Assembly (NCBI GenBank): GCA_032622095.1
Contig: CP136065.1
Coordinates: forward strand, 98,525,343 to 98,589,342
DNA: 64,000 nt
Direction: 5' to 3'
Origin: Siphonodentalium dalli
Lineage: Eukaryota > Mollusca > Scaphopoda > Gadilida > Siphonodentaliidae
In this document: positions 1 to 64,000 of the stretch, one piece after another
Numbering within the stretch: the first letter of the stretch is position 1
Layout: each line of letters opens with the position of its first letter
Notes under the pieces: generated by a model
Told to the model about the DNA's origin: nothing
The model's database searches: none
The model's input: the letters and a program-made list of their open reading frames with translations, nothing else
Made by a program: the position numbers and the translations under genes

Positions 1-1110
1 ATACGTTTTCTCATAAATTGTATATTCAAATAGCATCACAAAACATGATTATTACAGTCATGGAATATAAGTAGTGGCCCACCTTGTCAATTGTCATTCT
101 GTTTATCGCGATTAATCCGTTCCACCAATAATGAAGTATTTATTTATTTACAACTGCGTATACGTCAGACGTTATACTATGCTACATGGACATCATAAAG
201 ACATTAGTTCGCATAAATAAAAGATGACAATTGGGTTTTACATATTGAGATGTATCAATCAATCTAGTGGGTTGGACTAAGATCTCGAGGATACCTGGTT
301 ATCATATCTCCATGAAGATACAGATGTTTCAAAGAAATTTCCAGGTGCTCCTCTGTTCATGGTGTTATATATATTGGCTAAATATTCTCAGTTTCAACGA
401 AATGTTACTGCGCGTTCTTATCAGCTACATTTGCCAGACACAGAGCGAGATTTTGAGTTGTTTATGTCAGTCGATGAGTCTGTTCTAAACCCCTTGTCAG
501 ATGTCAGTATTGGGAGGATCCTGAAAAGTCATGTGCTACACTAACTGCATTTTATTGTATATCAGAAGAAACTATATATGACTGCACACTGTGACCACTA
601 TTATTGAACAGGCCTTCCACATATCCTGACAAATTGTAACTTTTTTTGTGGAAACTGTATTGAATGGAACAGACTCAATTTTGTTATAATATATATGCAA
701 TCCTCTGACGGTTCGAGGTCTCTCAGTTTGCACGAATATATGCATCTCTTCAATAGAATGATAAATATACGTTTAATGCTTCTTCTATGTATCTCTTTTT
801 GCTAGCTCATTGTGTGAATGTCCTGATTGCCATCCCCATATAAATATGACAATTAAGAAGATATAATTGTTCAAGTGACTTATAAGTGGGTTACCATTTG
901 TAGGGATTGTGAAATGTGAACGCCCAAATCTCCTTAAAATGGTATGGAGATGGCCTGTGTGACTATATATAACTTATATGTGGATATCGGCGAATAGCAA
1001 TCTTATCTATGATAGTGCATATCCGCTCGCCATCCGTGGCGCAAACTACACCAAATGTGATTTAATTCATGGTATATCATTAGATAAAAACATGTATGAA
1101 TTTGTTGGAA
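1..1110. other. AT-rich stretch with no recognised gene
   Basis: Short open frames occur here (for example 267-488 on the plus strand), but none shows a recognisable domain, codon bias or splice structure. I see no repeat family or RNA gene. It is most likely intergenic or intronic sequence. Confidence 0.5.
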
Positions 1111-1179
1111 ATTAGTGCCAAACATATTTGTATCAACTTTTGTCTCTTCGATTGTACCGCGTGAAGTTATATATAGAAC

Positions 1180-2440
1180 AGACAGACAGAAAGACAGACA
1201 GACAGCACAATTTGATTTATTGTATCATTTGAGAAGAACGTGTCTGAATTTGATGGTAATTGGTACTAAAAATATTTTGTATCAGTTTTTGGTGACCCTC
1301 CCGTCACTATTTCGGACTCAAGCTACACACACAAAGACTCATTATAGATTAGAGATGCATATATATGAAACTGGTGAAAATTGGCGAGTATACAAATTCG
1401 TATCATATTGAAGGTCCCCATATCTCTCACCCATAGGGCACCAATTGTTGTGTCTAAACCACACGATAAGATTCCTCGTATCACGGAGAAGAATATGTAT
1501 CAATCTGGTGGAAATCGGAACTAAACATATAGATATAATGTCCCTCGCATCTCTATACACCACTGACTCGAATGGCCCCACTTGTGACATCCTTAAACCA
1601 CACAATTACACTCCTGATATCATGGAGATGATTGTTTATAAGTTTGGTGATAATCGGCGACTTAACAATATTTTTTTTTATCAAATTTAGTGCCAATCCC
1701 TCCCTCCCCATCTCTCACATAAACAGCACCACTATGGCGTCTTTAAATCACACGATCAGATTCCTCGTATCATGGATAAGAACGTGTATCAATTTGGTGG
1801 AAATTGGCGCCAAAAAAATTGTGCATCAATTCTGGTGCCCCTGTCCCATTCAATACACCCCTGACTCGAATGAGGCCACACTTGACAGATATAAGCCACA
1901 CCATTAGATTCATCATACCAAGGGGATGCTTTTGTATAAGTGTGGTGGCAATCGGCGACTAAACCAATTATTATCAAATTTAGTGCCCACCCCCTCCCAA
2001 TCTCTTATCCAAACGACAACAATTTGGTGGAAATCGGCGCAAAAATTAGTTTTATCAATTTTGGTGCCCCTCTCCCCTTAGGTGCAAATCTGACTCGAAC
2101 GACGCCAGTTTTGAAATATTTAAACCACACAGTTGGATTCTTCATATCATGGGGATGATTATATGTAAGTTTCGTGGCAATCGGCGACAGAAAAAATTCT
2201 GCCCCTCCCCCCTTCCGGGCACCCTGACGCGAACGGCGTGACTTTTGCCATATTTAAAACACACCATTAGAGTCCTCAGATTATGGGGATGATTATATAT
2301 ATGTTTCGTGGCAATCGCCGACAAATGTTTTTTCTGACCCTCCCCCTTTTCTGCCCCTGACAACAACGGCGTCACTTTAGAAAATTTTAACCCCGACCAT
2401 TATCTTTCTCGTAAAAAGTTACTCCTAGTAGACCCATTTG
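1180..2440. repeat. Degenerate ~145-bp tandem repeat array
   Basis: The phrase 'TTGGTGGAAATCGGCG' or a close variant recurs near 1510, 1643, 1795, 1943, 2024, 2168 and 2308, mostly 130-150 bp apart. It alternates with an 'AAACCACACNATNAGATTCNTC' type phrase and with 'CCCCTCCC' tracts. Copies are well diverged, so the array is old. Short open frames across it repeat the same degenerate words and should not be read as genes. A (GACA)n tract sits at each side (about 1183-1204 and 2480-2505). Confidence 0.7.
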
Positions 2441-2478
2441 GCATCATCTAGATGGTCCCCTGTGAATTTCTATAGAAC

Positions 2479-2505
2479 ACAGACAGACAGACAGACAGAC
2501 AGACA
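2479..2505. repeat. (GACA)n / (CAGA)n microsatellite
   Basis: A run of CAGA repeats ends the degenerate array and abuts the decayed Harbinger transposase. A shorter similar run lies at about 1183-1204. Such tails are common at the ends of repeats in marine invertebrates. Confidence 0.8.
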
Positions 2506-3475
2506 TTCGCAAATATAGATATAGATTTAATCGAGTGTTGAATTTAACAAGCGCACAATAACTATTACGCAATAAGACTCCACTGAAAAGGGAGCGCACC
2601 CTCATCAAATAAAAAGTCACTGAGTTCCTCTGAACAGTTCTTGAATCACCAAGATCTTCAGTTGCAGTCGACTGTGCATTAGGCTCAGCATATTGTAGAT
2701 ATTCGCTCTGTGAAACACCGAAATCCGCATCCCTCCCGAGGAAAATGTGAAGAGAAATATACGCACGGACAACCCGATTCACGTTGTTAGTCTCCAATTG
2801 TATGGGCCCTAGAAGTATTCTAATTATAACCAACAAAACACCGAATGCACACTCGACGGTCTTACGTGACCGGAAGTCGGTAATTGAACACTTTCTTATC
2901 AACAATGGCTGTTCGATGGGGATACGGCTTCATTAGGTGATTGATGAATGCGAAAGCATCATCAACAAGGACATACGGTACGGTACGTTCAGTGTTCTGT
3001 TAGGACCGGTAATTGGACTAGAATCGGGGAAGTTCTGCTGTATATCACACATTCCACTGTCCTTGAAAATGCCACCATCAGCACTCTATGGTGATTCCAG
3101 ATAATCACAATTAAATTTTCACTTCGCGTCAACAGCCATCAGAACAATGCACTCGTAGTCCTTATAGTTACGATGATCTCATGCACTGTGAGATGGTCTC
3201 CGTATTTCAATGTGCTTCTCATCGATTGCACCCAAACAATGAGGAAACTGCCACAGTGTGTCAAATTTATCTGCGTGTAGCAACCACTCTTGATTGTTGT
3301 CTGGCATTATCAATAAATCGCATTGTAGAGTATCGTAAATAGCATCACAAACTTCTGGAATAATCGCACCAATGGTTGATTAGCGATTATGGGAGTGTGA
3401 AATGTAGACTTGCATACGTCTCCCCTGTAGCCAGTCAAAAAGGTTTCGTAAAACAAAAACCTGGAACCCCGAATA
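2505..3475 (-). pseudogene. Decayed PIF/Harbinger (HARBI1-like) transposase
   Basis: Read on the minus strand this is a broken DDE transposase of the PIF/Harbinger superfamily (HARBI1 nuclease, DDE_Tnp_4 type). The segment at about 3370-3190 reads 'IIPEVCDAIYDTL' and then 'LWQFPHCLGAIDEKHIEI', the block with the first catalytic Asp (GAID). Near 3090-3040 'SADGGIFKDSGM' holds the second Asp region, near 2985-2950 'VLVDDAFAF' follows, and about 2905-2740 reads 'SRKTVECAFGVL' with the catalytic Glu and then 'GPIQLETNNVNRVV'. An in-frame stop just before 'STIGAIIPEVC' and at least two frame changes between the GAID and VECAFG blocks show that it is dead. The family is normally about 350 residues, so most of the catalytic domain is represented. 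I see no partner Myb-like gene. Confidence 0.85.
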
Positions 3476-3939
3476 CATCTTTAAGAGGTGCAGCTCCAAT
3501 GATGTTTTACTTCTAATGTTACTAATACATAAAACAAGTAGCTGGACGGATGCAACAATAACATGTTTCCCATCAATCTAGAATTCAGAATGAGTGAATG
3601 ATCAAGGACTTTCATCGATAAATTCACTCAAATTTTGTATATATTCTGTATTGAGTGAAGTTTGTCACCAAACGTACACTATGTGTAATTGTCTTAAGGC
3701 ATTTGGAATTTCTTTTTGAAATTTGGTGGATGACTGATGTGACACATGCTTCAAGAATCGGCAATCAGTTGGGAATTGCAATTCCACTTCTATAGTTTTA
3801 TGGCATGAGCAATCGTTAACATTTAATTATTTTTTTTCAGGTACCAACAAATTGAACTTTTTGACGAGGGATTTGTCATAATTCGAGATCATGAGATGAA
3901 ACTTATTTTCTTCCCAATAAATCCCATAATGATTTTAAT

Positions 3940-3942
3940 TTA
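3940..3942. repeat. TTA target-site duplication, left
   Basis: TTA immediately precedes the inverted-repeat start GGTGACGTTTACACATAGCC. The matching TTA is at 5476-5478. A 3-bp TWA duplication is typical of PIF/Harbinger insertions. Confidence 0.55.
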
Positions 3943-5475
3943 GGTGACGTTTACACATAGCCGGTGAAGCCGTTACCCGGCGAACCCGTTAGCCGGCGAA
4001 GGTTGGACAGAGTGTTTACACATCGCCGGCGAAGATACGCAAATATTCATGTGTCTCCTTCACTTGTTAATAGTTTTCGTTTTAGTTCTCACTGAACTGA
4101 AATATGATATTGCTGTACACCTGTAAACATCTAGCCGCTTCCTGTTAGAGATATGGTTGGGCAGTATAGTGAAATGAAACTTTTTAGAAATGGAAATGCT
4201 GAAATTATTAATATCCAACTCAAACTTTCAGGTATTGCTATTGGTAATTTTATAGATATTTAAAAAACATTGTTAACGGTTTGTTTGGATTCATATACAG
4301 CCTGTGAAGTGAGTGTCGCACCAAAAGCATGGCCATTGTCAGTTTTGAGATCTTTTCGTCGCATACATCTACAAATTGGTGTCTAATCATTCGGATTGGA
4401 TTTTATATTATATATATAAGTTTCAACATCGCGAATCAAATGTGACACATTTTCCGTTTGCACATTATACAATAAAATATGTTTTTCATTTTACTCGGGC
4501 GTTCACCATGTCCATGTATATAGGGCCGTGGCGATGGGGTGTCTCATCCCAACTTTAATCAAAATATTCAAAAGCTGGAAATTTCATACCTGACACGGCA
4601 ATAGTTGGACATTTGACACCAGCAATATGTTGAAATTGTTCTCGTAGTTTTATTTTCAACAATTTGTTATTGGTGATTTCTTTAGGCAACATTTGCTTAT
4701 TTTTTTACCAAATTGTTGGACTGAAATGACCATCAGTTGGAAATGATCCAACCTTATTAGAGGTGCGTCAAGTTTGGAAAATGTCCAACAATTGGAAATA
4801 TTAAGGCTGAATGCTAGGGTTTTGCAATTTTCAGGGTTCAGATTAAAAAAAATTCTCACACCTGCCATAACCACGGTCGGTCGATAAATTCCAAAGATGA
4901 ACAGTCCCACACTCAGATTTAGATTATTGAACTAATTGTCCATTAAGTTTGAATCCATAGAAACGTGCCATCCCATTTCCTCCATATATATATATGGACA
5001 TACATGTACATGAATTAATTCCCTCGAATGCGCAACAAATGTACCATGCACATGCAGAGTACGTGTACCATCATCGGTTAGTATTTATAATAATAGCTTA
5101 TAACCAAGGTGCGTGACCACCGACCTGACAGCTGATTAGAGACAATCACACTGGCACACTGACCAATATATACACAGGTGAAAAGCGGGCTGGTCTATCA
5201 GCGATTACACAATAATATTGTTCGAGTTAATTGTTGAAAGGAAATCACACATGACGGCATGACCCCAGATAAACATCTAACTTAACCGCAGAGCGAATTA
5301 GAATCCATACGACAATCAGGTGCTTGTACTAAATCATTTTATCCAAAAGTTGAAAACCGTATAGCTGAGTATCCGGATAGCCGTAATTCTTATCCGGCGA
5401 AGTATAAACACTCTATTGTTATCGCTGCCGGCTAAAGCGAATGCGATCTTCGCCGGGTAATGTATAAACACCCCC
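3943..5475. mobile_element. Non-autonomous PIF/Harbinger-like element (1533 bp)
   Basis: The left end starts GGTGACGTTTACACATAGCC and the right end, read in reverse complement, starts GGGGGTGTTTATACATTACC. Both continue into CCGGCGAA-type words, so these are imperfect terminal inverted repeats with further subterminal copies of 'GCCGGCGAAG' (about 3960-4035 and 5390-5460). TTA flanks both ends. The interior has no transposase. It holds a stretch rich in the dispersed 'TTGGAAATTTC' words (4565-4805). The decayed Harbinger transposase 470 bp to the left may come from a related autonomous element, but this is inference. Confidence 0.6.
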
Positions 5476-5635
5476 TTAGAAAGACAACCGCCCTTAAATA
5501 ATTGACCATGTTTGAGAATAATCATGTCGTGGTTGCTAATCAATGAAATATTATGGGTTCATAACGCAATCCAAACTGACCACAATATCATCTTCCATGA
5601 CCGGAGCTTCCTGGTATTTTGCGACAACCTTGTGT

Positions 5636-5669
5636 CAATGCATTATCTTATAGATAAGATAATGCATTG
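5636..5669. repeat. Perfect 16-bp-arm palindrome
   Basis: CAATGCATTATCTTAT (5636-5651), two unpaired bases, then its exact reverse complement (5654-5669). A third partial copy of the arm follows near 5701-5716. The outer word AATGCATTGGC recurs in the palindromes at 9820-10036 and inside the giant element. Confidence 0.8.
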
Positions 5670-5716
5670 GCCTAACAATATTTACCTTGACCTATAAGTC
5701 ATTGCATTATCTTATA

Positions 5717-7300
5717 CTAGGGGATTCGTGTGCATGAACAAATGATCATTTCTCTTGTCACTGCATATTCTACTTTATAGAACTGTATTTTACCCCCGCC
5801 CCAACATATATAGGCCTAAGCATGCACATATGGAACGCAACAAAAACAACTTTATATTACTTTATTACTATACTAACTGAAACAGACTCTGTCGCCCCTT
5901 TGTGTGCTATATATAGTGGTTTGTTGCCCTTTTTGTGCGCTTCCCGCATATTTTGAACTTTAACAGGCTCTCTTCGAGAGCCTTTATTAAGCGGCTGAGG
6001 GACCTGCGTCCCCATTGTGGCGCCCTGTGGCCCCTGTGTGCACTACCACTACTACAGCGGCCTCTGCTGAAGTGTGTGAGTCGATTTAACCAGAGACGTG
6101 ACGACATCGTAGTTGGGTGACTGACCCCCTCCCCAAACAAAAACAAAAGATTTGGTAAATTGTTTTGATAGTTCGATTTTCCAATTGGTATTTTGGTGTG
6201 GAATGTTGTTTTCTGACAAAAAGTTTAACTACTTTCTATAACATCGTCGGACTGATATATCCATTAGCTGGACAATTTCCAACTATAGGCTGTAATAGGT
6301 TGGACATTGTCAACGGTTGGAAATCTTGTCGTAGCAGTTGGAAAATTCCTAGCCAAGGAGGGAGATGCAAATGAGAGTTCCAGAAGTTGGGAATTTTGAC
6401 CTGGTTCAAAGATGCAGTCGGAAATTCCAAGTTAGACATTCTCGACTGTTTCAATGTTTCTCAACCTGGCAACGCCAAGTTACCCTGCCAACTAGAATAT
6501 ATATTCAACCCACTTTCACGTTAGGTATTTTAACGTGATGATACAAACACGTCTGTATCTTGTTATGAGTGTCATAATAATAGTACATTGTTAGTGGTGG
6601 TAGTACTGTACATGGTAGTTACATAATGAATGTCAGCATGTGTGGTTGCTCCAATACTTAAAACGTATGATCATATTATAACTACCATAATAGTGATTTA
6701 ACCCTGTCTATACTAAAGTATCATTGATGAGTAGTAAATTATCCCACAGGAAATATGTAGATAATAAGTTCAAAAAACGACCTTAACTTTTTATCTGAAC
6801 ATTTCCCTCAATTAATAGAGCTCCATCTGCACTTATGTATTTTTCTTTTGTTTGTATAACCTTAACATTCCTCCAAATGAATACTAGATCATTCCAGTCT
6901 ATACTATTTAACTAATTGGGAAAATCCAATTAATGTAAAAAGGATGAAGTCAGATGAAAACCCGCCAACAGAAGCGGTCCATTTTATGCATTTATTCCAT
7001 TTCGTTTCGATGTTTTAGAGGGACAACAAATTGTTTTTAAATAACAAATATATATTCCGTGGTATTTGTAGGTCCAGTTATATGTCATATTTGCTTTTCG
7101 ACTTTTTTCAACTATATGAAACAGGAAAGTGTCAATGACGTTGTAGCTCAACTTGGGAAGGAGTTTATATTTTGCCGAACAATGAATAGAATGACAAGGA
7201 AGGAAAGCCAAAACCTTTCAGTAAATGTCTTGTATTGTGTTGATGAAATTATTTTCATTACATATATTTCATCGAAAACTGTAGGCTACAGTGTGTGCAT
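5717..7300. other. No recognised gene; part dispersed repeat
   Basis: About 6165-6460 belongs to a dispersed family with repeated 'GTTGGAAATT' and 'GGTTGGACATT' words, also seen near 4565-4805, 19,290-19,560, 28,860-29,260 and 29,870-29,930. The GC-rich 5940-6120 section and the remainder show small open frames without recognisable domains. Confidence 0.5.
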
Positions 7301-7309
7301 ATGGATTTG

Positions 7310-9165
7310 AATTTGATATCCAAGCTGACTGCTGGCAGCCATGTATTATAACGAATTTCGGAAATAATCGATGGCTCGAATATAGAGGTCACTCTGAAGA
7401 TCCATATGCTGATTGATGACGACTGGGTGAGGGATGTGGTCTGTATGGTGTGCAAAATGATTTAGTCAGGCAAAGAGTAATTTCCAAGATGGCAGCTGGC
7501 AGCCATTTTTTCTACGAATTTCGGAAATAATCGTGGCGCCCATCTAGAATTCTCCATGAAGATCCATATACAGTTTGGTGATGATCGGATGAGGGATGTG
7601 GTGTGATAAGGATTTAGTCATGCAAAGAATAAAATCCAAGATGGCTGCCGGCAGCCATGTTTTTCATTGAAATTGTTCAAATGCAATGGCTCCCATCTAG
7701 AGGTTAACCTAAGCACGCATGCAACTTCTCCAATAATTTCGGGCTGCGGGCTGAGCCGATGGATTCAAATTTGAAAAAAGTTCGACCTCTCCCATCTTGA
7801 AGTCACCCTGAAGATCAATATGAAGTTTGGTTATTATCGTATGAGAGATGTGACATGTAGGATGTGCCAAAAGATTTAGTCATACAAAGAGTAAATTCCA
7901 AGATGGCTGTTCGCGGCCATGTTTTTGTTTTGTTTTGTTTTTTACAAATTTTGGTCAAAACAGGAAGCTCCCATCTAGAAGTGACCCCGAAGATCCATAT
8001 GAAGTTTGGTGATCGGATGATGAATGTAGGTGCGCCAAAGAATTTAGTCATACAAAGAGTAAATTCCAAGATGGACGTTGGCGGTCATGTTTTTCAACGA
8101 ATTTCCATCAAAATTGGAGGCTCCCATCTATATGTCACTCCGAAGATCCGTATAAAGTTTGGTGATGATCGGATGAGGGCTGGGGGCTGTATGGAGCGCC
8201 AAAGGATTTAGTCATACAAAGAGTAAATTCCAAGATGGCCACTGGCGGCCATGTTTTTTAAAGAATTTCGGTCAAAATAGCAGGCTCCCATCTGGAGGTC
8301 ATCCCGAAGATCTATAATTAGGTTTGGTGATCATTATTTAGATGAGGGGATGTGGTATGTATGGTATACCAAAGGATTTAGTCATGCAAAGATGGCTGCC
8401 GGCTGCCATATTTTTCATCGAAAGATGTTCAAATTTGATAGCTCCCATCTAGAGGTGATTCCAAACATGCCTGTAAATTATCAAAATCAGTTCTACAGTA
8501 AATGCGGGCTGCGGGCTGTGTCGATGGATTCAAATTTGAAATCCAAGATGGCTGCTGGCGGCCATGTTTTTTAGCAAATTTCAGTCAGAGGCATCCATCT
8601 AGATGTCAACCCGAAGATCCATATGAAGTTGGGTGACGATCGGATGAGAGATGTGGCCTCTTTGGTGTGCCGAAGGATTTATACAAAGAGTAAATTCCAA
8701 GATGCCGATGTCGGCCAAATGTTTTTCATCAAATTTCTGTCAAAATAGGAGGCTCCCGTCTAGAGGTGACCCCGAAGATCCGGATGAAGTTTGGTGATGA
8801 TCGGATGAGGGATGTGGTCCGGATGGTGTGCCAAATGATTTAGTTACACAAAGATTAAAATCCAAGATGGCTACCAGCGGCCAATCGTTAAAATTTGCTC
8901 CCATCTGCAGGTGATCACAATCGTGTCTGCAAAATTAAAAAGATGTTGCGGCCATAAATAGGAGGTATAGGCTGTAGGGTGTGCCGATGGATTCAAATTT
9001 GAAATCCAGATTACTTCTGGCGGACATGTTTTTCATCGAAATTCGGAAAAATTCGACAGTTCCCATCTATAAGTCACCCTGAAGATACATATTAAGTTTG
9101 GTGACGATAGGATGGGGTTGCGGCCTGTAGGGCGTGCCGAAGGACATTTTTGACGCACGGGCGGA
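7310..9165. repeat. Degenerate ~165-bp tandem repeat array
   Basis: The phrase 'AATTCCAAGATGGCNGC' recurs about nine times (near 7480, 7631, 7896, 8067, 8230, 8388, 8540, 8694, 8862), separated by 150-260 bp. Each is followed by 'GGCTCCCATCTAGAGGT', 'CCGAAGATCCATATGAAGTT' and 'GATCGGATGAGGGATGTGG'. The 115-residue open frame at 7864-8211 is simply two repeat units read through and is not a gene. The array ends in 'GGACGCACACACACGGACAA', a tail type common in invertebrate repeats. Confidence 0.8.
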
Positions 9166-9666
9166 CGCACACACACGGACAACGGTCGCCAACCCATGGC
9201 AATACCTCAAACTTTACTTTATGACATGCACATCACACAACAGAAACATATCCCGGATAATGATACTCCTGATAGATTTTGAAAAAGCGTTTGACTCTAT
9301 CTCATGGCAATTTATGAATCAAGTTTTAGAATTTTTTTATTTGGAAACTCAATTAAACGATGGGTCAATACATTTTATTTTAACTGTACTGCTACTGTTA
9401 CAACATACGGATATCTTTCAGAAAACTTCAAATTAGGAAGAGGATGTCGTCAAGGAGACCCATTATCCCGGACATTTTTCTTATATGTGCAGAAATACTA
9501 GGCATACTAATAAGAAGTAGTAAAACAATTAGAGGTATTCAGATCGGAGAAACCGAATTTAAAATTTCCATGTATGCGGATAATACAAGCAACATATTAT
9601 ACGGCAGCAAATATAGCCTTACACAGTCCCTATTACAGCTGAAGGAATTTTGAGCAATGTCTGGTC

Positions 9667-9670
9667 TTAA
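9667..9670. repeat. TTAA target-site duplication, left
   Basis: TTAA precedes CCCTTTACCCAACA, and the matching TTAA is at 10063-10066. TTAA duplications are typical of piggyBac-type and Kolobok-type insertions. Confidence 0.7.
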
Positions 9671-9819
9671 CCCTTTACCCAACAAACCGGCCAAAACCGG
9701 CCAAATAAAGCTTCAACAGCCTAAAATATCTTGGGTCTGTCTCAGTAAAACCAAACAAATATGGATATCATTGGAACCGGCTCATTGACCACATTGTGAT
9801 GGTTATAGTTATGCCCTCT

Positions 9820-9888
9820 GCCAATGCATTCTCTTATATATGCGAGTCGACCATAGGTCGCCTCGCATATATAAGAGAATGCATTGGC
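9820..9888. repeat. 69-bp palindrome A in the miniature element
   Basis: A 33-nt arm beginning GCCAATGCATTCTCTTATAT, a 3-nt loop (ATA, 9853-9855) and the complementary arm 9856-9888 with one mismatch near the loop. It would form a very stable hairpin as DNA or RNA. Confidence 0.9.
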
Positions 9889-9967
9889 CTAAAAAAAATC
9901 TTTTTTTAACACTTTTTACCATTTGTTCTTACATTCTTTAACAATTTTATAATTTTTAATGTGTTAA

Positions 9968-10036
9968 GCCTATGCATTCTCTTATATATGCGAGGCGACC
10001 TATGGTCGACTCGCATATATAAGAGAATGCATTGGC
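9968..10036. repeat. 69-bp palindrome B, inverted copy of A
   Basis: Arms 9968-10000 and 10004-10036 with a TAT loop. The sequence is essentially the reverse complement of palindrome A, so A and B together make a larger inverted structure separated by about 80 bp of AT-rich DNA. Confidence 0.9.
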
Positions 10037-11650
10037 ACAGGGCCCTTCTGTTGGGTAAAGGGTTAATATAAATAAGGATAAATGCAGAGTATGCAGAGTA
10101 GTATGGATCGGGTCCGAACGGAATAACGAAACTCCGCATAGAAATATAGAGAATATTATGTCACAAACGATTTTGAAATGCTAGGAATAAAATTCCATAC
10201 GAACCTAAGCATTATTCCATTTCTGAATTATGCTGATAAATTAAAAAGTACGAAAAATTAGATAGATTCCTGATCAAAGAAACCTGACTCTAAATGGCGG
10301 ACTGACGATAGTAAAATCGATCATATTACCAAAAATAATCACCTATTAATGGCTCTTCCAAACCCAGATCAAGCTATAATGAAATAGATCACTAAAATGT
10401 GTTATAATTTCATATGGAATTCAAAAATTGATCGCATAAAAAGTGATATATTGTGCAACCAATATAAATTCGGTGGACATAAAATGATAGACATACAAGC
10501 CTTTAATATTTCCTTAAAGATTACCTGGGTGAGACGATTACTCATGATCAAAACAAGCTGGCAAACTGTATTTAACGAACACGTTTCGAAAGACACACTA
10601 TTATGGCTATACGATTATAAATATATTAATGGTCTGAACAATGGCATAACAAACCCATTCTGGAAAGATGTGTTGGGAGCATGGACTAAATTCAAAAAAG
10701 CTCTTTATAAAACTGTAATACTGAACTTTACCTTTCGCAGTGTATATGGAATAAAGATGATATAATGCTTAATGTAAAAAAAATCAACTTCAAAAGTTGG
10801 AAATCAAAAGGAATATTATTTATTAAAGACCTGATCAAAGAAAACGGCGAATTCCATATACCTTTAACCCTTCAAGATAAGTATGGAATAACAACGGATT
10901 TCGTGACTATGCTAACGATACAAAAAAACAAGTTAAGAAACACATAACCTTTCCAATTCAAGAAAATACATTTTTTGAAAGACCTAGTATACCTAACGAA
11001 TTTAGAATTCTTCTTAAATATCGAAAAGGAGGAAAAGATGATTATAACATACTCACCAGTCATCTAGAAATAACTACAAAACCAATTTCAAAATGGGAGA
11101 CAGAATTACAAATAACACACGATAACCCCTTAAAATGGTAACATATATTTGTTATTCCGATTTATACCAACACAGACAGCAATTTAAGATGGCTCCAATA
11201 CAGGATATTACAGAGAATAATAAGTACGAACACATATCTTGAAAATATACGCATACGTTCAAACGGGCTATTTCGTAGATGTAATCAATATGATGAGACA
11301 ATAAAGCATATTTTCTGGGAGTGTTCGAAAGTCAAAGAATTCCTGAAAAAACTTGAATCCTTGTATTCACAAAAGTCAATAAATATAAGATTTTCAGCAG
11401 ATACGTTTATTTTAGGTTCTATGGGAAAAGAGAACAAGATGCTAAACTACTTAAACCTACTTACAAAAAAATATATATACAGTAATAAATTTACAGAAAC
11501 AGAACTGTATCTGGAAGCATTTCTAGCACTTGTAAAAAATCAATATGAAGCAGAGAGAGTCTCCGCAATACTAAATTTTAAAAAAGACGTATTTGAGGCA
11601 GAATGTAAAATAATTCAAATCGCATTGTATCCGAAAACAGCTAAATAGCC

Positions 11651-12200
11651 GCATAAGATTACCACTGCTCATGTGTTGTTGCTTCATTTCACATTTAAAT
11701 AAACACGTGGCGATGCCCGACAACACACTACTGGATTCCTGGCTACTGTCCTGTATTACCAGAGATCAACTATACATAAGGAAAAAATCAGTTTATGTGC
11801 CTGAAAGATAGTGAGATGTATGACAGCATCTATTATACTCGACTATAGCTGTGCTATTACAGTTGTCGAAACAATCGATTCCGTATATGAATATGTATTA
11901 CGCTTGCGTAGCTATATGTGTATATGCATGTACATATGTGTGTATGTATGTTTGTGTATATGCACGTATAATAACATGTGTATGATTGTGTATATTTGTA
12001 TACTGTTATACGACCACACTCATAGTCCTTAATTATCTATATACAGGAATGCGGGTAAAGTGACAATACATACGTGACAATATCAAATAAGCAGCGAATA
12101 TTCTACATCAATATAAATAAATGAAGATGAACTGCTATATCGATGGATACTGGCGCCCCTGAGGACAAATTGTTTAGTTTACATTCATCCAAGTCACTAC
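11651..12200. other. No gene; TG/TA-rich low-complexity tract
   Basis: About 11,890-12,010 is alternating purine-pyrimidine sequence made of GTATATG, CATATG and TGTATG words. The 73-residue open frame over it is low complexity. The rest shows nothing recognisable. Confidence 0.6.
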
Positions 12201-12218
12201 TGAAAGGGTTAACGAATT

Positions 12219-12844
12219 CCTTGCTCCATGTCCAGTGCAACTAAATTGTCACTCATCGGGCTACATGCATTTACAGGCAATGATTATGTGTCATCTTTCT
12301 TCAGAAAGGGGAAAAAGGCCTGCTTCACCCTCATGGAGAGAGATGAGAGATATGTCGAGGCTTTCAACACTTTAGGTTATTCCTGGTCTGTGCCGTTGGA
12401 CACCACGCACGTCCTCTAAGAGTATGTGTGTAAACTGTATGGCAAACACCGCATGTCAAGTTGCAACGAAACACGGAAGGTGTTATTCTGGGAAAAATAC
12501 AATAAGAATAAACAAATGATGGACCTCTCCCTCATGCCTCCGTGTCGAGACACTTTGATGCTCCATGTCAAGCGGGCCAATTATGTCAGTCGAATTTGGC
12601 GCCTGTCTATAATCGCCAAGATTGATCACCAGACCCCCAGTTCCGCGGTTGGAATCCTGATTTTCAGATTAATTGGACCGCAGAACCATTTCCGAGTGAG
12701 ATTTCATCCATTATGTGTGATATCACCGATTGCGGATTGAGTGAAGCAGTTGATGAGGATGAGGCAGATGATTGTGTAGAAAGCGATGACGAGGTTGACG
12801 GAATTGACGAGCGTAATTTAAGCGACAGCGCAGAATTCGATTGA
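12219..12844 (+). pseudogene. FEN1/XPG-like mobile-element-associated gene fragment
   Basis: The first segment reads 'LIGLHAFTGNDYVSSFFRKG', matching a large uncharacterised family in corals, fish and molluscs whose hallmark is 'HAxTGCDxxSxFxGxGK'. This resembles the helix-turn-helix of FEN1/XPG nucleases (inference). The Cys of the usual TGCD is Asn here. A TAA at about 12,417 breaks the frame before 'YVCKLYGKHRMSS'. After frame changes the tail reads 'RGWNPDFQINWTAEPFPSEI' and then a highly acidic C-terminus ending at 12,844. In intact relatives 'LKLHVKRANYQxxVWRRA' corresponds to 'LMLHVKRANYVSRIW' here. Only the C-terminal part of the family is present and it is broken. Confidence 0.7.
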
Positions 12845-12849
12845 TGTGG

Positions 12850-14090
12850 TATAGTGTTTGTTGTCAAACTCTACGTTATTCCTATTTCCAATCGTAGTAA
12901 TACACAAAAGACCCTTCTGATATCAATATTGCTAGGAACATTCGTCAACATTTTGGGGTGGTGGTGTTGGTAACTAAGGGGCGTGGCATATTGCGGAATA
13001 TATAACACATGTCTAAGGTAAGTCTTTCCAATTAATTATGGAGACCCAATATCAACGAATCACATTAATTAACTTTGTCTGTACTTAAAGCTGTCCAAAG
13101 TTCCGACATCCAGTTAACATGATACTCGTTTTAAGAAATTTACGATGTTTTTGCAATGGGGGAGGGTTAAGTTTTTTCCGTCAAACTCGGACATTAATGA
13201 AGAAATTATAAAACTGTGGTATCTGACGTATATCATCAGCTTTCATTTTGGTATATTACTTTGATATATATGTTGATCATTCTTAGTTTCAGAGTGAATG
13301 AATCAAGAGCATTTTTCTGAATCGTCATGAAAATATAAGATGTGACGTCATCCCGTGATCCCCAGCGTCACTCAAATATCACATACATGGGATGTTAAAT
13401 CTTATTATATTTGAGGGACTATAGCTGAAGAGAAATGAACTCAAATTGAGAGGAATAAGCTGCACAAGTGTGAAATTGATAGTAATTTTCAGAATCCACC
13501 ACATATAATATGTTAAATAACCACAATTTGGTGTCCGGTACCCCCATACAAGTGACTATAAAATTAAAAAGCGTCCTATTAGGTCCATGCAACATCCGGA
13601 TCACGGAACTACAATAGTTTACCTATAGGAAAATGATAGTGCCATAAATTCCCGGCTCAAGTGACACCCCGCCTCATCTGACGCCTAGCCTAATAGCACA
13701 TGTATTGTAATTAAAAGCCACATTCAAATTGTGAAGCTGATTGGTAAACACTTTTAAATCTACGATCCAAAATCACTAACGGAACAATACAAAAACCAAT
13801 GCAAATGAAACAACTATAAAACAACTTAAAAATGTTGGCTGGCCCCTTCTGGATCTTGTGCACATATATTCGGTAACTCAATTGTCGAAAAAATAACAAA
13901 CTGTTTGCCAGTTATATCGACATATTGTTTTCCATCCCCTCAAAGTAAGTATATAAATATAGTATGAAGACCCAACATAAGCAATTTCAGTTGAAGCTAG
14001 CGTTGTGTTCTGTGTCTGTTCATTTTTTATTTATTTTACAGATAGACGGGCTAATGAACCCAAATAGCAGTCTTTCTCTGGAAATTGGAA
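12850..14090. other. No recognised gene
   Basis: AT-rich sequence downstream of the C-type lectin stop codon. Small open frames (for example 13419-13604 and 13711-13899, minus) have no recognisable domain. Part may be the 3' untranslated region of the lectin gene. Confidence 0.5.
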
Positions 14091-14092
14091 TG

Positions 14093-14316
14093 TCACTCAA
14101 TCTGGCATATGTATTCACAGTCGTATTTCTTTGAACATTTAACGTCGTTCACGTAGAAACCCCTGGTCGCCTCCAAGCTGGAACATTCGGCGCTGAGACT
14201 GTTTGGTTCATCAAGCCCCCATCTAATCCAACTTATCATCTGTCCATTATGGCGCCTCCATGATGTTCCGCTATCGTGGCGACTTGTGCCGTCTACGAGC
14301 AATGCGCCGTGTGTGC
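14093..14316 (-). CDS. C-type lectin-like domain, last coding exon
   Basis: On the minus strand a consensus-like acceptor (TTGACACAG) precedes 14316. The exon encodes the C-terminal half of a C-type lectin-like domain, with 'LLVDGTSRHDSGTSW', 'WIRWGLDEPN' and 'YVNDVKCSKKYDCEYICQIE', and then TGA at 14095-14093. The EPN tripeptide is the mannose-type Ca2+/sugar-binding motif. The usual WND is VND here, so calcium-dependent sugar binding is uncertain. The Cys in 'AECSS' and 'VKCSK' fit the second conserved disulfide and the Cys of 'YICQ' closes the long loop. The reading phase (two bases of a split codon at the acceptor) matches the donor of the exon at 19065-19262, giving Gly at the junction. 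The domain usually acts extracellularly in recognition. No stop or frameshift is seen. Confidence 0.8.
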
Positions 14317-14624
14317 CTGTGTCAATATGAATGGATACCGTAATGGCTCATGTTAAGCAACATGGCGGTTGGCGCTCCAAAATACACCAAATACTGTTCG
14401 TGTTTTTATTTCCCCCCGATATCGAAATAAATCGATACATACTTGAACTACTTTCTACGAGCATTTTATGTTCAAGAAAGACACATTGAGGTCATTGATG
14501 TTCGGGGCCCGACGTATTCGTCGGAATTCCGATATATGTTAACGGGCTCATTGGTCCGATTTAATCATATCGATACAGATCGGAAAGGACATAAAATACT
14601 CGCACACACAGGGGGCAGGAAAAA

Positions 14625-14785
14625 ACTCCAGGATACAAGGTTGAACGTTTTGTTTTTTGTTTTTTTGGGACCCACCATCCTGGGAACGCAAGTTTGTTTT
14701 CCTTTCCGAACTCTGACACCAACCCCTCCAACACAAGTTTTTTTCCAAGGGCAATTGGGGACCCACCCCCAAAATTTGACGAAGA
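14625..14785. repeat. Dispersed 'GGGACCCACC' repeat, copy 1
   Basis: 'GGATACAAGG', a T-rich tract, 'GGGACCCACCATCCTGGGAA', 'CGTAAG/CGCAAG' and 'GGGACCCACCCCC' follow in the same order as at 25,675-25,830. The two copies are moderately diverged, which points to an interspersed element of unknown class. Confidence 0.65.
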
Positions 14786-15559
14786 AATGTGAAAATCGTA
14801 GGATAAGGTATGCAGACAGAGAGTGTAAATTGTTTTCAATAATCATCCGGCTGAAATGCCAACAGGTACTCTTAATGAAAAGCACCAGCTATCTCAGAAA
14901 ATCACAAAACACTCATGAAGTAAACTTGTCAAATAACGTTCAGCGTCCATACCCATATGTTACCCGCAGTATATATGCGACAACGATGGGTATGCACATC
15001 AGGGTATTCTCTAACGTTGTGACTAGCCCGGGCTAGATGAATAAATGGCCACCCAATCTCTCAATTAATTATATAATTATCAATCTGCAGTATGTTCCAA
15101 TAACCAATAACAAGTAATTGAATAACACACTGATAAAATACATGTATTCTTTGTAACTGAAAACAGGGGCTCGCTGTTCCGCCACCCCAACCGCACTACG
15201 GTTATACACCGTACCTGTACAATGGATTTACCCCCGTCCCCAATCCCCACATCCGACCTTATGAACCGTACCTACTCTACTATATATGTTGAGACTTCCG
15301 TATGTGTGTATATCCTTTATGGACTCGAAAACGCCGCGACCGATTGAGCCCAAACTTGCTATATAAGGGTAAAAAGTCACGAGAAGTACCGCTTCTGAGA
15401 AACGTCCGAGCACCCTTTCACCCTTCGCACTACCACCGTCGTTGGAATTGATGGGTTAATGATTAAGGAGCGTTCGTATCTGCAGTGTCGTTGATAAAGA
15501 GCGTTTATATACTCGAGTATAAATACGGCTCAATCGACCGTCTCGGAAACTGGGGATAT

Positions 15560-15780
15560 CGAGACGAAACCAAGGGACGGGGGAGATTTTCGTCGGGTCA
15601 GTTTGTCCAACTGAGGTGCCCTTGACCTTGAAACGGGTACCCACAAATTACCTAGGGCGATATCTCGATCGTCAGCGGTCACATCGACGTGAATTTTTTT
15701 ATGTATGGTCAACTCGGGACGGGGAATATTTTTGTCGGGTTATTTTGTCCACCCAACATGACCTTGGGTACCCGCAAATG
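15560..15780. repeat. Two-copy internal repeat near 'GGGACGGGG'
   Basis: 'GGGACGGGGGAGATTTTCGT' with 'CGGGTCAGTTTGTCCAAC' and 'GGGTACCCACAAAT' is echoed about 140 bp later by 'GGGACGGGGAATATTTTTGT' with 'CGGGTTATTTTGTCCACC' and 'GGGTACCCGCAAAT'. It looks like a diverged tandem duplication within an interspersed repeat. Confidence 0.6.
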
Positions 15781-18207
15781 ATAGCATGCTGTCGGCGTGC
15801 CTGTACGGGGTTACCTTGGAAAACTAAAATTAATGGATCGACCAAAGCCATGGGATCAATCCCGCCAGTGTCGGGCTAATCTGCTAGTAGTATATATATG
15901 TTCCTGCTTTACCTCACTGTAGTATACATGTAGTATACTACCATGATGTATATAGCAGGCACGTATATAGGCAGGGTGCATAAGGGCCGTGCGGGTTTGG
16001 AGGGGAGTGGGCAGTGGAGGGCATTACAAGCCTATGTGGCAGAACATTAATCCCGAAATAAAATGTTACCATCTCAAAGATGACTACATGTTTTGCAATT
16101 ATTAGCATGTTACATTCAATTACTTTTCATTATATCAGTAGGTATATGTAAGTAATCCAAGGACCCATCTACCGAATGATGAAATCACACAATAATACAG
16201 AAAACATGAGCTGTGATAATTGAATGTCAAAAACAATTTCAAAGTTATTTCCCCCCCCCCCATAATAAGAGGGACCCATCGCATGATATTGTGTTATAAA
16301 AGAACAATTATTGGGTAAATATTGAAATTAGGAGTCCGCTTCTCTTGATTAATGCTCTATATTGGACCAGTTAGTTTATAGGCATTTACATTTAAAATAA
16401 TTTTAGTTGTAATAATTTATCTTTAAACATACATTTGGAAAAAAATGGCAATATAAAAATCTGCTATCTGCTCAGGAAATAGCCACTAACCCGGACCTTG
16501 TAACCTGGAGGTTTTTCCTACCCACCTTCTGTTAAACATGTATATTATTTACTTGAAAGCATTGGAAACTACTGTACACAATATAACTCTAATACATGTG
16601 TCTTATATTAGAAGTTGAGTGGTATGTGGGTCTTTGTGGTCATTGTCAACGAAAGTAACACGATTCACACATAACCTTGTGCACAAAAAAACGTGCAGTG
16701 GATAATTATTAAATATTCCATTTGACATCACTTGAGACGGTTGAATTTGTCTCAAAACAAAAATGCGACCACAGTGGCCGGACGTATTGAATTGAATAAT
16801 ATTAAATCATATGACTTAGTGCCAAGCGCATCTCTATAGTAATATAGAGGTGTATAATACTGGAGTATGACACTGACAAGCCACCCAGCAGTGCACCCAA
16901 ACCAGTGGACGATTCCCATTATATACACCACCAGCTGATGCTAGATTTTGCACATTGCCGCACCTATGTTACTAGTCCCGTACTGGTATGGAGAACCAGA
17001 TGCTCACACAAAGGAGCAAATCACTAACATGTTTTCAAAATTGTTGAGTGATTTTCTTTGAAAGAAACAGTTCAAAGAACTTTTATGGAGTAACATTAGC
17101 ATAGAAACATAAACGTCTCGTATCTAATATTAGCTGAGATGTTCTTCAAGTACCACCGCAAATGGGGAAGTCATCTAAGTAAATTTACATATTACGCATT
17201 GTCATAGTCAGTCGTTCTTATTTTGGGAACAGTACTTTATAAAAAAAAAAACACACACACGAGAGCCACTTCTAGCGATTGTACGGATTATACGTTTCTG
17301 CGGTGTATCCTGTGTACTTCGTAGATATTTAAGAAATGAATGTAGTGGGTGTGTGTTATTGTGGTATACGGCGCTGTGGTCGTTGGGACACATTGTGTGA
17401 ACCGCGAAGCTACTTTACTACATTGATTTCTTAAATTTATATATCTTTTTGATGATTTATTTCCATTAAAAATCTGGTTGTATTCTTATTTATTTTCACA
17501 TAAACTGCCGATAATTTGAGACTAGCCAACGCAGCACATTAAGGCAGTCTAATATAAGATTTCCAAGCACTTAGCAACGATAACATGATTGGTATAAATA
17601 AACTGGCTTCAAATGCAATTTATCTGACTTTGAAAAGCACGCCCAACTATTGTGCTGACTGATTTTAGCGGTTATGTCAGTTTAGGTCAACAATTTGTGA
17701 TGTCGTGTTCGTTTTACAGTCTGTGTGTTATTGGGGTACATGTATGAAACGGTTGAACCAACTTGGCAGTTGACCAGTCACCGAACAGAATTTAGGGTAA
17801 CACAGGCGGGCTCTAGACATATTCACGGGTATAATGTGGTTGGCGCTATTTGTCGATACCGTTACACGTAATACGTGGGAACAACGAAACAGAATGCAAA
17901 TGTTGAATTATTGACACGATACCGTGTTGTTTATGCCTCCACAGCTGTTGATTACAAACAAACGCGACAATACTTAATCCAGCTGTAACATAACAACTCA
18001 TGCTCCATTAGATCCCCACTACTTGATTCAAGGACATACAACACTACTTGTATGTTATATCAGTAGCCATATGTGTAGAACCAAAACTCGAATATCAATG
18101 CTCGGTTCCTAACAGTAACATTACACCTCTTACTCACAGACAAGACCTGCACACAATGAAGTCGGCTCCCAAATAGAGTATTACCACAACAGGGCCAATC
18201 CTAATGT

Positions 18208-18384
18208 GTATTACCATACTCCTGATTTAATATTCACCTCAAATAGTATATAAGTAACTACAATATGTATTACCAAACTCCTCATTTAATATTCATCCCA
18301 AATAGTATATAAGTAATAACACTATGTATTACCAAACTCCTCATTTAATATTTACCCCAAATAGTACACAAGTAACTATAATTC
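18208..18384. repeat. 59-bp tandem repeat, three copies
   Basis: Units begin at 18208, 18267 and 18326, each starting GTATTACCA and containing 'CTCCTGATTTAATATT' or 'CTCCTCATTTAATATT' and 'AAATAGTATATAAGTAA'. Copies differ at a few positions. Confidence 0.9.
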
Positions 18385-19064
18385 CCCAATACAGTATGCT
18401 TCACACATTCCATCTTGACATTATAATACCTGTCTGACCATCATCTAACATTCGGGTCACTCAGCGCGCTACTTATTGTATATATTGCGTGTGTACTTGT
18501 CTTATATCAATACATTATCCATATCTATGTGTCATCATTACATCACACAGCACGGGATTTTGAGTTTTTATGATCATAACTCACTATGACGATGTGTTCT
18601 TTCTACGATTGTATCACACATATTGTCCGCTAGTCGAACACACCTCATTGTGTACATTTACAAATGATTATATCTCAGATCAGTAAAAGCTGTTATTAAA
18701 GATAGTCAACCGCACACGCACAATTAGGAAAGTTCTACGTATATAGAGAGAAATACCTTGATTGCACTGGTGATGTGAAATAATTCACGAGAGGCAGGGA
18801 CGTTGTACAACCACGAGAGGGCAATGGGCTCCCTGCATCGAGTGATTTATTTCACGTCACCCGTTCAATCATGTGAGTATTATGTTTATTATTTTCCGCG
18901 GTAAATATTTCATTTACCAGAAATCCGAATAATACCGCCATTATACCCATGACGCATAACTATCGATATGGGAATGAATACACTACTGAAATTATCGTTT
19001 ATAAGCACTCGAGAAATCAAGGTAAATAACACATGGGAATGAAATAATATATCATATTACACAC

Positions 19065-19262
19065 CTGAGTCTGCCTCGACTGCATCCTGGATCATTGTCA
19101 ACACAGCCATGTCAGCTAGATATAGCAAGTGACCACTCTCGTTTTGGCATGTCTGTTCTGCTTCAATCCAAGTTTGACTACCACTGCGAATCGAGTAGCA
19201 CACCTTCACTGTCTCGTTGCAGGTATAGCCGAGTTCTATTGCTCGCTTTGAAGGCCAGATTC
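19065..19262 (-). CDS. C-type lectin-like domain, upstream exon
   Basis: This 198-bp exon is bounded by an acceptor (AATTTTCACAG) and a donor (GTGTGT) on the minus strand. It encodes the N-terminal half of a C-type lectin-like domain, 'GYTCNETVKVCYSI' followed by 'WIEAEQTCQNESGHLLYLAD' and 'VLTMIQDAVEADS'. The first Cys pair fits the extra N-terminal disulfide of long-form domains, and the Cys of 'EQTCQ' is the partner of the last Cys in exon 14093-14316. The exon is symmetric (phase 1 at both ends) and open throughout. The signal-peptide exon must lie further right on the window or beyond it; I could not identify it. Confidence 0.8.
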
Positions 19263-19279
19263 CTGTGAAAATTTACCAG

Positions 19280-19560
19280 GTATAACCGTGTAAGACAGGT
19301 GGCTTTGACACAATGTTCACCAGTTGAACATTTCGTGGCTGAGACAACATTAGTTGGAAATTTCAGACCAAACGTTAATTGATATCCAATCTAGTATTTA
19401 TTTAATAGTGAGAAATTTGTTTTGGCGCATAAATCGAATATTTTCCAACTTTAGGTTACATTTTTGACTGAAACGGCTATCGGAAATGCTAATTGGCGGT
19501 GAAAGAAAGTTTGAGGTGGGTACCAGCTGGTCAATTCCAAACCAGGAGCGTTCCAATTGA
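19280..19560. repeat. Dispersed 'TTGGAAATTTC' family copy
   Basis: Contains 'GTTGGAAATTTCAGACC', 'GTTGAACATTTCG' and similar words in short, alternating orientation. Related stretches occur at 4565-4805, 6165-6460, 28,860-28,960, 29,175-29,270 and 29,870-29,930. No ends are defined. Confidence 0.55.
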
Positions 19561-19619
19561 ATTGTTTGGACTAGTTCGAGGGGTGCACTTGGACATTTGA
19601 AGGCGAGACCCTCTAGTCA

Positions 19620-21700
19620 CGTCATGCAAGTAACGTCATGACTGAACTGAAAATTACTGTGCTTAATGCTTATTTTTGTGAAGTCAACTATGACTCTTAT
19701 CTCCCCTTGTTTAACCAATGGAAGTCTCTTGATTGGAATTAATTGAAATTTCCATCAGGGCTCGTTTCAGTTGGAGTAATTAAAGTCTCTACCACTGGAA
19801 TGGAATTCACAACATGGCTCTCTTTATGTTGACCAATGGCAAATTAATTTGTGGCCAATAACGTTAACTTCATTCTTCAAATCACTATGGGGAATATAGC
19901 AGTCCACACTAAACACAGGAGGGTCAATCTTGGAAGGGCAAGCATTCCGGGGGTTGAATTGGTCTCTCGCGAGGAACTAATGTCTCTCCTGGGGTGTGTT
20001 ATGTACGTATCCTACGAGTGTGTGACAGTGGGAAAACTTATCGGCTCGTGTGATTGGCTGAAAACGCCACGTGATCTCTTTTCAACCCGGCCAAATGCAA
20101 ATTTGAACTTTGAAAATGGCGGCTGGATAGAATTTAAATGTTCTTACATAAATGCTCATAAAATGGTCCTGCGATTGATTCCAGAATTCTGAGGCACACT
20201 TCGATGATTTAACATCGATTCGTAGAGATATTTGAACCACACAGGAAATGAAACACGGGAGTATTTAAAAACACTATTCGTTCACTATTTTGCTGATCAT
20301 CAGCCTGATGTGTGCACTGTTGCAACTTGCAGTTGGTGCGGACATCGATCTATATTTACGTCTTTGGTGCGGAATACGTGCATGTACTCATCATCTGATC
20401 AGTATAGCAAATCAATCCACCCATCATCGTTAGTTCTATAACATCAGGTAAAAATTCTACATTTTAAATCAAATAAGATCCGTTTCAGTTTCCACATTTC
20501 TGTGAAAACCTAGGTCCTAACAGAACACTTCCGCCTGGTGACCATGCTTGGTTTAGTTTTTTCTGTGAATGGTGAGCAATTTATTTTAACTATCATTAAC
20601 TAACTCGTGTAACTCTTGTTTAAGTTGCCTTACACATATAGCGTAACGTTAATTTTAGATTCATCATGAATTTCATGACAATACAATACTGTAATTTAGT
20701 GTAAATTTACTAAATTGAACTTGAATTTAAGATCACGACAGGACTCAGGAGACCAAATATTTAATACCATGAACTTAGGTAACTTGTTTAATACAATTGC
20801 AACTTACAAGAGAAGTCGGACGAAAGGAAGTTGCTTTTGTTACTAAGTCGGTCCAAACCAAAGTCACCATCAGAGAAGGTTGCCCAAGAGAATTTGTGCC
20901 CGTGATTCAACGTAAATCAGTAACGCATTGGAATACAGAAGTCGGCCCGCTCAAAGACGGCCCCACGCGAAGTCGGCCCCAGAGAAGCCGGCCCCATATA
21001 TAACAGAACCATTGTTTAGTCATTCTTTATTTATTTTATGATATGAAATATGAAAAGTTCTGATAATATTAATAAAGATAATGACAAATATAAAAATAAC
21101 AAATTCAAATAACGTCATCGTTGCTATCGCTGTCGTTGTTATACATAGTTATGTATTCGATGTCTTTACCTGGGGTGTTTTTGCATTAGCCTGCATGTTT
21201 TTCGTTTGAGATGAATTAATTCTGTTTCCTGTGATACTCTCCATGTATTTTTGCTTGATTTTTTTGGACATGTTGTGTCAATGGCATCCTAAATTATGTC
21301 GGATATTGATTTGGCTGCCATTTCGATGATGTCGTTTGGTGTGTTCATTTCTTTATTGCTATAATGTTTAAGGTTATGTATTCCCTAAATTTGTCCCGTA
21401 TGGAGATCGGATAGCTGAGCTAACCTTATACTAGTATACGACTATAAATCCGAATTGAGAATAAATAATAAGCTAATGGCTTCGTTCGCTAAGCAGCAAT
21501 CAACAGTACTTAGCACTTTCTTTCATTGTAGGTCGGCAACTATCATATTTTATAACTGAGTCACTGTCAGTGACTCCAGATACCACACTTTGTTTGGTGT
21601 GAAATTGAATGAAATTAGGTACATCATACATGTATAACTTGTTGAATACAAGAGAAGTCGTCACAAAACGAAGTCGGCCCTAGAGAAGATGGCCTAGTAG
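19620..21700. other. No recognised gene; short GTCGGCCCC repeats
   Basis: The 113-codon open frame at 19851-20192 has no recognisable domain or splice context. At 20,937-20,999 and 21,650-21,690 the word 'GAAGTCGGCCC' recurs several times, with 'TACAAGAGAAGTCG' at about 20,806 and 21,647. These may be two ends of an interspersed element. The lectin gene's upstream exon could also lie here unseen. Confidence 0.45.
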
Positions 21701-21704
21701 TTAG

Positions 21705-21713
21705 GCTTCGGTG
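21705..21713. repeat. 9-bp direct repeat GCTTCGGTG, left
   Basis: GCTTCGGTG directly precedes the palindrome at 21714-21783 and is repeated exactly at 21784-21792, as expected for a target-site duplication. Confidence 0.75.
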
Positions 21714-21783
21714 TAGATCATGCCATGAATCTCTACTAATGCTAACGGGCGTTAGCATTAGTAGAGATTCATGGCATGATCTA
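21714..21783. mobile_element. 70-bp perfect palindrome flanked by 9-bp duplication
   Basis: Arms of 34 bp (starting TAGATCATGCCATGAATCTC) pair perfectly around a 2-nt GG loop. The whole sequence lies between two exact copies of GCTTCGGTG, so it appears to have been inserted as a unit. A 9-bp duplication is typical of Mutator-type elements. An element consisting only of two abutting inverted termini would be the extreme minimal form. No coding capacity. Confidence 0.75.
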
Positions 21784-21845
21784 GCTTCGGTGCTATTCAG
21801 TCCTTCCCAAGAGGAAAACACAGTGAGGGCACCTATTTGCATTCG

Positions 21846-23496
21846 CAGCTAACTGGGATCTTGGCTAACTGGGACCTCAAGTCTGGCTAACTGGGACCTT
21901 CGCTAACTGGGACCTTCTGGCTAACTGGGACCTTGGCTAACTGGGATCATGGCTAACTGGGACCTTCAGATTTATTATCAATCATTTTGTTAAAATCAAA
22001 TTATTAAGTCATGAAAGTTAAAACAGATGAAATGTTAACATTTTAAAGATGCATTATCCGAATTAACGCTCCTAAATTACTACTATTTCTTTGGCTTCGG
22101 GTGTAAAAAATATTTGATTTGTGTCGAGCAAGCCACCCATCAAATCTCAGAGTGAAGTCTTTTGCATCTTCGTGATATATTTCGGGAACTATTTTATGAT
22201 TTACTTAAATATATGGGTGAAAATCTCAAAAGTACTATGTGGATCTGACATAATTAGTAATCACATCTAACTACATCGCCGCACGATATACATCAGTATC
22301 AGAAGACAATTTTTGTATATGCTGACTGATGGCAAATAGGCATCTATATACATGTAGCTGACCATATGTTGTCTTTGGGTAAACTGTTAAACAAACTCAC
22401 TGCTGCATGATGAGCTGGTCAGTTGTTACAAGCAAACACAAGTAAGCTGCCAATGATTAGATCAGGAGATCAAATGGACCAACTGATTAAAACAACACGA
22501 GTTATCACACACTAATCGCTTTCAAAACAAACTTAATTATACCTTCACTCTGAATGCACTGCTTAAAAATAACTTTTTTTTATATATTATGGTAACTGTG
22601 AATGCCAAGAATAGCCATCACTTTATTGACTAGATCATCAAACAATAAATATTCATTGAAATATATAAATGGATAAAAATAAAAATCTTCAGATTTATAC
22701 TAATTATAGAGGTAAGATTGACAAAATAATTTTGTAAAATTGTTTTTTATTAAAGGTACGGTTGGCCTTGGCGGTGGGTATGCTGTGAAAATATTTCCAC
22801 CCGTCAAAAACCGCCACAAACAGAAAGAACATCAAAATTTAGACAGACTTTGTCCGTATACAAATAAGAAATATCGCATAAACAGTATCTTATTGTCATA
22901 TGTTTGACCAGTGTTGTGTAAACAAAGGCTTAAAAAGTAACTTTTCTGGTGTTTGTTTATATTATGATGGTAAACATAAAGAGCGTTCTTTGTTGGTGAA
23001 TTCCTTACATGGATCTAATAAAGAGCGTTTCTGCCATTTGTGTGTGTGTGATTAGCCAGTAGCATTGTGTTGTCTTCTATAACACAAGCATGCTCTTGCT
23101 TAGGTAAAACATAGTAGGTCTTTATGATAACATGCTGTTTACGCGATGGTCATGGTATATATGAACGAAACTGTATGCGTTTTAATGTTTTTCTGTTTAC
23201 GGTAATTGGAACAAATATGAATATTTTCGACAACCAAGGCCGCACGTGCCTTTAAGTCAGGTTAAAAGAAATTAAAAACATTTTGAAGGTTCAAGCAATA
23301 AAATAAACAAAGCAAACAAATAAAACTAAATTTAATGTTCTATTCCACTAATATATATGTATAACATATATAACTAAGGTCACAGTTAGCCAAAGGTCCC
23401 AGTTAGCCAAGGTCCCAGTTGGTCAGGGTACCAGTTAGCCAAGGTCCCAGTTACTAGTAGCCGAAGGTCCCAGTTAGCCAAGGTCCCAGTTAGCTG
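21846..23496. mobile_element. Non-autonomous DNA element with AACTGGGACC terminal arrays
   Basis: The left end, CAGCTAACTGGGATCTTGGC, is mirrored at the right end (CAGCTAACTGGGACCTTGGC in reverse complement). Each end carries six or seven copies of GGCTAACTGGGACCTT within about 120 bp, in opposite orientation at the two ends. GCATTC flanks both sides (21839-21844 and 23497-23502), with one extra, unmatched base on the left. The interior has no transposase and holds a nested 498-bp element. Class uncertain; the CAG...CTG ends recall hAT, but the duplication is not 8 bp. Confidence 0.65.
22754..23251. mobile_element. Nested TTAA-flanked element (498 bp)
   Basis: TTAA at 22750-22753 and 23252-23255 flank imperfect inverted ends, AGGTACGGTTGGCCTTGGCG and AGGCACGTGCGGCCTTGGTT (right end in reverse complement). 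The interior holds two 'ATAAAGAGCGTT' words (about 22,977 and 23,020). Both the TTAAAGGTAC end and the AATAAAGAGCGTT word recur many times in the arms of the giant element at 41-58 kb. Confidence 0.6.
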
Positions 23497-23502
23497 GCAT
23501 TC

Positions 23503-25180
23503 ATTCAGAATATGGGTGTAAAATTTTACGCCCATAATATAATCGCAAGTTGGGGTCTTTCTCAAAACAAAATTCACTTTGGGATAGACATGTGTCAAGT
23601 TACATGTTTTCATGCCCATAATTTAACTGAGATAGGAAAGGTTCAAAATATACCTTCAAATAGTTCAATATTGATTCTATGATTACAGTCCCATGATTAT
23701 GCTTTATTTTCTCTTATCAAATGTCACATGATATTGAGATATGAGTGTATATACAAAATATATGTACAATATAATATATGGTAGTCTATGGAAATGAATT
23801 ATATACATTCTGACTCCTCTTAAGTTGTATGGCAGTTTACTCTGTTGTGAGTTTACAGTGGCCGGATAAATGTGGTGTCAATTTATTGACCGGATCATTG
23901 TTTGTCTTTTGTCTAGAGTTATCTTTCATAAATTTAATGTCGGCTGATTTCGTTTAGGACATTCTGTCAGGAAATTTGTCAAAGAAAACTTAATTTCATT
24001 CATTTCCGTATTGTTACAGTGATGTTATCCAAGCTTAAAATTAGTGCTCTGAGTCCCGCTATCAATCTATGTATTTTTGTATGCACTAAATGTTATAAAT
24101 AGTTTTTTAGTGTCGCGAAAGTCGAAAATTGGAGACCCCATAATAGCCACCAGCTGGGCATGTGTGTAGGTTGTTGCCAGCTATGGGTGAGCATTTAATA
24201 GCATATCCGCGATACAGCTTGTGTTCACCCATAGCTACCAAAAAAAATTATATTAAATTATAACTTTTTATAAGCTTAGTGAGAGGTCAGACTCGTATAC
24301 CAGTATACTTGTCCATTCTAATTTCTAGTCTGTAATTTTCATCAGAATGTATATAATGAATACAGTCAATATTATACTAGTACAATAGTACATTATAAGT
24401 TATAATTCACAATCTACAGGTAGGTGGAACATTTTAGATACAAGACAAATGGTAAATAACAATACAATTTATATTATATTTAAAGTTCAATGTGTCATCA
24501 AGCTAAACTTTTCGAGTTATCATTTATCAACAGCTTAATTTTATACGTTTTTATTCTGTTATCGGATTTATCATGTGGGTTTACGAATTTTCATCTTCAA
24601 TCTCTCTTAGGACTAATCTAATAAATGAACACAACTTTTTCAAAAGTGCAGGGTCTTTCAAGCAGATTGGTCAAAGACAATCTGAGATCCAACACAGTCC
24701 CCAAATGCAGTATTTGACTATTTGCACTCAAGTAGACACTATTTCTATGATGTTTGTCGAAATGACATCATGAGATGTTGCACGCAAACACACACTTCCT
24801 TCGCTATTGTAGACGAAAATTTCATGCGGTGTACCAAAGCGTTGTTGGAAAGAGGTGCTAAATTAATTTACCAGTTCAGGTTTATAATACAGGTATAAGT
24901 ATTAAACGAATGTTGATTTTGTTGTGGAAGTACACGTAATGGGGTGTAGTCAAGACTCGAATACTCTACCATCATTGGAAATGGGTGCTAATATAACATT
25001 TCAATTTGCCAGTTCAGTGTGAAGTTGAACATATATAATGCTTGCTGTCTTTGTTATGAAAGTTGTACATTTTGTGTGGAATCGAAGGAGAATACCCGGA
25101 AGACATCGACGGGACGCAATATGATCTCTCGCCAATGGATATCATTCAGCAGATCCCCGGAACTTGGTTAGAAAATCCTC
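23503..25180. other. No recognised gene; one small hairpin
   Basis: A hairpin formed by AGCTATGGGTGA (24179-24190) and its complement (about 24,225-24,236) lies in the middle. Short open frames such as 24573-24773 have no recognisable domain. Confidence 0.5.
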
Positions 25181-25664
25181 AGTCTCGAGCCCAGCGTGTC
25201 TAATACAGTAACAACACTGTCAGCGCTAAATGCTCTTTTAATCTTTCAGTTTGGTGTGAATCTATATATACATGCATGTATATATATGAAATGTTTAAAC
25301 AATCAAAATGTGTGTTAATCGCAAAGAACATTTGTTTACCCATCATCAGGACAATCCCCTAGCACACTATAAATATAGCAGTAAATGTAAATATTTAGTG
25401 GCCAGGCAGGAAGTTGGGGGTCAGTCTCGAGCCCAGCGTGTCTAATACAGTAACAACACTGTCAGCGCTAAATGCTCTTTTAATCTTTCAGTTTGGTGTG
25501 AATCTATATATACATGCATGTATATATATGAAATGTTTAAACAATCAAAATGTGTGTTAATCGCAAAGAACATTTGTTTACCCATCATCAGGACAATCCC
25601 CTAGCACACTATAAATATAGCAGTAAATGTAAATATTTAGTGGCCAGGCAGGAAGTTGGGGGTC
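25181..25664. repeat. 242-bp tandem duplication, two copies
   Basis: Two essentially identical units, 25181-25422 and 25423-25664, beginning AGTCTCGAGCCCAGCGTGTC. Each contains the palindromic word TATATATACATGCATGTATA. Their identity suggests a recent event or copying by an active element. Confidence 0.92.
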
Positions 25665-25674
25665 AGGAATAAAA

Positions 25675-25830
25675 ATTCGGATACAAGGTGTAAATTTTGT
25701 GATTTTCAGTTTTGGGGACCCACCACCCCGGGAGCGTAAGTTTTTTCCACCCAGGTCTGGGACACCCACCGGGACCGTAAGTTTTTTTTCACCCAGGTCT
25801 GGGACACCCACCCCCGAAATTGATGAAAAT
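25675..25830. repeat. Dispersed 'GGGACCCACC' repeat, copy 2
   Basis: Same order of words as 14,625-14,785. Here 'GTAAGTTTTTTCCACCCAGG' and 'TCTGGGACACCCACC' are themselves duplicated about 45 bp apart. The 77-residue minus-strand open frame is this repeat and not a gene. Confidence 0.65.
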
Positions 25831-25968
25831 TTTGTAAATTCTACTAAATAATGTGTTATTGGCAGGATAAGGGTGTCTCATTGGGTCTGCACCGGAACTG
25901 AGAGAACGCTGATCAAGTACACCCACAAAAAATAAACAAAGCACATGGCCTAACAGTATTTAACTTGA

Positions 25969-26035
25969 GCCAATACATTCTATGATATATGCGAGGCTCC
26001 CTGTGGGAGACTCACATATATGAGACTGTACTGGC
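25969..26035. repeat. Imperfect 67-bp hairpin related to palindromes A/B
   Basis: GCCAATACATTCTATGATAT pairs with the segment ending GACTGTACTGGC. Outer and middle words match the palindromes at 9820-10036, and both kinds are followed by CACAGGG and, further on, by AAAGGGTTA. It appears to be a decayed member of the same miniature-element family. Confidence 0.65.
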
Positions 26036-26268
26036 ACAGGGTCTTTCATACTGCACCAGCGTAGCTCCCGACATGAAAGGGTTATTCAATATGATAGCAG
26101 TATTCTTATCGATCAAGGCATATAACAAATATATTTTTTTTAGTCATGATGTCATTTATTAGCATCACTCTGACCTTTGATGGACTCGAATCAAATATTT
26201 TTTACACCGAAGCCTAATAAATATTAATTTGCAAGCATTAGTTCGGATTATGCATCTTTTAATGTTTT

Positions 26269-26640
26269 TAGCTCACCTGAGACGAAGTCTCCGGTGGAGC
26301 TATAGTCATCACTCCTCGTCCGTCTGTCCGTCAAGAATGATCTTCTCCTCCCGAACCGTAAGACCGAATGGGTTCATATTTGGTGTGGATGTTCCCTATG
26401 TGAATCACATTCAGATTTGTTCAAATGAAGTCACCAGGTCAAATAGTTGCGAAGCTAGGACCATAACTATTTCCCACCATAGTACCATAGTAATTCTTAC
26501 AGCAACTTATTCTCGAATTTCATTGGGCCGAATGGGTTCATATTTGGTACAAAGGGTCCTTGGGGGACTTTGGTTCAGATTTGTTCAAATGAGGTCACTG
26601 TGTCGAATGTAGGCGGAGCCAGTGGCATAACTAAAAACAA
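26269..26640. repeat. 'AGCTCACCTGAGACGAAG' interspersed repeat
   Basis: Begins with AGCTCACCTGAGACGAAGTC, itself a short hairpin with CTCCGGTGGAGCT, then 'CGTCCGTCTGTCCGTC', then phrases such as 'CCGAATGGGTTCATATTTGG' and 'CAGATTTGTTCAAATGA' used twice. From memory this family is abundant in bivalve and other mollusc genomes. The 127-residue open frame 26229-26612 is a translation of this repeat. Confidence 0.75.
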
Positions 26641-27080
26641 AAACCCAAAAAACCCAAAAATTCAGATTGTCAACTCCTTGCTCAATTTAACACACAAAAT
26701 TTGTTTTAATTTCTTTTTATAATATGTTATACAATTTGAAAAACTCACATAATTGTAACATCCTCTGAGTTATGAATCTTTAGTATTTAATGAAATCACA
26801 GAAACTTTCCATCATCCACCACCCCTCACGTGACCCAGGCCCCCACCCTGCCAACAGCCCCTTTACCCGTATCATAGCACAACTTACCACTCCAGAAGCA
26901 GGTGTTATATCTGCCAATATTATATCTACCAGAGGACTGCGCTTCAGAGAGACAGTCAGGTCACTAATTGAGATCAGAATGACAGATTAGAGATTATAAT
27001 GTTATTGGACAGGTGTGTGTAAACACTGCACTAGCAATGGTGCTTGTTATTATTATCAAATTAAAACAAAATTATTTTCT

Positions 27081-27533
27081 CAAGCCTGAATTTAGTGTGT
27101 CTGACATTTGCAGAATGAGGTCCCCAGAGGGTGAATTTAGTATTGCTACCCTGTACAGCAGGCTAGAATCACCAAATACACCCTCCAGGGATCTCATTCT
27201 GCTTAGGCCTCATCTTCTGGGAAGTATCTTGAGTGTCAAATAGAAATTTAGTTTTAGTTACTTTTTGACTTTTTCCATTCTGTTCAGTTTCTATATATGT
27301 CCCCTAATTTGCAAAAGATAAAATGCATAATTGAGGTGCTCAATGGTTGTGCATCACCAACTTCAACAGTAGAACTTCAATCTGTTTCTACATGTAGGTT
27401 TCCCATGGCAGTTGAGGCCTAATCAGACTGAGTGTGAATTCGGTGATGCTAGCCTGCTTTGCGGAATAGTGTCATTAAATTCACCTTTTGGGAACCTCAT
27501 TCTGCAAATGTCAGACACTAAATTCAGGCTTGG
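27081..27533. mobile_element. Foldback element with ~100-bp inverted arms
   Basis: CAAGCCTGAATTTAGTGTGT at 27081 is mirrored at the right end (about 27,533). The arms continue through 'TTTGCAGAATGAGGT' and 'GCAGGCTAGNATCACC'. The arms are about 100 bp with some differences. The same arm sequence is repeated in the two 476-bp units to the right. Confidence 0.7.
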
Positions 27534-27652
27534 CTGTTTCATATTATTTTCTTAACCACCACTTATCCAGGTGAAGAAAAATTGGGGGGTATATTCGTTT
27601 GAATTGTCTTCTGTCTGTCAGGCAGTCCTTCTATCCATCTATCTGTTGGGAT

Positions 27653-28604
27653 GTCTATCCATCTGTCTTTCAACAATTTTTCTTCTCCATATTAAAGACC
27701 GAATGTGTTTATATATATTGCTGTGCATGTTCCCTAGGTGACTCACAATCAGATTTGTTCAAATAAGATCATCAGATCAAATACACATGTAGGTGCAAAG
27801 CCAGGACCATAACTGTTTCCCTCCATAGTAATTCTTAAAACAATTTGTTCTCAAGAATCATTGGGCCTATATAGCTTATATTTGGTATGGAGGGGCCTTG
27901 GGTGACCGGGGTTCAGATTTGTTCAAATGTGGTCATTTTTAGGAAAAGAGGCCCCCAGAGGGTGAGGTGAATTCAGTGATGCTAGCCCACCTTGCGGAAT
28001 AGTGTCATTAAATTCGCCATTTGGGGACCTCATTCTGCAAAGGTCAGATACACTAAATACAGACTTGGCTGTTCCAAAATTATTTTCTTAACCACCACTT
28101 ATCCAGGTGAAATCATACCCTGATTTTTGTCTATCCATCTGTCTTTCAACAATTTTTCTTCTCCATATTAAAGACCGAATGTGTTTATATATATTGGTGT
28201 GCATGTTCCCTAGGTGACTCACAATCAGATTTGTTCAAATAAGATCATCAGATCAAATACACATGTAGGTGCAAAGCCAGGACCATAACTGTTTCCCTCC
28301 ATAGTAATCCTTAAAACAATTTGTTCTCAAGAATCATTGGGCCTATATAGCTTATATTTGGTATGGAGGGGCCTTGGGTGACCGGGGTTCAGATTTGTTC
28401 AAATGGGGTCATTTTTAGGGAAAGAGGCCCCCAGAGGGTGAGATGAATTCAGTGATGCTAGCCCACCTTGCGGAATAGTGTCATTAAATTCGCCATTTGG
28501 GGACCTCATTCTGCAAAGGTCAGATACACTAAATACAGACTTGGCTGTTCCAAAATTATTTTCTTAACCACCACTTTTCCAGGTGAAATCATACCCTGAT
28601 TTTT
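27653..28604. repeat. 476-bp tandem duplication, two copies
   Basis: Units 27653-28128 and 28129-28604, starting GTCTATCCATCTGTCTTTCA, are nearly identical. Each contains a copy of the foldback arm and phrases of the 'CCGAATGNGTTNATAT' repeat. Confidence 0.9.
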
Positions 28605-28614
28605 CAAAGATAAA

Positions 28615-29420
28615 TGGGGGGGGGGGGTGGTGTATATTGAATATTCGGGGGTATATTGATATTACTAGATAAATGGATCTCATAGATGGGGATTCACATT
28701 TGTTCTAATAGGGGCAGAGATAAGAGATTTAACTCTCCTATACGCTGTTGGTACTGGTATAATAATATTGATTTCTAGGCAGCCTGGGTGAGGGCAATGT
28801 TTGAGTCAATGGGTGGTGAGTGTAGAGGGGGTGGAGTTTTGACCCCCTACTTTAATCAAAATTTAAACAGTTGAAAATTTCATGCCTGATACAACATTAG
28901 TTGTAGATTAGATGTTCACACCAAAAAATTTCATGCCTGATACAACATTAGTTGTAGATTTTCCAATATTATTTTCTTAACCACCACTTATCCAGATGAA
29001 ATCATGCCCTTATTTTTCAAAGAAAATTTGGGGGGGGGGGGGGTATATTGGATATTGGGGGTATATTGATATTACTAGATGAATGGATCTCATAGTTGGG
29101 GATTCACATTTGGAAATGGGGAGGGAGTGTAGAGGGGTGGAGTTTTGACCCCCTACCTTGATCAAAATAAAAACAGTTCAAAATTTCATGCCTGATACAA
29201 CATTAGTTGTAGATTAGATTTTCACACCAAAAATCGGTTGGAACTGTTTTCATAGTTTGGTTTAATTTTCCAACATGTATGTTTTTACATCACCAGTCCA
29301 TATATGTTCCTACTTCAGGTTAAACTGTTGGACAGAATTGGCCACAAATTTTAACTTTATGGGGGTGTCAGGTTGGAAATTTTCAAATGGGGTCACCTGG
29401 TCAAATAGGGGCCAAGCGAA
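28615..29420. repeat. Repeat cluster with poly-G tracts
   Basis: Two related stretches (about 28,600-28,950 and 28,970-29,270) share 'ATTTTCTTAACCACCACTTA', a G10-12 tract followed by 'GGTATATTG', 'GATATTACTAGAT' and 'CATGCCTGATACAACATTAG'. They look like a diverged ~360-bp tandem duplication. Confidence 0.65.
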
Positions 29421-31540
29421 GGACAGTTTTCCTCTTAATATGCTTCCTTCACAAGGACCATCAGGTCTTCTATTTTACTGATATTTAGTATGCAGGGTTC
29501 TTTGGTGTATGGGATTCAAATTTATTCAGATGGGGTCACCAGGTTAAATAGGGTGGGACCAGGGACATAACTGTATGTCTCTATAGTAATACTTAAAATG
29601 TCTTCTCAAGAGAGGTTGCACTATTTAGCTTACATATAGTATGGAGGATCCTTTAGTGTCTGAGATTCAGATTTGTTAACACGAGGGCAACCTGTTAAGA
29701 AATGACGGGGCTATGGGGACTGAAACACTTTTGTCTACTAAAATCATTAAAATACAAAATTCATTAAAACATCTACATTGGAGACTGATTAAACTGACAT
29801 ACATGTATGGTGTTTTGGGTCCATGGATAATTGGGCTTCAAACATGTCTAAATGGTTTTATAAAAAGGCGCTTGTGAGATTGGAAATTTCCAACAATTTA
29901 GAAAGTTTGAGATGTCGGTTGTGAAATTCCAACCTAAGACTTGGGAGTCTGGAGCCCGGGAGGGAGGGGACTTGTTGAGCTGGAGGAGGGGGGGTATCAG
30001 TAGTGTACAGTTGGTAAGGTAGATATTCACCGATCTACATGTACATGAAGCCTCTCTAGCCACATATCCTGTTTAGATCTACTTCTTTTAAAATGATTAT
30101 GAAAAGTTCTGACTTCAGAGTCCCAGTCTGATCAGTCTTTGCAGTATGGTGAACGACCCCACATTCTTTGACTGTCTTGTTATGAGAGCTAGCAGTCCCG
30201 TTGCAAATTGCTGGAAATCGTTATTTGCCACTATTCGCCCGAAATTATAACCAAAATTATGAGCAAGGGACCAGTCAATGCATGGAATTTCTTGTTTTCA
30301 TAGTGAAGTTAGACACCTGCGAATCACAATTATTTTGTTTAACCAAACCTTGAAAGCAAGCAGTTACACCCCACCCCTCCCCAGATGTACATGTAGCTTC
30401 CATCCTTAGTTTAGAATATCATGGTACATGTACACGATCAATAAATCGTCCCTGTTGTCAATGTTTGAAACTTGCCACATTCATATTTTCTTGAAAATAA
30501 TGTGAGACATATGAATGGATATACCGGTACATGTACTAGTACTTATTAATGTTTCAAGTCTTTGTTGTGGACATATGTGTACATGCATGTTGTCTTGTGT
30601 GATCATTTAATAATTTACAACACTATTCCATATTCCAACCCCACCCCCCCATTGGTGCTTTTCGAAAGTATCAGACAGTCACATATTATTAAGTAAATCT
30701 GATAACGCTTGATAACTATGTACCGGTACTTCTGTAGTATGTCATCATCTGATGGGTTCAAAAAGCATTCTCGATAACAATGTTTGGTCATTTACTTTTA
30801 TTTTATCTGTTTTATTTACTATCCTGTTCTCTCTCTCCCACATTCTCGCCATTCTGTCTATTTCACTCTTACTCAGTTGTTTTACTGTATATCCATTTAT
30901 ACTGTTATGATTATTTTGTTTCTGTTTTATTTCAGTTTCACTCTTTTTTACACAAATCCGGTCACGCCGTCCATATAATTTCATATTATTTATAGAGCAC
31001 CGAGTACTATACGTAATGTTATCGCAATCAATTATGCTGCTTGTAAAAACTAGGTGAGTATAATTTATTCATTGGGAGTAATTCTGACCATTTGATATGT
31101 TTCTACTAAGGAGACCTCTAGACAAACTTTTATATGGTTCCACCGGTTGCGGCGACTGAATAATAATATGTACACACACAGAGTCCCACATACTTGTACA
31201 ATTATAGGCCAGAACAGCTATCACGTTGTGAATCATTGTGTCAAATGCTATTATACCTCTGCTCACTCAGATTGAACTTGTAGGTGTGGCTATCAAATGT
31301 CATGTGCCTACTTACATGCACTCATGGTAGATGCATTCCTCAATACCACCCAAAGAAAATATAAATGAGGCATGGCACAAACTGTTATAAATACCCAATA
31401 ATCATATGTATATAAATGTATTTCACTTAAATTCTCAATTAGTTTCAACGTGTACTAATATATTTCGTTATTTACCATACCTGTCTCATGCCTCATAGTT
31501 ATTTTTATTTTCAAATGCTTAGTTTCCCCTCTCTTTCATT
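29421..31540. other. No recognised gene
   Basis: Repeat-like words continue to about 29,930. From there to 31,525 I see AT-rich sequence with small open frames on both strands but no domain. The last ~20 bases (31,526-31,545) form a pyrimidine tract ending CAG, a likely splice acceptor for the gene at 31561. Confidence 0.5.
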
Positions 31541-31545
31541 TCAGG
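31526..31545 (+). promoter_or_regulatory. Probable 3' splice acceptor before the transposase-like ORF
   Basis: CCCCTCTCTTTCATTTCAG lies 15 bp upstream of the ATG at 31561. The pyrimidine tract and CAG fit a spliceosomal acceptor, which implies a non-coding or short upstream exon somewhere to the left. Confidence 0.5.
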
Positions 31546-31560
31546 ATAAAATTTCGAGCG

Positions 31561-34500
31561 ATGGATGATAGACCAGGCACATCACAGGGACATTCCCTTG
31601 AGTGTAAATTCTGTAAGTTGAAATGTGATAATGTGCATAATCTGCAAAAACATGAGGACGCGTGTAGAAAGAGACAACCAGCAAAGAACACAAGCATAAT
31701 GGAGTTCTTTCAAAAATGTAAGAAAACAAAATTGCAAATATTAATAGTTAATGAAGATGAGTTAACAATGACATCTGCTGACCAACAAATAACAGCGATA
31801 TCTGTTCCTGAACTGGAGGTGGTTAAAATCGACTCTCCATGTCCAGATGTTCTTGACACAACAAACTTTTGTAAAGGATTTCCATTCAAAACTGACGGGA
31901 ACTTCTACAAGATGTATCCATTCCAAATTCATTCTGAATTCCTGCCTTTCAATGGAGTTATTTATTCAAGAAAATGCTTTGATAGAAAGTTTACGATTAA
32001 TAATGACGACATTTGTTGTGACTGTGCAAATCTAAAATACAACACGAGACTGATTTCTATAACAGAAAGGTGCATGAAAACATCAGATGCCATAAAATAT
32101 CTAAACCATACATATCTCAACCACCAACAGCTTGTGAATAAAATTAAAGAAAAGTCCGAACTCATCAAGCAAGAGAAACTGTTGCGAGTTAATGACTTTA
32201 ACAAAATCGCCCACATGGAAGTAAAACTTGGCCTATACAAAAAGTTGACAACTCTGTTGGCAGAAAACGACATTCAGAGGGTGCGACAAATTATTGCCGT
32301 GTGTGTTCGTCAAAAGCGCAGTATCAGTTATATTTTATCACAGATGAACCAAGCCATCAAGGGACTGTATTCCCCAAAGGGATATACTGCGAAAGACTTT
32401 GACATAGCAGGAATAGTTTTGTTAGTGGGCGGACCACGACTACTTTATATGTTGCACCAGACATCTGGGCTTCCCAGCCTGTGCCACACATACCGGATAC
32501 TCTCAAATGAGCATGAGTTACATTCAATCAAACTTATAGTGACATGTTATTCAGATATTTGTCCACAAATTCGTGAAAACATTGAAAAAGTCACTACAAA
32601 CACTTCATCCAACAACTGCTGGTCATTAAAAGTTGATGAAGTTGCAGTTGGGAAGCGGCTTCGGTGGGACCCCATAACAAACGAAATTATTGGACTGTGT
32701 GTAAATCACGCGGATAGGGGGGAATGTGTCTTCAACAGTGAACATGTTGTTAAAACTCTTGAGGACAAGCTGGATTCTCAAAAGATACACATGGCAACCG
32801 AAGGATGTGTTTTCGCCATGTCATGTATTGGAGAGCGCAACTTCCATGGAAAACCAGTGTTGGTACTCCCCATCTGCAGTCACAAAACCCAACTTCAACA
32901 GAAAAGCATCTTTGATACCATTGTGGAAAGTTGGCAGTCAACTCATGGAAAGCTTCTCAATATTGGATCTGATGGTGACACTGTGAGGAGGCAGGTATTG
33001 CATCAGTTTACAAATAAAATGCTTGATGCGTCAAAACCACTTCATCGGGAGCTCAATGGCCTTAAGTATCTGGATCTCAGTGTCGGACCTATGGATGTAA
33101 CTGTTAATTTCGATCCAAAACACCTGGCCAAGAGGATCCGGAATCATCTAATTTCTGGTGGAATCACCATACTGGATATAAACCAGAACTCATTCAACAA
33201 TCGGCCACTTTTGACGAAACTGTCCTACAGTCAACAACAAATAACATTGCTTCTTGACCCGAAGGATAAACAGAATGTCCCAGCTGCTGTCACGCTTCTG
33301 GAAATATTTTGCAAAGCAGGAAACCTGGCAGCTACCGGTAAATGAAATTACTCCAGGCTTATCGGACATGATGCCTGCACTCAAAGCATTGAAAGTTGTA
33401 TGCAGTGGAATACTCTCACTGTTTGCTCGACCAAATATTTCTGTAGAAGATATGCTGATTGAGTGCGGTTCTATGGAACATGTTTTATTGTATCTCTATC
33501 GGAATGACACAAAACTTATGCCAAATGTTCTATACAATGATCTTCAAGCAACTGTGAAAGATATGTACTTTACCTGTGCTAAATACAAAGTTGACTTTCC
33601 GAACAAACCTCTGCTGTTTTACCAACTTGGAAGCGACCAGGTGGAACAGGTTTTATCATCGGTCCGTTCCCAGACACACGACAGAGCATGTGATGTTCTC
33701 CAACTGGAAAATCGATTGCACCGTGCATCGGCAATGGACTCTATTTATACCAAACATCCCGAGTGGAAGCAAACATCGAGTAGGATATCTGGTCCAGTGG
33801 ATCACACTGCCCCAGTACACTGGGCGGCAAATCTCAAGTGTGGAGATATCAAATTTGAAAGCATTTGGAAGACATGTCAAACTGTAGCTCGGACAGCACT
33901 ACCTTCAAAATTTGACGTTAAAATTGATGGAAACGATGTCACAATGCAAAAGCCTTTCGGTAAAGTAGTGGGAATCTCTCCATTAGCTAACGAAGATGAA
34001 AGTGACCAACGAAGCATTGGTTGAATTTGAGGATGATATAAACGATGGAATGTGCACGCATAGTCCAACTATCATCATGAATGATAAACCTGTGTTCAAA
34101 TCCAGCATAGTCAAACTCATTTCAAATAACGTTGGGTGTAAGAAGTCAGGAGACAGATTACGGAGAGTGCAGGGGATGTCAAAATTTCCTGGAGGCAGTG
34201 GCTCCGCTAAAAATTCTGTTGGATTTGATGACACACAGTACATTACGGTCAAAGATGTTGTTGCGTGTATTGCCGAGTCTTCTGACAATAATGGATATGG
34301 CCTATGTTTGTTAATTTGCGATGAAATCAAGGACAGCTGTAATAAAAAACAGAGCTTTCTCGCAGTTGATCAACAAGGGACCCTCAGCGGTCGAGTCCTA
34401 AAACTGGAGTGCGATAATATAAATTACATCTGGCAGCAAGGACAGACTGGTACTACATTACAAACATGATTTCAAAACTGTTCGGTAGTATCGCCTGGTC

Positions 34501-35000
34501 TACATGTCGATGTGGAATCAGGTGGTTACCTTTGGTCAGATGCATACTTAAGTCAGTTATTCGAACAACTTCCAAGGAAAGAGAAGTACCCATCGACACC
34601 TCTTATTCCATACAAGAACTCTGATGACTTGCCTGTATTCTACATTGAGAGGGATCAGTCAAGAGTTATAGAACCTGAGATTGCAGAGGCATCCTTTATT
34701 TGCTCAGCATGTTCGAATACAATACCAAACAAAATTGGTAGAGTACATATCGGTGCGCATACCACGAGAAAGGAACTAGTGGATTCTGTCTGTGGTTTTT
34801 GTGGAATGCATGGTTGCTCTGTGGGTTTGAAGCACACTTCCCACTTAACACATGTACCAGTTTCGAACTGTGTACAATTCATCAAGTTCAGTATGAAGCC
34901 TGCCGAGGTGTCAAAACCAAGAGCTCCTTGCACCAACAGGTCATACACATGTCCAGCATGTGATGTCGTATACTGGACATATTTCCTTGAAATTCATTAA
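31561..35000 (+). pseudogene. Zinc-finger DDE transposase-like gene, frameshifted
   Basis: A protein of roughly 1100 residues is spread over three plus frames: 31561-33345, then about 33,254-34,024, then 33,996-34,469, with a final part to 35,000 separated only by an in-frame TGA at 34467. The N-terminus has a C2HC finger (Cys15, Cys18, His31, Cys35) and a PIP-box-like 'NTSIMEFF'. A transposase-like core follows: 'SLKVDEVAVGKRLRWD' (Asp359), 'IGSDGDTVRRQVLH' (Asp471), 'NFDPKHLAKRIRN' (Asp518) and, after the first frameshift, 'SDQVEQVLSSVRSQ' with a Glu at 33644. This order is like P-element/THAP9 RNase H-fold transposases. The C-terminus has CxxC pairs ('ICSAC', 'CGFCG') and 'CTNRSYTCPAC', which I recall from uncharacterised basidiomycete proteins. 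Two shifts and a stop suggest recent death, or sequencing errors in a live gene. Confidence 0.75.
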
Positions 35001-35051
35001 CAGTTGAAACACCCGGGTTTCAGTTGTCCCGTGAAAGTTCTAGATACCGAG

Positions 35052-35112
35052 AAAGACAGAATGGTCAAACAATAACCATCAGTGATGGTTATTGTTTGAC
35101 CATTCTGTCTTT
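35052..35112. repeat. Perfect 30-bp-arm hairpin after the transposase-like gene
   Basis: AAAGACAGAATGGTCAAACA and ten further bases (35052-35081) pair exactly with 35083-35112 around a single G. A partial third copy (GTTTGACCATTC) lies at about 35,130-35,142. The hairpin is 52 bp past the end of the transposase-like frame and 120 bp before the 1740-bp array. It could be a transcription terminator-like hairpin, a transposon end, or an independent palindrome insertion. Confidence 0.85.
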
Positions 35113-35234
35113 TTCGGAGTGACGGTTAGTGTTTGACCATTCGGCATCAGAATATTTTAAATTCTTAAAGACTGAATCTCCACTATATCAACTCATGATC
35201 AACATTGTCTACTTTGTAGGCCTGGCTTAATTAT

Positions 35235-35438
35235 ACTTCCATGGTGTAACCAAGGAAGTATATTGTTTTTCTACTGAGGTCGTTTTCCGTTTATTTCGAA
35301 ATAATCAGAAACTGATTGCAGTAGGAACGCGAAATCTCTAGCGAATGTAGGCATCGAAGGTTTACTACATATAATGGTATCCGGATTTCCGCCCAATGTT
35401 TCTTGGCGGAGTTATGGCCCTTTTGCGATTATTTTTCA

Positions 35439-35469
<31 letters not shown>

Positions 35470-36977
35470 ACTTGACACTTTTGTAACCACTATTACTCGA
35501 AAAGTACAAGAAGTAGGACACTAAAACTTGGTAAGTAGGTTGGGGTACATGAGTTCTATGCCTATGGCCCATAACGATTTTGTCCGCGCTTTCACCGAGG
35601 AGTTATCTCCCTTTATTTGAAAAAATGTCAGTTTATTATCTCGGAAATTATAAGAAGCAGAGCATCGAAAATTAGACCGTATGCACATCTCGATATGCAC
35701 TACTGCCCACGGGCATAACAACTTGTGTCCGCGCTTTCCCTGAAGAGTTACCGCCCATAGTTGGCAAACCTCTATTTTATTGTACTCTGTTGTCCTCCCG
35801 TATCATTCCAGATAACTGTATTTGGTTTTTGTAGTCGTGTTGACCGTTGTCAGCTTAGTCCGAAGAAGAAAATTTGACAGGGTTGGCCATATATTTTTAC
35901 ACTGGGGTGGGGGCAAAATTTTCGCAATTTTTTTTTTGTATTGACATTCATCTATTTAAGTATGTAGATTCCATGAACGAAAACAAACCCATACCGGAAA
36001 GGATTTTTGTAATCCGAGAAGAAATGCAAGAGTTACGGGCCCTCAAAGTTTGCAATTTGGTCCCATGTGCTTGTGCTCACATCTCCTCCGAAGATATCGA
36101 ACTTAGGATGTCATCTGATATCCCAGTGCGTGCGGTCGGAAGAGAGCACGCGATGTGCCAAATTTTGCCAGTGTCGGTTAAGTGTTGTGGATCAGGGGAG
36201 GGGCGGTCCGGGGTACCAATTTTTTATTCTTCTCCGAATCAGATGAAACTTGGAGTGTAACATCTACACCGCCAACCGATCTAGAAACTGAAACAATTTC
36301 GAAAATCCATTGAAAAATGACGGAGTTGCGGTCCTTCAAACAATGCAAATTTGGGCCCATGTGCCTGTGACCTCATCTCCTCCGAAGATCACAAACTTAG
36401 GATGTCATTTGATATCGCAGTGCGCGCGGTCTGAAGAGAGCACTCGATGTGCCAAATTTCGCAAGTGTCGGTTCAGTGTTGTGGGTCAGGGGAGGGGTGG
36501 TCCGAGGTACCAAAATTTAGTTCGTCTCCGAATCATATGAAACTTGGTATATAACATCTACCTTATACGTTGATCATAAAACTGAAAACAGATCGTAAAT
36601 CCGTTAAAAAATGGCGGAGATTTGGGCCCTCAAACTTTGAATGTGGGCCCGTATTCTTTCTAATAAACAAAATGTTATTCGTCTCTGAATGAGACAAAAT
36701 TTATAACAAATAATCAATGTAACTAGCTGATCACAATACTCAAAACAATTTTAAAATCCATTGGAAAATAACGGAGTTACGGGCTCTCAAAATTCGCATT
36801 TTGGGCCGGGTTTGACTATTTCCCAATCCCGTCACCCAATTTCGAGGCAGGGGTGGGGTCACTTCCAAAGACTTGAGATCAACCCACACATGTTAAGGGA
36901 AAGATATAATCATCCTACTTCATATTTTCCGTCCCTTAACTGCGATTTATTGAGCTCATGATTTGGCCTATTATTAT
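35235..36977. repeat. 1740-bp tandem array, unit 1 (1743 bp)
   Basis: The unit starts at ACTTCCATGGTGTAACCAAG, a short hairpin with GGAAGT. It contains an (ATT)n microsatellite and four diverged internal copies of a ~300-bp motif around 'GAGTTACGGGCCCTCAAA' and 'CATCTCCTCCGAAGAT'. This copy has one extra ATT triplet. Repeated open frames in the array (128, 76 and 66 codons) appear in every copy only because the DNA is identical; I see no domain. The unit carries C at 35719, as in unit 2. Confidence 0.93.
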
Positions 36978-38717
36978 ACTTCCATGGTGTAACCAAGGAA
37001 GTATATTGTTTTTCTACTGAGGTCGTTTTCCGTTTATTTCGAAATAATCAGAAACTGATTGCAGTAGGAACGCGAAATCTCTAGCGAATGTAGGCATCGA
37101 AGGTTTACTACATATAATGGTATCCGGATTTCCGCCCAATGTTTCTTGGCGGAGTTATGGCCCTTTTGCGATTATTTTTCATTGTTATTATTATTATTAT
37201 TATTATTATACTTGACACTTTTGTAACCACTATTACTCGAAAAGTACAAGAAGTAGGACACTAAAACTTGGTAAGTAGGTTGGGGTACATGAGTTCTATG
37301 CCTATGGCCCATAACGATTTTGTCCGCGCTTTCACCGAGGAGTTATCTCCCTTTATTTGAAAAAATGTCAGTTTATTATCTCGGAAATTATAAGAAGCAG
37401 AGCATCGAAAATTAGACCGTATGCACATCTCGATATGCACTACTGCCCACGGGCATAACAACTTGTGTCCGCGCTTTCCCTGAAGAGTTACCGCCCATAG
37501 TTGGCAAACCTCTATTTTATTGTACTCTGTTGTCCTCCCGTATCATTCCAGATAACTGTATTTGGTTTTTGTAGTCGTGTTGACCGTTGTCAGCTTAGTC
37601 CGAAGAAGAAAATTTGACAGGGTTGGCCATATATTTTTACACTGGGGTGGGGGCAAAATTTTCGCAATTTTTTTTTTGTATTGACATTCATCTATTTAAG
37701 TATGTAGATTCCATGAACGAAAACAAACCCATACCGGAAAGGATTTTTGTAATCCGAGAAGAAATGCAAGAGTTACGGGCCCTCAAAGTTTGCAATTTGG
37801 TCCCATGTGCTTGTGCTCACATCTCCTCCGAAGATATCGAACTTAGGATGTCATCTGATATCCCAGTGCGTGCGGTCGGAAGAGAGCACGCGATGTGCCA
37901 AATTTTGCCAGTGTCGGTTAAGTGTTGTGGATCAGGGGAGGGGCGGTCCGGGGTACCAATTTTTTATTCTTCTCCGAATCAGATGAAACTTGGAGTGTAA
38001 CATCTACACCGCCAACCGATCTAGAAACTGAAACAATTTCGAAAATCCATTGAAAAATGACGGAGTTGCGGTCCTTCAAACAATGCAAATTTGGGCCCAT
38101 GTGCCTGTGACCTCATCTCCTCCGAAGATCACAAACTTAGGATGTCATTTGATATCGCAGTGCGCGCGGTCTGAAGAGAGCACTCGATGTGCCAAATTTC
38201 GCAAGTGTCGGTTCAGTGTTGTGGGTCAGGGGAGGGGTGGTCCGAGGTACCAAAATTTAGTTCGTCTCCGAATCATATGAAACTTGGTATATAACATCTA
38301 CCTTATACGTTGATCATAAAACTGAAAACAGATCGTAAATCCGTTAAAAAATGGCGGAGATTTGGGCCCTCAAACTTTGAATGTGGGCCCGTATTCTTTC
38401 TAATAAACAAAATGTTATTCGTCTCTGAATGAGACAAAATTTATAACAAATAATCAATGTAACTAGCTGATCACAATACTCAAAACAATTTTAAAATCCA
38501 TTGGAAAATAACGGAGTTACGGGCTCTCAAAATTCGCATTTTGGGCCGGGTTTGACTATTTCCCAATCCCGTCACCCAATTTCGAGGCAGGGGTGGGGTC
38601 ACTTCCAAAGACTTGAGATCAACCCACACATGTTAAGGGAAAGATATAATCATCCTACTTCATATTTTCCGTCCCTTAACTGCGATTTATTGAGCTCATG
38701 ATTTGGCCTATTATTAT
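36978..38717. repeat. 1740-bp tandem array, unit 2
   Basis: Matches unit 1 apart from one fewer ATT triplet, and shares with it the variant 'GGGCATAACAACTTG' (units 3 to 6 read 'GGGCATAAAAACTTG'). Confidence 0.95.
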
Positions 38718-40457
38718 ACTTCCATGGTGTAACCAAGGAAGTATATTGTTTTTCTACTGAGGTCGTTTTCCGTTTATTTCGAAATAATCAGAAACTGATT
38801 GCAGTAGGAACGCGAAATCTCTAGCGAATGTAGGCATCGAAGGTTTACTACATATAATGGTATCCGGATTTCCGCCCAATGTTTCTTGGCGGAGTTATGG
38901 CCCTTTTGCGATTATTTTTCATTGTTATTATTATTATTATTATTATTATACTTGACACTTTTGTAACCACTATTACTCGAAAAGTACAAGAAGTAGGACA
39001 CTAAAACTTGGTAAGTAGGTTGGGGTACATGAGTTCTATGCCTATGGCCCATAACGATTTTGTCCGCGCTTTCACCGAGGAGTTATCTCCCTTTATTTGA
39101 AAAAATGTCAGTTTATTATCTCGGAAATTATAAGAAGCAGAGCATCGAAAATTAGACCGTATGCACATCTCGATATGCACTACTGCCCACGGGCATAAAA
39201 ACTTGTGTCCGCGCTTTCCCTGAAGAGTTACCGCCCATAGTTGGCAAACCTCTATTTTATTGTACTCTGTTGTCCTCCCGTATCATTCCAGATAACTGTA
39301 TTTGGTTTTTGTAGTCGTGTTGACCGTTGTCAGCTTAGTCCGAAGAAGAAAATTTGACAGGGTTGGCCATATATTTTTACACTGGGGTGGGGGCAAAATT
39401 TTCGCAATTTTTTTTTTGTATTGACATTCATCTATTTAAGTATGTAGATTCCATGAACGAAAACAAACCCATACCGGAAAGGATTTTTGTAATCCGAGAA
39501 GAAATGCAAGAGTTACGGGCCCTCAAAGTTTGCAATTTGGTCCCATGTGCTTGTGCTCACATCTCCTCCGAAGATATCGAACTTAGGATGTCATCTGATA
39601 TCCCAGTGCGTGCGGTCGGAAGAGAGCACGCGATGTGCCAAATTTTGCCAGTGTCGGTTAAGTGTTGTGGATCAGGGGAGGGGCGGTCCGGGGTACCAAT
39701 TTTTTATTCTTCTCCGAATCAGATGAAACTTGGAGTGTAACATCTACACCGCCAACCGATCTAGAAACTGAAACAATTTCGAAAATCCATTGAAAAATGA
39801 CGGAGTTGCGGTCCTTCAAACAATGCAAATTTGGGCCCATGTGCCTGTGACCTCATCTCCTCCGAAGATCACAAACTTAGGATGTCATTTGATATCGCAG
39901 TGCGCGCGGTCTGAAGAGAGCACTCGATGTGCCAAATTTCGCAAGTGTCGGTTCAGTGTTGTGGGTCAGGGGAGGGGTGGTCCGAGGTACCAAAATTTAG
40001 TTCGTCTCCGAATCATATGAAACTTGGTATATAACATCTACCTTATACGTTGATCATAAAACTGAAAACAGATCGTAAATCCGTTAAAAAATGGCGGAGA
40101 TTTGGGCCCTCAAACTTTGAATGTGGGCCCGTATTCTTTCTAATAAACAAAATGTTATTCGTCTCTGAATGAGACAAAATTTATAACAAATAATCAATGT
40201 AACTAGCTGATCACAATACTCAAAACAATTTTAAAATCCATTGGAAAATAACGGAGTTACGGGCTCTCAAAATTCGCATTTTGGGCCGGGTTTGACTATT
40301 TCCCAATCCCGTCACCCAATTTCGAGGCAGGGGTGGGGTCACTTCCAAAGACTTGAGATCAACCCACACATGTTAAGGGAAAGATATAATCATCCTACTT
40401 CATATTTTCCGTCCCTTAACTGCGATTTATTGAGCTCATGATTTGGCCTATTATTAT
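38718..40457. repeat. 1740-bp tandem array, unit 3
   Basis: As unit 2 but with A instead of C in the 'GGGCATAAAAACTTG' word. No other difference noticed by eye. Confidence 0.95.
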
Positions 40458-41215
40458 ACTTCCATGGTGTAACCAAGGAAGTATATTGTTTTTCTACTGA
40501 GGTCGTTTTCCGTTTATTTCGAAATAATCAGAAACTGATTGCAGTAGGAACGCGAAATCTCTAGCGAATGTAGGCATCGAAGGTTTACTACATATAATGG
40601 TATCCGGATTTCCGCCCAATGTTTCTTGGCGGAGTTATGGCCCTTTTGCGATTATTTTTCATTGTTATTATTATTATTATTATTATTATACTTGACACTT
40701 TTGTAACCACTATTACTCGAAAAGTACAAGAAGTAGGACACTAAAACTTGGTAAGTAGGTTGGGGTACATGAGTTCTATGCCTATGGCCCATAACGATTT
40801 TGTCCGCGCTTTCACCGAGGAGTTATCTCCCTTTATTTGAAAAAATGTCAGTTTATTATCTCGGAAATTATAAGAAGCAGAGCATCGAAAATTAGACCGT
40901 ATGCACATCTCGATATGCACTACTGCCCACGGGCATAAAAACTTGTGTCCGCGCTTTCCCTGAAGAGTTACCGCCCATAGTTGGCAAACCTCTATTTTAT
41001 TGTACTCTGTTGTCCTCCCGTATCATTCCAGATAACTGTATTTGGTTTTTGTAGTCGTGTTGACCGTTGTCAGCTTAGTCCGAAGAAGAAAATTTGACAG
41101 GGTTGGCCATATATTTTTACACTGGGGTGGGGGCAAAATTTTCGCAATTTTTTTTTTGTATTGACATTCATCTATTTAAGTATGTAGATTCCATGAACGA
41201 AAACAAACCCATACC
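40458..41215. repeat. 1740-bp tandem array, unit 4, left part
   Basis: The first 758 bp of unit 4, ending at CATACC, which is also the left target duplication of the giant element. The remaining 982 bp resume at 57904. Confidence 0.95.
41210..41215. repeat. 6-bp target-site duplication CATACC, left
   Basis: CATACC occurs once at this point of every uninterrupted unit (followed by GGAAAGG). Here it is present on both sides of the insertion. Confidence 0.93.
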
Positions 41216-41280
41216 AGCAGCATGATTGTAACTCTGGGTCATGTATGTGTGGGACCCCTTTTTCCTATAGGTCTATGGCT

Positions 41281-41350
41281 CCATAGTATGGCAACGCCCC
41301 CTTTCCTATGCTGTGTATATATGGTCCCATGGTATGGTAACGCCCCCTTT
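41281..41350. repeat. Subterminal 24-bp direct repeats (left arm)
   Basis: CCATAGTATGGCAACGCCCC plus CTTT at 41281-41304 recurs with two changes at 41327-41350 (46-bp period). Mirrored copies lie at 57763-57786 and 57809-57832. Their place 66-135 bp from each terminus suits recombinase-binding sites, by inference. Confidence 0.75.
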
Positions 41351-41403
41351 AATTATTATATATCGCTCCTCCTTCCCACGTAATTTCTGGAACATTTTTA
41401 TTG

Positions 41404-41421
41404 TTCTGGAAAATTCTGGAA
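41404..41421. promoter_or_regulatory. Heat-shock-element-like motif (left arm)
   Basis: TTCTGGAAAATTCTGGAA is a perfect TTCnnGAAnnTTCnnGAA arrangement of four alternating heat-shock-factor modules. A three-module copy lies at 41482-41494. The region also contains several 'TTCTGGAACATTTTT' words, so chance within a TTCTGGAA-rich repeat cannot be excluded. Confidence 0.5.
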
Positions 41422-43172
41422 CATTTTTTTTTTGTTCTGGAACATTTTTATTGTTCTGGAACAATCTAGTAAATTTTTTGTTTCTGGAAAATTCTATTTT
41501 TTTCTAGTAAAATCCATAATGTATTCGTGTAATAAAATTCATATTTGTCTACGGTCTCTTTAAAATTATATAACTGTAAAGTCCCGATGTTAATTTCACC
41601 CAGTACACACATTGGCTATCATAGCATCTATCTATTTACCACGCATAGAATATAGGCATTTAAAATTATTTATCAAATCTCCTTAAAACACTTCGGCCCC
41701 TTTAACTTTTTTTACCTTTAATAAAAACATTATTGATCTCACAGATTTATTAACTGTTATGTACCTGGTAGAAAACACATTCCACGAGGCACGCTTTCTA
41801 ACAATAACAGAGCATCATGGAATATATTCTATAATGGTTTAAACGATGCCAGATGTGCACTAAGCACGCGATGCACTAAGTGCGTTTTCACCATGAATTT
41901 ATCTGGTAATTTAAGCGTTCAAACACATTCGGGGGTAACCGTAGATAATAGCCGGTCTAATGTGTAATTCATTCAAACATGGGCCACATATCATTTGCAC
42001 CTATTGGGTAAGAAATTGTCTTTCTAAAAGGTTATGAAAAAGCCGACAAATTAAAACAATCTAGAATGTTCGAGAAAAAAAAATGTTCCACATTGTTCCA
42101 TAACAATAAAAATGTTCCAGAATAACATCAAATTAGTGTGGGCGTTTCAAAGATCACTAGTACGTTCTAGAATAAAGATATATCTTATAAAACCATCGCA
42201 ATCTTCATAACACTGCACTCGCACTTATTTTTATGAGTTGTACGTTTCAAGACTTAATTCAATTCAGGTGGAATAATCTGGAAATTTGTGTCTTCTACAA
42301 CATTATAGTAAATCCATAATGTATTCGTTTAAGACACTTCATACTCGCATATGGCCCTTTAAACTAACAATGCTGAAGGCAGACGCACCTTTGTCTGTTA
42401 ATTAACTTCTAAGCACGTGGGAACACAATGCACCTACTGCAGGGCACAGAGCTCTCAAGCTAATAACACAACATGTAACCATTCTGGAACATTCTCCATA
42501 CCGACGGGGATAAAGCGGTGAAACAGATTAATGAAATTATGCATACCACTAGGTGATAAAACATTTAAGCCTGCACTAATTTGAATAAAAAATATTCAGG
42601 GGCCGGTATCATTTGCACATATTGGTTAGGAAAAATAAAATGCCTTTCTAGCTGCCTCTGAAACAATTAATAAAATTAAAATAATCTACAAAGTTCTCAG
42701 CACGTGGGAGACCATCTAGGTATTAAATACACATCTAACTCCAAGCAGCCAACATATGCTTACAGAGCATAACCCATGCAATTTAATTCTCACAAAAGTT
42801 ATACTGCGAGCGGCATGAACCCTGAATACATACTGACTCCCCATTATGTATCCCTCCTAATGGTCAACTGTTATGGTACAATTGATTAAATCATCACTAA
42901 CATTAGTTAAGCTTTTTCTCTAAATACCCCTTTAATATCTGTAATCGAACTATTAGGAATCAATCAACGCCTTGCCAATAGATATTTGAACATTTCAAAT
43001 AAAGTAAATCCTACACACAATTTCTCGAAGCTTCGTAATTAAACACATGTTTAAGTCATTTAATGCCACGATAGGTCTGTCATTCAAATGCATGCTCCTA
43101 ATGGCTTCTGCATCTGTGGAGACTGAGAGATAAATAAAATTAATGTTTCTGTAGAAATTAAGGTTTTCTAGT

Positions 43173-44724
43173 GTGTCACTACTTCAGATATGGTTCAAAT
43201 AGCATACAAATCACCGCATTTTGGTCACATACCTTAAAGGTACACGTTATTTATGCACTTAAACCTAATTCCGCGTATACATCAACAAAAACGCTCTTTA
43301 TTTCCCAAATAGTTTGAATGTACCTAGTTTTAACAAAGATTTATGCAATCTACATGCTTTCATTCAAATAAAATTTACGACAACAACATTGTAACAGACT
43401 ATCCACTTACCTTCAATTTATAGGTCATATTAGCCTGTACATTTATGGGAGACAGACATACATAATATAATGCATTGGCACAGTGCTACTGATAATAATA
43501 AGGTGTCACTACTTCAGATATGGTTCAAATAACATACAAACACCGCATTTTGGTCACATACCTTAAAGGTACACGTCATTTATGCATTTAAACCTAATTC
43601 CGCGTATACATCAATAAAAACGCTCTTTATTTCTCAAAAACGTCCATAGTTTTAACAAAGATTTATGCAATCTACATGCTTTCATTCAAATAAAATTTAC
43701 GACAACAACATTGTAACAGACTATCCACTTACCTTCAATTTATAGGTCATATTAGCCTGTACATTTATGAGAGACAGACATACATAATATAATGCATTGG
43801 CACAGTGTTACTGATAATAATAAGGTGGCATTACTTCAGAAATGGTTCATATAGCATACTATTGTACCCGTGGTCACATACATTAAACGAACACGTCACT
43901 TAAGCATTTAAACCTAACTCAGTGTATCTATCAATAAAACGCTCTTTATTTTCAAATTTGTCTGAATTGTACTAAATTTACATTTAAAATCAAGCATTTA
44001 AACCTAATTCCGTCCATCCATAAATAAAAAACGCTCTTTATTTTCAAAATTTGTCTTAATGTCCATCGTTTACTAAATTTATATTTAAAATTAAGCATTT
44101 AAACATAATTCATCGTATCCATAAATAAAAAACGCTCTTTATTTTCAAAAACGTCCATAGTTTTAATAAAGATTTTTGCAATCTACATGCTTTCATTCAT
44201 ATAAAATTACCCAGTGTGTGTTAGACAACAACATTATAACATAGTGGCTTTCAAGTTACATATGCATGTGCATTCGATGCACGAGACAACATTGTAGGAA
44301 ATGAAGGCATTGATGTGTCATTACTTCAGAAATTGTTCATACAATTGACCGTATTTTGATCACACACCTTAAAGGTACACGTCACTTTTGTCTATAATCA
44401 CACAAAACATTACACATATAGGGTTCAACATGTCCACCGTAGTAAGCTTATTTACTTCAGAAATGGTTCCAATAACATAGTATTGTACCGGTGGTATCAC
44501 ATACCTTAAAGGTACACGTCACTTTTGTCTATAATCAGACAATACATTACACGTAGGGTTAAACATGTCCACCGTAGTAAACTTATTTACTTCAGAAATG
44601 GTTCCAATAGCATAGTATTATACCCGCGGGGTCACATACCTTAAAGGTACACATCATTTGTGTCTATAATCAGACAATACATTACGCATAGGGTTCAACA
44701 TGGTCACCGAAGCAACCTAATCCA
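43173..44724. repeat. Internal tandem repeats of the left arm
   Basis: Units of about 330 and 322 bp start at 43173, 43503 and 43825, then ~134-bp subunits start near 44,317, 44,452 and 44,588. Recurrent words are 'TACTTCAGANATGGTTC', 'ACCTTAAAGGTACACGTCA' and 'AAAAACGCTCTTTATTT'. The mirrored set is at 54389-55940. The 60- and 92-codon open frames near 44,660-45,084 overlap or abut this repeat and lack recognisable domains. Confidence 0.85.
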
Positions 44725-45791
44725 AAAGCAAAGAACACCCATTACTGAGTCCCGCTGTTACACACAACACAATAACTCGGGATTAAGGTCTTCTAGTGAT
44801 GAGTTATGGTTGTATACTTTAGAAATGGTACCTATAGCATAATATTGTACCACATTGATGCACATCACGTTTCATGTGAATTACATGAGCAGGTAACTCA
44901 ATTCTCTGCATTTCGAATGGAGTTGGGTATTTTTGTATATTATATACAGTGTTATTTAGCTTACAAATGGTTGTTATTTTATATCAATATGCCAGTTTAT
45001 GCCACAGACAAAATGCGTACTCACTCTTCACATAGATTAATATGTAAGCATTTGTATCATTTAGAATGGCAAAATATGGTCTAAGTCAGTCGTATTAGCT
45101 ATATATAGCCACTTACCGTTCAAGTTATAACCCCATTAAAACTATGCTTCAAATGTAAATTATATGTAACTTGAATATGATCGGTCCCCAGGCCCTTTTT
45201 AGGTCATAGGTTCTAACCGACCATCGTTCATACTCGAACGCTTGTGTATATGATAGATGTGGTAATGGTAGAGAGAGCTAGTTAGGCAGGCCGTGAGATA
45301 GGTACACCCACTGCCTACATCAATATATATATACGATATACATGTACTGGCCGCAATGGGTTCCCGTTACTAGCCTATAGACATGAAGTATTAAAGTTAT
45401 ACACCTTCATCAGCGCGCTCTTAATGAGTTTTGAATTGGCATATGGGTACGAATCCAAACTATTCGGATGTAATTTAACGGAATGCCAATCATAACAATC
45501 TGTACAGAGAAAGCTAGTGGGAACGATACACACTGTTTGCGTAATTGACTAGACACATGGCGGTAAAGAAGCACCCTGATGTATCAAAGGTATATTTCAA
45601 GGATTTTTAATCGGCAACCAATTATTGAATATATTTTTGTTGGGCATGGTCATATGCACCACTGTGTTTCATATAAAACAAATAGTGGGTGGTTAAATCA
45701 CCGAAGGCCAATATTCCCGATGGTAAGTTATTTTTAGCATATGGGATACATTTATGACTAAATCGGTTATAGGAAATGAGGTAAATTGCAC

Positions 45792-45797
45792 TTTATT
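45792..45797 (-). terminator. AATAAA polyadenylation signal, left copy
   Basis: AATAAA on the minus strand, about 160 nt past the stop codon of the 192-residue gene. The mirrored copy is at 53316-53321. Confidence 0.55.
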
Positions 45798-45955
45798 ATT
45801 TAAAAGGAATAACGCTATACAAGCTTAAACACACAAACCATGGGTTTTTATCAACTTATTACGTGTAGCATATTTGGAGTTTAGTTATGTTCATCAAACA
45901 CCGGCAATTGACACCTCTGTCTGGATATTTATGTTATTACGATTGGGTCCCGTGT

Positions 45956-46534
45956 TCACCCTTTTTTAGTCGTAAGCGAATAGTCTCCATAGCTCCAAAT
46001 CGTTCCGAATGTCCAAACTAATTCACTATTTAATTCTGAAATAGGTTTAGTTGTGCTTACAATGTAATCCAAAACTAGTTGTTCATTTAACATCTTTTCA
46101 ATAGTGAAAATAGGACAAGGTTCCCTCATAATAATGTAACCATAAATTGATGTAACTTCTTCGAATTCCAAACTATAGTCATTAAAAACCGTGCTACGGT
46201 ATTCAGCGAAGCGGGCAAAGTTATCACCGATAAGTACACGAATCTCATATATGTCTTTTTTAGTAATACCACTAAATATCCAACACTCAGAAAACAGTTG
46301 ATCCAAAGTATCCAGTAAGGTATCTGTTTCAAATTCTGATCTCTCCATCAAAGCATTCAATCTCTTTCTACCATCATCAAAATTTCCTTCTAGAAGTTCC
46401 GTAATTATTATTTTACTCTCCCTTAAGAACCATGTATGTTGTAATTCTGTTTTGATGTCTCCATGTATCGTTGACGCGTTAACTAACTCCTTGTAAATTT
46501 TCTCAAGCATTTCTGTGGGTAATATTTCCTCCAT
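45956..46534 (-). CDS. Orphan 192-aa protein of the giant element, left copy
   Basis: Intact single-exon gene, identical in translation to 52579-53157 on the other arm and transcribed away from the centre toward the left end. ATG is the first in frame, and a CCAAT box, a TATA box and an AATAAA signal are correctly placed around it. The protein is acidic and appears mostly helical, with no signal peptide or membrane segment. I do not recognise a family. The first ~75 residues, with 'HGDIKTEL', 'WFLRESKIIITELL' and 'DDGRKRLNALMERSEF', recall the helix spacing of a death-fold (CARD-like) domain. The start 'EEILPTEMLEKIYKELV' also recalls the first helix of an F-box. Both are weak inferences. It is the only convincing gene in the arm and may help the element interact with its host cell. 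Confidence 0.75.
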   Translation of the reverse strand: MEEILPTEMLEKIYKELVNASTIHGDIKTELQHTWFLRESKIIITELLEGNFDDGRKRLNALMERSEFETDTLLDTLDQLFSECWIFSGITKKDIYEIRVLIGDNFARFAEYRSTVFNDYSLEFEEVTSIYGYIIMREPCPIFTIEKMLNEQLVLDYIVSTTKPISELNSELVWTFGTIWSYGDYSLTTKKG

Positions 46535-46700
46535 AATTCCTAATTTACAAAACCATCTGTTTATTCGAGTAAATCCGCTAACTCACATGTCATTGGGCAT
46601 GAGTTTCTCATATAATTAACACAATCGGTTGTTCGTACCCATACCTAGTGAGCTTTTGATCTATAATAGCTAACGGTAATGTATTTAGTTCTTATTATAA

Positions 46701-46714
46701 TATTTATAACCAAT
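46701..46714 (-). promoter_or_regulatory. TATA and CCAAT boxes of the orphan gene, left copy
   Basis: TATAAATA (minus strand, 46708-46701) lies about 165 nt upstream of the ATG, with an inverted CCAAT box two bases further upstream (46710-46714). Confidence 0.5.
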
Positions 46715-48710
46715 CAAAATCCGTTGCTGAATTTAGCTATACGAGGACAAACGGAATGATAACAGCCGTTCAACAACTTGGTATTCCAGTCATAGTCATA
46801 GTTCATTTCATATTATTGCTCTAAAATCTCCATTACATGTAGAAAATAAAGAGCCCATCTGATGTAGACTAGTATATAAGTACTTAGTGATTTATTTTCA
46901 TCAATTATATGTATTGTTACTCCTTTAAATATAGTTTGTTATACAGAGGATACATCGCCCACGTGACAGTATCGTGTCGCGAAAGGTCTATACAAGTATA
47001 TAAATGCGCGTCAGGTTTATGTATATGTCCCTGTTTCTTAAAGCAAATCCAGTACATATACGTGCATTGAGACACGTGCAATTGCCACTAGTAAATCACG
47101 TATAAAAGCTCTTTACCGCATAGTCAAACTGTTGAGTTTTCACACGTATTCTATGTCGTTTTTTATGGACTATATACGTGGTATATGTCAGTATATACAC
47201 GAATGTAATGTAATCACGTATTAATTTCATATATTCTTCTCAAAACAACTCAGCACAACGCATCAATTCTGATGTCTATGGCGGTTCAAACAGTGTACAC
47301 TTTCAGTGTTGTTACCGTTTGATGCATACCATACTCATTTATGCATAATAACGCGGGTCTACATCGTTGCTATATACCTATATACGTCCATATTTCTTAA
47401 AGTATAGTATCTATACGTACATCATGGCGTATATTAAACCCCCTTTCACTGGTAAATCACGAATAAACGCTCTTTATTGTATAGTCAACTAACCATTTAT
47501 ACATACACGCTGCTCTATGGTGGTCTGTTGTGTCTTACCATTATACCATTATATGTAGAAGGTAATGTAGTCAAATATGTATAAGTCTGATTTTGTGTCA
47601 ATGTGCCTGTTATTAATCTCATCAATTGGGTCATTTATAAGTCGTCAAACATGATGATTTCTAATCATCTAATAGGTATTATAAAAAATGCCTACTTCAC
47701 AAATATTCTGAGTGCATTTCAGTGTATATTTCGTACTCTGTAAAAACGTGATTTGACCGCTAGTGATGTAGTGAAATAACCTATTTTATAGTTGTCAAAT
47801 ACGTACTAAAAATATTGTCAATTTATGACTCATCTAATGAATTTTCCACACCTAGTGTCTACAATATGTTTATATATTGTGACTCATTACGACGATTGCA
47901 GTATGTCCACGTATGTCAGATATTACATAACCTTGATAACTATGTTTAGAAATACCTGGTATATGAGGTCATATTGTAGCTGACAGAGACTGGAATGCGA
48001 CTTGCATCTACCATCACGTGCGTTCGAATGACGTTACATGTACGATATGAGCCATTATATGTGTCGATGAGGTGTTATATCAGTATATTCATGCAATATT
48101 CGTAAATGACAGCAACATATCTTTTCCCTCCCATTATCAAGCGAGATTTTGTGGTTAGATGACAAACATGGCATTTCGAATATATATAGCCTATTGGATA
48201 CTTACTTCAAATGCTAAAATTGCCTCTTCAAAATAGTTAAAAGCACACATTTTTATTTCGAATTTCATTGTTTACGGTTAATTTTCTGTTATGAAATTGG
48301 TCCTTTTATAAACGCGTATTACGTAGTTACAAAAAGCCCTAATTGACAAACATTTTAAGTGCTATTATGACTATATTCGACGAATAAAAAAAACGCCATT
48401 TGACATAGTACAACAACGCGAAATGACTACTTTTTTAAACGCGAATTTGAAACAAAACTAATATACAAAAGAATTTTAAACTAAAATTATAAGTTTGGTT
48501 GATGTATAGTTTGGTTGACAGCATTTTCACACACAGAAGCGTTATGATAAAGATTCACCACGCACACAGAAGCGATCTTATACGGTGTAGCGGTATGTTA
48601 CAGAGTTATCGTTCTTTTCGAGGCTAAAAAAAGCGCAGGCCGGCCCCTCCCTCTCCCCCGTTTTAAAAGGGGTGGGGTTAAGGGGAAGCGATCGAGCGTC
48701 ACGAAAAAAA

Positions 48711-50403
48711 TGTCATAGAAGAAAAGTATAAGGCAGAGGAAATGGATGAGGGAAACGACACAGTATGAGGGGTAATGGAGTGTGGGACAGGGGGATGGGA
48801 TGATATGACCGTGTATTAATTGGAAATGATAATGGATTAGGTAGTGTACACTGTTCATGGTTTTTAATATATGAATTAACATAAAGTGAAGAACTTAGGA
48901 GGCTAGGAAAAGCCACTCTATATAGGTGTATACATGTATATGGTGCAAAAGGGGGAAGGAGATGGGGAGAGCGTGAGGCAGGAAATTGTGGTAGAAGGGT
49001 ATAATTTGGAGAAAAACATTGAGGTGTAAACCTTACTTTCCTAGGAAAAAATTGGGATTGTTGTGGGTAGAACAGAGGTAAAATAAGAGTTGTATAAAAT
49101 GGAAAAGGGAGACATTAAAAGCATGAAAGGTGCTTATGGGAAAAGGGTAAAGGGGGGCAGTGGGAGAGTGTACAGAGGTGTATATCGAAGAGTATAGGAG
49201 GCTAAGAAAAGCCACTCAATATAGGTTTATACATGTAGATGGTGCAAAAAGGGGAAGGAGATGGGGAGAGCGAGAGGCAAGAAATTGGGGCAGAAGGGTA
49301 TAATTTGGAGACAACATTGAGGTGTAAGCCTTACTTTCCTAGGAAAACATTGGGATTGTTGTGGGTAGAACAGAGGTAAAATAAGAGGTGTATAAAATGG
49401 AAAAGGGGGACATTAAAAGCATGAAAGGTGCTTATGGGAAAAGGGTAAAGGGGCATTGGGAGAGTGTATATAGGTGTATAGCGAAGAGTATAGGAGGCTA
49501 ACAAAAGCCACTCAACATAGGTTTATATATGTGTAAAATGGGGAAGGCGATGGGGAGAGTGAGAGGCAAGTAAATGGGTGCAGAAGGGTATAATTTGGAG
49601 AATACGTTGAGTAGTAAGCATTACTTTCCTAGGAAAACATTGGGATTGTTGTGGGAAGAACAAAGTGTTTAGAGGTACAAAAGGGGAAGGTAAACAAGAA
49701 TGAAAGGTGGTTATGTGGAGCAAGGTAAATGGGGTATAGGGTAAAATACATAGAGGTGTATAGCAGAGAGCTGGGTTGGGGAACATGTACATAATTAAAG
49801 TAGATGAGATAAGAATAATCATTGAGTATATACCTAAATCATATGAAATGTGGGGGTTTTGCTTTGGAAGGAGAGGGGTTACCATGCTTGCAGACAGTAA
49901 TTATGGGTAAGAGCCGGCAAGGGGCTTAAATGGTATAGAAAATAAAATGGCACCAGGTAGAGGGAGTGAGAAAAGAGGGCCATATGGGTAAAAGTATAAC
50001 TAAATCATATGAACTGGGTGGAGGGGAGAAGAGATGGGTAAAAGGGGACACACATATATATATATATATATAATTTAGGTGTAAGCAGTTGATCGAAAAC
50101 ATAGGGGATGTAACGCGACAAAAGAGTAAACATAAAGCAGAGAATGAATGGAAAGTATTACATATATGTGTATGAACTTGGTGGTTTGTGTATTAAGGAT
50201 ACAGTAGTAAAAAGGAGAACACATGCAAAATGGTGTAAACTTATAGGAAATGACAGGGACATTGGGCAAAGAACATGAATGATGCACAAAGTAGCAAAAA
50301 GATGATGGCTAAGAAGTTCGGAAGGGAGGGGGTTATATTGGGTAAGGGTAAAAGTAGAATTGTGGTAAATATGTAGAAAGGTTATGTGTAAAATGGGGTG
50401 AAA
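48711..50403. other. Purine-rich asymmetric centre of the giant element
   Basis: This 1693-bp segment is not part of the inverted repeat. Its plus strand is strongly G/A-rich ('GGGGAAGGAGATGGGGAGAG' recurs) with a short (TA)n run near 50,055. Open frames on the minus strand (up to 120 codons) are low-complexity Ser/Pro/Leu/Tyr translations of the purine-rich strand and I do not accept them as genes. Confidence 0.8.
48897..49790. repeat. ~297-bp tandem repeat in the centre, three copies
   Basis: Units start at 48897, 49196 and 49492 with AGGAGGCTA and then 'AAAAGCCACTC'. Each contains 'CCTTACTTTCCTAGGAAAA' or a near variant and 'ATTGGGATTGTTGTGGG'. Copies diverge by several percent and the last is less regular. 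Confidence 0.85.
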
Positions 50404-52398
50404 TTTTTTTCGTGACGCTCGATCGCTTCCCCTTAACCCCACCCCTTTTAAAACGGGGGAGAGGGAGGGGCCGGCCTGCGCTTTTTTAGCCTCGAAAAGA
50501 ACGATAACTCTGTAACATACCGCTACACCGTATAAGATCGCTTCTGTGTGCGTGGTGAATCTTTATCATAACGCTTCTGTGTGTGAAAATGCTGTCAACC
50601 AAACTATACATCAACCAAACTTATAATTTTAGTTTAAAATTCTTTTGTATATTAGTTTTGTTTCAAATTCGCGTTTAAAAAAGTAGTCATTTCGCGTTGT
50701 TGTACTATGTCAAATGGCGTTTTTTTTATTCGTCGAATATAGTCATAATAGCACTTAAAATGTTTGTCAATTAGGGCTTTTTGTAACTACGTAATACGCG
50801 TTTATAAAAGGACCAATTTCATAACAGAAAATTAACCGTAAACAATGAAATTCGAAATAAAAATGTGTGCTTTTAACTATTTTGAAGAGGCAATTTTAGC
50901 ATTTGAAGTAAGTATCCAATAGGCTATATATATTCGAAATGCCATGTTTGTCATCTAACCACAAAATCTCGCTTGATAATGGGAGGGAAAAGATATGTTG
51001 CTGTCATTTACGAATATTGCATGAATATACTGATATAACACCTCATCGACACATATAATGGCTCATATCGTACATGTAACGTCATTCGAACGCACGTGAT
51101 GGTAGATGCAAGTCGCATTCCAGTCTCTGTCAGCTACAATATGATCTCATATACCAGGTATTTCTAAACATAGTTATCAAGGTTATGTAATATCTGACAT
51201 ACGTGGACATACTGCAATCGTAGTAATGAGTCACAATATATAAACATATTGTAGACACTAGGTGTGGAAAATTCATTAGATGAGTCATAAATTGACAATA
51301 TTTTTAGTACGTATTTGACAACTATAAAATAGGTTATTTCACTACATCACTAGCGGTCAAATCACGTTTTTACAGAGTACGAAATATACACTGAAATGCA
51401 CTCAGAATATTTGTGAAGTAGGCATTTTTTATAATACCTATTAGATGATTAGAAATCATCATGTTTGACGACTTATAAATGACCCAATTGATGAGATTAA
51501 TAACAGGCACATTGACACAAAATCAGACTTATACATATTTGACTACATTACCTTCTACATATAATGGTATAATGGTAAGACACAACAGACCACCATAGAG
51601 CAGCGTGTATGTATAAATGGTTAGTTGACTATACAATAAAGAGCGTTTATTCGTGATTTACCAGTGAAAGGGGGTTTAATATACGCCATGATGTACGTAT
51701 AGATACTATACTTTAAGAAATATGGACGTATATAGGTATATAGCAACGATGTAGACCCGCGTTATTATGCATAAATGAGTATGGTATGCATCAAACGGTA
51801 ACAACACTGAAAGTGTACACTGTTTGAACCGCCATAGACATCAGAATTGATGCGTTGTGCTGAGTTGTTTTGAGAAGAATATATGAAATTAATACGTGAT
51901 TACATTACATTCGTGTATATACTGACATATACCACGTATATAGTCCATAAAAAACGACATAGAATACGTGTGAAAACTCAACAGTTTGACTATGCGGTAA
52001 AGAGCTTTTATACGTGATTTACTAGTGGCAATTGCACGTGTCTCAATGCACGTATATGTACTGGATTTGCTTTAAGAAACAGGGACATATACATAAACCT
52101 GACGCGCATTTATATACTTGTATAGACCTTTCGCGACACGATACTGTCACATGGGCGATGTATCCTCTGTATAACAGACTATATTTAAAGGAGTAACAAT
52201 ACATATAATTGATGAAAATAAATCACTAAGTACTTATATACTAGTCTACATCAGATGGGCTCTTTATTTTCTACATGTAATGGAGATTTTAGAGCAATAA
52301 TATGAAATGAACTATGACTATGACTGGAATACCAAGTTGTTGAACGGCTGTTATCATTCCGTTTGTCCTCGTATAGCTAAATTCAGCAACGGATTTTG

Positions 52399-52412
52399 AT
52401 TGGTTATAAATA
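52399..52412 (+). promoter_or_regulatory. CCAAT and TATA boxes of the orphan gene, right copy
   Basis: ATTGG (52399-52403) followed by TATAAATA (52405-52412), 167 nt before the ATG. The tight pairing and mirror-image conservation support a real promoter, though the spacing to the CCAAT box is unusually short. Confidence 0.5.
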
Positions 52413-52578
52413 TTATAATAAGAACTAAATACATTACCGTTAGCTATTATAGATCAAAAGCTCACTAGGTATGGGTACGAACAACCGATTGTGTTAATTA
52501 TATGAGAAACTCATGCCCAATGACATGTGAGTTAGCGGATTTACTCGAATAAACAGATGGTTTTGTAAATTAGGAATT

Positions 52579-53157
52579 ATGGAGGAAATATTACCCACAG
52601 AAATGCTTGAGAAAATTTACAAGGAGTTAGTTAACGCGTCAACGATACATGGAGACATCAAAACAGAATTACAACATACATGGTTCTTAAGGGAGAGTAA
52701 AATAATAATTACGGAACTTCTAGAAGGAAATTTTGATGATGGTAGAAAGAGATTGAATGCTTTGATGGAGAGATCAGAATTTGAAACAGATACCTTACTG
52801 GATACTTTGGATCAACTGTTTTCTGAGTGTTGGATATTTAGTGGTATTACTAAAAAAGACATATATGAGATTCGTGTACTTATCGGTGATAACTTTGCCC
52901 GCTTCGCTGAATACCGTAGCACGGTTTTTAATGACTATAGTTTGGAATTCGAAGAAGTTACATCAATTTATGGTTACATTATTATGAGGGAACCTTGTCC
53001 TATTTTCACTATTGAAAAGATGTTAAATGAACAACTAGTTTTGGATTACATTGTAAGCACAACTAAACCTATTTCAGAATTAAATAGTGAATTAGTTTGG
53101 ACATTCGGAACGATTTGGAGCTATGGAGACTATTCGCTTACGACTAAAAAAGGGTGA
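52579..53157 (+). CDS. Orphan 192-aa protein of the giant element, right copy
   Basis: Mirror copy of 45956-46534 with the same 192-residue translation. It is transcribed toward the right end, so the two copies point outward from the purine-rich centre. Frame and stop (TGA at 53155-53157) are intact. Conserved-looking internal segments include 'LDQLFSECWIFSGITKKDIY', 'GDNFARFAEYRSTVF' and a C-terminal 'ELVWTFGTIWSYGDY' rich in Trp and Tyr. Two perfectly identical copies could reflect recent origin or arm-to-arm gene conversion, so identity alone does not prove selection. Compact size, no intron, a near TATA box and a near AATAAA are virus-like features. Function unknown. Confidence 0.75.
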   Translation: MEEILPTEMLEKIYKELVNASTIHGDIKTELQHTWFLRESKIIITELLEGNFDDGRKRLNALMERSEFETDTLLDTLDQLFSECWIFSGITKKDIYEIRVLIGDNFARFAEYRSTVFNDYSLEFEEVTSIYGYIIMREPCPIFTIEKMLNEQLVLDYIVSTTKPISELNSELVWTFGTIWSYGDYSLTTKKG

Positions 53158-53315
53158 ACACGGGACCCAATCGTAATAACATAAATATCCAGACAGAGGT
53201 GTCAATTGCCGGTGTTTGATGAACATAACTAAACTCCAAATATGCTACACGTAATAAGTTGATAAAAACCCATGGTTTGTGTGTTTAAGCTTGTATAGCG
53301 TTATTCCTTTTAAAT

Positions 53316-53321
53316 AATAAA
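53316..53321 (+). terminator. AATAAA polyadenylation signal, right copy
   Basis: AATAAA 159 nt past the stop codon, followed by AGTGCAATTT. Mirror of 45792-45797. Confidence 0.55.
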
Positions 53322-54388
53322 GTGCAATTTACCTCATTTCCTATAACCGATTTAGTCATAAATGTATCCCATATGCTAAAAATAACTTACCATCGGGAAT
53401 ATTGGCCTTCGGTGATTTAACCACCCACTATTTGTTTTATATGAAACACAGTGGTGCATATGACCATGCCCAACAAAAATATATTCAATAATTGGTTGCC
53501 GATTAAAAATCCTTGAAATATACCTTTGATACATCAGGGTGCTTCTTTACCGCCATGTGTCTAGTCAATTACGCAAACAGTGTGTATCGTTCCCACTAGC
53601 TTTCTCTGTACAGATTGTTATGATTGGCATTCCGTTAAATTACATCCGAATAGTTTGGATTCGTACCCATATGCCAATTCAAAACTCATTAAGAGCGCGC
53701 TGATGAAGGTGTATAACTTTAATACTTCATGTCTATAGGCTAGTAACGGGAACCCATTGCGGCCAGTACATGTATATCGTATATATATATTGATGTAGGC
53801 AGTGGGTGTACCTATCTCACGGCCTGCCTAACTAGCTCTCTCTACCATTACCACATCTATCATATACACAAGCGTTCGAGTATGAACGATGGTCGGTTAG
53901 AACCTATGACCTAAAAAGGGCCTGGGGACCGATCATATTCAAGTTACATATAATTTACATTTGAAGCATAGTTTTAATGGGGTTATAACTTGAACGGTAA
54001 GTGGCTATATATAGCTAATACGACTGACTTAGACCATATTTTGCCATTCTAAATGATACAAATGCTTACATATTAATCTATGTGAAGAGTGAGTACGCAT
54101 TTTGTCTGTGGCATAAACTGGCATATTGATATAAAATAACAACCATTTGTAAGCTAAATAACACTGTATATAATATACAAAAATACCCAACTCCATTCGA
54201 AATGCAGAGAATTGAGTTACCTGCTCATGTAATTCACATGAAACGTGATGTGCATCAATGTGGTACAATATTATGCTATAGGTACCATTTCTAAAGTATA
54301 CAACCATAACTCATCACTAGAAGACCTTAATCCCGAGTTATTGTGTTGTGTGTAACAGCGGGACTCAGTAATGGGTGTTCTTTGCTTT

Positions 54389-55940
54389 TGGATTAGGTTG
54401 CTTCGGTGACCATGTTGAACCCTATGCGTAATGTATTGTCTGATTATAGACACAAATGATGTGTACCTTTAAGGTATGTGACCCCGCGGGTATAATACTA
54501 TGCTATTGGAACCATTTCTGAAGTAAATAAGTTTACTACGGTGGACATGTTTAACCCTACGTGTAATGTATTGTCTGATTATAGACAAAAGTGACGTGTA
54601 CCTTTAAGGTATGTGATACCACCGGTACAATACTATGTTATTGGAACCATTTCTGAAGTAAATAAGCTTACTACGGTGGACATGTTGAACCCTATATGTG
54701 TAATGTTTTGTGTGATTATAGACAAAAGTGACGTGTACCTTTAAGGTGTGTGATCAAAATACGGTCAATTGTATGAACAATTTCTGAAGTAATGACACAT
54801 CAATGCCTTCATTTCCTACAATGTTGTCTCGTGCATCGAATGCACATGCATATGTAACTTGAAAGCCACTATGTTATAATGTTGTTGTCTAACACACACT
54901 GGGTAATTTTATATGAATGAAAGCATGTAGATTGCAAAAATCTTTATTAAAACTATGGACGTTTTTGAAAATAAAGAGCGTTTTTTATTTATGGATACGA
55001 TGAATTATGTTTAAATGCTTAATTTTAAATATAAATTTAGTAAACGATGGACATTAAGACAAATTTTGAAAATAAAGAGCGTTTTTTATTTATGGATGGA
55101 CGGAATTAGGTTTAAATGCTTGATTTTAAATGTAAATTTAGTACAATTCAGACAAATTTGAAAATAAAGAGCGTTTTATTGATAGATACACTGAGTTAGG
55201 TTTAAATGCTTAAGTGACGTGTTCGTTTAATGTATGTGACCACGGGTACAATAGTATGCTATATGAACCATTTCTGAAGTAATGCCACCTTATTATTATC
55301 AGTAACACTGTGCCAATGCATTATATTATGTATGTCTGTCTCTCATAAATGTACAGGCTAATATGACCTATAAATTGAAGGTAAGTGGATAGTCTGTTAC
55401 AATGTTGTTGTCGTAAATTTTATTTGAATGAAAGCATGTAGATTGCATAAATCTTTGTTAAAACTATGGACGTTTTTGAGAAATAAAGAGCGTTTTTATT
55501 GATGTATACGCGGAATTAGGTTTAAATGCATAAATGACGTGTACCTTTAAGGTATGTGACCAAAATGCGGTGTTTGTATGTTATTTGAACCATATCTGAA
55601 GTAGTGACACCTTATTATTATCAGTAGCACTGTGCCAATGCATTATATTATGTATGTCTGTCTCCCATAAATGTACAGGCTAATATGACCTATAAATTGA
55701 AGGTAAGTGGATAGTCTGTTACAATGTTGTTGTCGTAAATTTTATTTGAATGAAAGCATGTAGATTGCATAAATCTTTGTTAAAACTAGGTACATTCAAA
55801 CTATTTGGGAAATAAAGAGCGTTTTTGTTGATGTATACGCGGAATTAGGTTTAAGTGCATAAATAACGTGTACCTTTAAGGTATGTGACCAAAATGCGGT
55901 GATTTGTATGCTATTTGAACCATATCTGAAGTAGTGACAC
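54389..55940. repeat. Internal tandem repeats of the right arm
   Basis: Mirror of 43173-44724. On this strand the recurrent words read 'TGACGTGTACCTTTAAGGTA' and 'AAATAAAGAGCGTTTTTATT', each present about five or six times. Confidence 0.85.
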
Positions 55941-57691
55941 ACTAGAAAACCTTAATTTCTACAGAAACATTAATTTTATTTATCTCTCAGTCTCCACAGA
56001 TGCAGAAGCCATTAGGAGCATGCATTTGAATGACAGACCTATCGTGGCATTAAATGACTTAAACATGTGTTTAATTACGAAGCTTCGAGAAATTGTGTGT
56101 AGGATTTACTTTATTTGAAATGTTCAAATATCTATTGGCAAGGCGTTGATTGATTCCTAATAGTTCGATTACAGATATTAAAGGGGTATTTAGAGAAAAA
56201 GCTTAACTAATGTTAGTGATGATTTAATCAATTGTACCATAACAGTTGACCATTAGGAGGGATACATAATGGGGAGTCAGTATGTATTCAGGGTTCATGC
56301 CGCTCGCAGTATAACTTTTGTGAGAATTAAATTGCATGGGTTATGCTCTGTAAGCATATGTTGGCTGCTTGGAGTTAGATGTGTATTTAATACCTAGATG
56401 GTCTCCCACGTGCTGAGAACTTTGTAGATTATTTTAATTTTATTAATTGTTTCAGAGGCAGCTAGAAAGGCATTTTATTTTTCCTAACCAATATGTGCAA
56501 ATGATACCGGCCCCTGAATATTTTTTATTCAAATTAGTGCAGGCTTAAATGTTTTATCACCTAGTGGTATGCATAATTTCATTAATCTGTTTCACCGCTT
56601 TATCCCCGTCGGTATGGAGAATGTTCCAGAATGGTTACATGTTGTGTTATTAGCTTGAGAGCTCTGTGCCCTGCAGTAGGTGCATTGTGTTCCCACGTGC
56701 TTAGAAGTTAATTAACAGACAAAGGTGCGTCTGCCTTCAGCATTGTTAGTTTAAAGGGCCATATGCGAGTATGAAGTGTCTTAAACGAATACATTATGGA
56801 TTTACTATAATGTTGTAGAAGACACAAATTTCCAGATTATTCCACCTGAATTGAATTAAGTCTTGAAACGTACAACTCATAAAAATAAGTGCGAGTGCAG
56901 TGTTATGAAGATTGCGATGGTTTTATAAGATATATCTTTATTCTAGAACGTACTAGTGATCTTTGAAACGCCCACACTAATTTGATGTTATTCTGGAACA
57001 TTTTTATTGTTATGGAACAATGTGGAACATTTTTTTTTCTCGAACATTCTAGATTGTTTTAATTTGTCGGCTTTTTCATAACCTTTTAGAAAGACAATTT
57101 CTTACCCAATAGGTGCAAATGATATGTGGCCCATGTTTGAATGAATTACACATTAGACCGGCTATTATCTACGGTTACCCCCGAATGTGTTTGAACGCTT
57201 AAATTACCAGATAAATTCATGGTGAAAACGCACTTAGTGCATCGCGTGCTTAGTGCACATCTGGCATCGTTTAAACCATTATAGAATATATTCCATGATG
57301 CTCTGTTATTGTTAGAAAGCGTGCCTCGTGGAATGTGTTTTCTACCAGGTACATAACAGTTAATAAATCTGTGAGATCAATAATGTTTTTATTAAAGGTA
57401 AAAAAAGTTAAAGGGGCCGAAGTGTTTTAAGGAGATTTGATAAATAATTTTAAATGCCTATATTCTATGCGTGGTAAATAGATAGATGCTATGATAGCCA
57501 ATGTGTGTACTGGGTGAAATTAACATCGGGACTTTACAGTTATATAATTTTAAAGAGACCGTAGACAAATATGAATTTTATTACACGAATACATTATGGA
57601 TTTTACTAGAAAAAAATAGAATTTTCCAGAAACAAAAAATTTACTAGATTGTTCCAGAACAATAAAAATGTTCCAGAACAAAAAAAAAATG

Positions 57692-57709
57692 TTCCAGAAT
57701 TTTCCAGAA
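57692..57709. promoter_or_regulatory. Heat-shock-element-like motif (right arm)
   Basis: TTCCAGAATTTTCCAGAA, the mirror of 41404-41421, about 190 bp from the right terminus. Confidence 0.5.
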
Positions 57710-57897
57710 CAATAAAAATGTTCCAGAAATTACGTGGGAAGGAGGAGCGATATATAATAATTAAAGGGGGCGTTACCATACCATGGGACCATATATACAC
57801 AGCATAGGAAAGGGGGCGTTGCCATACTATGGAGCCATAGACCTATAGGAAAAAGGGGTCCCACACATACATGACCCAGAGTTACAATCATGCTGCT

Positions 57898-57903
57898 CAT
57901 ACC
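57898..57903. repeat. 6-bp target-site duplication CATACC, right
   Basis: Second copy of CATACC, followed directly by GGAAAGG as in uninterrupted units. Confidence 0.93.
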
Positions 57904-58885
57904 GGAAAGGATTTTTGTAATCCGAGAAGAAATGCAAGAGTTACGGGCCCTCAAAGTTTGCAATTTGGTCCCATGTGCTTGTGCTCACATCTCCTCCGAA
58001 GATATCGAACTTAGGATGTCATCTGATATCCCAGTGCGTGCGGTCGGAAGAGAGCACGCGATGTGCCAAATTTTGCCAGTGTCGGTTAAGTGTTGTGGAT
58101 CAGGGGAGGGGCGGTCCGGGGTACCAATTTTTTATTCTTCTCCGAATCAGATGAAACTTGGAGTGTAACATCTACACCGCCAACCGATCTAGAAACTGAA
58201 ACAATTTCGAAAATCCATTGAAAAATGACGGAGTTGCGGTCCTTCAAACAATGCAAATTTGGGCCCATGTGCCTGTGACCTCATCTCCTCCGAAGATCAC
58301 AAACTTAGGATGTCATTTGATATCGCAGTGCGCGCGGTCTGAAGAGAGCACTCGATGTGCCAAATTTCGCAAGTGTCGGTTCAGTGTTGTGGGTCAGGGG
58401 AGGGGTGGTCCGAGGTACCAAAATTTAGTTCGTCTCCGAATCATATGAAACTTGGTATATAACATCTACCTTATACGTTGATCATAAAACTGAAAACAGA
58501 TCGTAAATCCGTTAAAAAATGGCGGAGATTTGGGCCCTCAAACTTTGAATGTGGGCCCGTATTCTTTCTAATAAACAAAATGTTATTCGTCTCTGAATGA
58601 GACAAAATTTATAACAAATAATCAATGTAACTAGCTGATCACAATACTCAAAACAATTTTAAAATCCATTGGAAAATAACGGAGTTACGGGCTCTCAAAA
58701 TTCGCATTTTGGGCCGGGTTTGACTATTTCCCAATCCCGTCACCCAATTTCGAGGCAGGGGTGGGGTCACTTCCAAAGACTTGAGATCAACCCACACATG
58801 TTAAGGGAAAGATATAATCATCCTACTTCATATTTTCCGTCCCTTAACTGCGATTTATTGAGCTCATGATTTGGCCTATTATTAT
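57904..58885. repeat. 1740-bp tandem array, unit 4, right part
   Basis: The remaining 982 bp of the interrupted unit. 758 plus 982 is 1740, the regular unit length. Confidence 0.95.
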
Positions 58886-60625
58886 ACTTCCATGGTGTAA
58901 CCAAGGAAGTATATTGTTTTTCTACTGAGGTCGTTTTCCGTTTATTTCGAAATAATCAGAAACTGATTGCAGTAGGAACGCGAAATCTCTAGCGAATGTA
59001 GGCATCGAAGGTTTACTACATATAATGGTATCCGGATTTCCGCCCAATGTTTCTTGGCGGAGTTATGGCCCTTTTGCGATTATTTTTCATTGTTATTATT
59101 ATTATTATTATTATTATACTTGACACTTTTGTAACCACTATTACTCGAAAAGTACAAGAAGTAGGACACTAAAACTTGGTAAGTAGGTTGGGGTACATGA
59201 GTTCTATGCCTATGGCCCATAACGATTTTGTCCGCGCTTTCACCGAGGAGTTATCTCCCTTTATTTGAAAAAATGTCAGTTTATTATCTCGGAAATTATA
59301 AGAAGCAGAGCATCGAAAATTAGACCGTATGCACATCTCGATATGCACTACTGCCCACGGGCATAAAAACTTGTGTCCGCGCTTTCCCTGAAGAGTTACC
59401 GCCCATAGTTGGCAAACCTCTATTTTATTGTACTCTGTTGTCCTCCCGTATCATTCCAGATAACTGTATTTGGTTTTTGTAGTCGTGTTGACCGTTGTCA
59501 GCTTAGTCCGAAGAAGAAAATTTGACAGGGTTGGCCATATATTTTTACACTGGGGTGGGGGCAAAATTTTCGCAATTTTTTTTTTGTATTGACATTCATC
59601 TATTTAAGTATGTAGATTCCATGAACGAAAACAAACCCATACCGGAAAGGATTTTTGTAATCCGAGAAGAAATGCAAGAGTTACGGGCCCTCAAAGTTTG
59701 CAATTTGGTCCCATGTGCTTGTGCTCACATCTCCTCCGAAGATATCGAACTTAGGATGTCATCTGATATCCCAGTGCGTGCGGTCGGAAGAGAGCACGCG
59801 ATGTGCCAAATTTTGCCAGTGTCGGTTAAGTGTTGTGGATCAGGGGAGGGGCGGTCCGGGGTACCAATTTTTTATTCTTCTCCGAATCAGATGAAACTTG
59901 GAGTGTAACATCTACACCGCCAACCGATCTAGAAACTGAAACAATTTCGAAAATCCATTGAAAAATGACGGAGTTGCGGTCCTTCAAACAATGCAAATTT
60001 GGGCCCATGTGCCTGTGACCTCATCTCCTCCGAAGATCACAAACTTAGGATGTCATTTGATATCGCAGTGCGCGCGGTCTGAAGAGAGCACTCGATGTGC
60101 CAAATTTCGCAAGTGTCGGTTCAGTGTTGTGGGTCAGGGGAGGGGTGGTCCGAGGTACCAAAATTTAGTTCGTCTCCGAATCATATGAAACTTGGTATAT
60201 AACATCTACCTTATACGTTGATCATAAAACTGAAAACAGATCGTAAATCCGTTAAAAAATGGCGGAGATTTGGGCCCTCAAACTTTGAATGTGGGCCCGT
60301 ATTCTTTCTAATAAACAAAATGTTATTCGTCTCTGAATGAGACAAAATTTATAACAAATAATCAATGTAACTAGCTGATCACAATACTCAAAACAATTTT
60401 AAAATCCATTGGAAAATAACGGAGTTACGGGCTCTCAAAATTCGCATTTTGGGCCGGGTTTGACTATTTCCCAATCCCGTCACCCAATTTCGAGGCAGGG
60501 GTGGGGTCACTTCCAAAGACTTGAGATCAACCCACACATGTTAAGGGAAAGATATAATCATCCTACTTCATATTTTCCGTCCCTTAACTGCGATTTATTG
60601 AGCTCATGATTTGGCCTATTATTAT
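58886..60625. repeat. 1740-bp tandem array, unit 5
   Basis: Matches unit 3 by eye, including the A variant in 'GGGCATAAAAACTTG'. Confidence 0.95.
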
Positions 60626-62365
60626 ACTTCCATGGTGTAACCAAGGAAGTATATTGTTTTTCTACTGAGGTCGTTTTCCGTTTATTTCGAAATAATCAGA
60701 AACTGATTGCAGTAGGAACGCGAAATCTCTAGCGAATGTAGGCATCGAAGGTTTACTACATATAATGGTATCCGGATTTCCGCCCAATGTTTCTTGGCGG
60801 AGTTATGGCCCTTTTGCGATTATTTTTCATTGTTATTATTATTATTATTATTATTATACTTGACACTTTTGTAACCACTATTACTCGAAAAGTACAAGAA
60901 GTAGGACACTAAAACTTGGTAAGTAGGTTGGGGTACATGAGTTCTATGCCTATGGCCCATAACGATTTTGTCCGCGCTTTCACCGAGGAGTTATCTCCCT
61001 TTATTTGAAAAAATGTCAGTTTATTATCTCGGAAATTATAAGAAGCAGAGCATCGAAAATTAGACCGTATGCACATCTCGATATGCACTACTGCCCACGG
61101 GCATAAAAACTTGTGTCCGCGCTTTCCCTGAAGAGTTACCGCCCATAGTTGGCAAACCTCTATTTTATTGTACTCTGTTGTCCTCCCGTATCATTCCAGA
61201 TAACTGTATTTGGTTTTTGTAGTCGTGTTGACCGTTGTCAGCTTAGTCCGAAGAAGAAAATTTGACAGGGTTGGCCATATATTTTTACACTGGGGTGGGG
61301 GCAAAATTTTCGCAATTTTTTTTTTGTATTGACATTCATCTATTTAAGTATGTAGATTCCATGAACGAAAACAAACCCATACCGGAAAGGATTTTTGTAA
61401 TCCGAGAAGAAATGCAAGAGTTACGGGCCCTCAAAGTTTGCAATTTGGTCCCATGTGCTTGTGCTCACATCTCCTCCGAAGATATCGAACTTAGGATGTC
61501 ATCTGATATCCCAGTGCGTGCGGTCGGAAGAGAGCACGCGATGTGCCAAATTTTGCCAGTGTCGGTTAAGTGTTGTGGATCAGGGGAGGGGCGGTCCGGG
61601 GTACCAATTTTTTATTCTTCTCCGAATCAGATGAAACTTGGAGTGTAACATCTACACCGCCAACCGATCTAGAAACTGAAACAATTTCGAAAATCCATTG
61701 AAAAATGACGGAGTTGCGGTCCTTCAAACAATGCAAATTTGGGCCCATGTGCCTGTGACCTCATCTCCTCCGAAGATCACAAACTTAGGATGTCATTTGA
61801 TATCGCAGTGCGCGCGGTCTGAAGAGAGCACTCGATGTGCCAAATTTCGCAAGTGTCGGTTCAGTGTTGTGGGTCAGGGGAGGGGTGGTCCGAGGTACCA
61901 AAATTTAGTTCGTCTCCGAATCATATGAAACTTGGTATATAACATCTACCTTATACGTTGATCATAAAACTGAAAACAGATCGTAAATCCGTTAAAAAAT
62001 GGCGGAGATTTGGGCCCTCAAACTTTGAATGTGGGCCCGTATTCTTTCTAATAAACAAAATGTTATTCGTCTCTGAATGAGACAAAATTTATAACAAATA
62101 ATCAATGTAACTAGCTGATCACAATACTCAAAACAATTTTAAAATCCATTGGAAAATAACGGAGTTACGGGCTCTCAAAATTCGCATTTTGGGCCGGGTT
62201 TGACTATTTCCCAATCCCGTCACCCAATTTCGAGGCAGGGGTGGGGTCACTTCCAAAGACTTGAGATCAACCCACACATGTTAAGGGAAAGATATAATCA
62301 TCCTACTTCATATTTTCCGTCCCTTAACTGCGATTTATTGAGCTCATGATTTGGCCTATTATTAT
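60626..62365. repeat. 1740-bp tandem array, unit 6
   Basis: Matches unit 5 by eye. Confidence 0.95.
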
Positions 62366-62579
62366 ACTTCCATGGTGTAACCAAGGAAGTATATTGTTTT
62401 TCTACTGAGGTCGTTTTCCGTTTATTTCGAAATAATCAGAAACTGATTGCAGTAGGAACGCGAAATCTCTAGCGAATGTAGGCATCGAAGGTTTACTACA
62501 TATAATGGTATCCGGATTTCCGCCCAATGTTTCTTGGCGGAGTTATGGCCCTTTTGCGATTATTTTTCATTGTTATTAT
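62366..62579. repeat. 1740-bp tandem array, truncated unit 7
   Basis: Only the first 214 bp. It breaks inside the (ATT)n tract, where 'TTATTATACTT' is shared by the inside of the unit and by the unit boundary, and continues directly into the diverged unit 8. Confidence 0.9.
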
Positions 62580-64000
62580 ACTTCCATGGTGTAACCAAGG
62601 AAGTATATTGTTTTTGTACTGAGGTCGTTTTCCGTTTATTTGAAATACTCAGAAACTAATTGCAGTAGGACCGTGAAATCTCTAGGGAATGTAGGCATCT
62701 AAGGGATACTGAAAATGAAGATATCGCGATTTCGACCCAACGCTTCCCCACGGTGTGAAATTAAAAATAAAAAATAAAATATTTTTCACTATTATTATTA
62801 TTATTATTATACTCAACACTTTTGCAACGCCTTAATATCTGAAAGTATGGGGAGTATCGAAGTGAAAATTTGTATGTATGTTGGGTTCAATGAGTTCTAA
62901 CCGGTCGGCATACAACGAATATTGTCCGCGTTTACCCCGCGGAGTTATCTCCCTTTATATGAACAAAATGTCATTTATTATCTCGGAAATTATAGGGAGC
63001 AGAGCATCGAAAATTGGACCGTATGTACACCTCGATATGCCCTACTGCCCACGGGCATCAAAACTTGTGTCCGCGCTTTCCCTGAAGAGTTACCGCCCAT
63101 AAATAGGCAAACCTCTATTTCATTGTACTCTGTTGTCGTCTCGTATCATTCCAGATAACTGCATTTGGTTTTCACAGTCGTGTTATTCTTTGTCAGTTTA
63201 GTCCGAGAAAGAAAATTGGACAGGGTCGGACATATATTTTGACACTGGGGTGGGGGGGCAAAATTTTTGCAAAATTAAATTTTGTTTGACATTTATCTAT
63301 TTAAGTTTATGTATGTCCCGAACGATAACAAACCCATACCGGAAAGGATTTTTGAAATCCGAGAAGAAATGCAAGAGTTACGGGCCCTCAAAGTTTGCAA
63401 TTTGGGCCGATGTGCTTGTGAACACATCTCCTCCGAAGATGTCGAACTTTGGATGTCATCTGATACGCCAATGCGTGCGGGCTGAAGAGAGCACGCGGTG
63501 TGCCAAATTTTGCCAGTGTCGGTTCAGTGATGTGGATCAGGGGAGGGGCGGTCCGGGGTACCAAAATTTATTTCGTCTCCGAATTATATGAAACTTGAAA
63601 TATAACATCTACCATACACGTTGATCACAAAACTGAAAACAGATCGTAAATCCGTTAAAAAATGGCCGAGATTTGGGCCATCAAAATTGAATCTGGACCC
63701 GTATTCTTTCCAATAACCAAAATGTTAGCCGTCTCCGAATCAGACAAAATTTATAACAAACAATCTATGTGAGGAGCTAATCACAATACTGAAAACAATT
63801 TTAAAATCCATTGGAAAATAACTGAGTTACGGGCCCTCAAACTTCGCATTTTGGGCCGGGTTTGACAATTTCACATTCCCGTCACCCAATTTCGAGGCAG
63901 GGGTGGGGTCACTTCCAAATACTTGAGATCAACACACACATGTTAAGGACAACATATAATCACCATACTTCATATATCCCGTCCCTAAACTGCGATTGTT
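62580..64000. repeat. Diverged copy (unit 8) running off the window
   Basis: Same order of words as the unit, starting ACTTCCATGGTGTAACCAAG, with many substitutions and small indels. Only one of the first two internal subrepeats is clear. It is probably an older founder copy of the array family. It extends past 64,000. Confidence 0.9.

What the first reader, a model, noticed from the sequence alone, without database searches (positions are those of the whole stretch)
41216..57897. Giant palindromic mobile element inserted in a tandem array
A 16,682-bp segment has 7.5-kb inverted arms, matching AG...CT ends and a 6-bp CATACC duplication. It splits one 1740-bp unit so exactly that excision restores 1740 bp. 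Such a clean empty-site comparison inside one window proves insertion. I know no described transposon family with 90 percent of its length in inverted arms and an intact orphan gene in each.
Basis: partly seen in the sequence, partly recalled or inferred. Interest (0 to 1): 0.92.

Follow-up and report, generated by a model that had tools for sequence, protein, structure and literature searches.

The report
Palindromic Polinton-like satellite element family
The 16.7-kb mirror-image insertion is real, is one of many copies in what is probably an animal genome, and looks like a stripped-down passenger of the virus-like Polinton transposons whose two halves are made alike when it copies itself.

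Summary
In detail: two 7.5-kb arms, a 1.68-kb centre, a CATACC duplication, and a host array that is exact (1740 bp) once the insert is set aside. It is not a singleton. The window's own genome (2.23 Gb, unnamed) gave 40 scored end matches of 261 candidates: 17 facing pairs, the window included, and six single ends. All 16 other pairs have inverted arms (contiguous arm at least 5.1 kb in 13 of 16), ends AGCAGC...GCTGCT and a 6-bp duplication (14 of 16 as read, two after counting extra terminal GCT units). Ends, duplication and size match Polintons/Mavericks. No polymerase or integrase was detected in the window copy, but three relatives carry a partial A32-like ATPase match and others a PC4-like gene; protein-primed-type polymerase genes lie elsewhere in the genome. 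In 16 of 16 copies compared the arms resemble each other more than any other copy's arm. In the five youngest long-armed copies arm differences lie only near the centre. Best reading: a non-autonomous, Polinton-derived satellite, copied in trans from its ends as a self-annealing palindrome that equalises its arms. Foldback shapes have precedents; a Polinton of this shape was not in my paper listings. New variant of a known kind.

The parts
35444..62579 (.). host tandem array, 6.00 units of 1740 bp, interrupted by the element
   Evidence: identity at distance 1740 after setting the insert aside; one mismatch
41210..41215 (+). target-site duplication CATACC, left
57898..57903 (+). target-site duplication CATACC, right
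41216..41221 (+). terminal trinucleotide repeat (AGC)2
   Evidence: two other copies have 3 or 6 units at one end
57892..57897 (-). terminal trinucleotide repeat, right end ((GCT)2 on the + strand)
41216..48715 (+). left inverted arm
50399..57897 (-). right inverted arm, 99.9% identical to the left arm
48716..50398 (+). single-copy centre, purine-rich on the + strand (A 37%, G 32%, C 8%), CpG observed/expected 0.31; a similar centre is in 12 of 16 other pairs, in either orientation
48896..49662 (+). 298-bp x 2.6 tandem repeat in the centre
43173..44709 (+). clustered 322-, 101- and 135-bp tandem repeats, with ACCTTAAAGGT five times (left arm; mirrored in the right arm)
45956..46534 (-). 192-codon frame of unknown function, left arm
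   Evidence: open in 20 of 22 arms of 11 close copies, dN/dS about 0.4 against a 63% relative
52579..53157 (+). 192-codon frame, right arm

Best explanation
A non-autonomous, Polinton/Maverick-derived satellite element of palindromic architecture. Shown: it is inserted with a 6-bp duplication; it belongs to a multi-copy family with the same ends and inverted arms; some relatives have an A32-like ATPase match; the arms of each copy evolve together; the youngest copies differ between arms only near the centre, while older copies differ along the arm. Inferred: it is copied by a helper's protein-primed polymerase, which starts at the AGC-repeat ends; the displaced single strand anneals to itself as a panhandle (7.5-kb stem, 1.7-kb loop), so each round equalises the arms from the ends inward; a helper integrase then inserts the linear product, giving 6-bp duplications. 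After insertion homogenisation stops and the arms diverge.
For: Ends and duplications: 14 of 16 other pairs show exact 6-bp duplications as read; the two others (L024, L046) do once extra terminal GCT units (6 and 3 instead of 2) are counted as element. Intact vertebrate Mavericks: 6-bp duplications, six-base end motifs such as (AGT)2//(ACT)2 and (AG)3//(CT)3, size 16,862 +/- 1,678 bp (PMC8097293, passages and section 7). Varying end-unit number fits the sliding/jumping-back initiation described for protein-primed systems (PMC3480470, passages; the link is my inference). ATPase: Pox_A32 over its cut-off in three copies (28.5, 27.9, 26.6 against 22.8 bits), each match covering about 60 of 242 profile positions. 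Possible helpers: 149 PF03175 matches over the cut-off (69 scored of 1596 candidates), falling in 69 distinct places, none within about 1.85 Mb of the 17 pairs or 6 single ends. Concerted arms: in 16 of 16 copies compared, arm-arm divergence (0.01-0.93%) is below that to the nearest other copy (0.31-2.62%); a 600-bp duplication in L022 is in both arms. End-directed and before insertion: the 5 least diverged long-armed copies have 12 of 12 substitutions in the innermost quarter, 9 of 9 without three boundary bases (P about 4e-6 if independent), whereas 8 older copies pooled are even (37, 33, 27, 37).
Against: No polymerase, integrase or ATPase detected in the window copy (Pfam, six frames with X at stops). 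I could not show that the polymerase-bearing elements of this genome share these ends, nor that they are Polintons: a 4.4-kb stretch beside one pPolB holds no AGCAGC and no similarity beyond 26 bp, and the genome-wide end-pattern search did not complete. The A32 match is partial. Three older copies (L028, L044, L052) are uneven; with them the pooled counts are 40, 53, 35, 75 (P 3e-4), and I left them out of the 'even' set only after seeing the counts. The 9 inner differences are partly clustered (three within 44 bp in L036, two 26 bp apart in the window) and come from four copies, so P is optimistic. Terminal unit changes could be ordinary slippage. The panhandle step is inference; conversion or gap repair could also equalise arms.
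Confidence: 0.6

Rival explanations
1. A foldback-type DNA transposon of a cut-and-paste superfamily (P/Galileo, Mutator, IS3EU, Ginger2, Dada, piggyBac) with very long inverted ends, the arms being equalised by gene conversion or gap repair in the chromosome.
For: Foldback shape with internal tandem repeats, as in Tetris and Galileo; inverted-fusion precedent in piggybac-5; no polymerase or integrase in the window copy.
Against: Duplication is 6 bp, not 7-10 (Galileo, Mutator-type Tetris) nor TTAA (recalled for piggyBac); ends are AG...CT, not TA..TA (IS3EU) or TGTNR (Ginger2); Dada has no terminal inverted repeats; three relatives have an A32-like ATPase match; older copies diverge between arms along the arm, so steady conversion in place is not seen.
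Confidence: 0.18
2. Each new copy is made by snapback: a displaced strand folds back at the centre and primes synthesis of a second arm on the first, as in defective linear-genome palindromes (recalled).
For: Explains near-identical arms and a duplication shared by both arms.
Against: Recent copies keep arm differences in the inner quarter, and one of them looks inherited (L036 carries in one arm a variant that both arms of L046 have), which copying of one whole arm would erase. That is a single variant, which could also have arisen twice.
Confidence: 0.17
3. Assembly artefact: a chimeric inverted read or a collapsed consensus.
For: Arms nearly identical in the window copy; no reads available to me.
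Against: 17 pairs with 17 different 6-bp duplications; the window's flanks are not inverted copies of each other; older copies show arm differences along the arm, including the middle.
Confidence: 0.02

Closest known systems
Polinton/Maverick elements
   Same: 6-bp target duplication, AG...CT ends with a short tandem end motif, total size mostly 12-18 kb, A32-like ATPase match in three relatives
   Different: inverted repeats of intact vertebrate elements are 46-1,447 bp (PMC8097293), here up to about 8 kb; no polymerase or integrase detected; the accessory gene is present once in each arm
Foldback elements (Tetris, Galileo, Tm1)
   Same: long inverted arms with internal tandem repeats, non-autonomous copies
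   Different: duplications of 7-10 bp in Tetris and Galileo; other ends; here an A32-like ATPase branch. Passages read for Tetris and Galileo; Tm1 from the search listing only
piggybac-5 of Astatotilapia calliptera
   Same: non-autonomous element made of two segments of one element in opposite sense, multiplied (51 full copies; PMC11202377, passages)
   Different: piggyBac lineage; the passages seen report no arm co-evolution or accessory genes
Virophages and satellite viruses
   Same: by my reading, a passenger of a related replicating element; one branch keeps an ATPase and a PC4-like gene
   Different: no capsid gene found; no particle or infection known (search listings only)

Membership tests
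Polinton/Maverick | 6-bp target-site duplication | tested here: met
   window plus 14 of 16 pairs as read; the other 2 after counting extra terminal GCT units. L034 is exact as read and fails in the reading, because its duplication ends in AGC
Polinton/Maverick | AG...CT ends with short tandem end motif | tested here: met
   AGCAGC...GCTGCT in 17 of 17 pairs
Polinton/Maverick | terminal inverted repeats, element about 12.7-24.6 kb | tested here: met
   17 of 17 have inverted ends; 14 of 17 lie within 12.7-24.6 kb, three are 6.5, 11.9 and 12.2 kb
Polinton/Maverick | protein-primed DNA polymerase B | tested here: not met
   none in six frames of arm plus centre of the window copy; PF03175 present elsewhere in the genome
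Polinton/Maverick | retrovirus-like integrase | tested here: not met
   for the window copy; relatives tested only by selected frames
Polinton/Maverick | packaging ATPase (A32-like) | tested here: not met
   absent in the window copy; partial matches over the cut-off in relatives L044, L052 and L056
Polinton/Maverick | capsid proteins and protease | tested here: inconclusive
   no Pfam match, but I do not know how well Pfam covers these and ran no positive control
P superfamily / Galileo | 7-8-bp duplication | tested here: not met
   6 bp; Galileo values
Mutator-type foldback (Tetris) | 8-10-bp duplication | tested here: not met
   6 bp; Tetris values
IS3EU/GingerRoot | TA..TA (or TG..CA) ends with 6-bp duplication | tested here: not met
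   ends are AG..CT; definition
Dada | no terminal inverted repeats; small-RNA-gene target | tested here: not met
   inverted ends present; no Rfam family in the window at gathering threshold; definition

The most novel reading that the evidence does not exclude
A genome-resident class of satellite Polintons whose genome is itself a self-complementary panhandle: defective-interfering-like passengers that keep both replication ends and a packaging-like size (mostly 12-18 kb), carry duplicated PC4-like (single-strand-binding-type) or unknown genes in the arms and, in one branch, their own packaging-type ATPase, and live off autonomous elements in the same genome, possibly restraining them.
Probability: 0.3. 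Interest if true: 0.85.

Novelty: new variant of a known kind. Interest (0 to 1): 0.62.

Why it matters
As far as I recall (not searched for), replication of Polintons by protein priming is inferred from their polymerase and has not been watched in an animal. If the reading holds, this family leaves a record of it: varying end-unit number, arm-to-arm equalisation that stops at insertion, and a gradient from the ends inward. It also shows that an element can be nearly all palindrome, be multiplied and keep a gene under purifying selection. My ten paper searches showed no palindromic Polinton among the titles and abstract starts listed (at most 20 per search); the library lacks most subscription journals, and Repbase was not searched.

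Tried and rejected
Six-frame Pfam of the window element: nothing at E 0.1. 192-aa protein: only weak, unconvincing matches in Pfam, PDB and PHROGs (E 0.05, 0.03 and 0.04), no relative in viral contigs or in bacterial/archaeal genome contigs; its search in the own genome did not complete. AlphaFold2 of it without an alignment: mean pLDDT 39, mostly helix; no fold search made. The 22-bp terminus has 0 exact matches in viral contigs. A 16-mer of the arm repeats hit 13 contigs, but with no similarity beyond 26 bp, hence taken as chance; an 18-mer gave none. The A32-like protein of L052 had no relative in viral contigs. PDB search of the 581-aa frame: nothing useful. Rfam: no family in the window. 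Base periodicity of the 192-codon frame is not decisive. Among the close copies dN and dS alone say little: five of the eleven frames compared with the window (L032, L033, L036, L038, L047) show 1-3 nonsynonymous and no synonymous changes. The idea of steady equalisation in the chromosome was put behind. The window's six arm differences being all in the inner 1.78 kb (P about 1.3e-4 one-sided; 7.5e-4 for five) led to the test on other copies. The N/S site numbers (447 and 120) were typed in as approximations; those implied are about 458 and 118. In one search I removed one boundary base from each of three young copies (window, L026, L036); L026 then adds no difference. L048, with a 1.23-kb arm and one difference (outermost quarter), was counted neither young nor old. 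L028 and L050 were counted only over their contiguous outer 2.6 and 3.7 kb. The inner parts of L044 and L052 are GC-rich short repeats, where alignment is unsure. In one search only left arms were compared between copies, and alignments of 3 kb or less were ranked last.
Full report
OBSERVATION. The insert at 41216-57897 is 16,682 bp. Its arms (41216-48715, 50399-57897) align over their whole length with 5 substitutions and one indel in an A-run; the centre is 1,683 bp. The ends are AGCAGC...GCTGCT and CATACC stands on both sides. With the insert and one CATACC set aside, the host array has period 1740 for 6.00 units with one mismatch, and the interrupted unit equals its nearest neighbours over 870 bp on either side.

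A FAMILY, NOT A SINGLETON. The window's own assembly (unnamed, 2.23 Gb, 9 contigs) was searched with the first 300 bp of the arm: 261 first-look candidates, 40 scored, 40 of 40 matching at E 4.4e-99 or better. They form 17 facing pairs 6.5-17.9 kb apart, the window among them, and 6 single ends. For the 16 other pairs I fetched the two end pieces separately. 16 of 16 begin AGCAGC and end GCTGCT. 14 of 16 have an exact 6-bp duplication as read. The other two have one too, once the right end is read as (GCT)6 (L024) or (GCT)3 (L046). The 17 duplications, window included, are all different. One copy (L034) is ambiguous because its duplication itself ends in AGC; it is exact in the reading and fails in the reading, which therefore counts 16 of 17.

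PALINDROMES THROUGHOUT. 16 of 16 have inverted arms. The contiguous arm is at least 5.1 kb in 13 of 16; the exceptions are L028 (2.6 kb contiguous, then rearranged), L048 (1.2 kb) and L050 (3.7 kb). Of 14 copies whose inner arm was printed (window included), 11 share the same arm/centre boundary sequence, two (L044, L052) have another one, and the piece of L022 stops short of it. The purine-rich centre is found in 12 of 16 other pairs, in either orientation; of the other four, the pieces of L022/L023 stop before the centre, and L044, L048 and L052 showed no match. L044 and L052 have an open coding frame at the centre.

GENES. A 192-codon frame lies in each arm of the window copy and, at 96% identity or more, of ten other copies; it is open in 20 of 22 arms (broken in L031 and L046). 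L042 carries a 63%-identical relative; against it dN is 0.22-0.24, dS 0.52-0.60, dN/dS 0.37-0.46, with more synonymous change than neutral expectation (47 of 136; P 3e-4). Among the close copies the counts are too small, and several pairs show only nonsynonymous changes. Its function is unknown; no convincing family was found. Another branch (L040, L044, L048, L050, L052, L056) carries a 188-aa PC4-like protein (Pfam run on L044 only: PF02229, 7.5e-14; the others by the same or nearly the same translation). In L044, L052 and L056 an open frame beside the arm matches Pox_A32 over its cut-off (28.5, 27.9 and 26.6 against 22.8 bits), though only over about 60 of 242 profile positions, and Adeno_IVa2 below its cut-off; the L044 and L052 frames run off the fetched pieces, and in L056 the frame is 581 aa as fetched. 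No polymerase, integrase or ATPase family was found in six frames of arm plus centre of the window copy.

WHAT LINEAGE. Intact vertebrate Mavericks have 6-bp duplications, six-base end motifs such as (AGT)2//(ACT)2 and (AG)3//(CT)3, mean length 16,862 bp and terminal repeats of 46-1,447 bp (PMC8097293; passages and section 7 read). The family here fits in ends, duplication and size, and one branch has an A32-like match; it departs in repeat length and missing genes. Rival superfamilies fail on ends or duplication length. I therefore call it Polinton-derived and non-autonomous, not a Polinton proper. Possible helpers exist: PF03175 gives 149 matches over the cut-off (69 scored of 1596 candidates), in 69 distinct places, most in open frames of about 950 or 1,310-1,330 codons. 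The 71 rows tabulated lie no nearer than 1.85 Mb to any of the 17 pairs and 2.7 Mb to any of the 6 single ends; the other 78 rows all lie within 5 kb of one of those 71. Whether those polymerase elements share the ends is not known: one 4.4-kb stretch next to a pPolB shows no AGCAGC and no similarity beyond 26 bp, and the genome-wide end search did not complete.

HOW IT WORKS. (a) Arms evolve together: in 16 of 16 copies compared (L048 left out) the two arms are closer to each other (0.01-0.93%) than to the nearest other copy (0.31-2.62%), and a 600-bp duplication in L022 is present in both of its arms. (b) After insertion the arms diverge along their length: eight older copies pooled have differences spread evenly (37, 33, 27, 37 by quarter); three further older copies (L028, L044, L052) are uneven, I set them apart after seeing the counts, and with them the pooled set is 40, 53, 35, 75, P 3e-4. 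(c) In the five least diverged long-armed copies 12 of 12 substitutions are in the innermost quarter, 9 of 9 after removing a boundary base from three copies (P about 4e-6 if independent); some are close neighbours, and the nine come from four copies, so the true P is larger (0.25 to the fourth power, 0.004, if each copy counts once). One inner difference looks inherited: a variant in one arm of L036 is in both arms of L046. (d) End-unit number varies (2, 3, 6), as slipping or jumping-back initiation would give (PMC3480470 passages; inference). Together this suggests protein-primed replication from both ends with a displaced strand that anneals to itself, equalising the stem from its open end, followed by integration with a 6-bp stagger. 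The replication and integration steps are inferred, not seen.

LIMITS. No reads, no named host, no transcript data, no eukaryotic protein database. That the host is an animal is inferred from a LINE-like zf-RVT match below its cut-off and a C2H2 array beside one copy. The 17 pairs are those most like the window's end; shorter-armed or gene-complete relatives with diverged ends could have been missed.

Noticed in passing
L024 right end, L046 right end: Terminal GCT units are 6 and 3 instead of 2, lying between element and duplication: end-unit number varies.
   Followed up: yes
L022/L023: A 600-bp tandem duplication near the end is present in both arms of this copy.
   Followed up: partly
41385-41513 and mirrored 57600-57728: Cluster of TTCTGGAA-type sites near both ends, looking like heat-shock-element halves (motif recalled); the left one folds into hairpins as single-stranded DNA (z -2.0 for the 300-base stretch).
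   Followed up: no
48716-50398: Centre is strongly purine-biased on one strand with CpG observed/expected 0.31, against 0.94 in the arms.
   Followed up: no
G000 genome-wide: Many pPolB frames without a stop, of about 952 codons, and a second set of about 1,312-1,330, many with the same score, suggesting recent multiplication of two polymerase-bearing element types; at C5:75.04 Mb two lie about 7 kb apart.
   Followed up: no
31459-35000: Transposase-like frames (TNP-like RNase H match just below its cut-off) shortly before the tandem array.
   Followed up: no
7300-9144: Cluster of diverged tandem repeats, about 65-84% alike.
   Followed up: no
10388-11648: LINE-like remnant with a zf-RVT match below the cut-off.
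   Followed up: no
L016:2723-3256: Frame of 177 aa with a weak phage-integrase-like (tyrosine recombinase) match beside one copy, below the cut-off.
   Followed up: no
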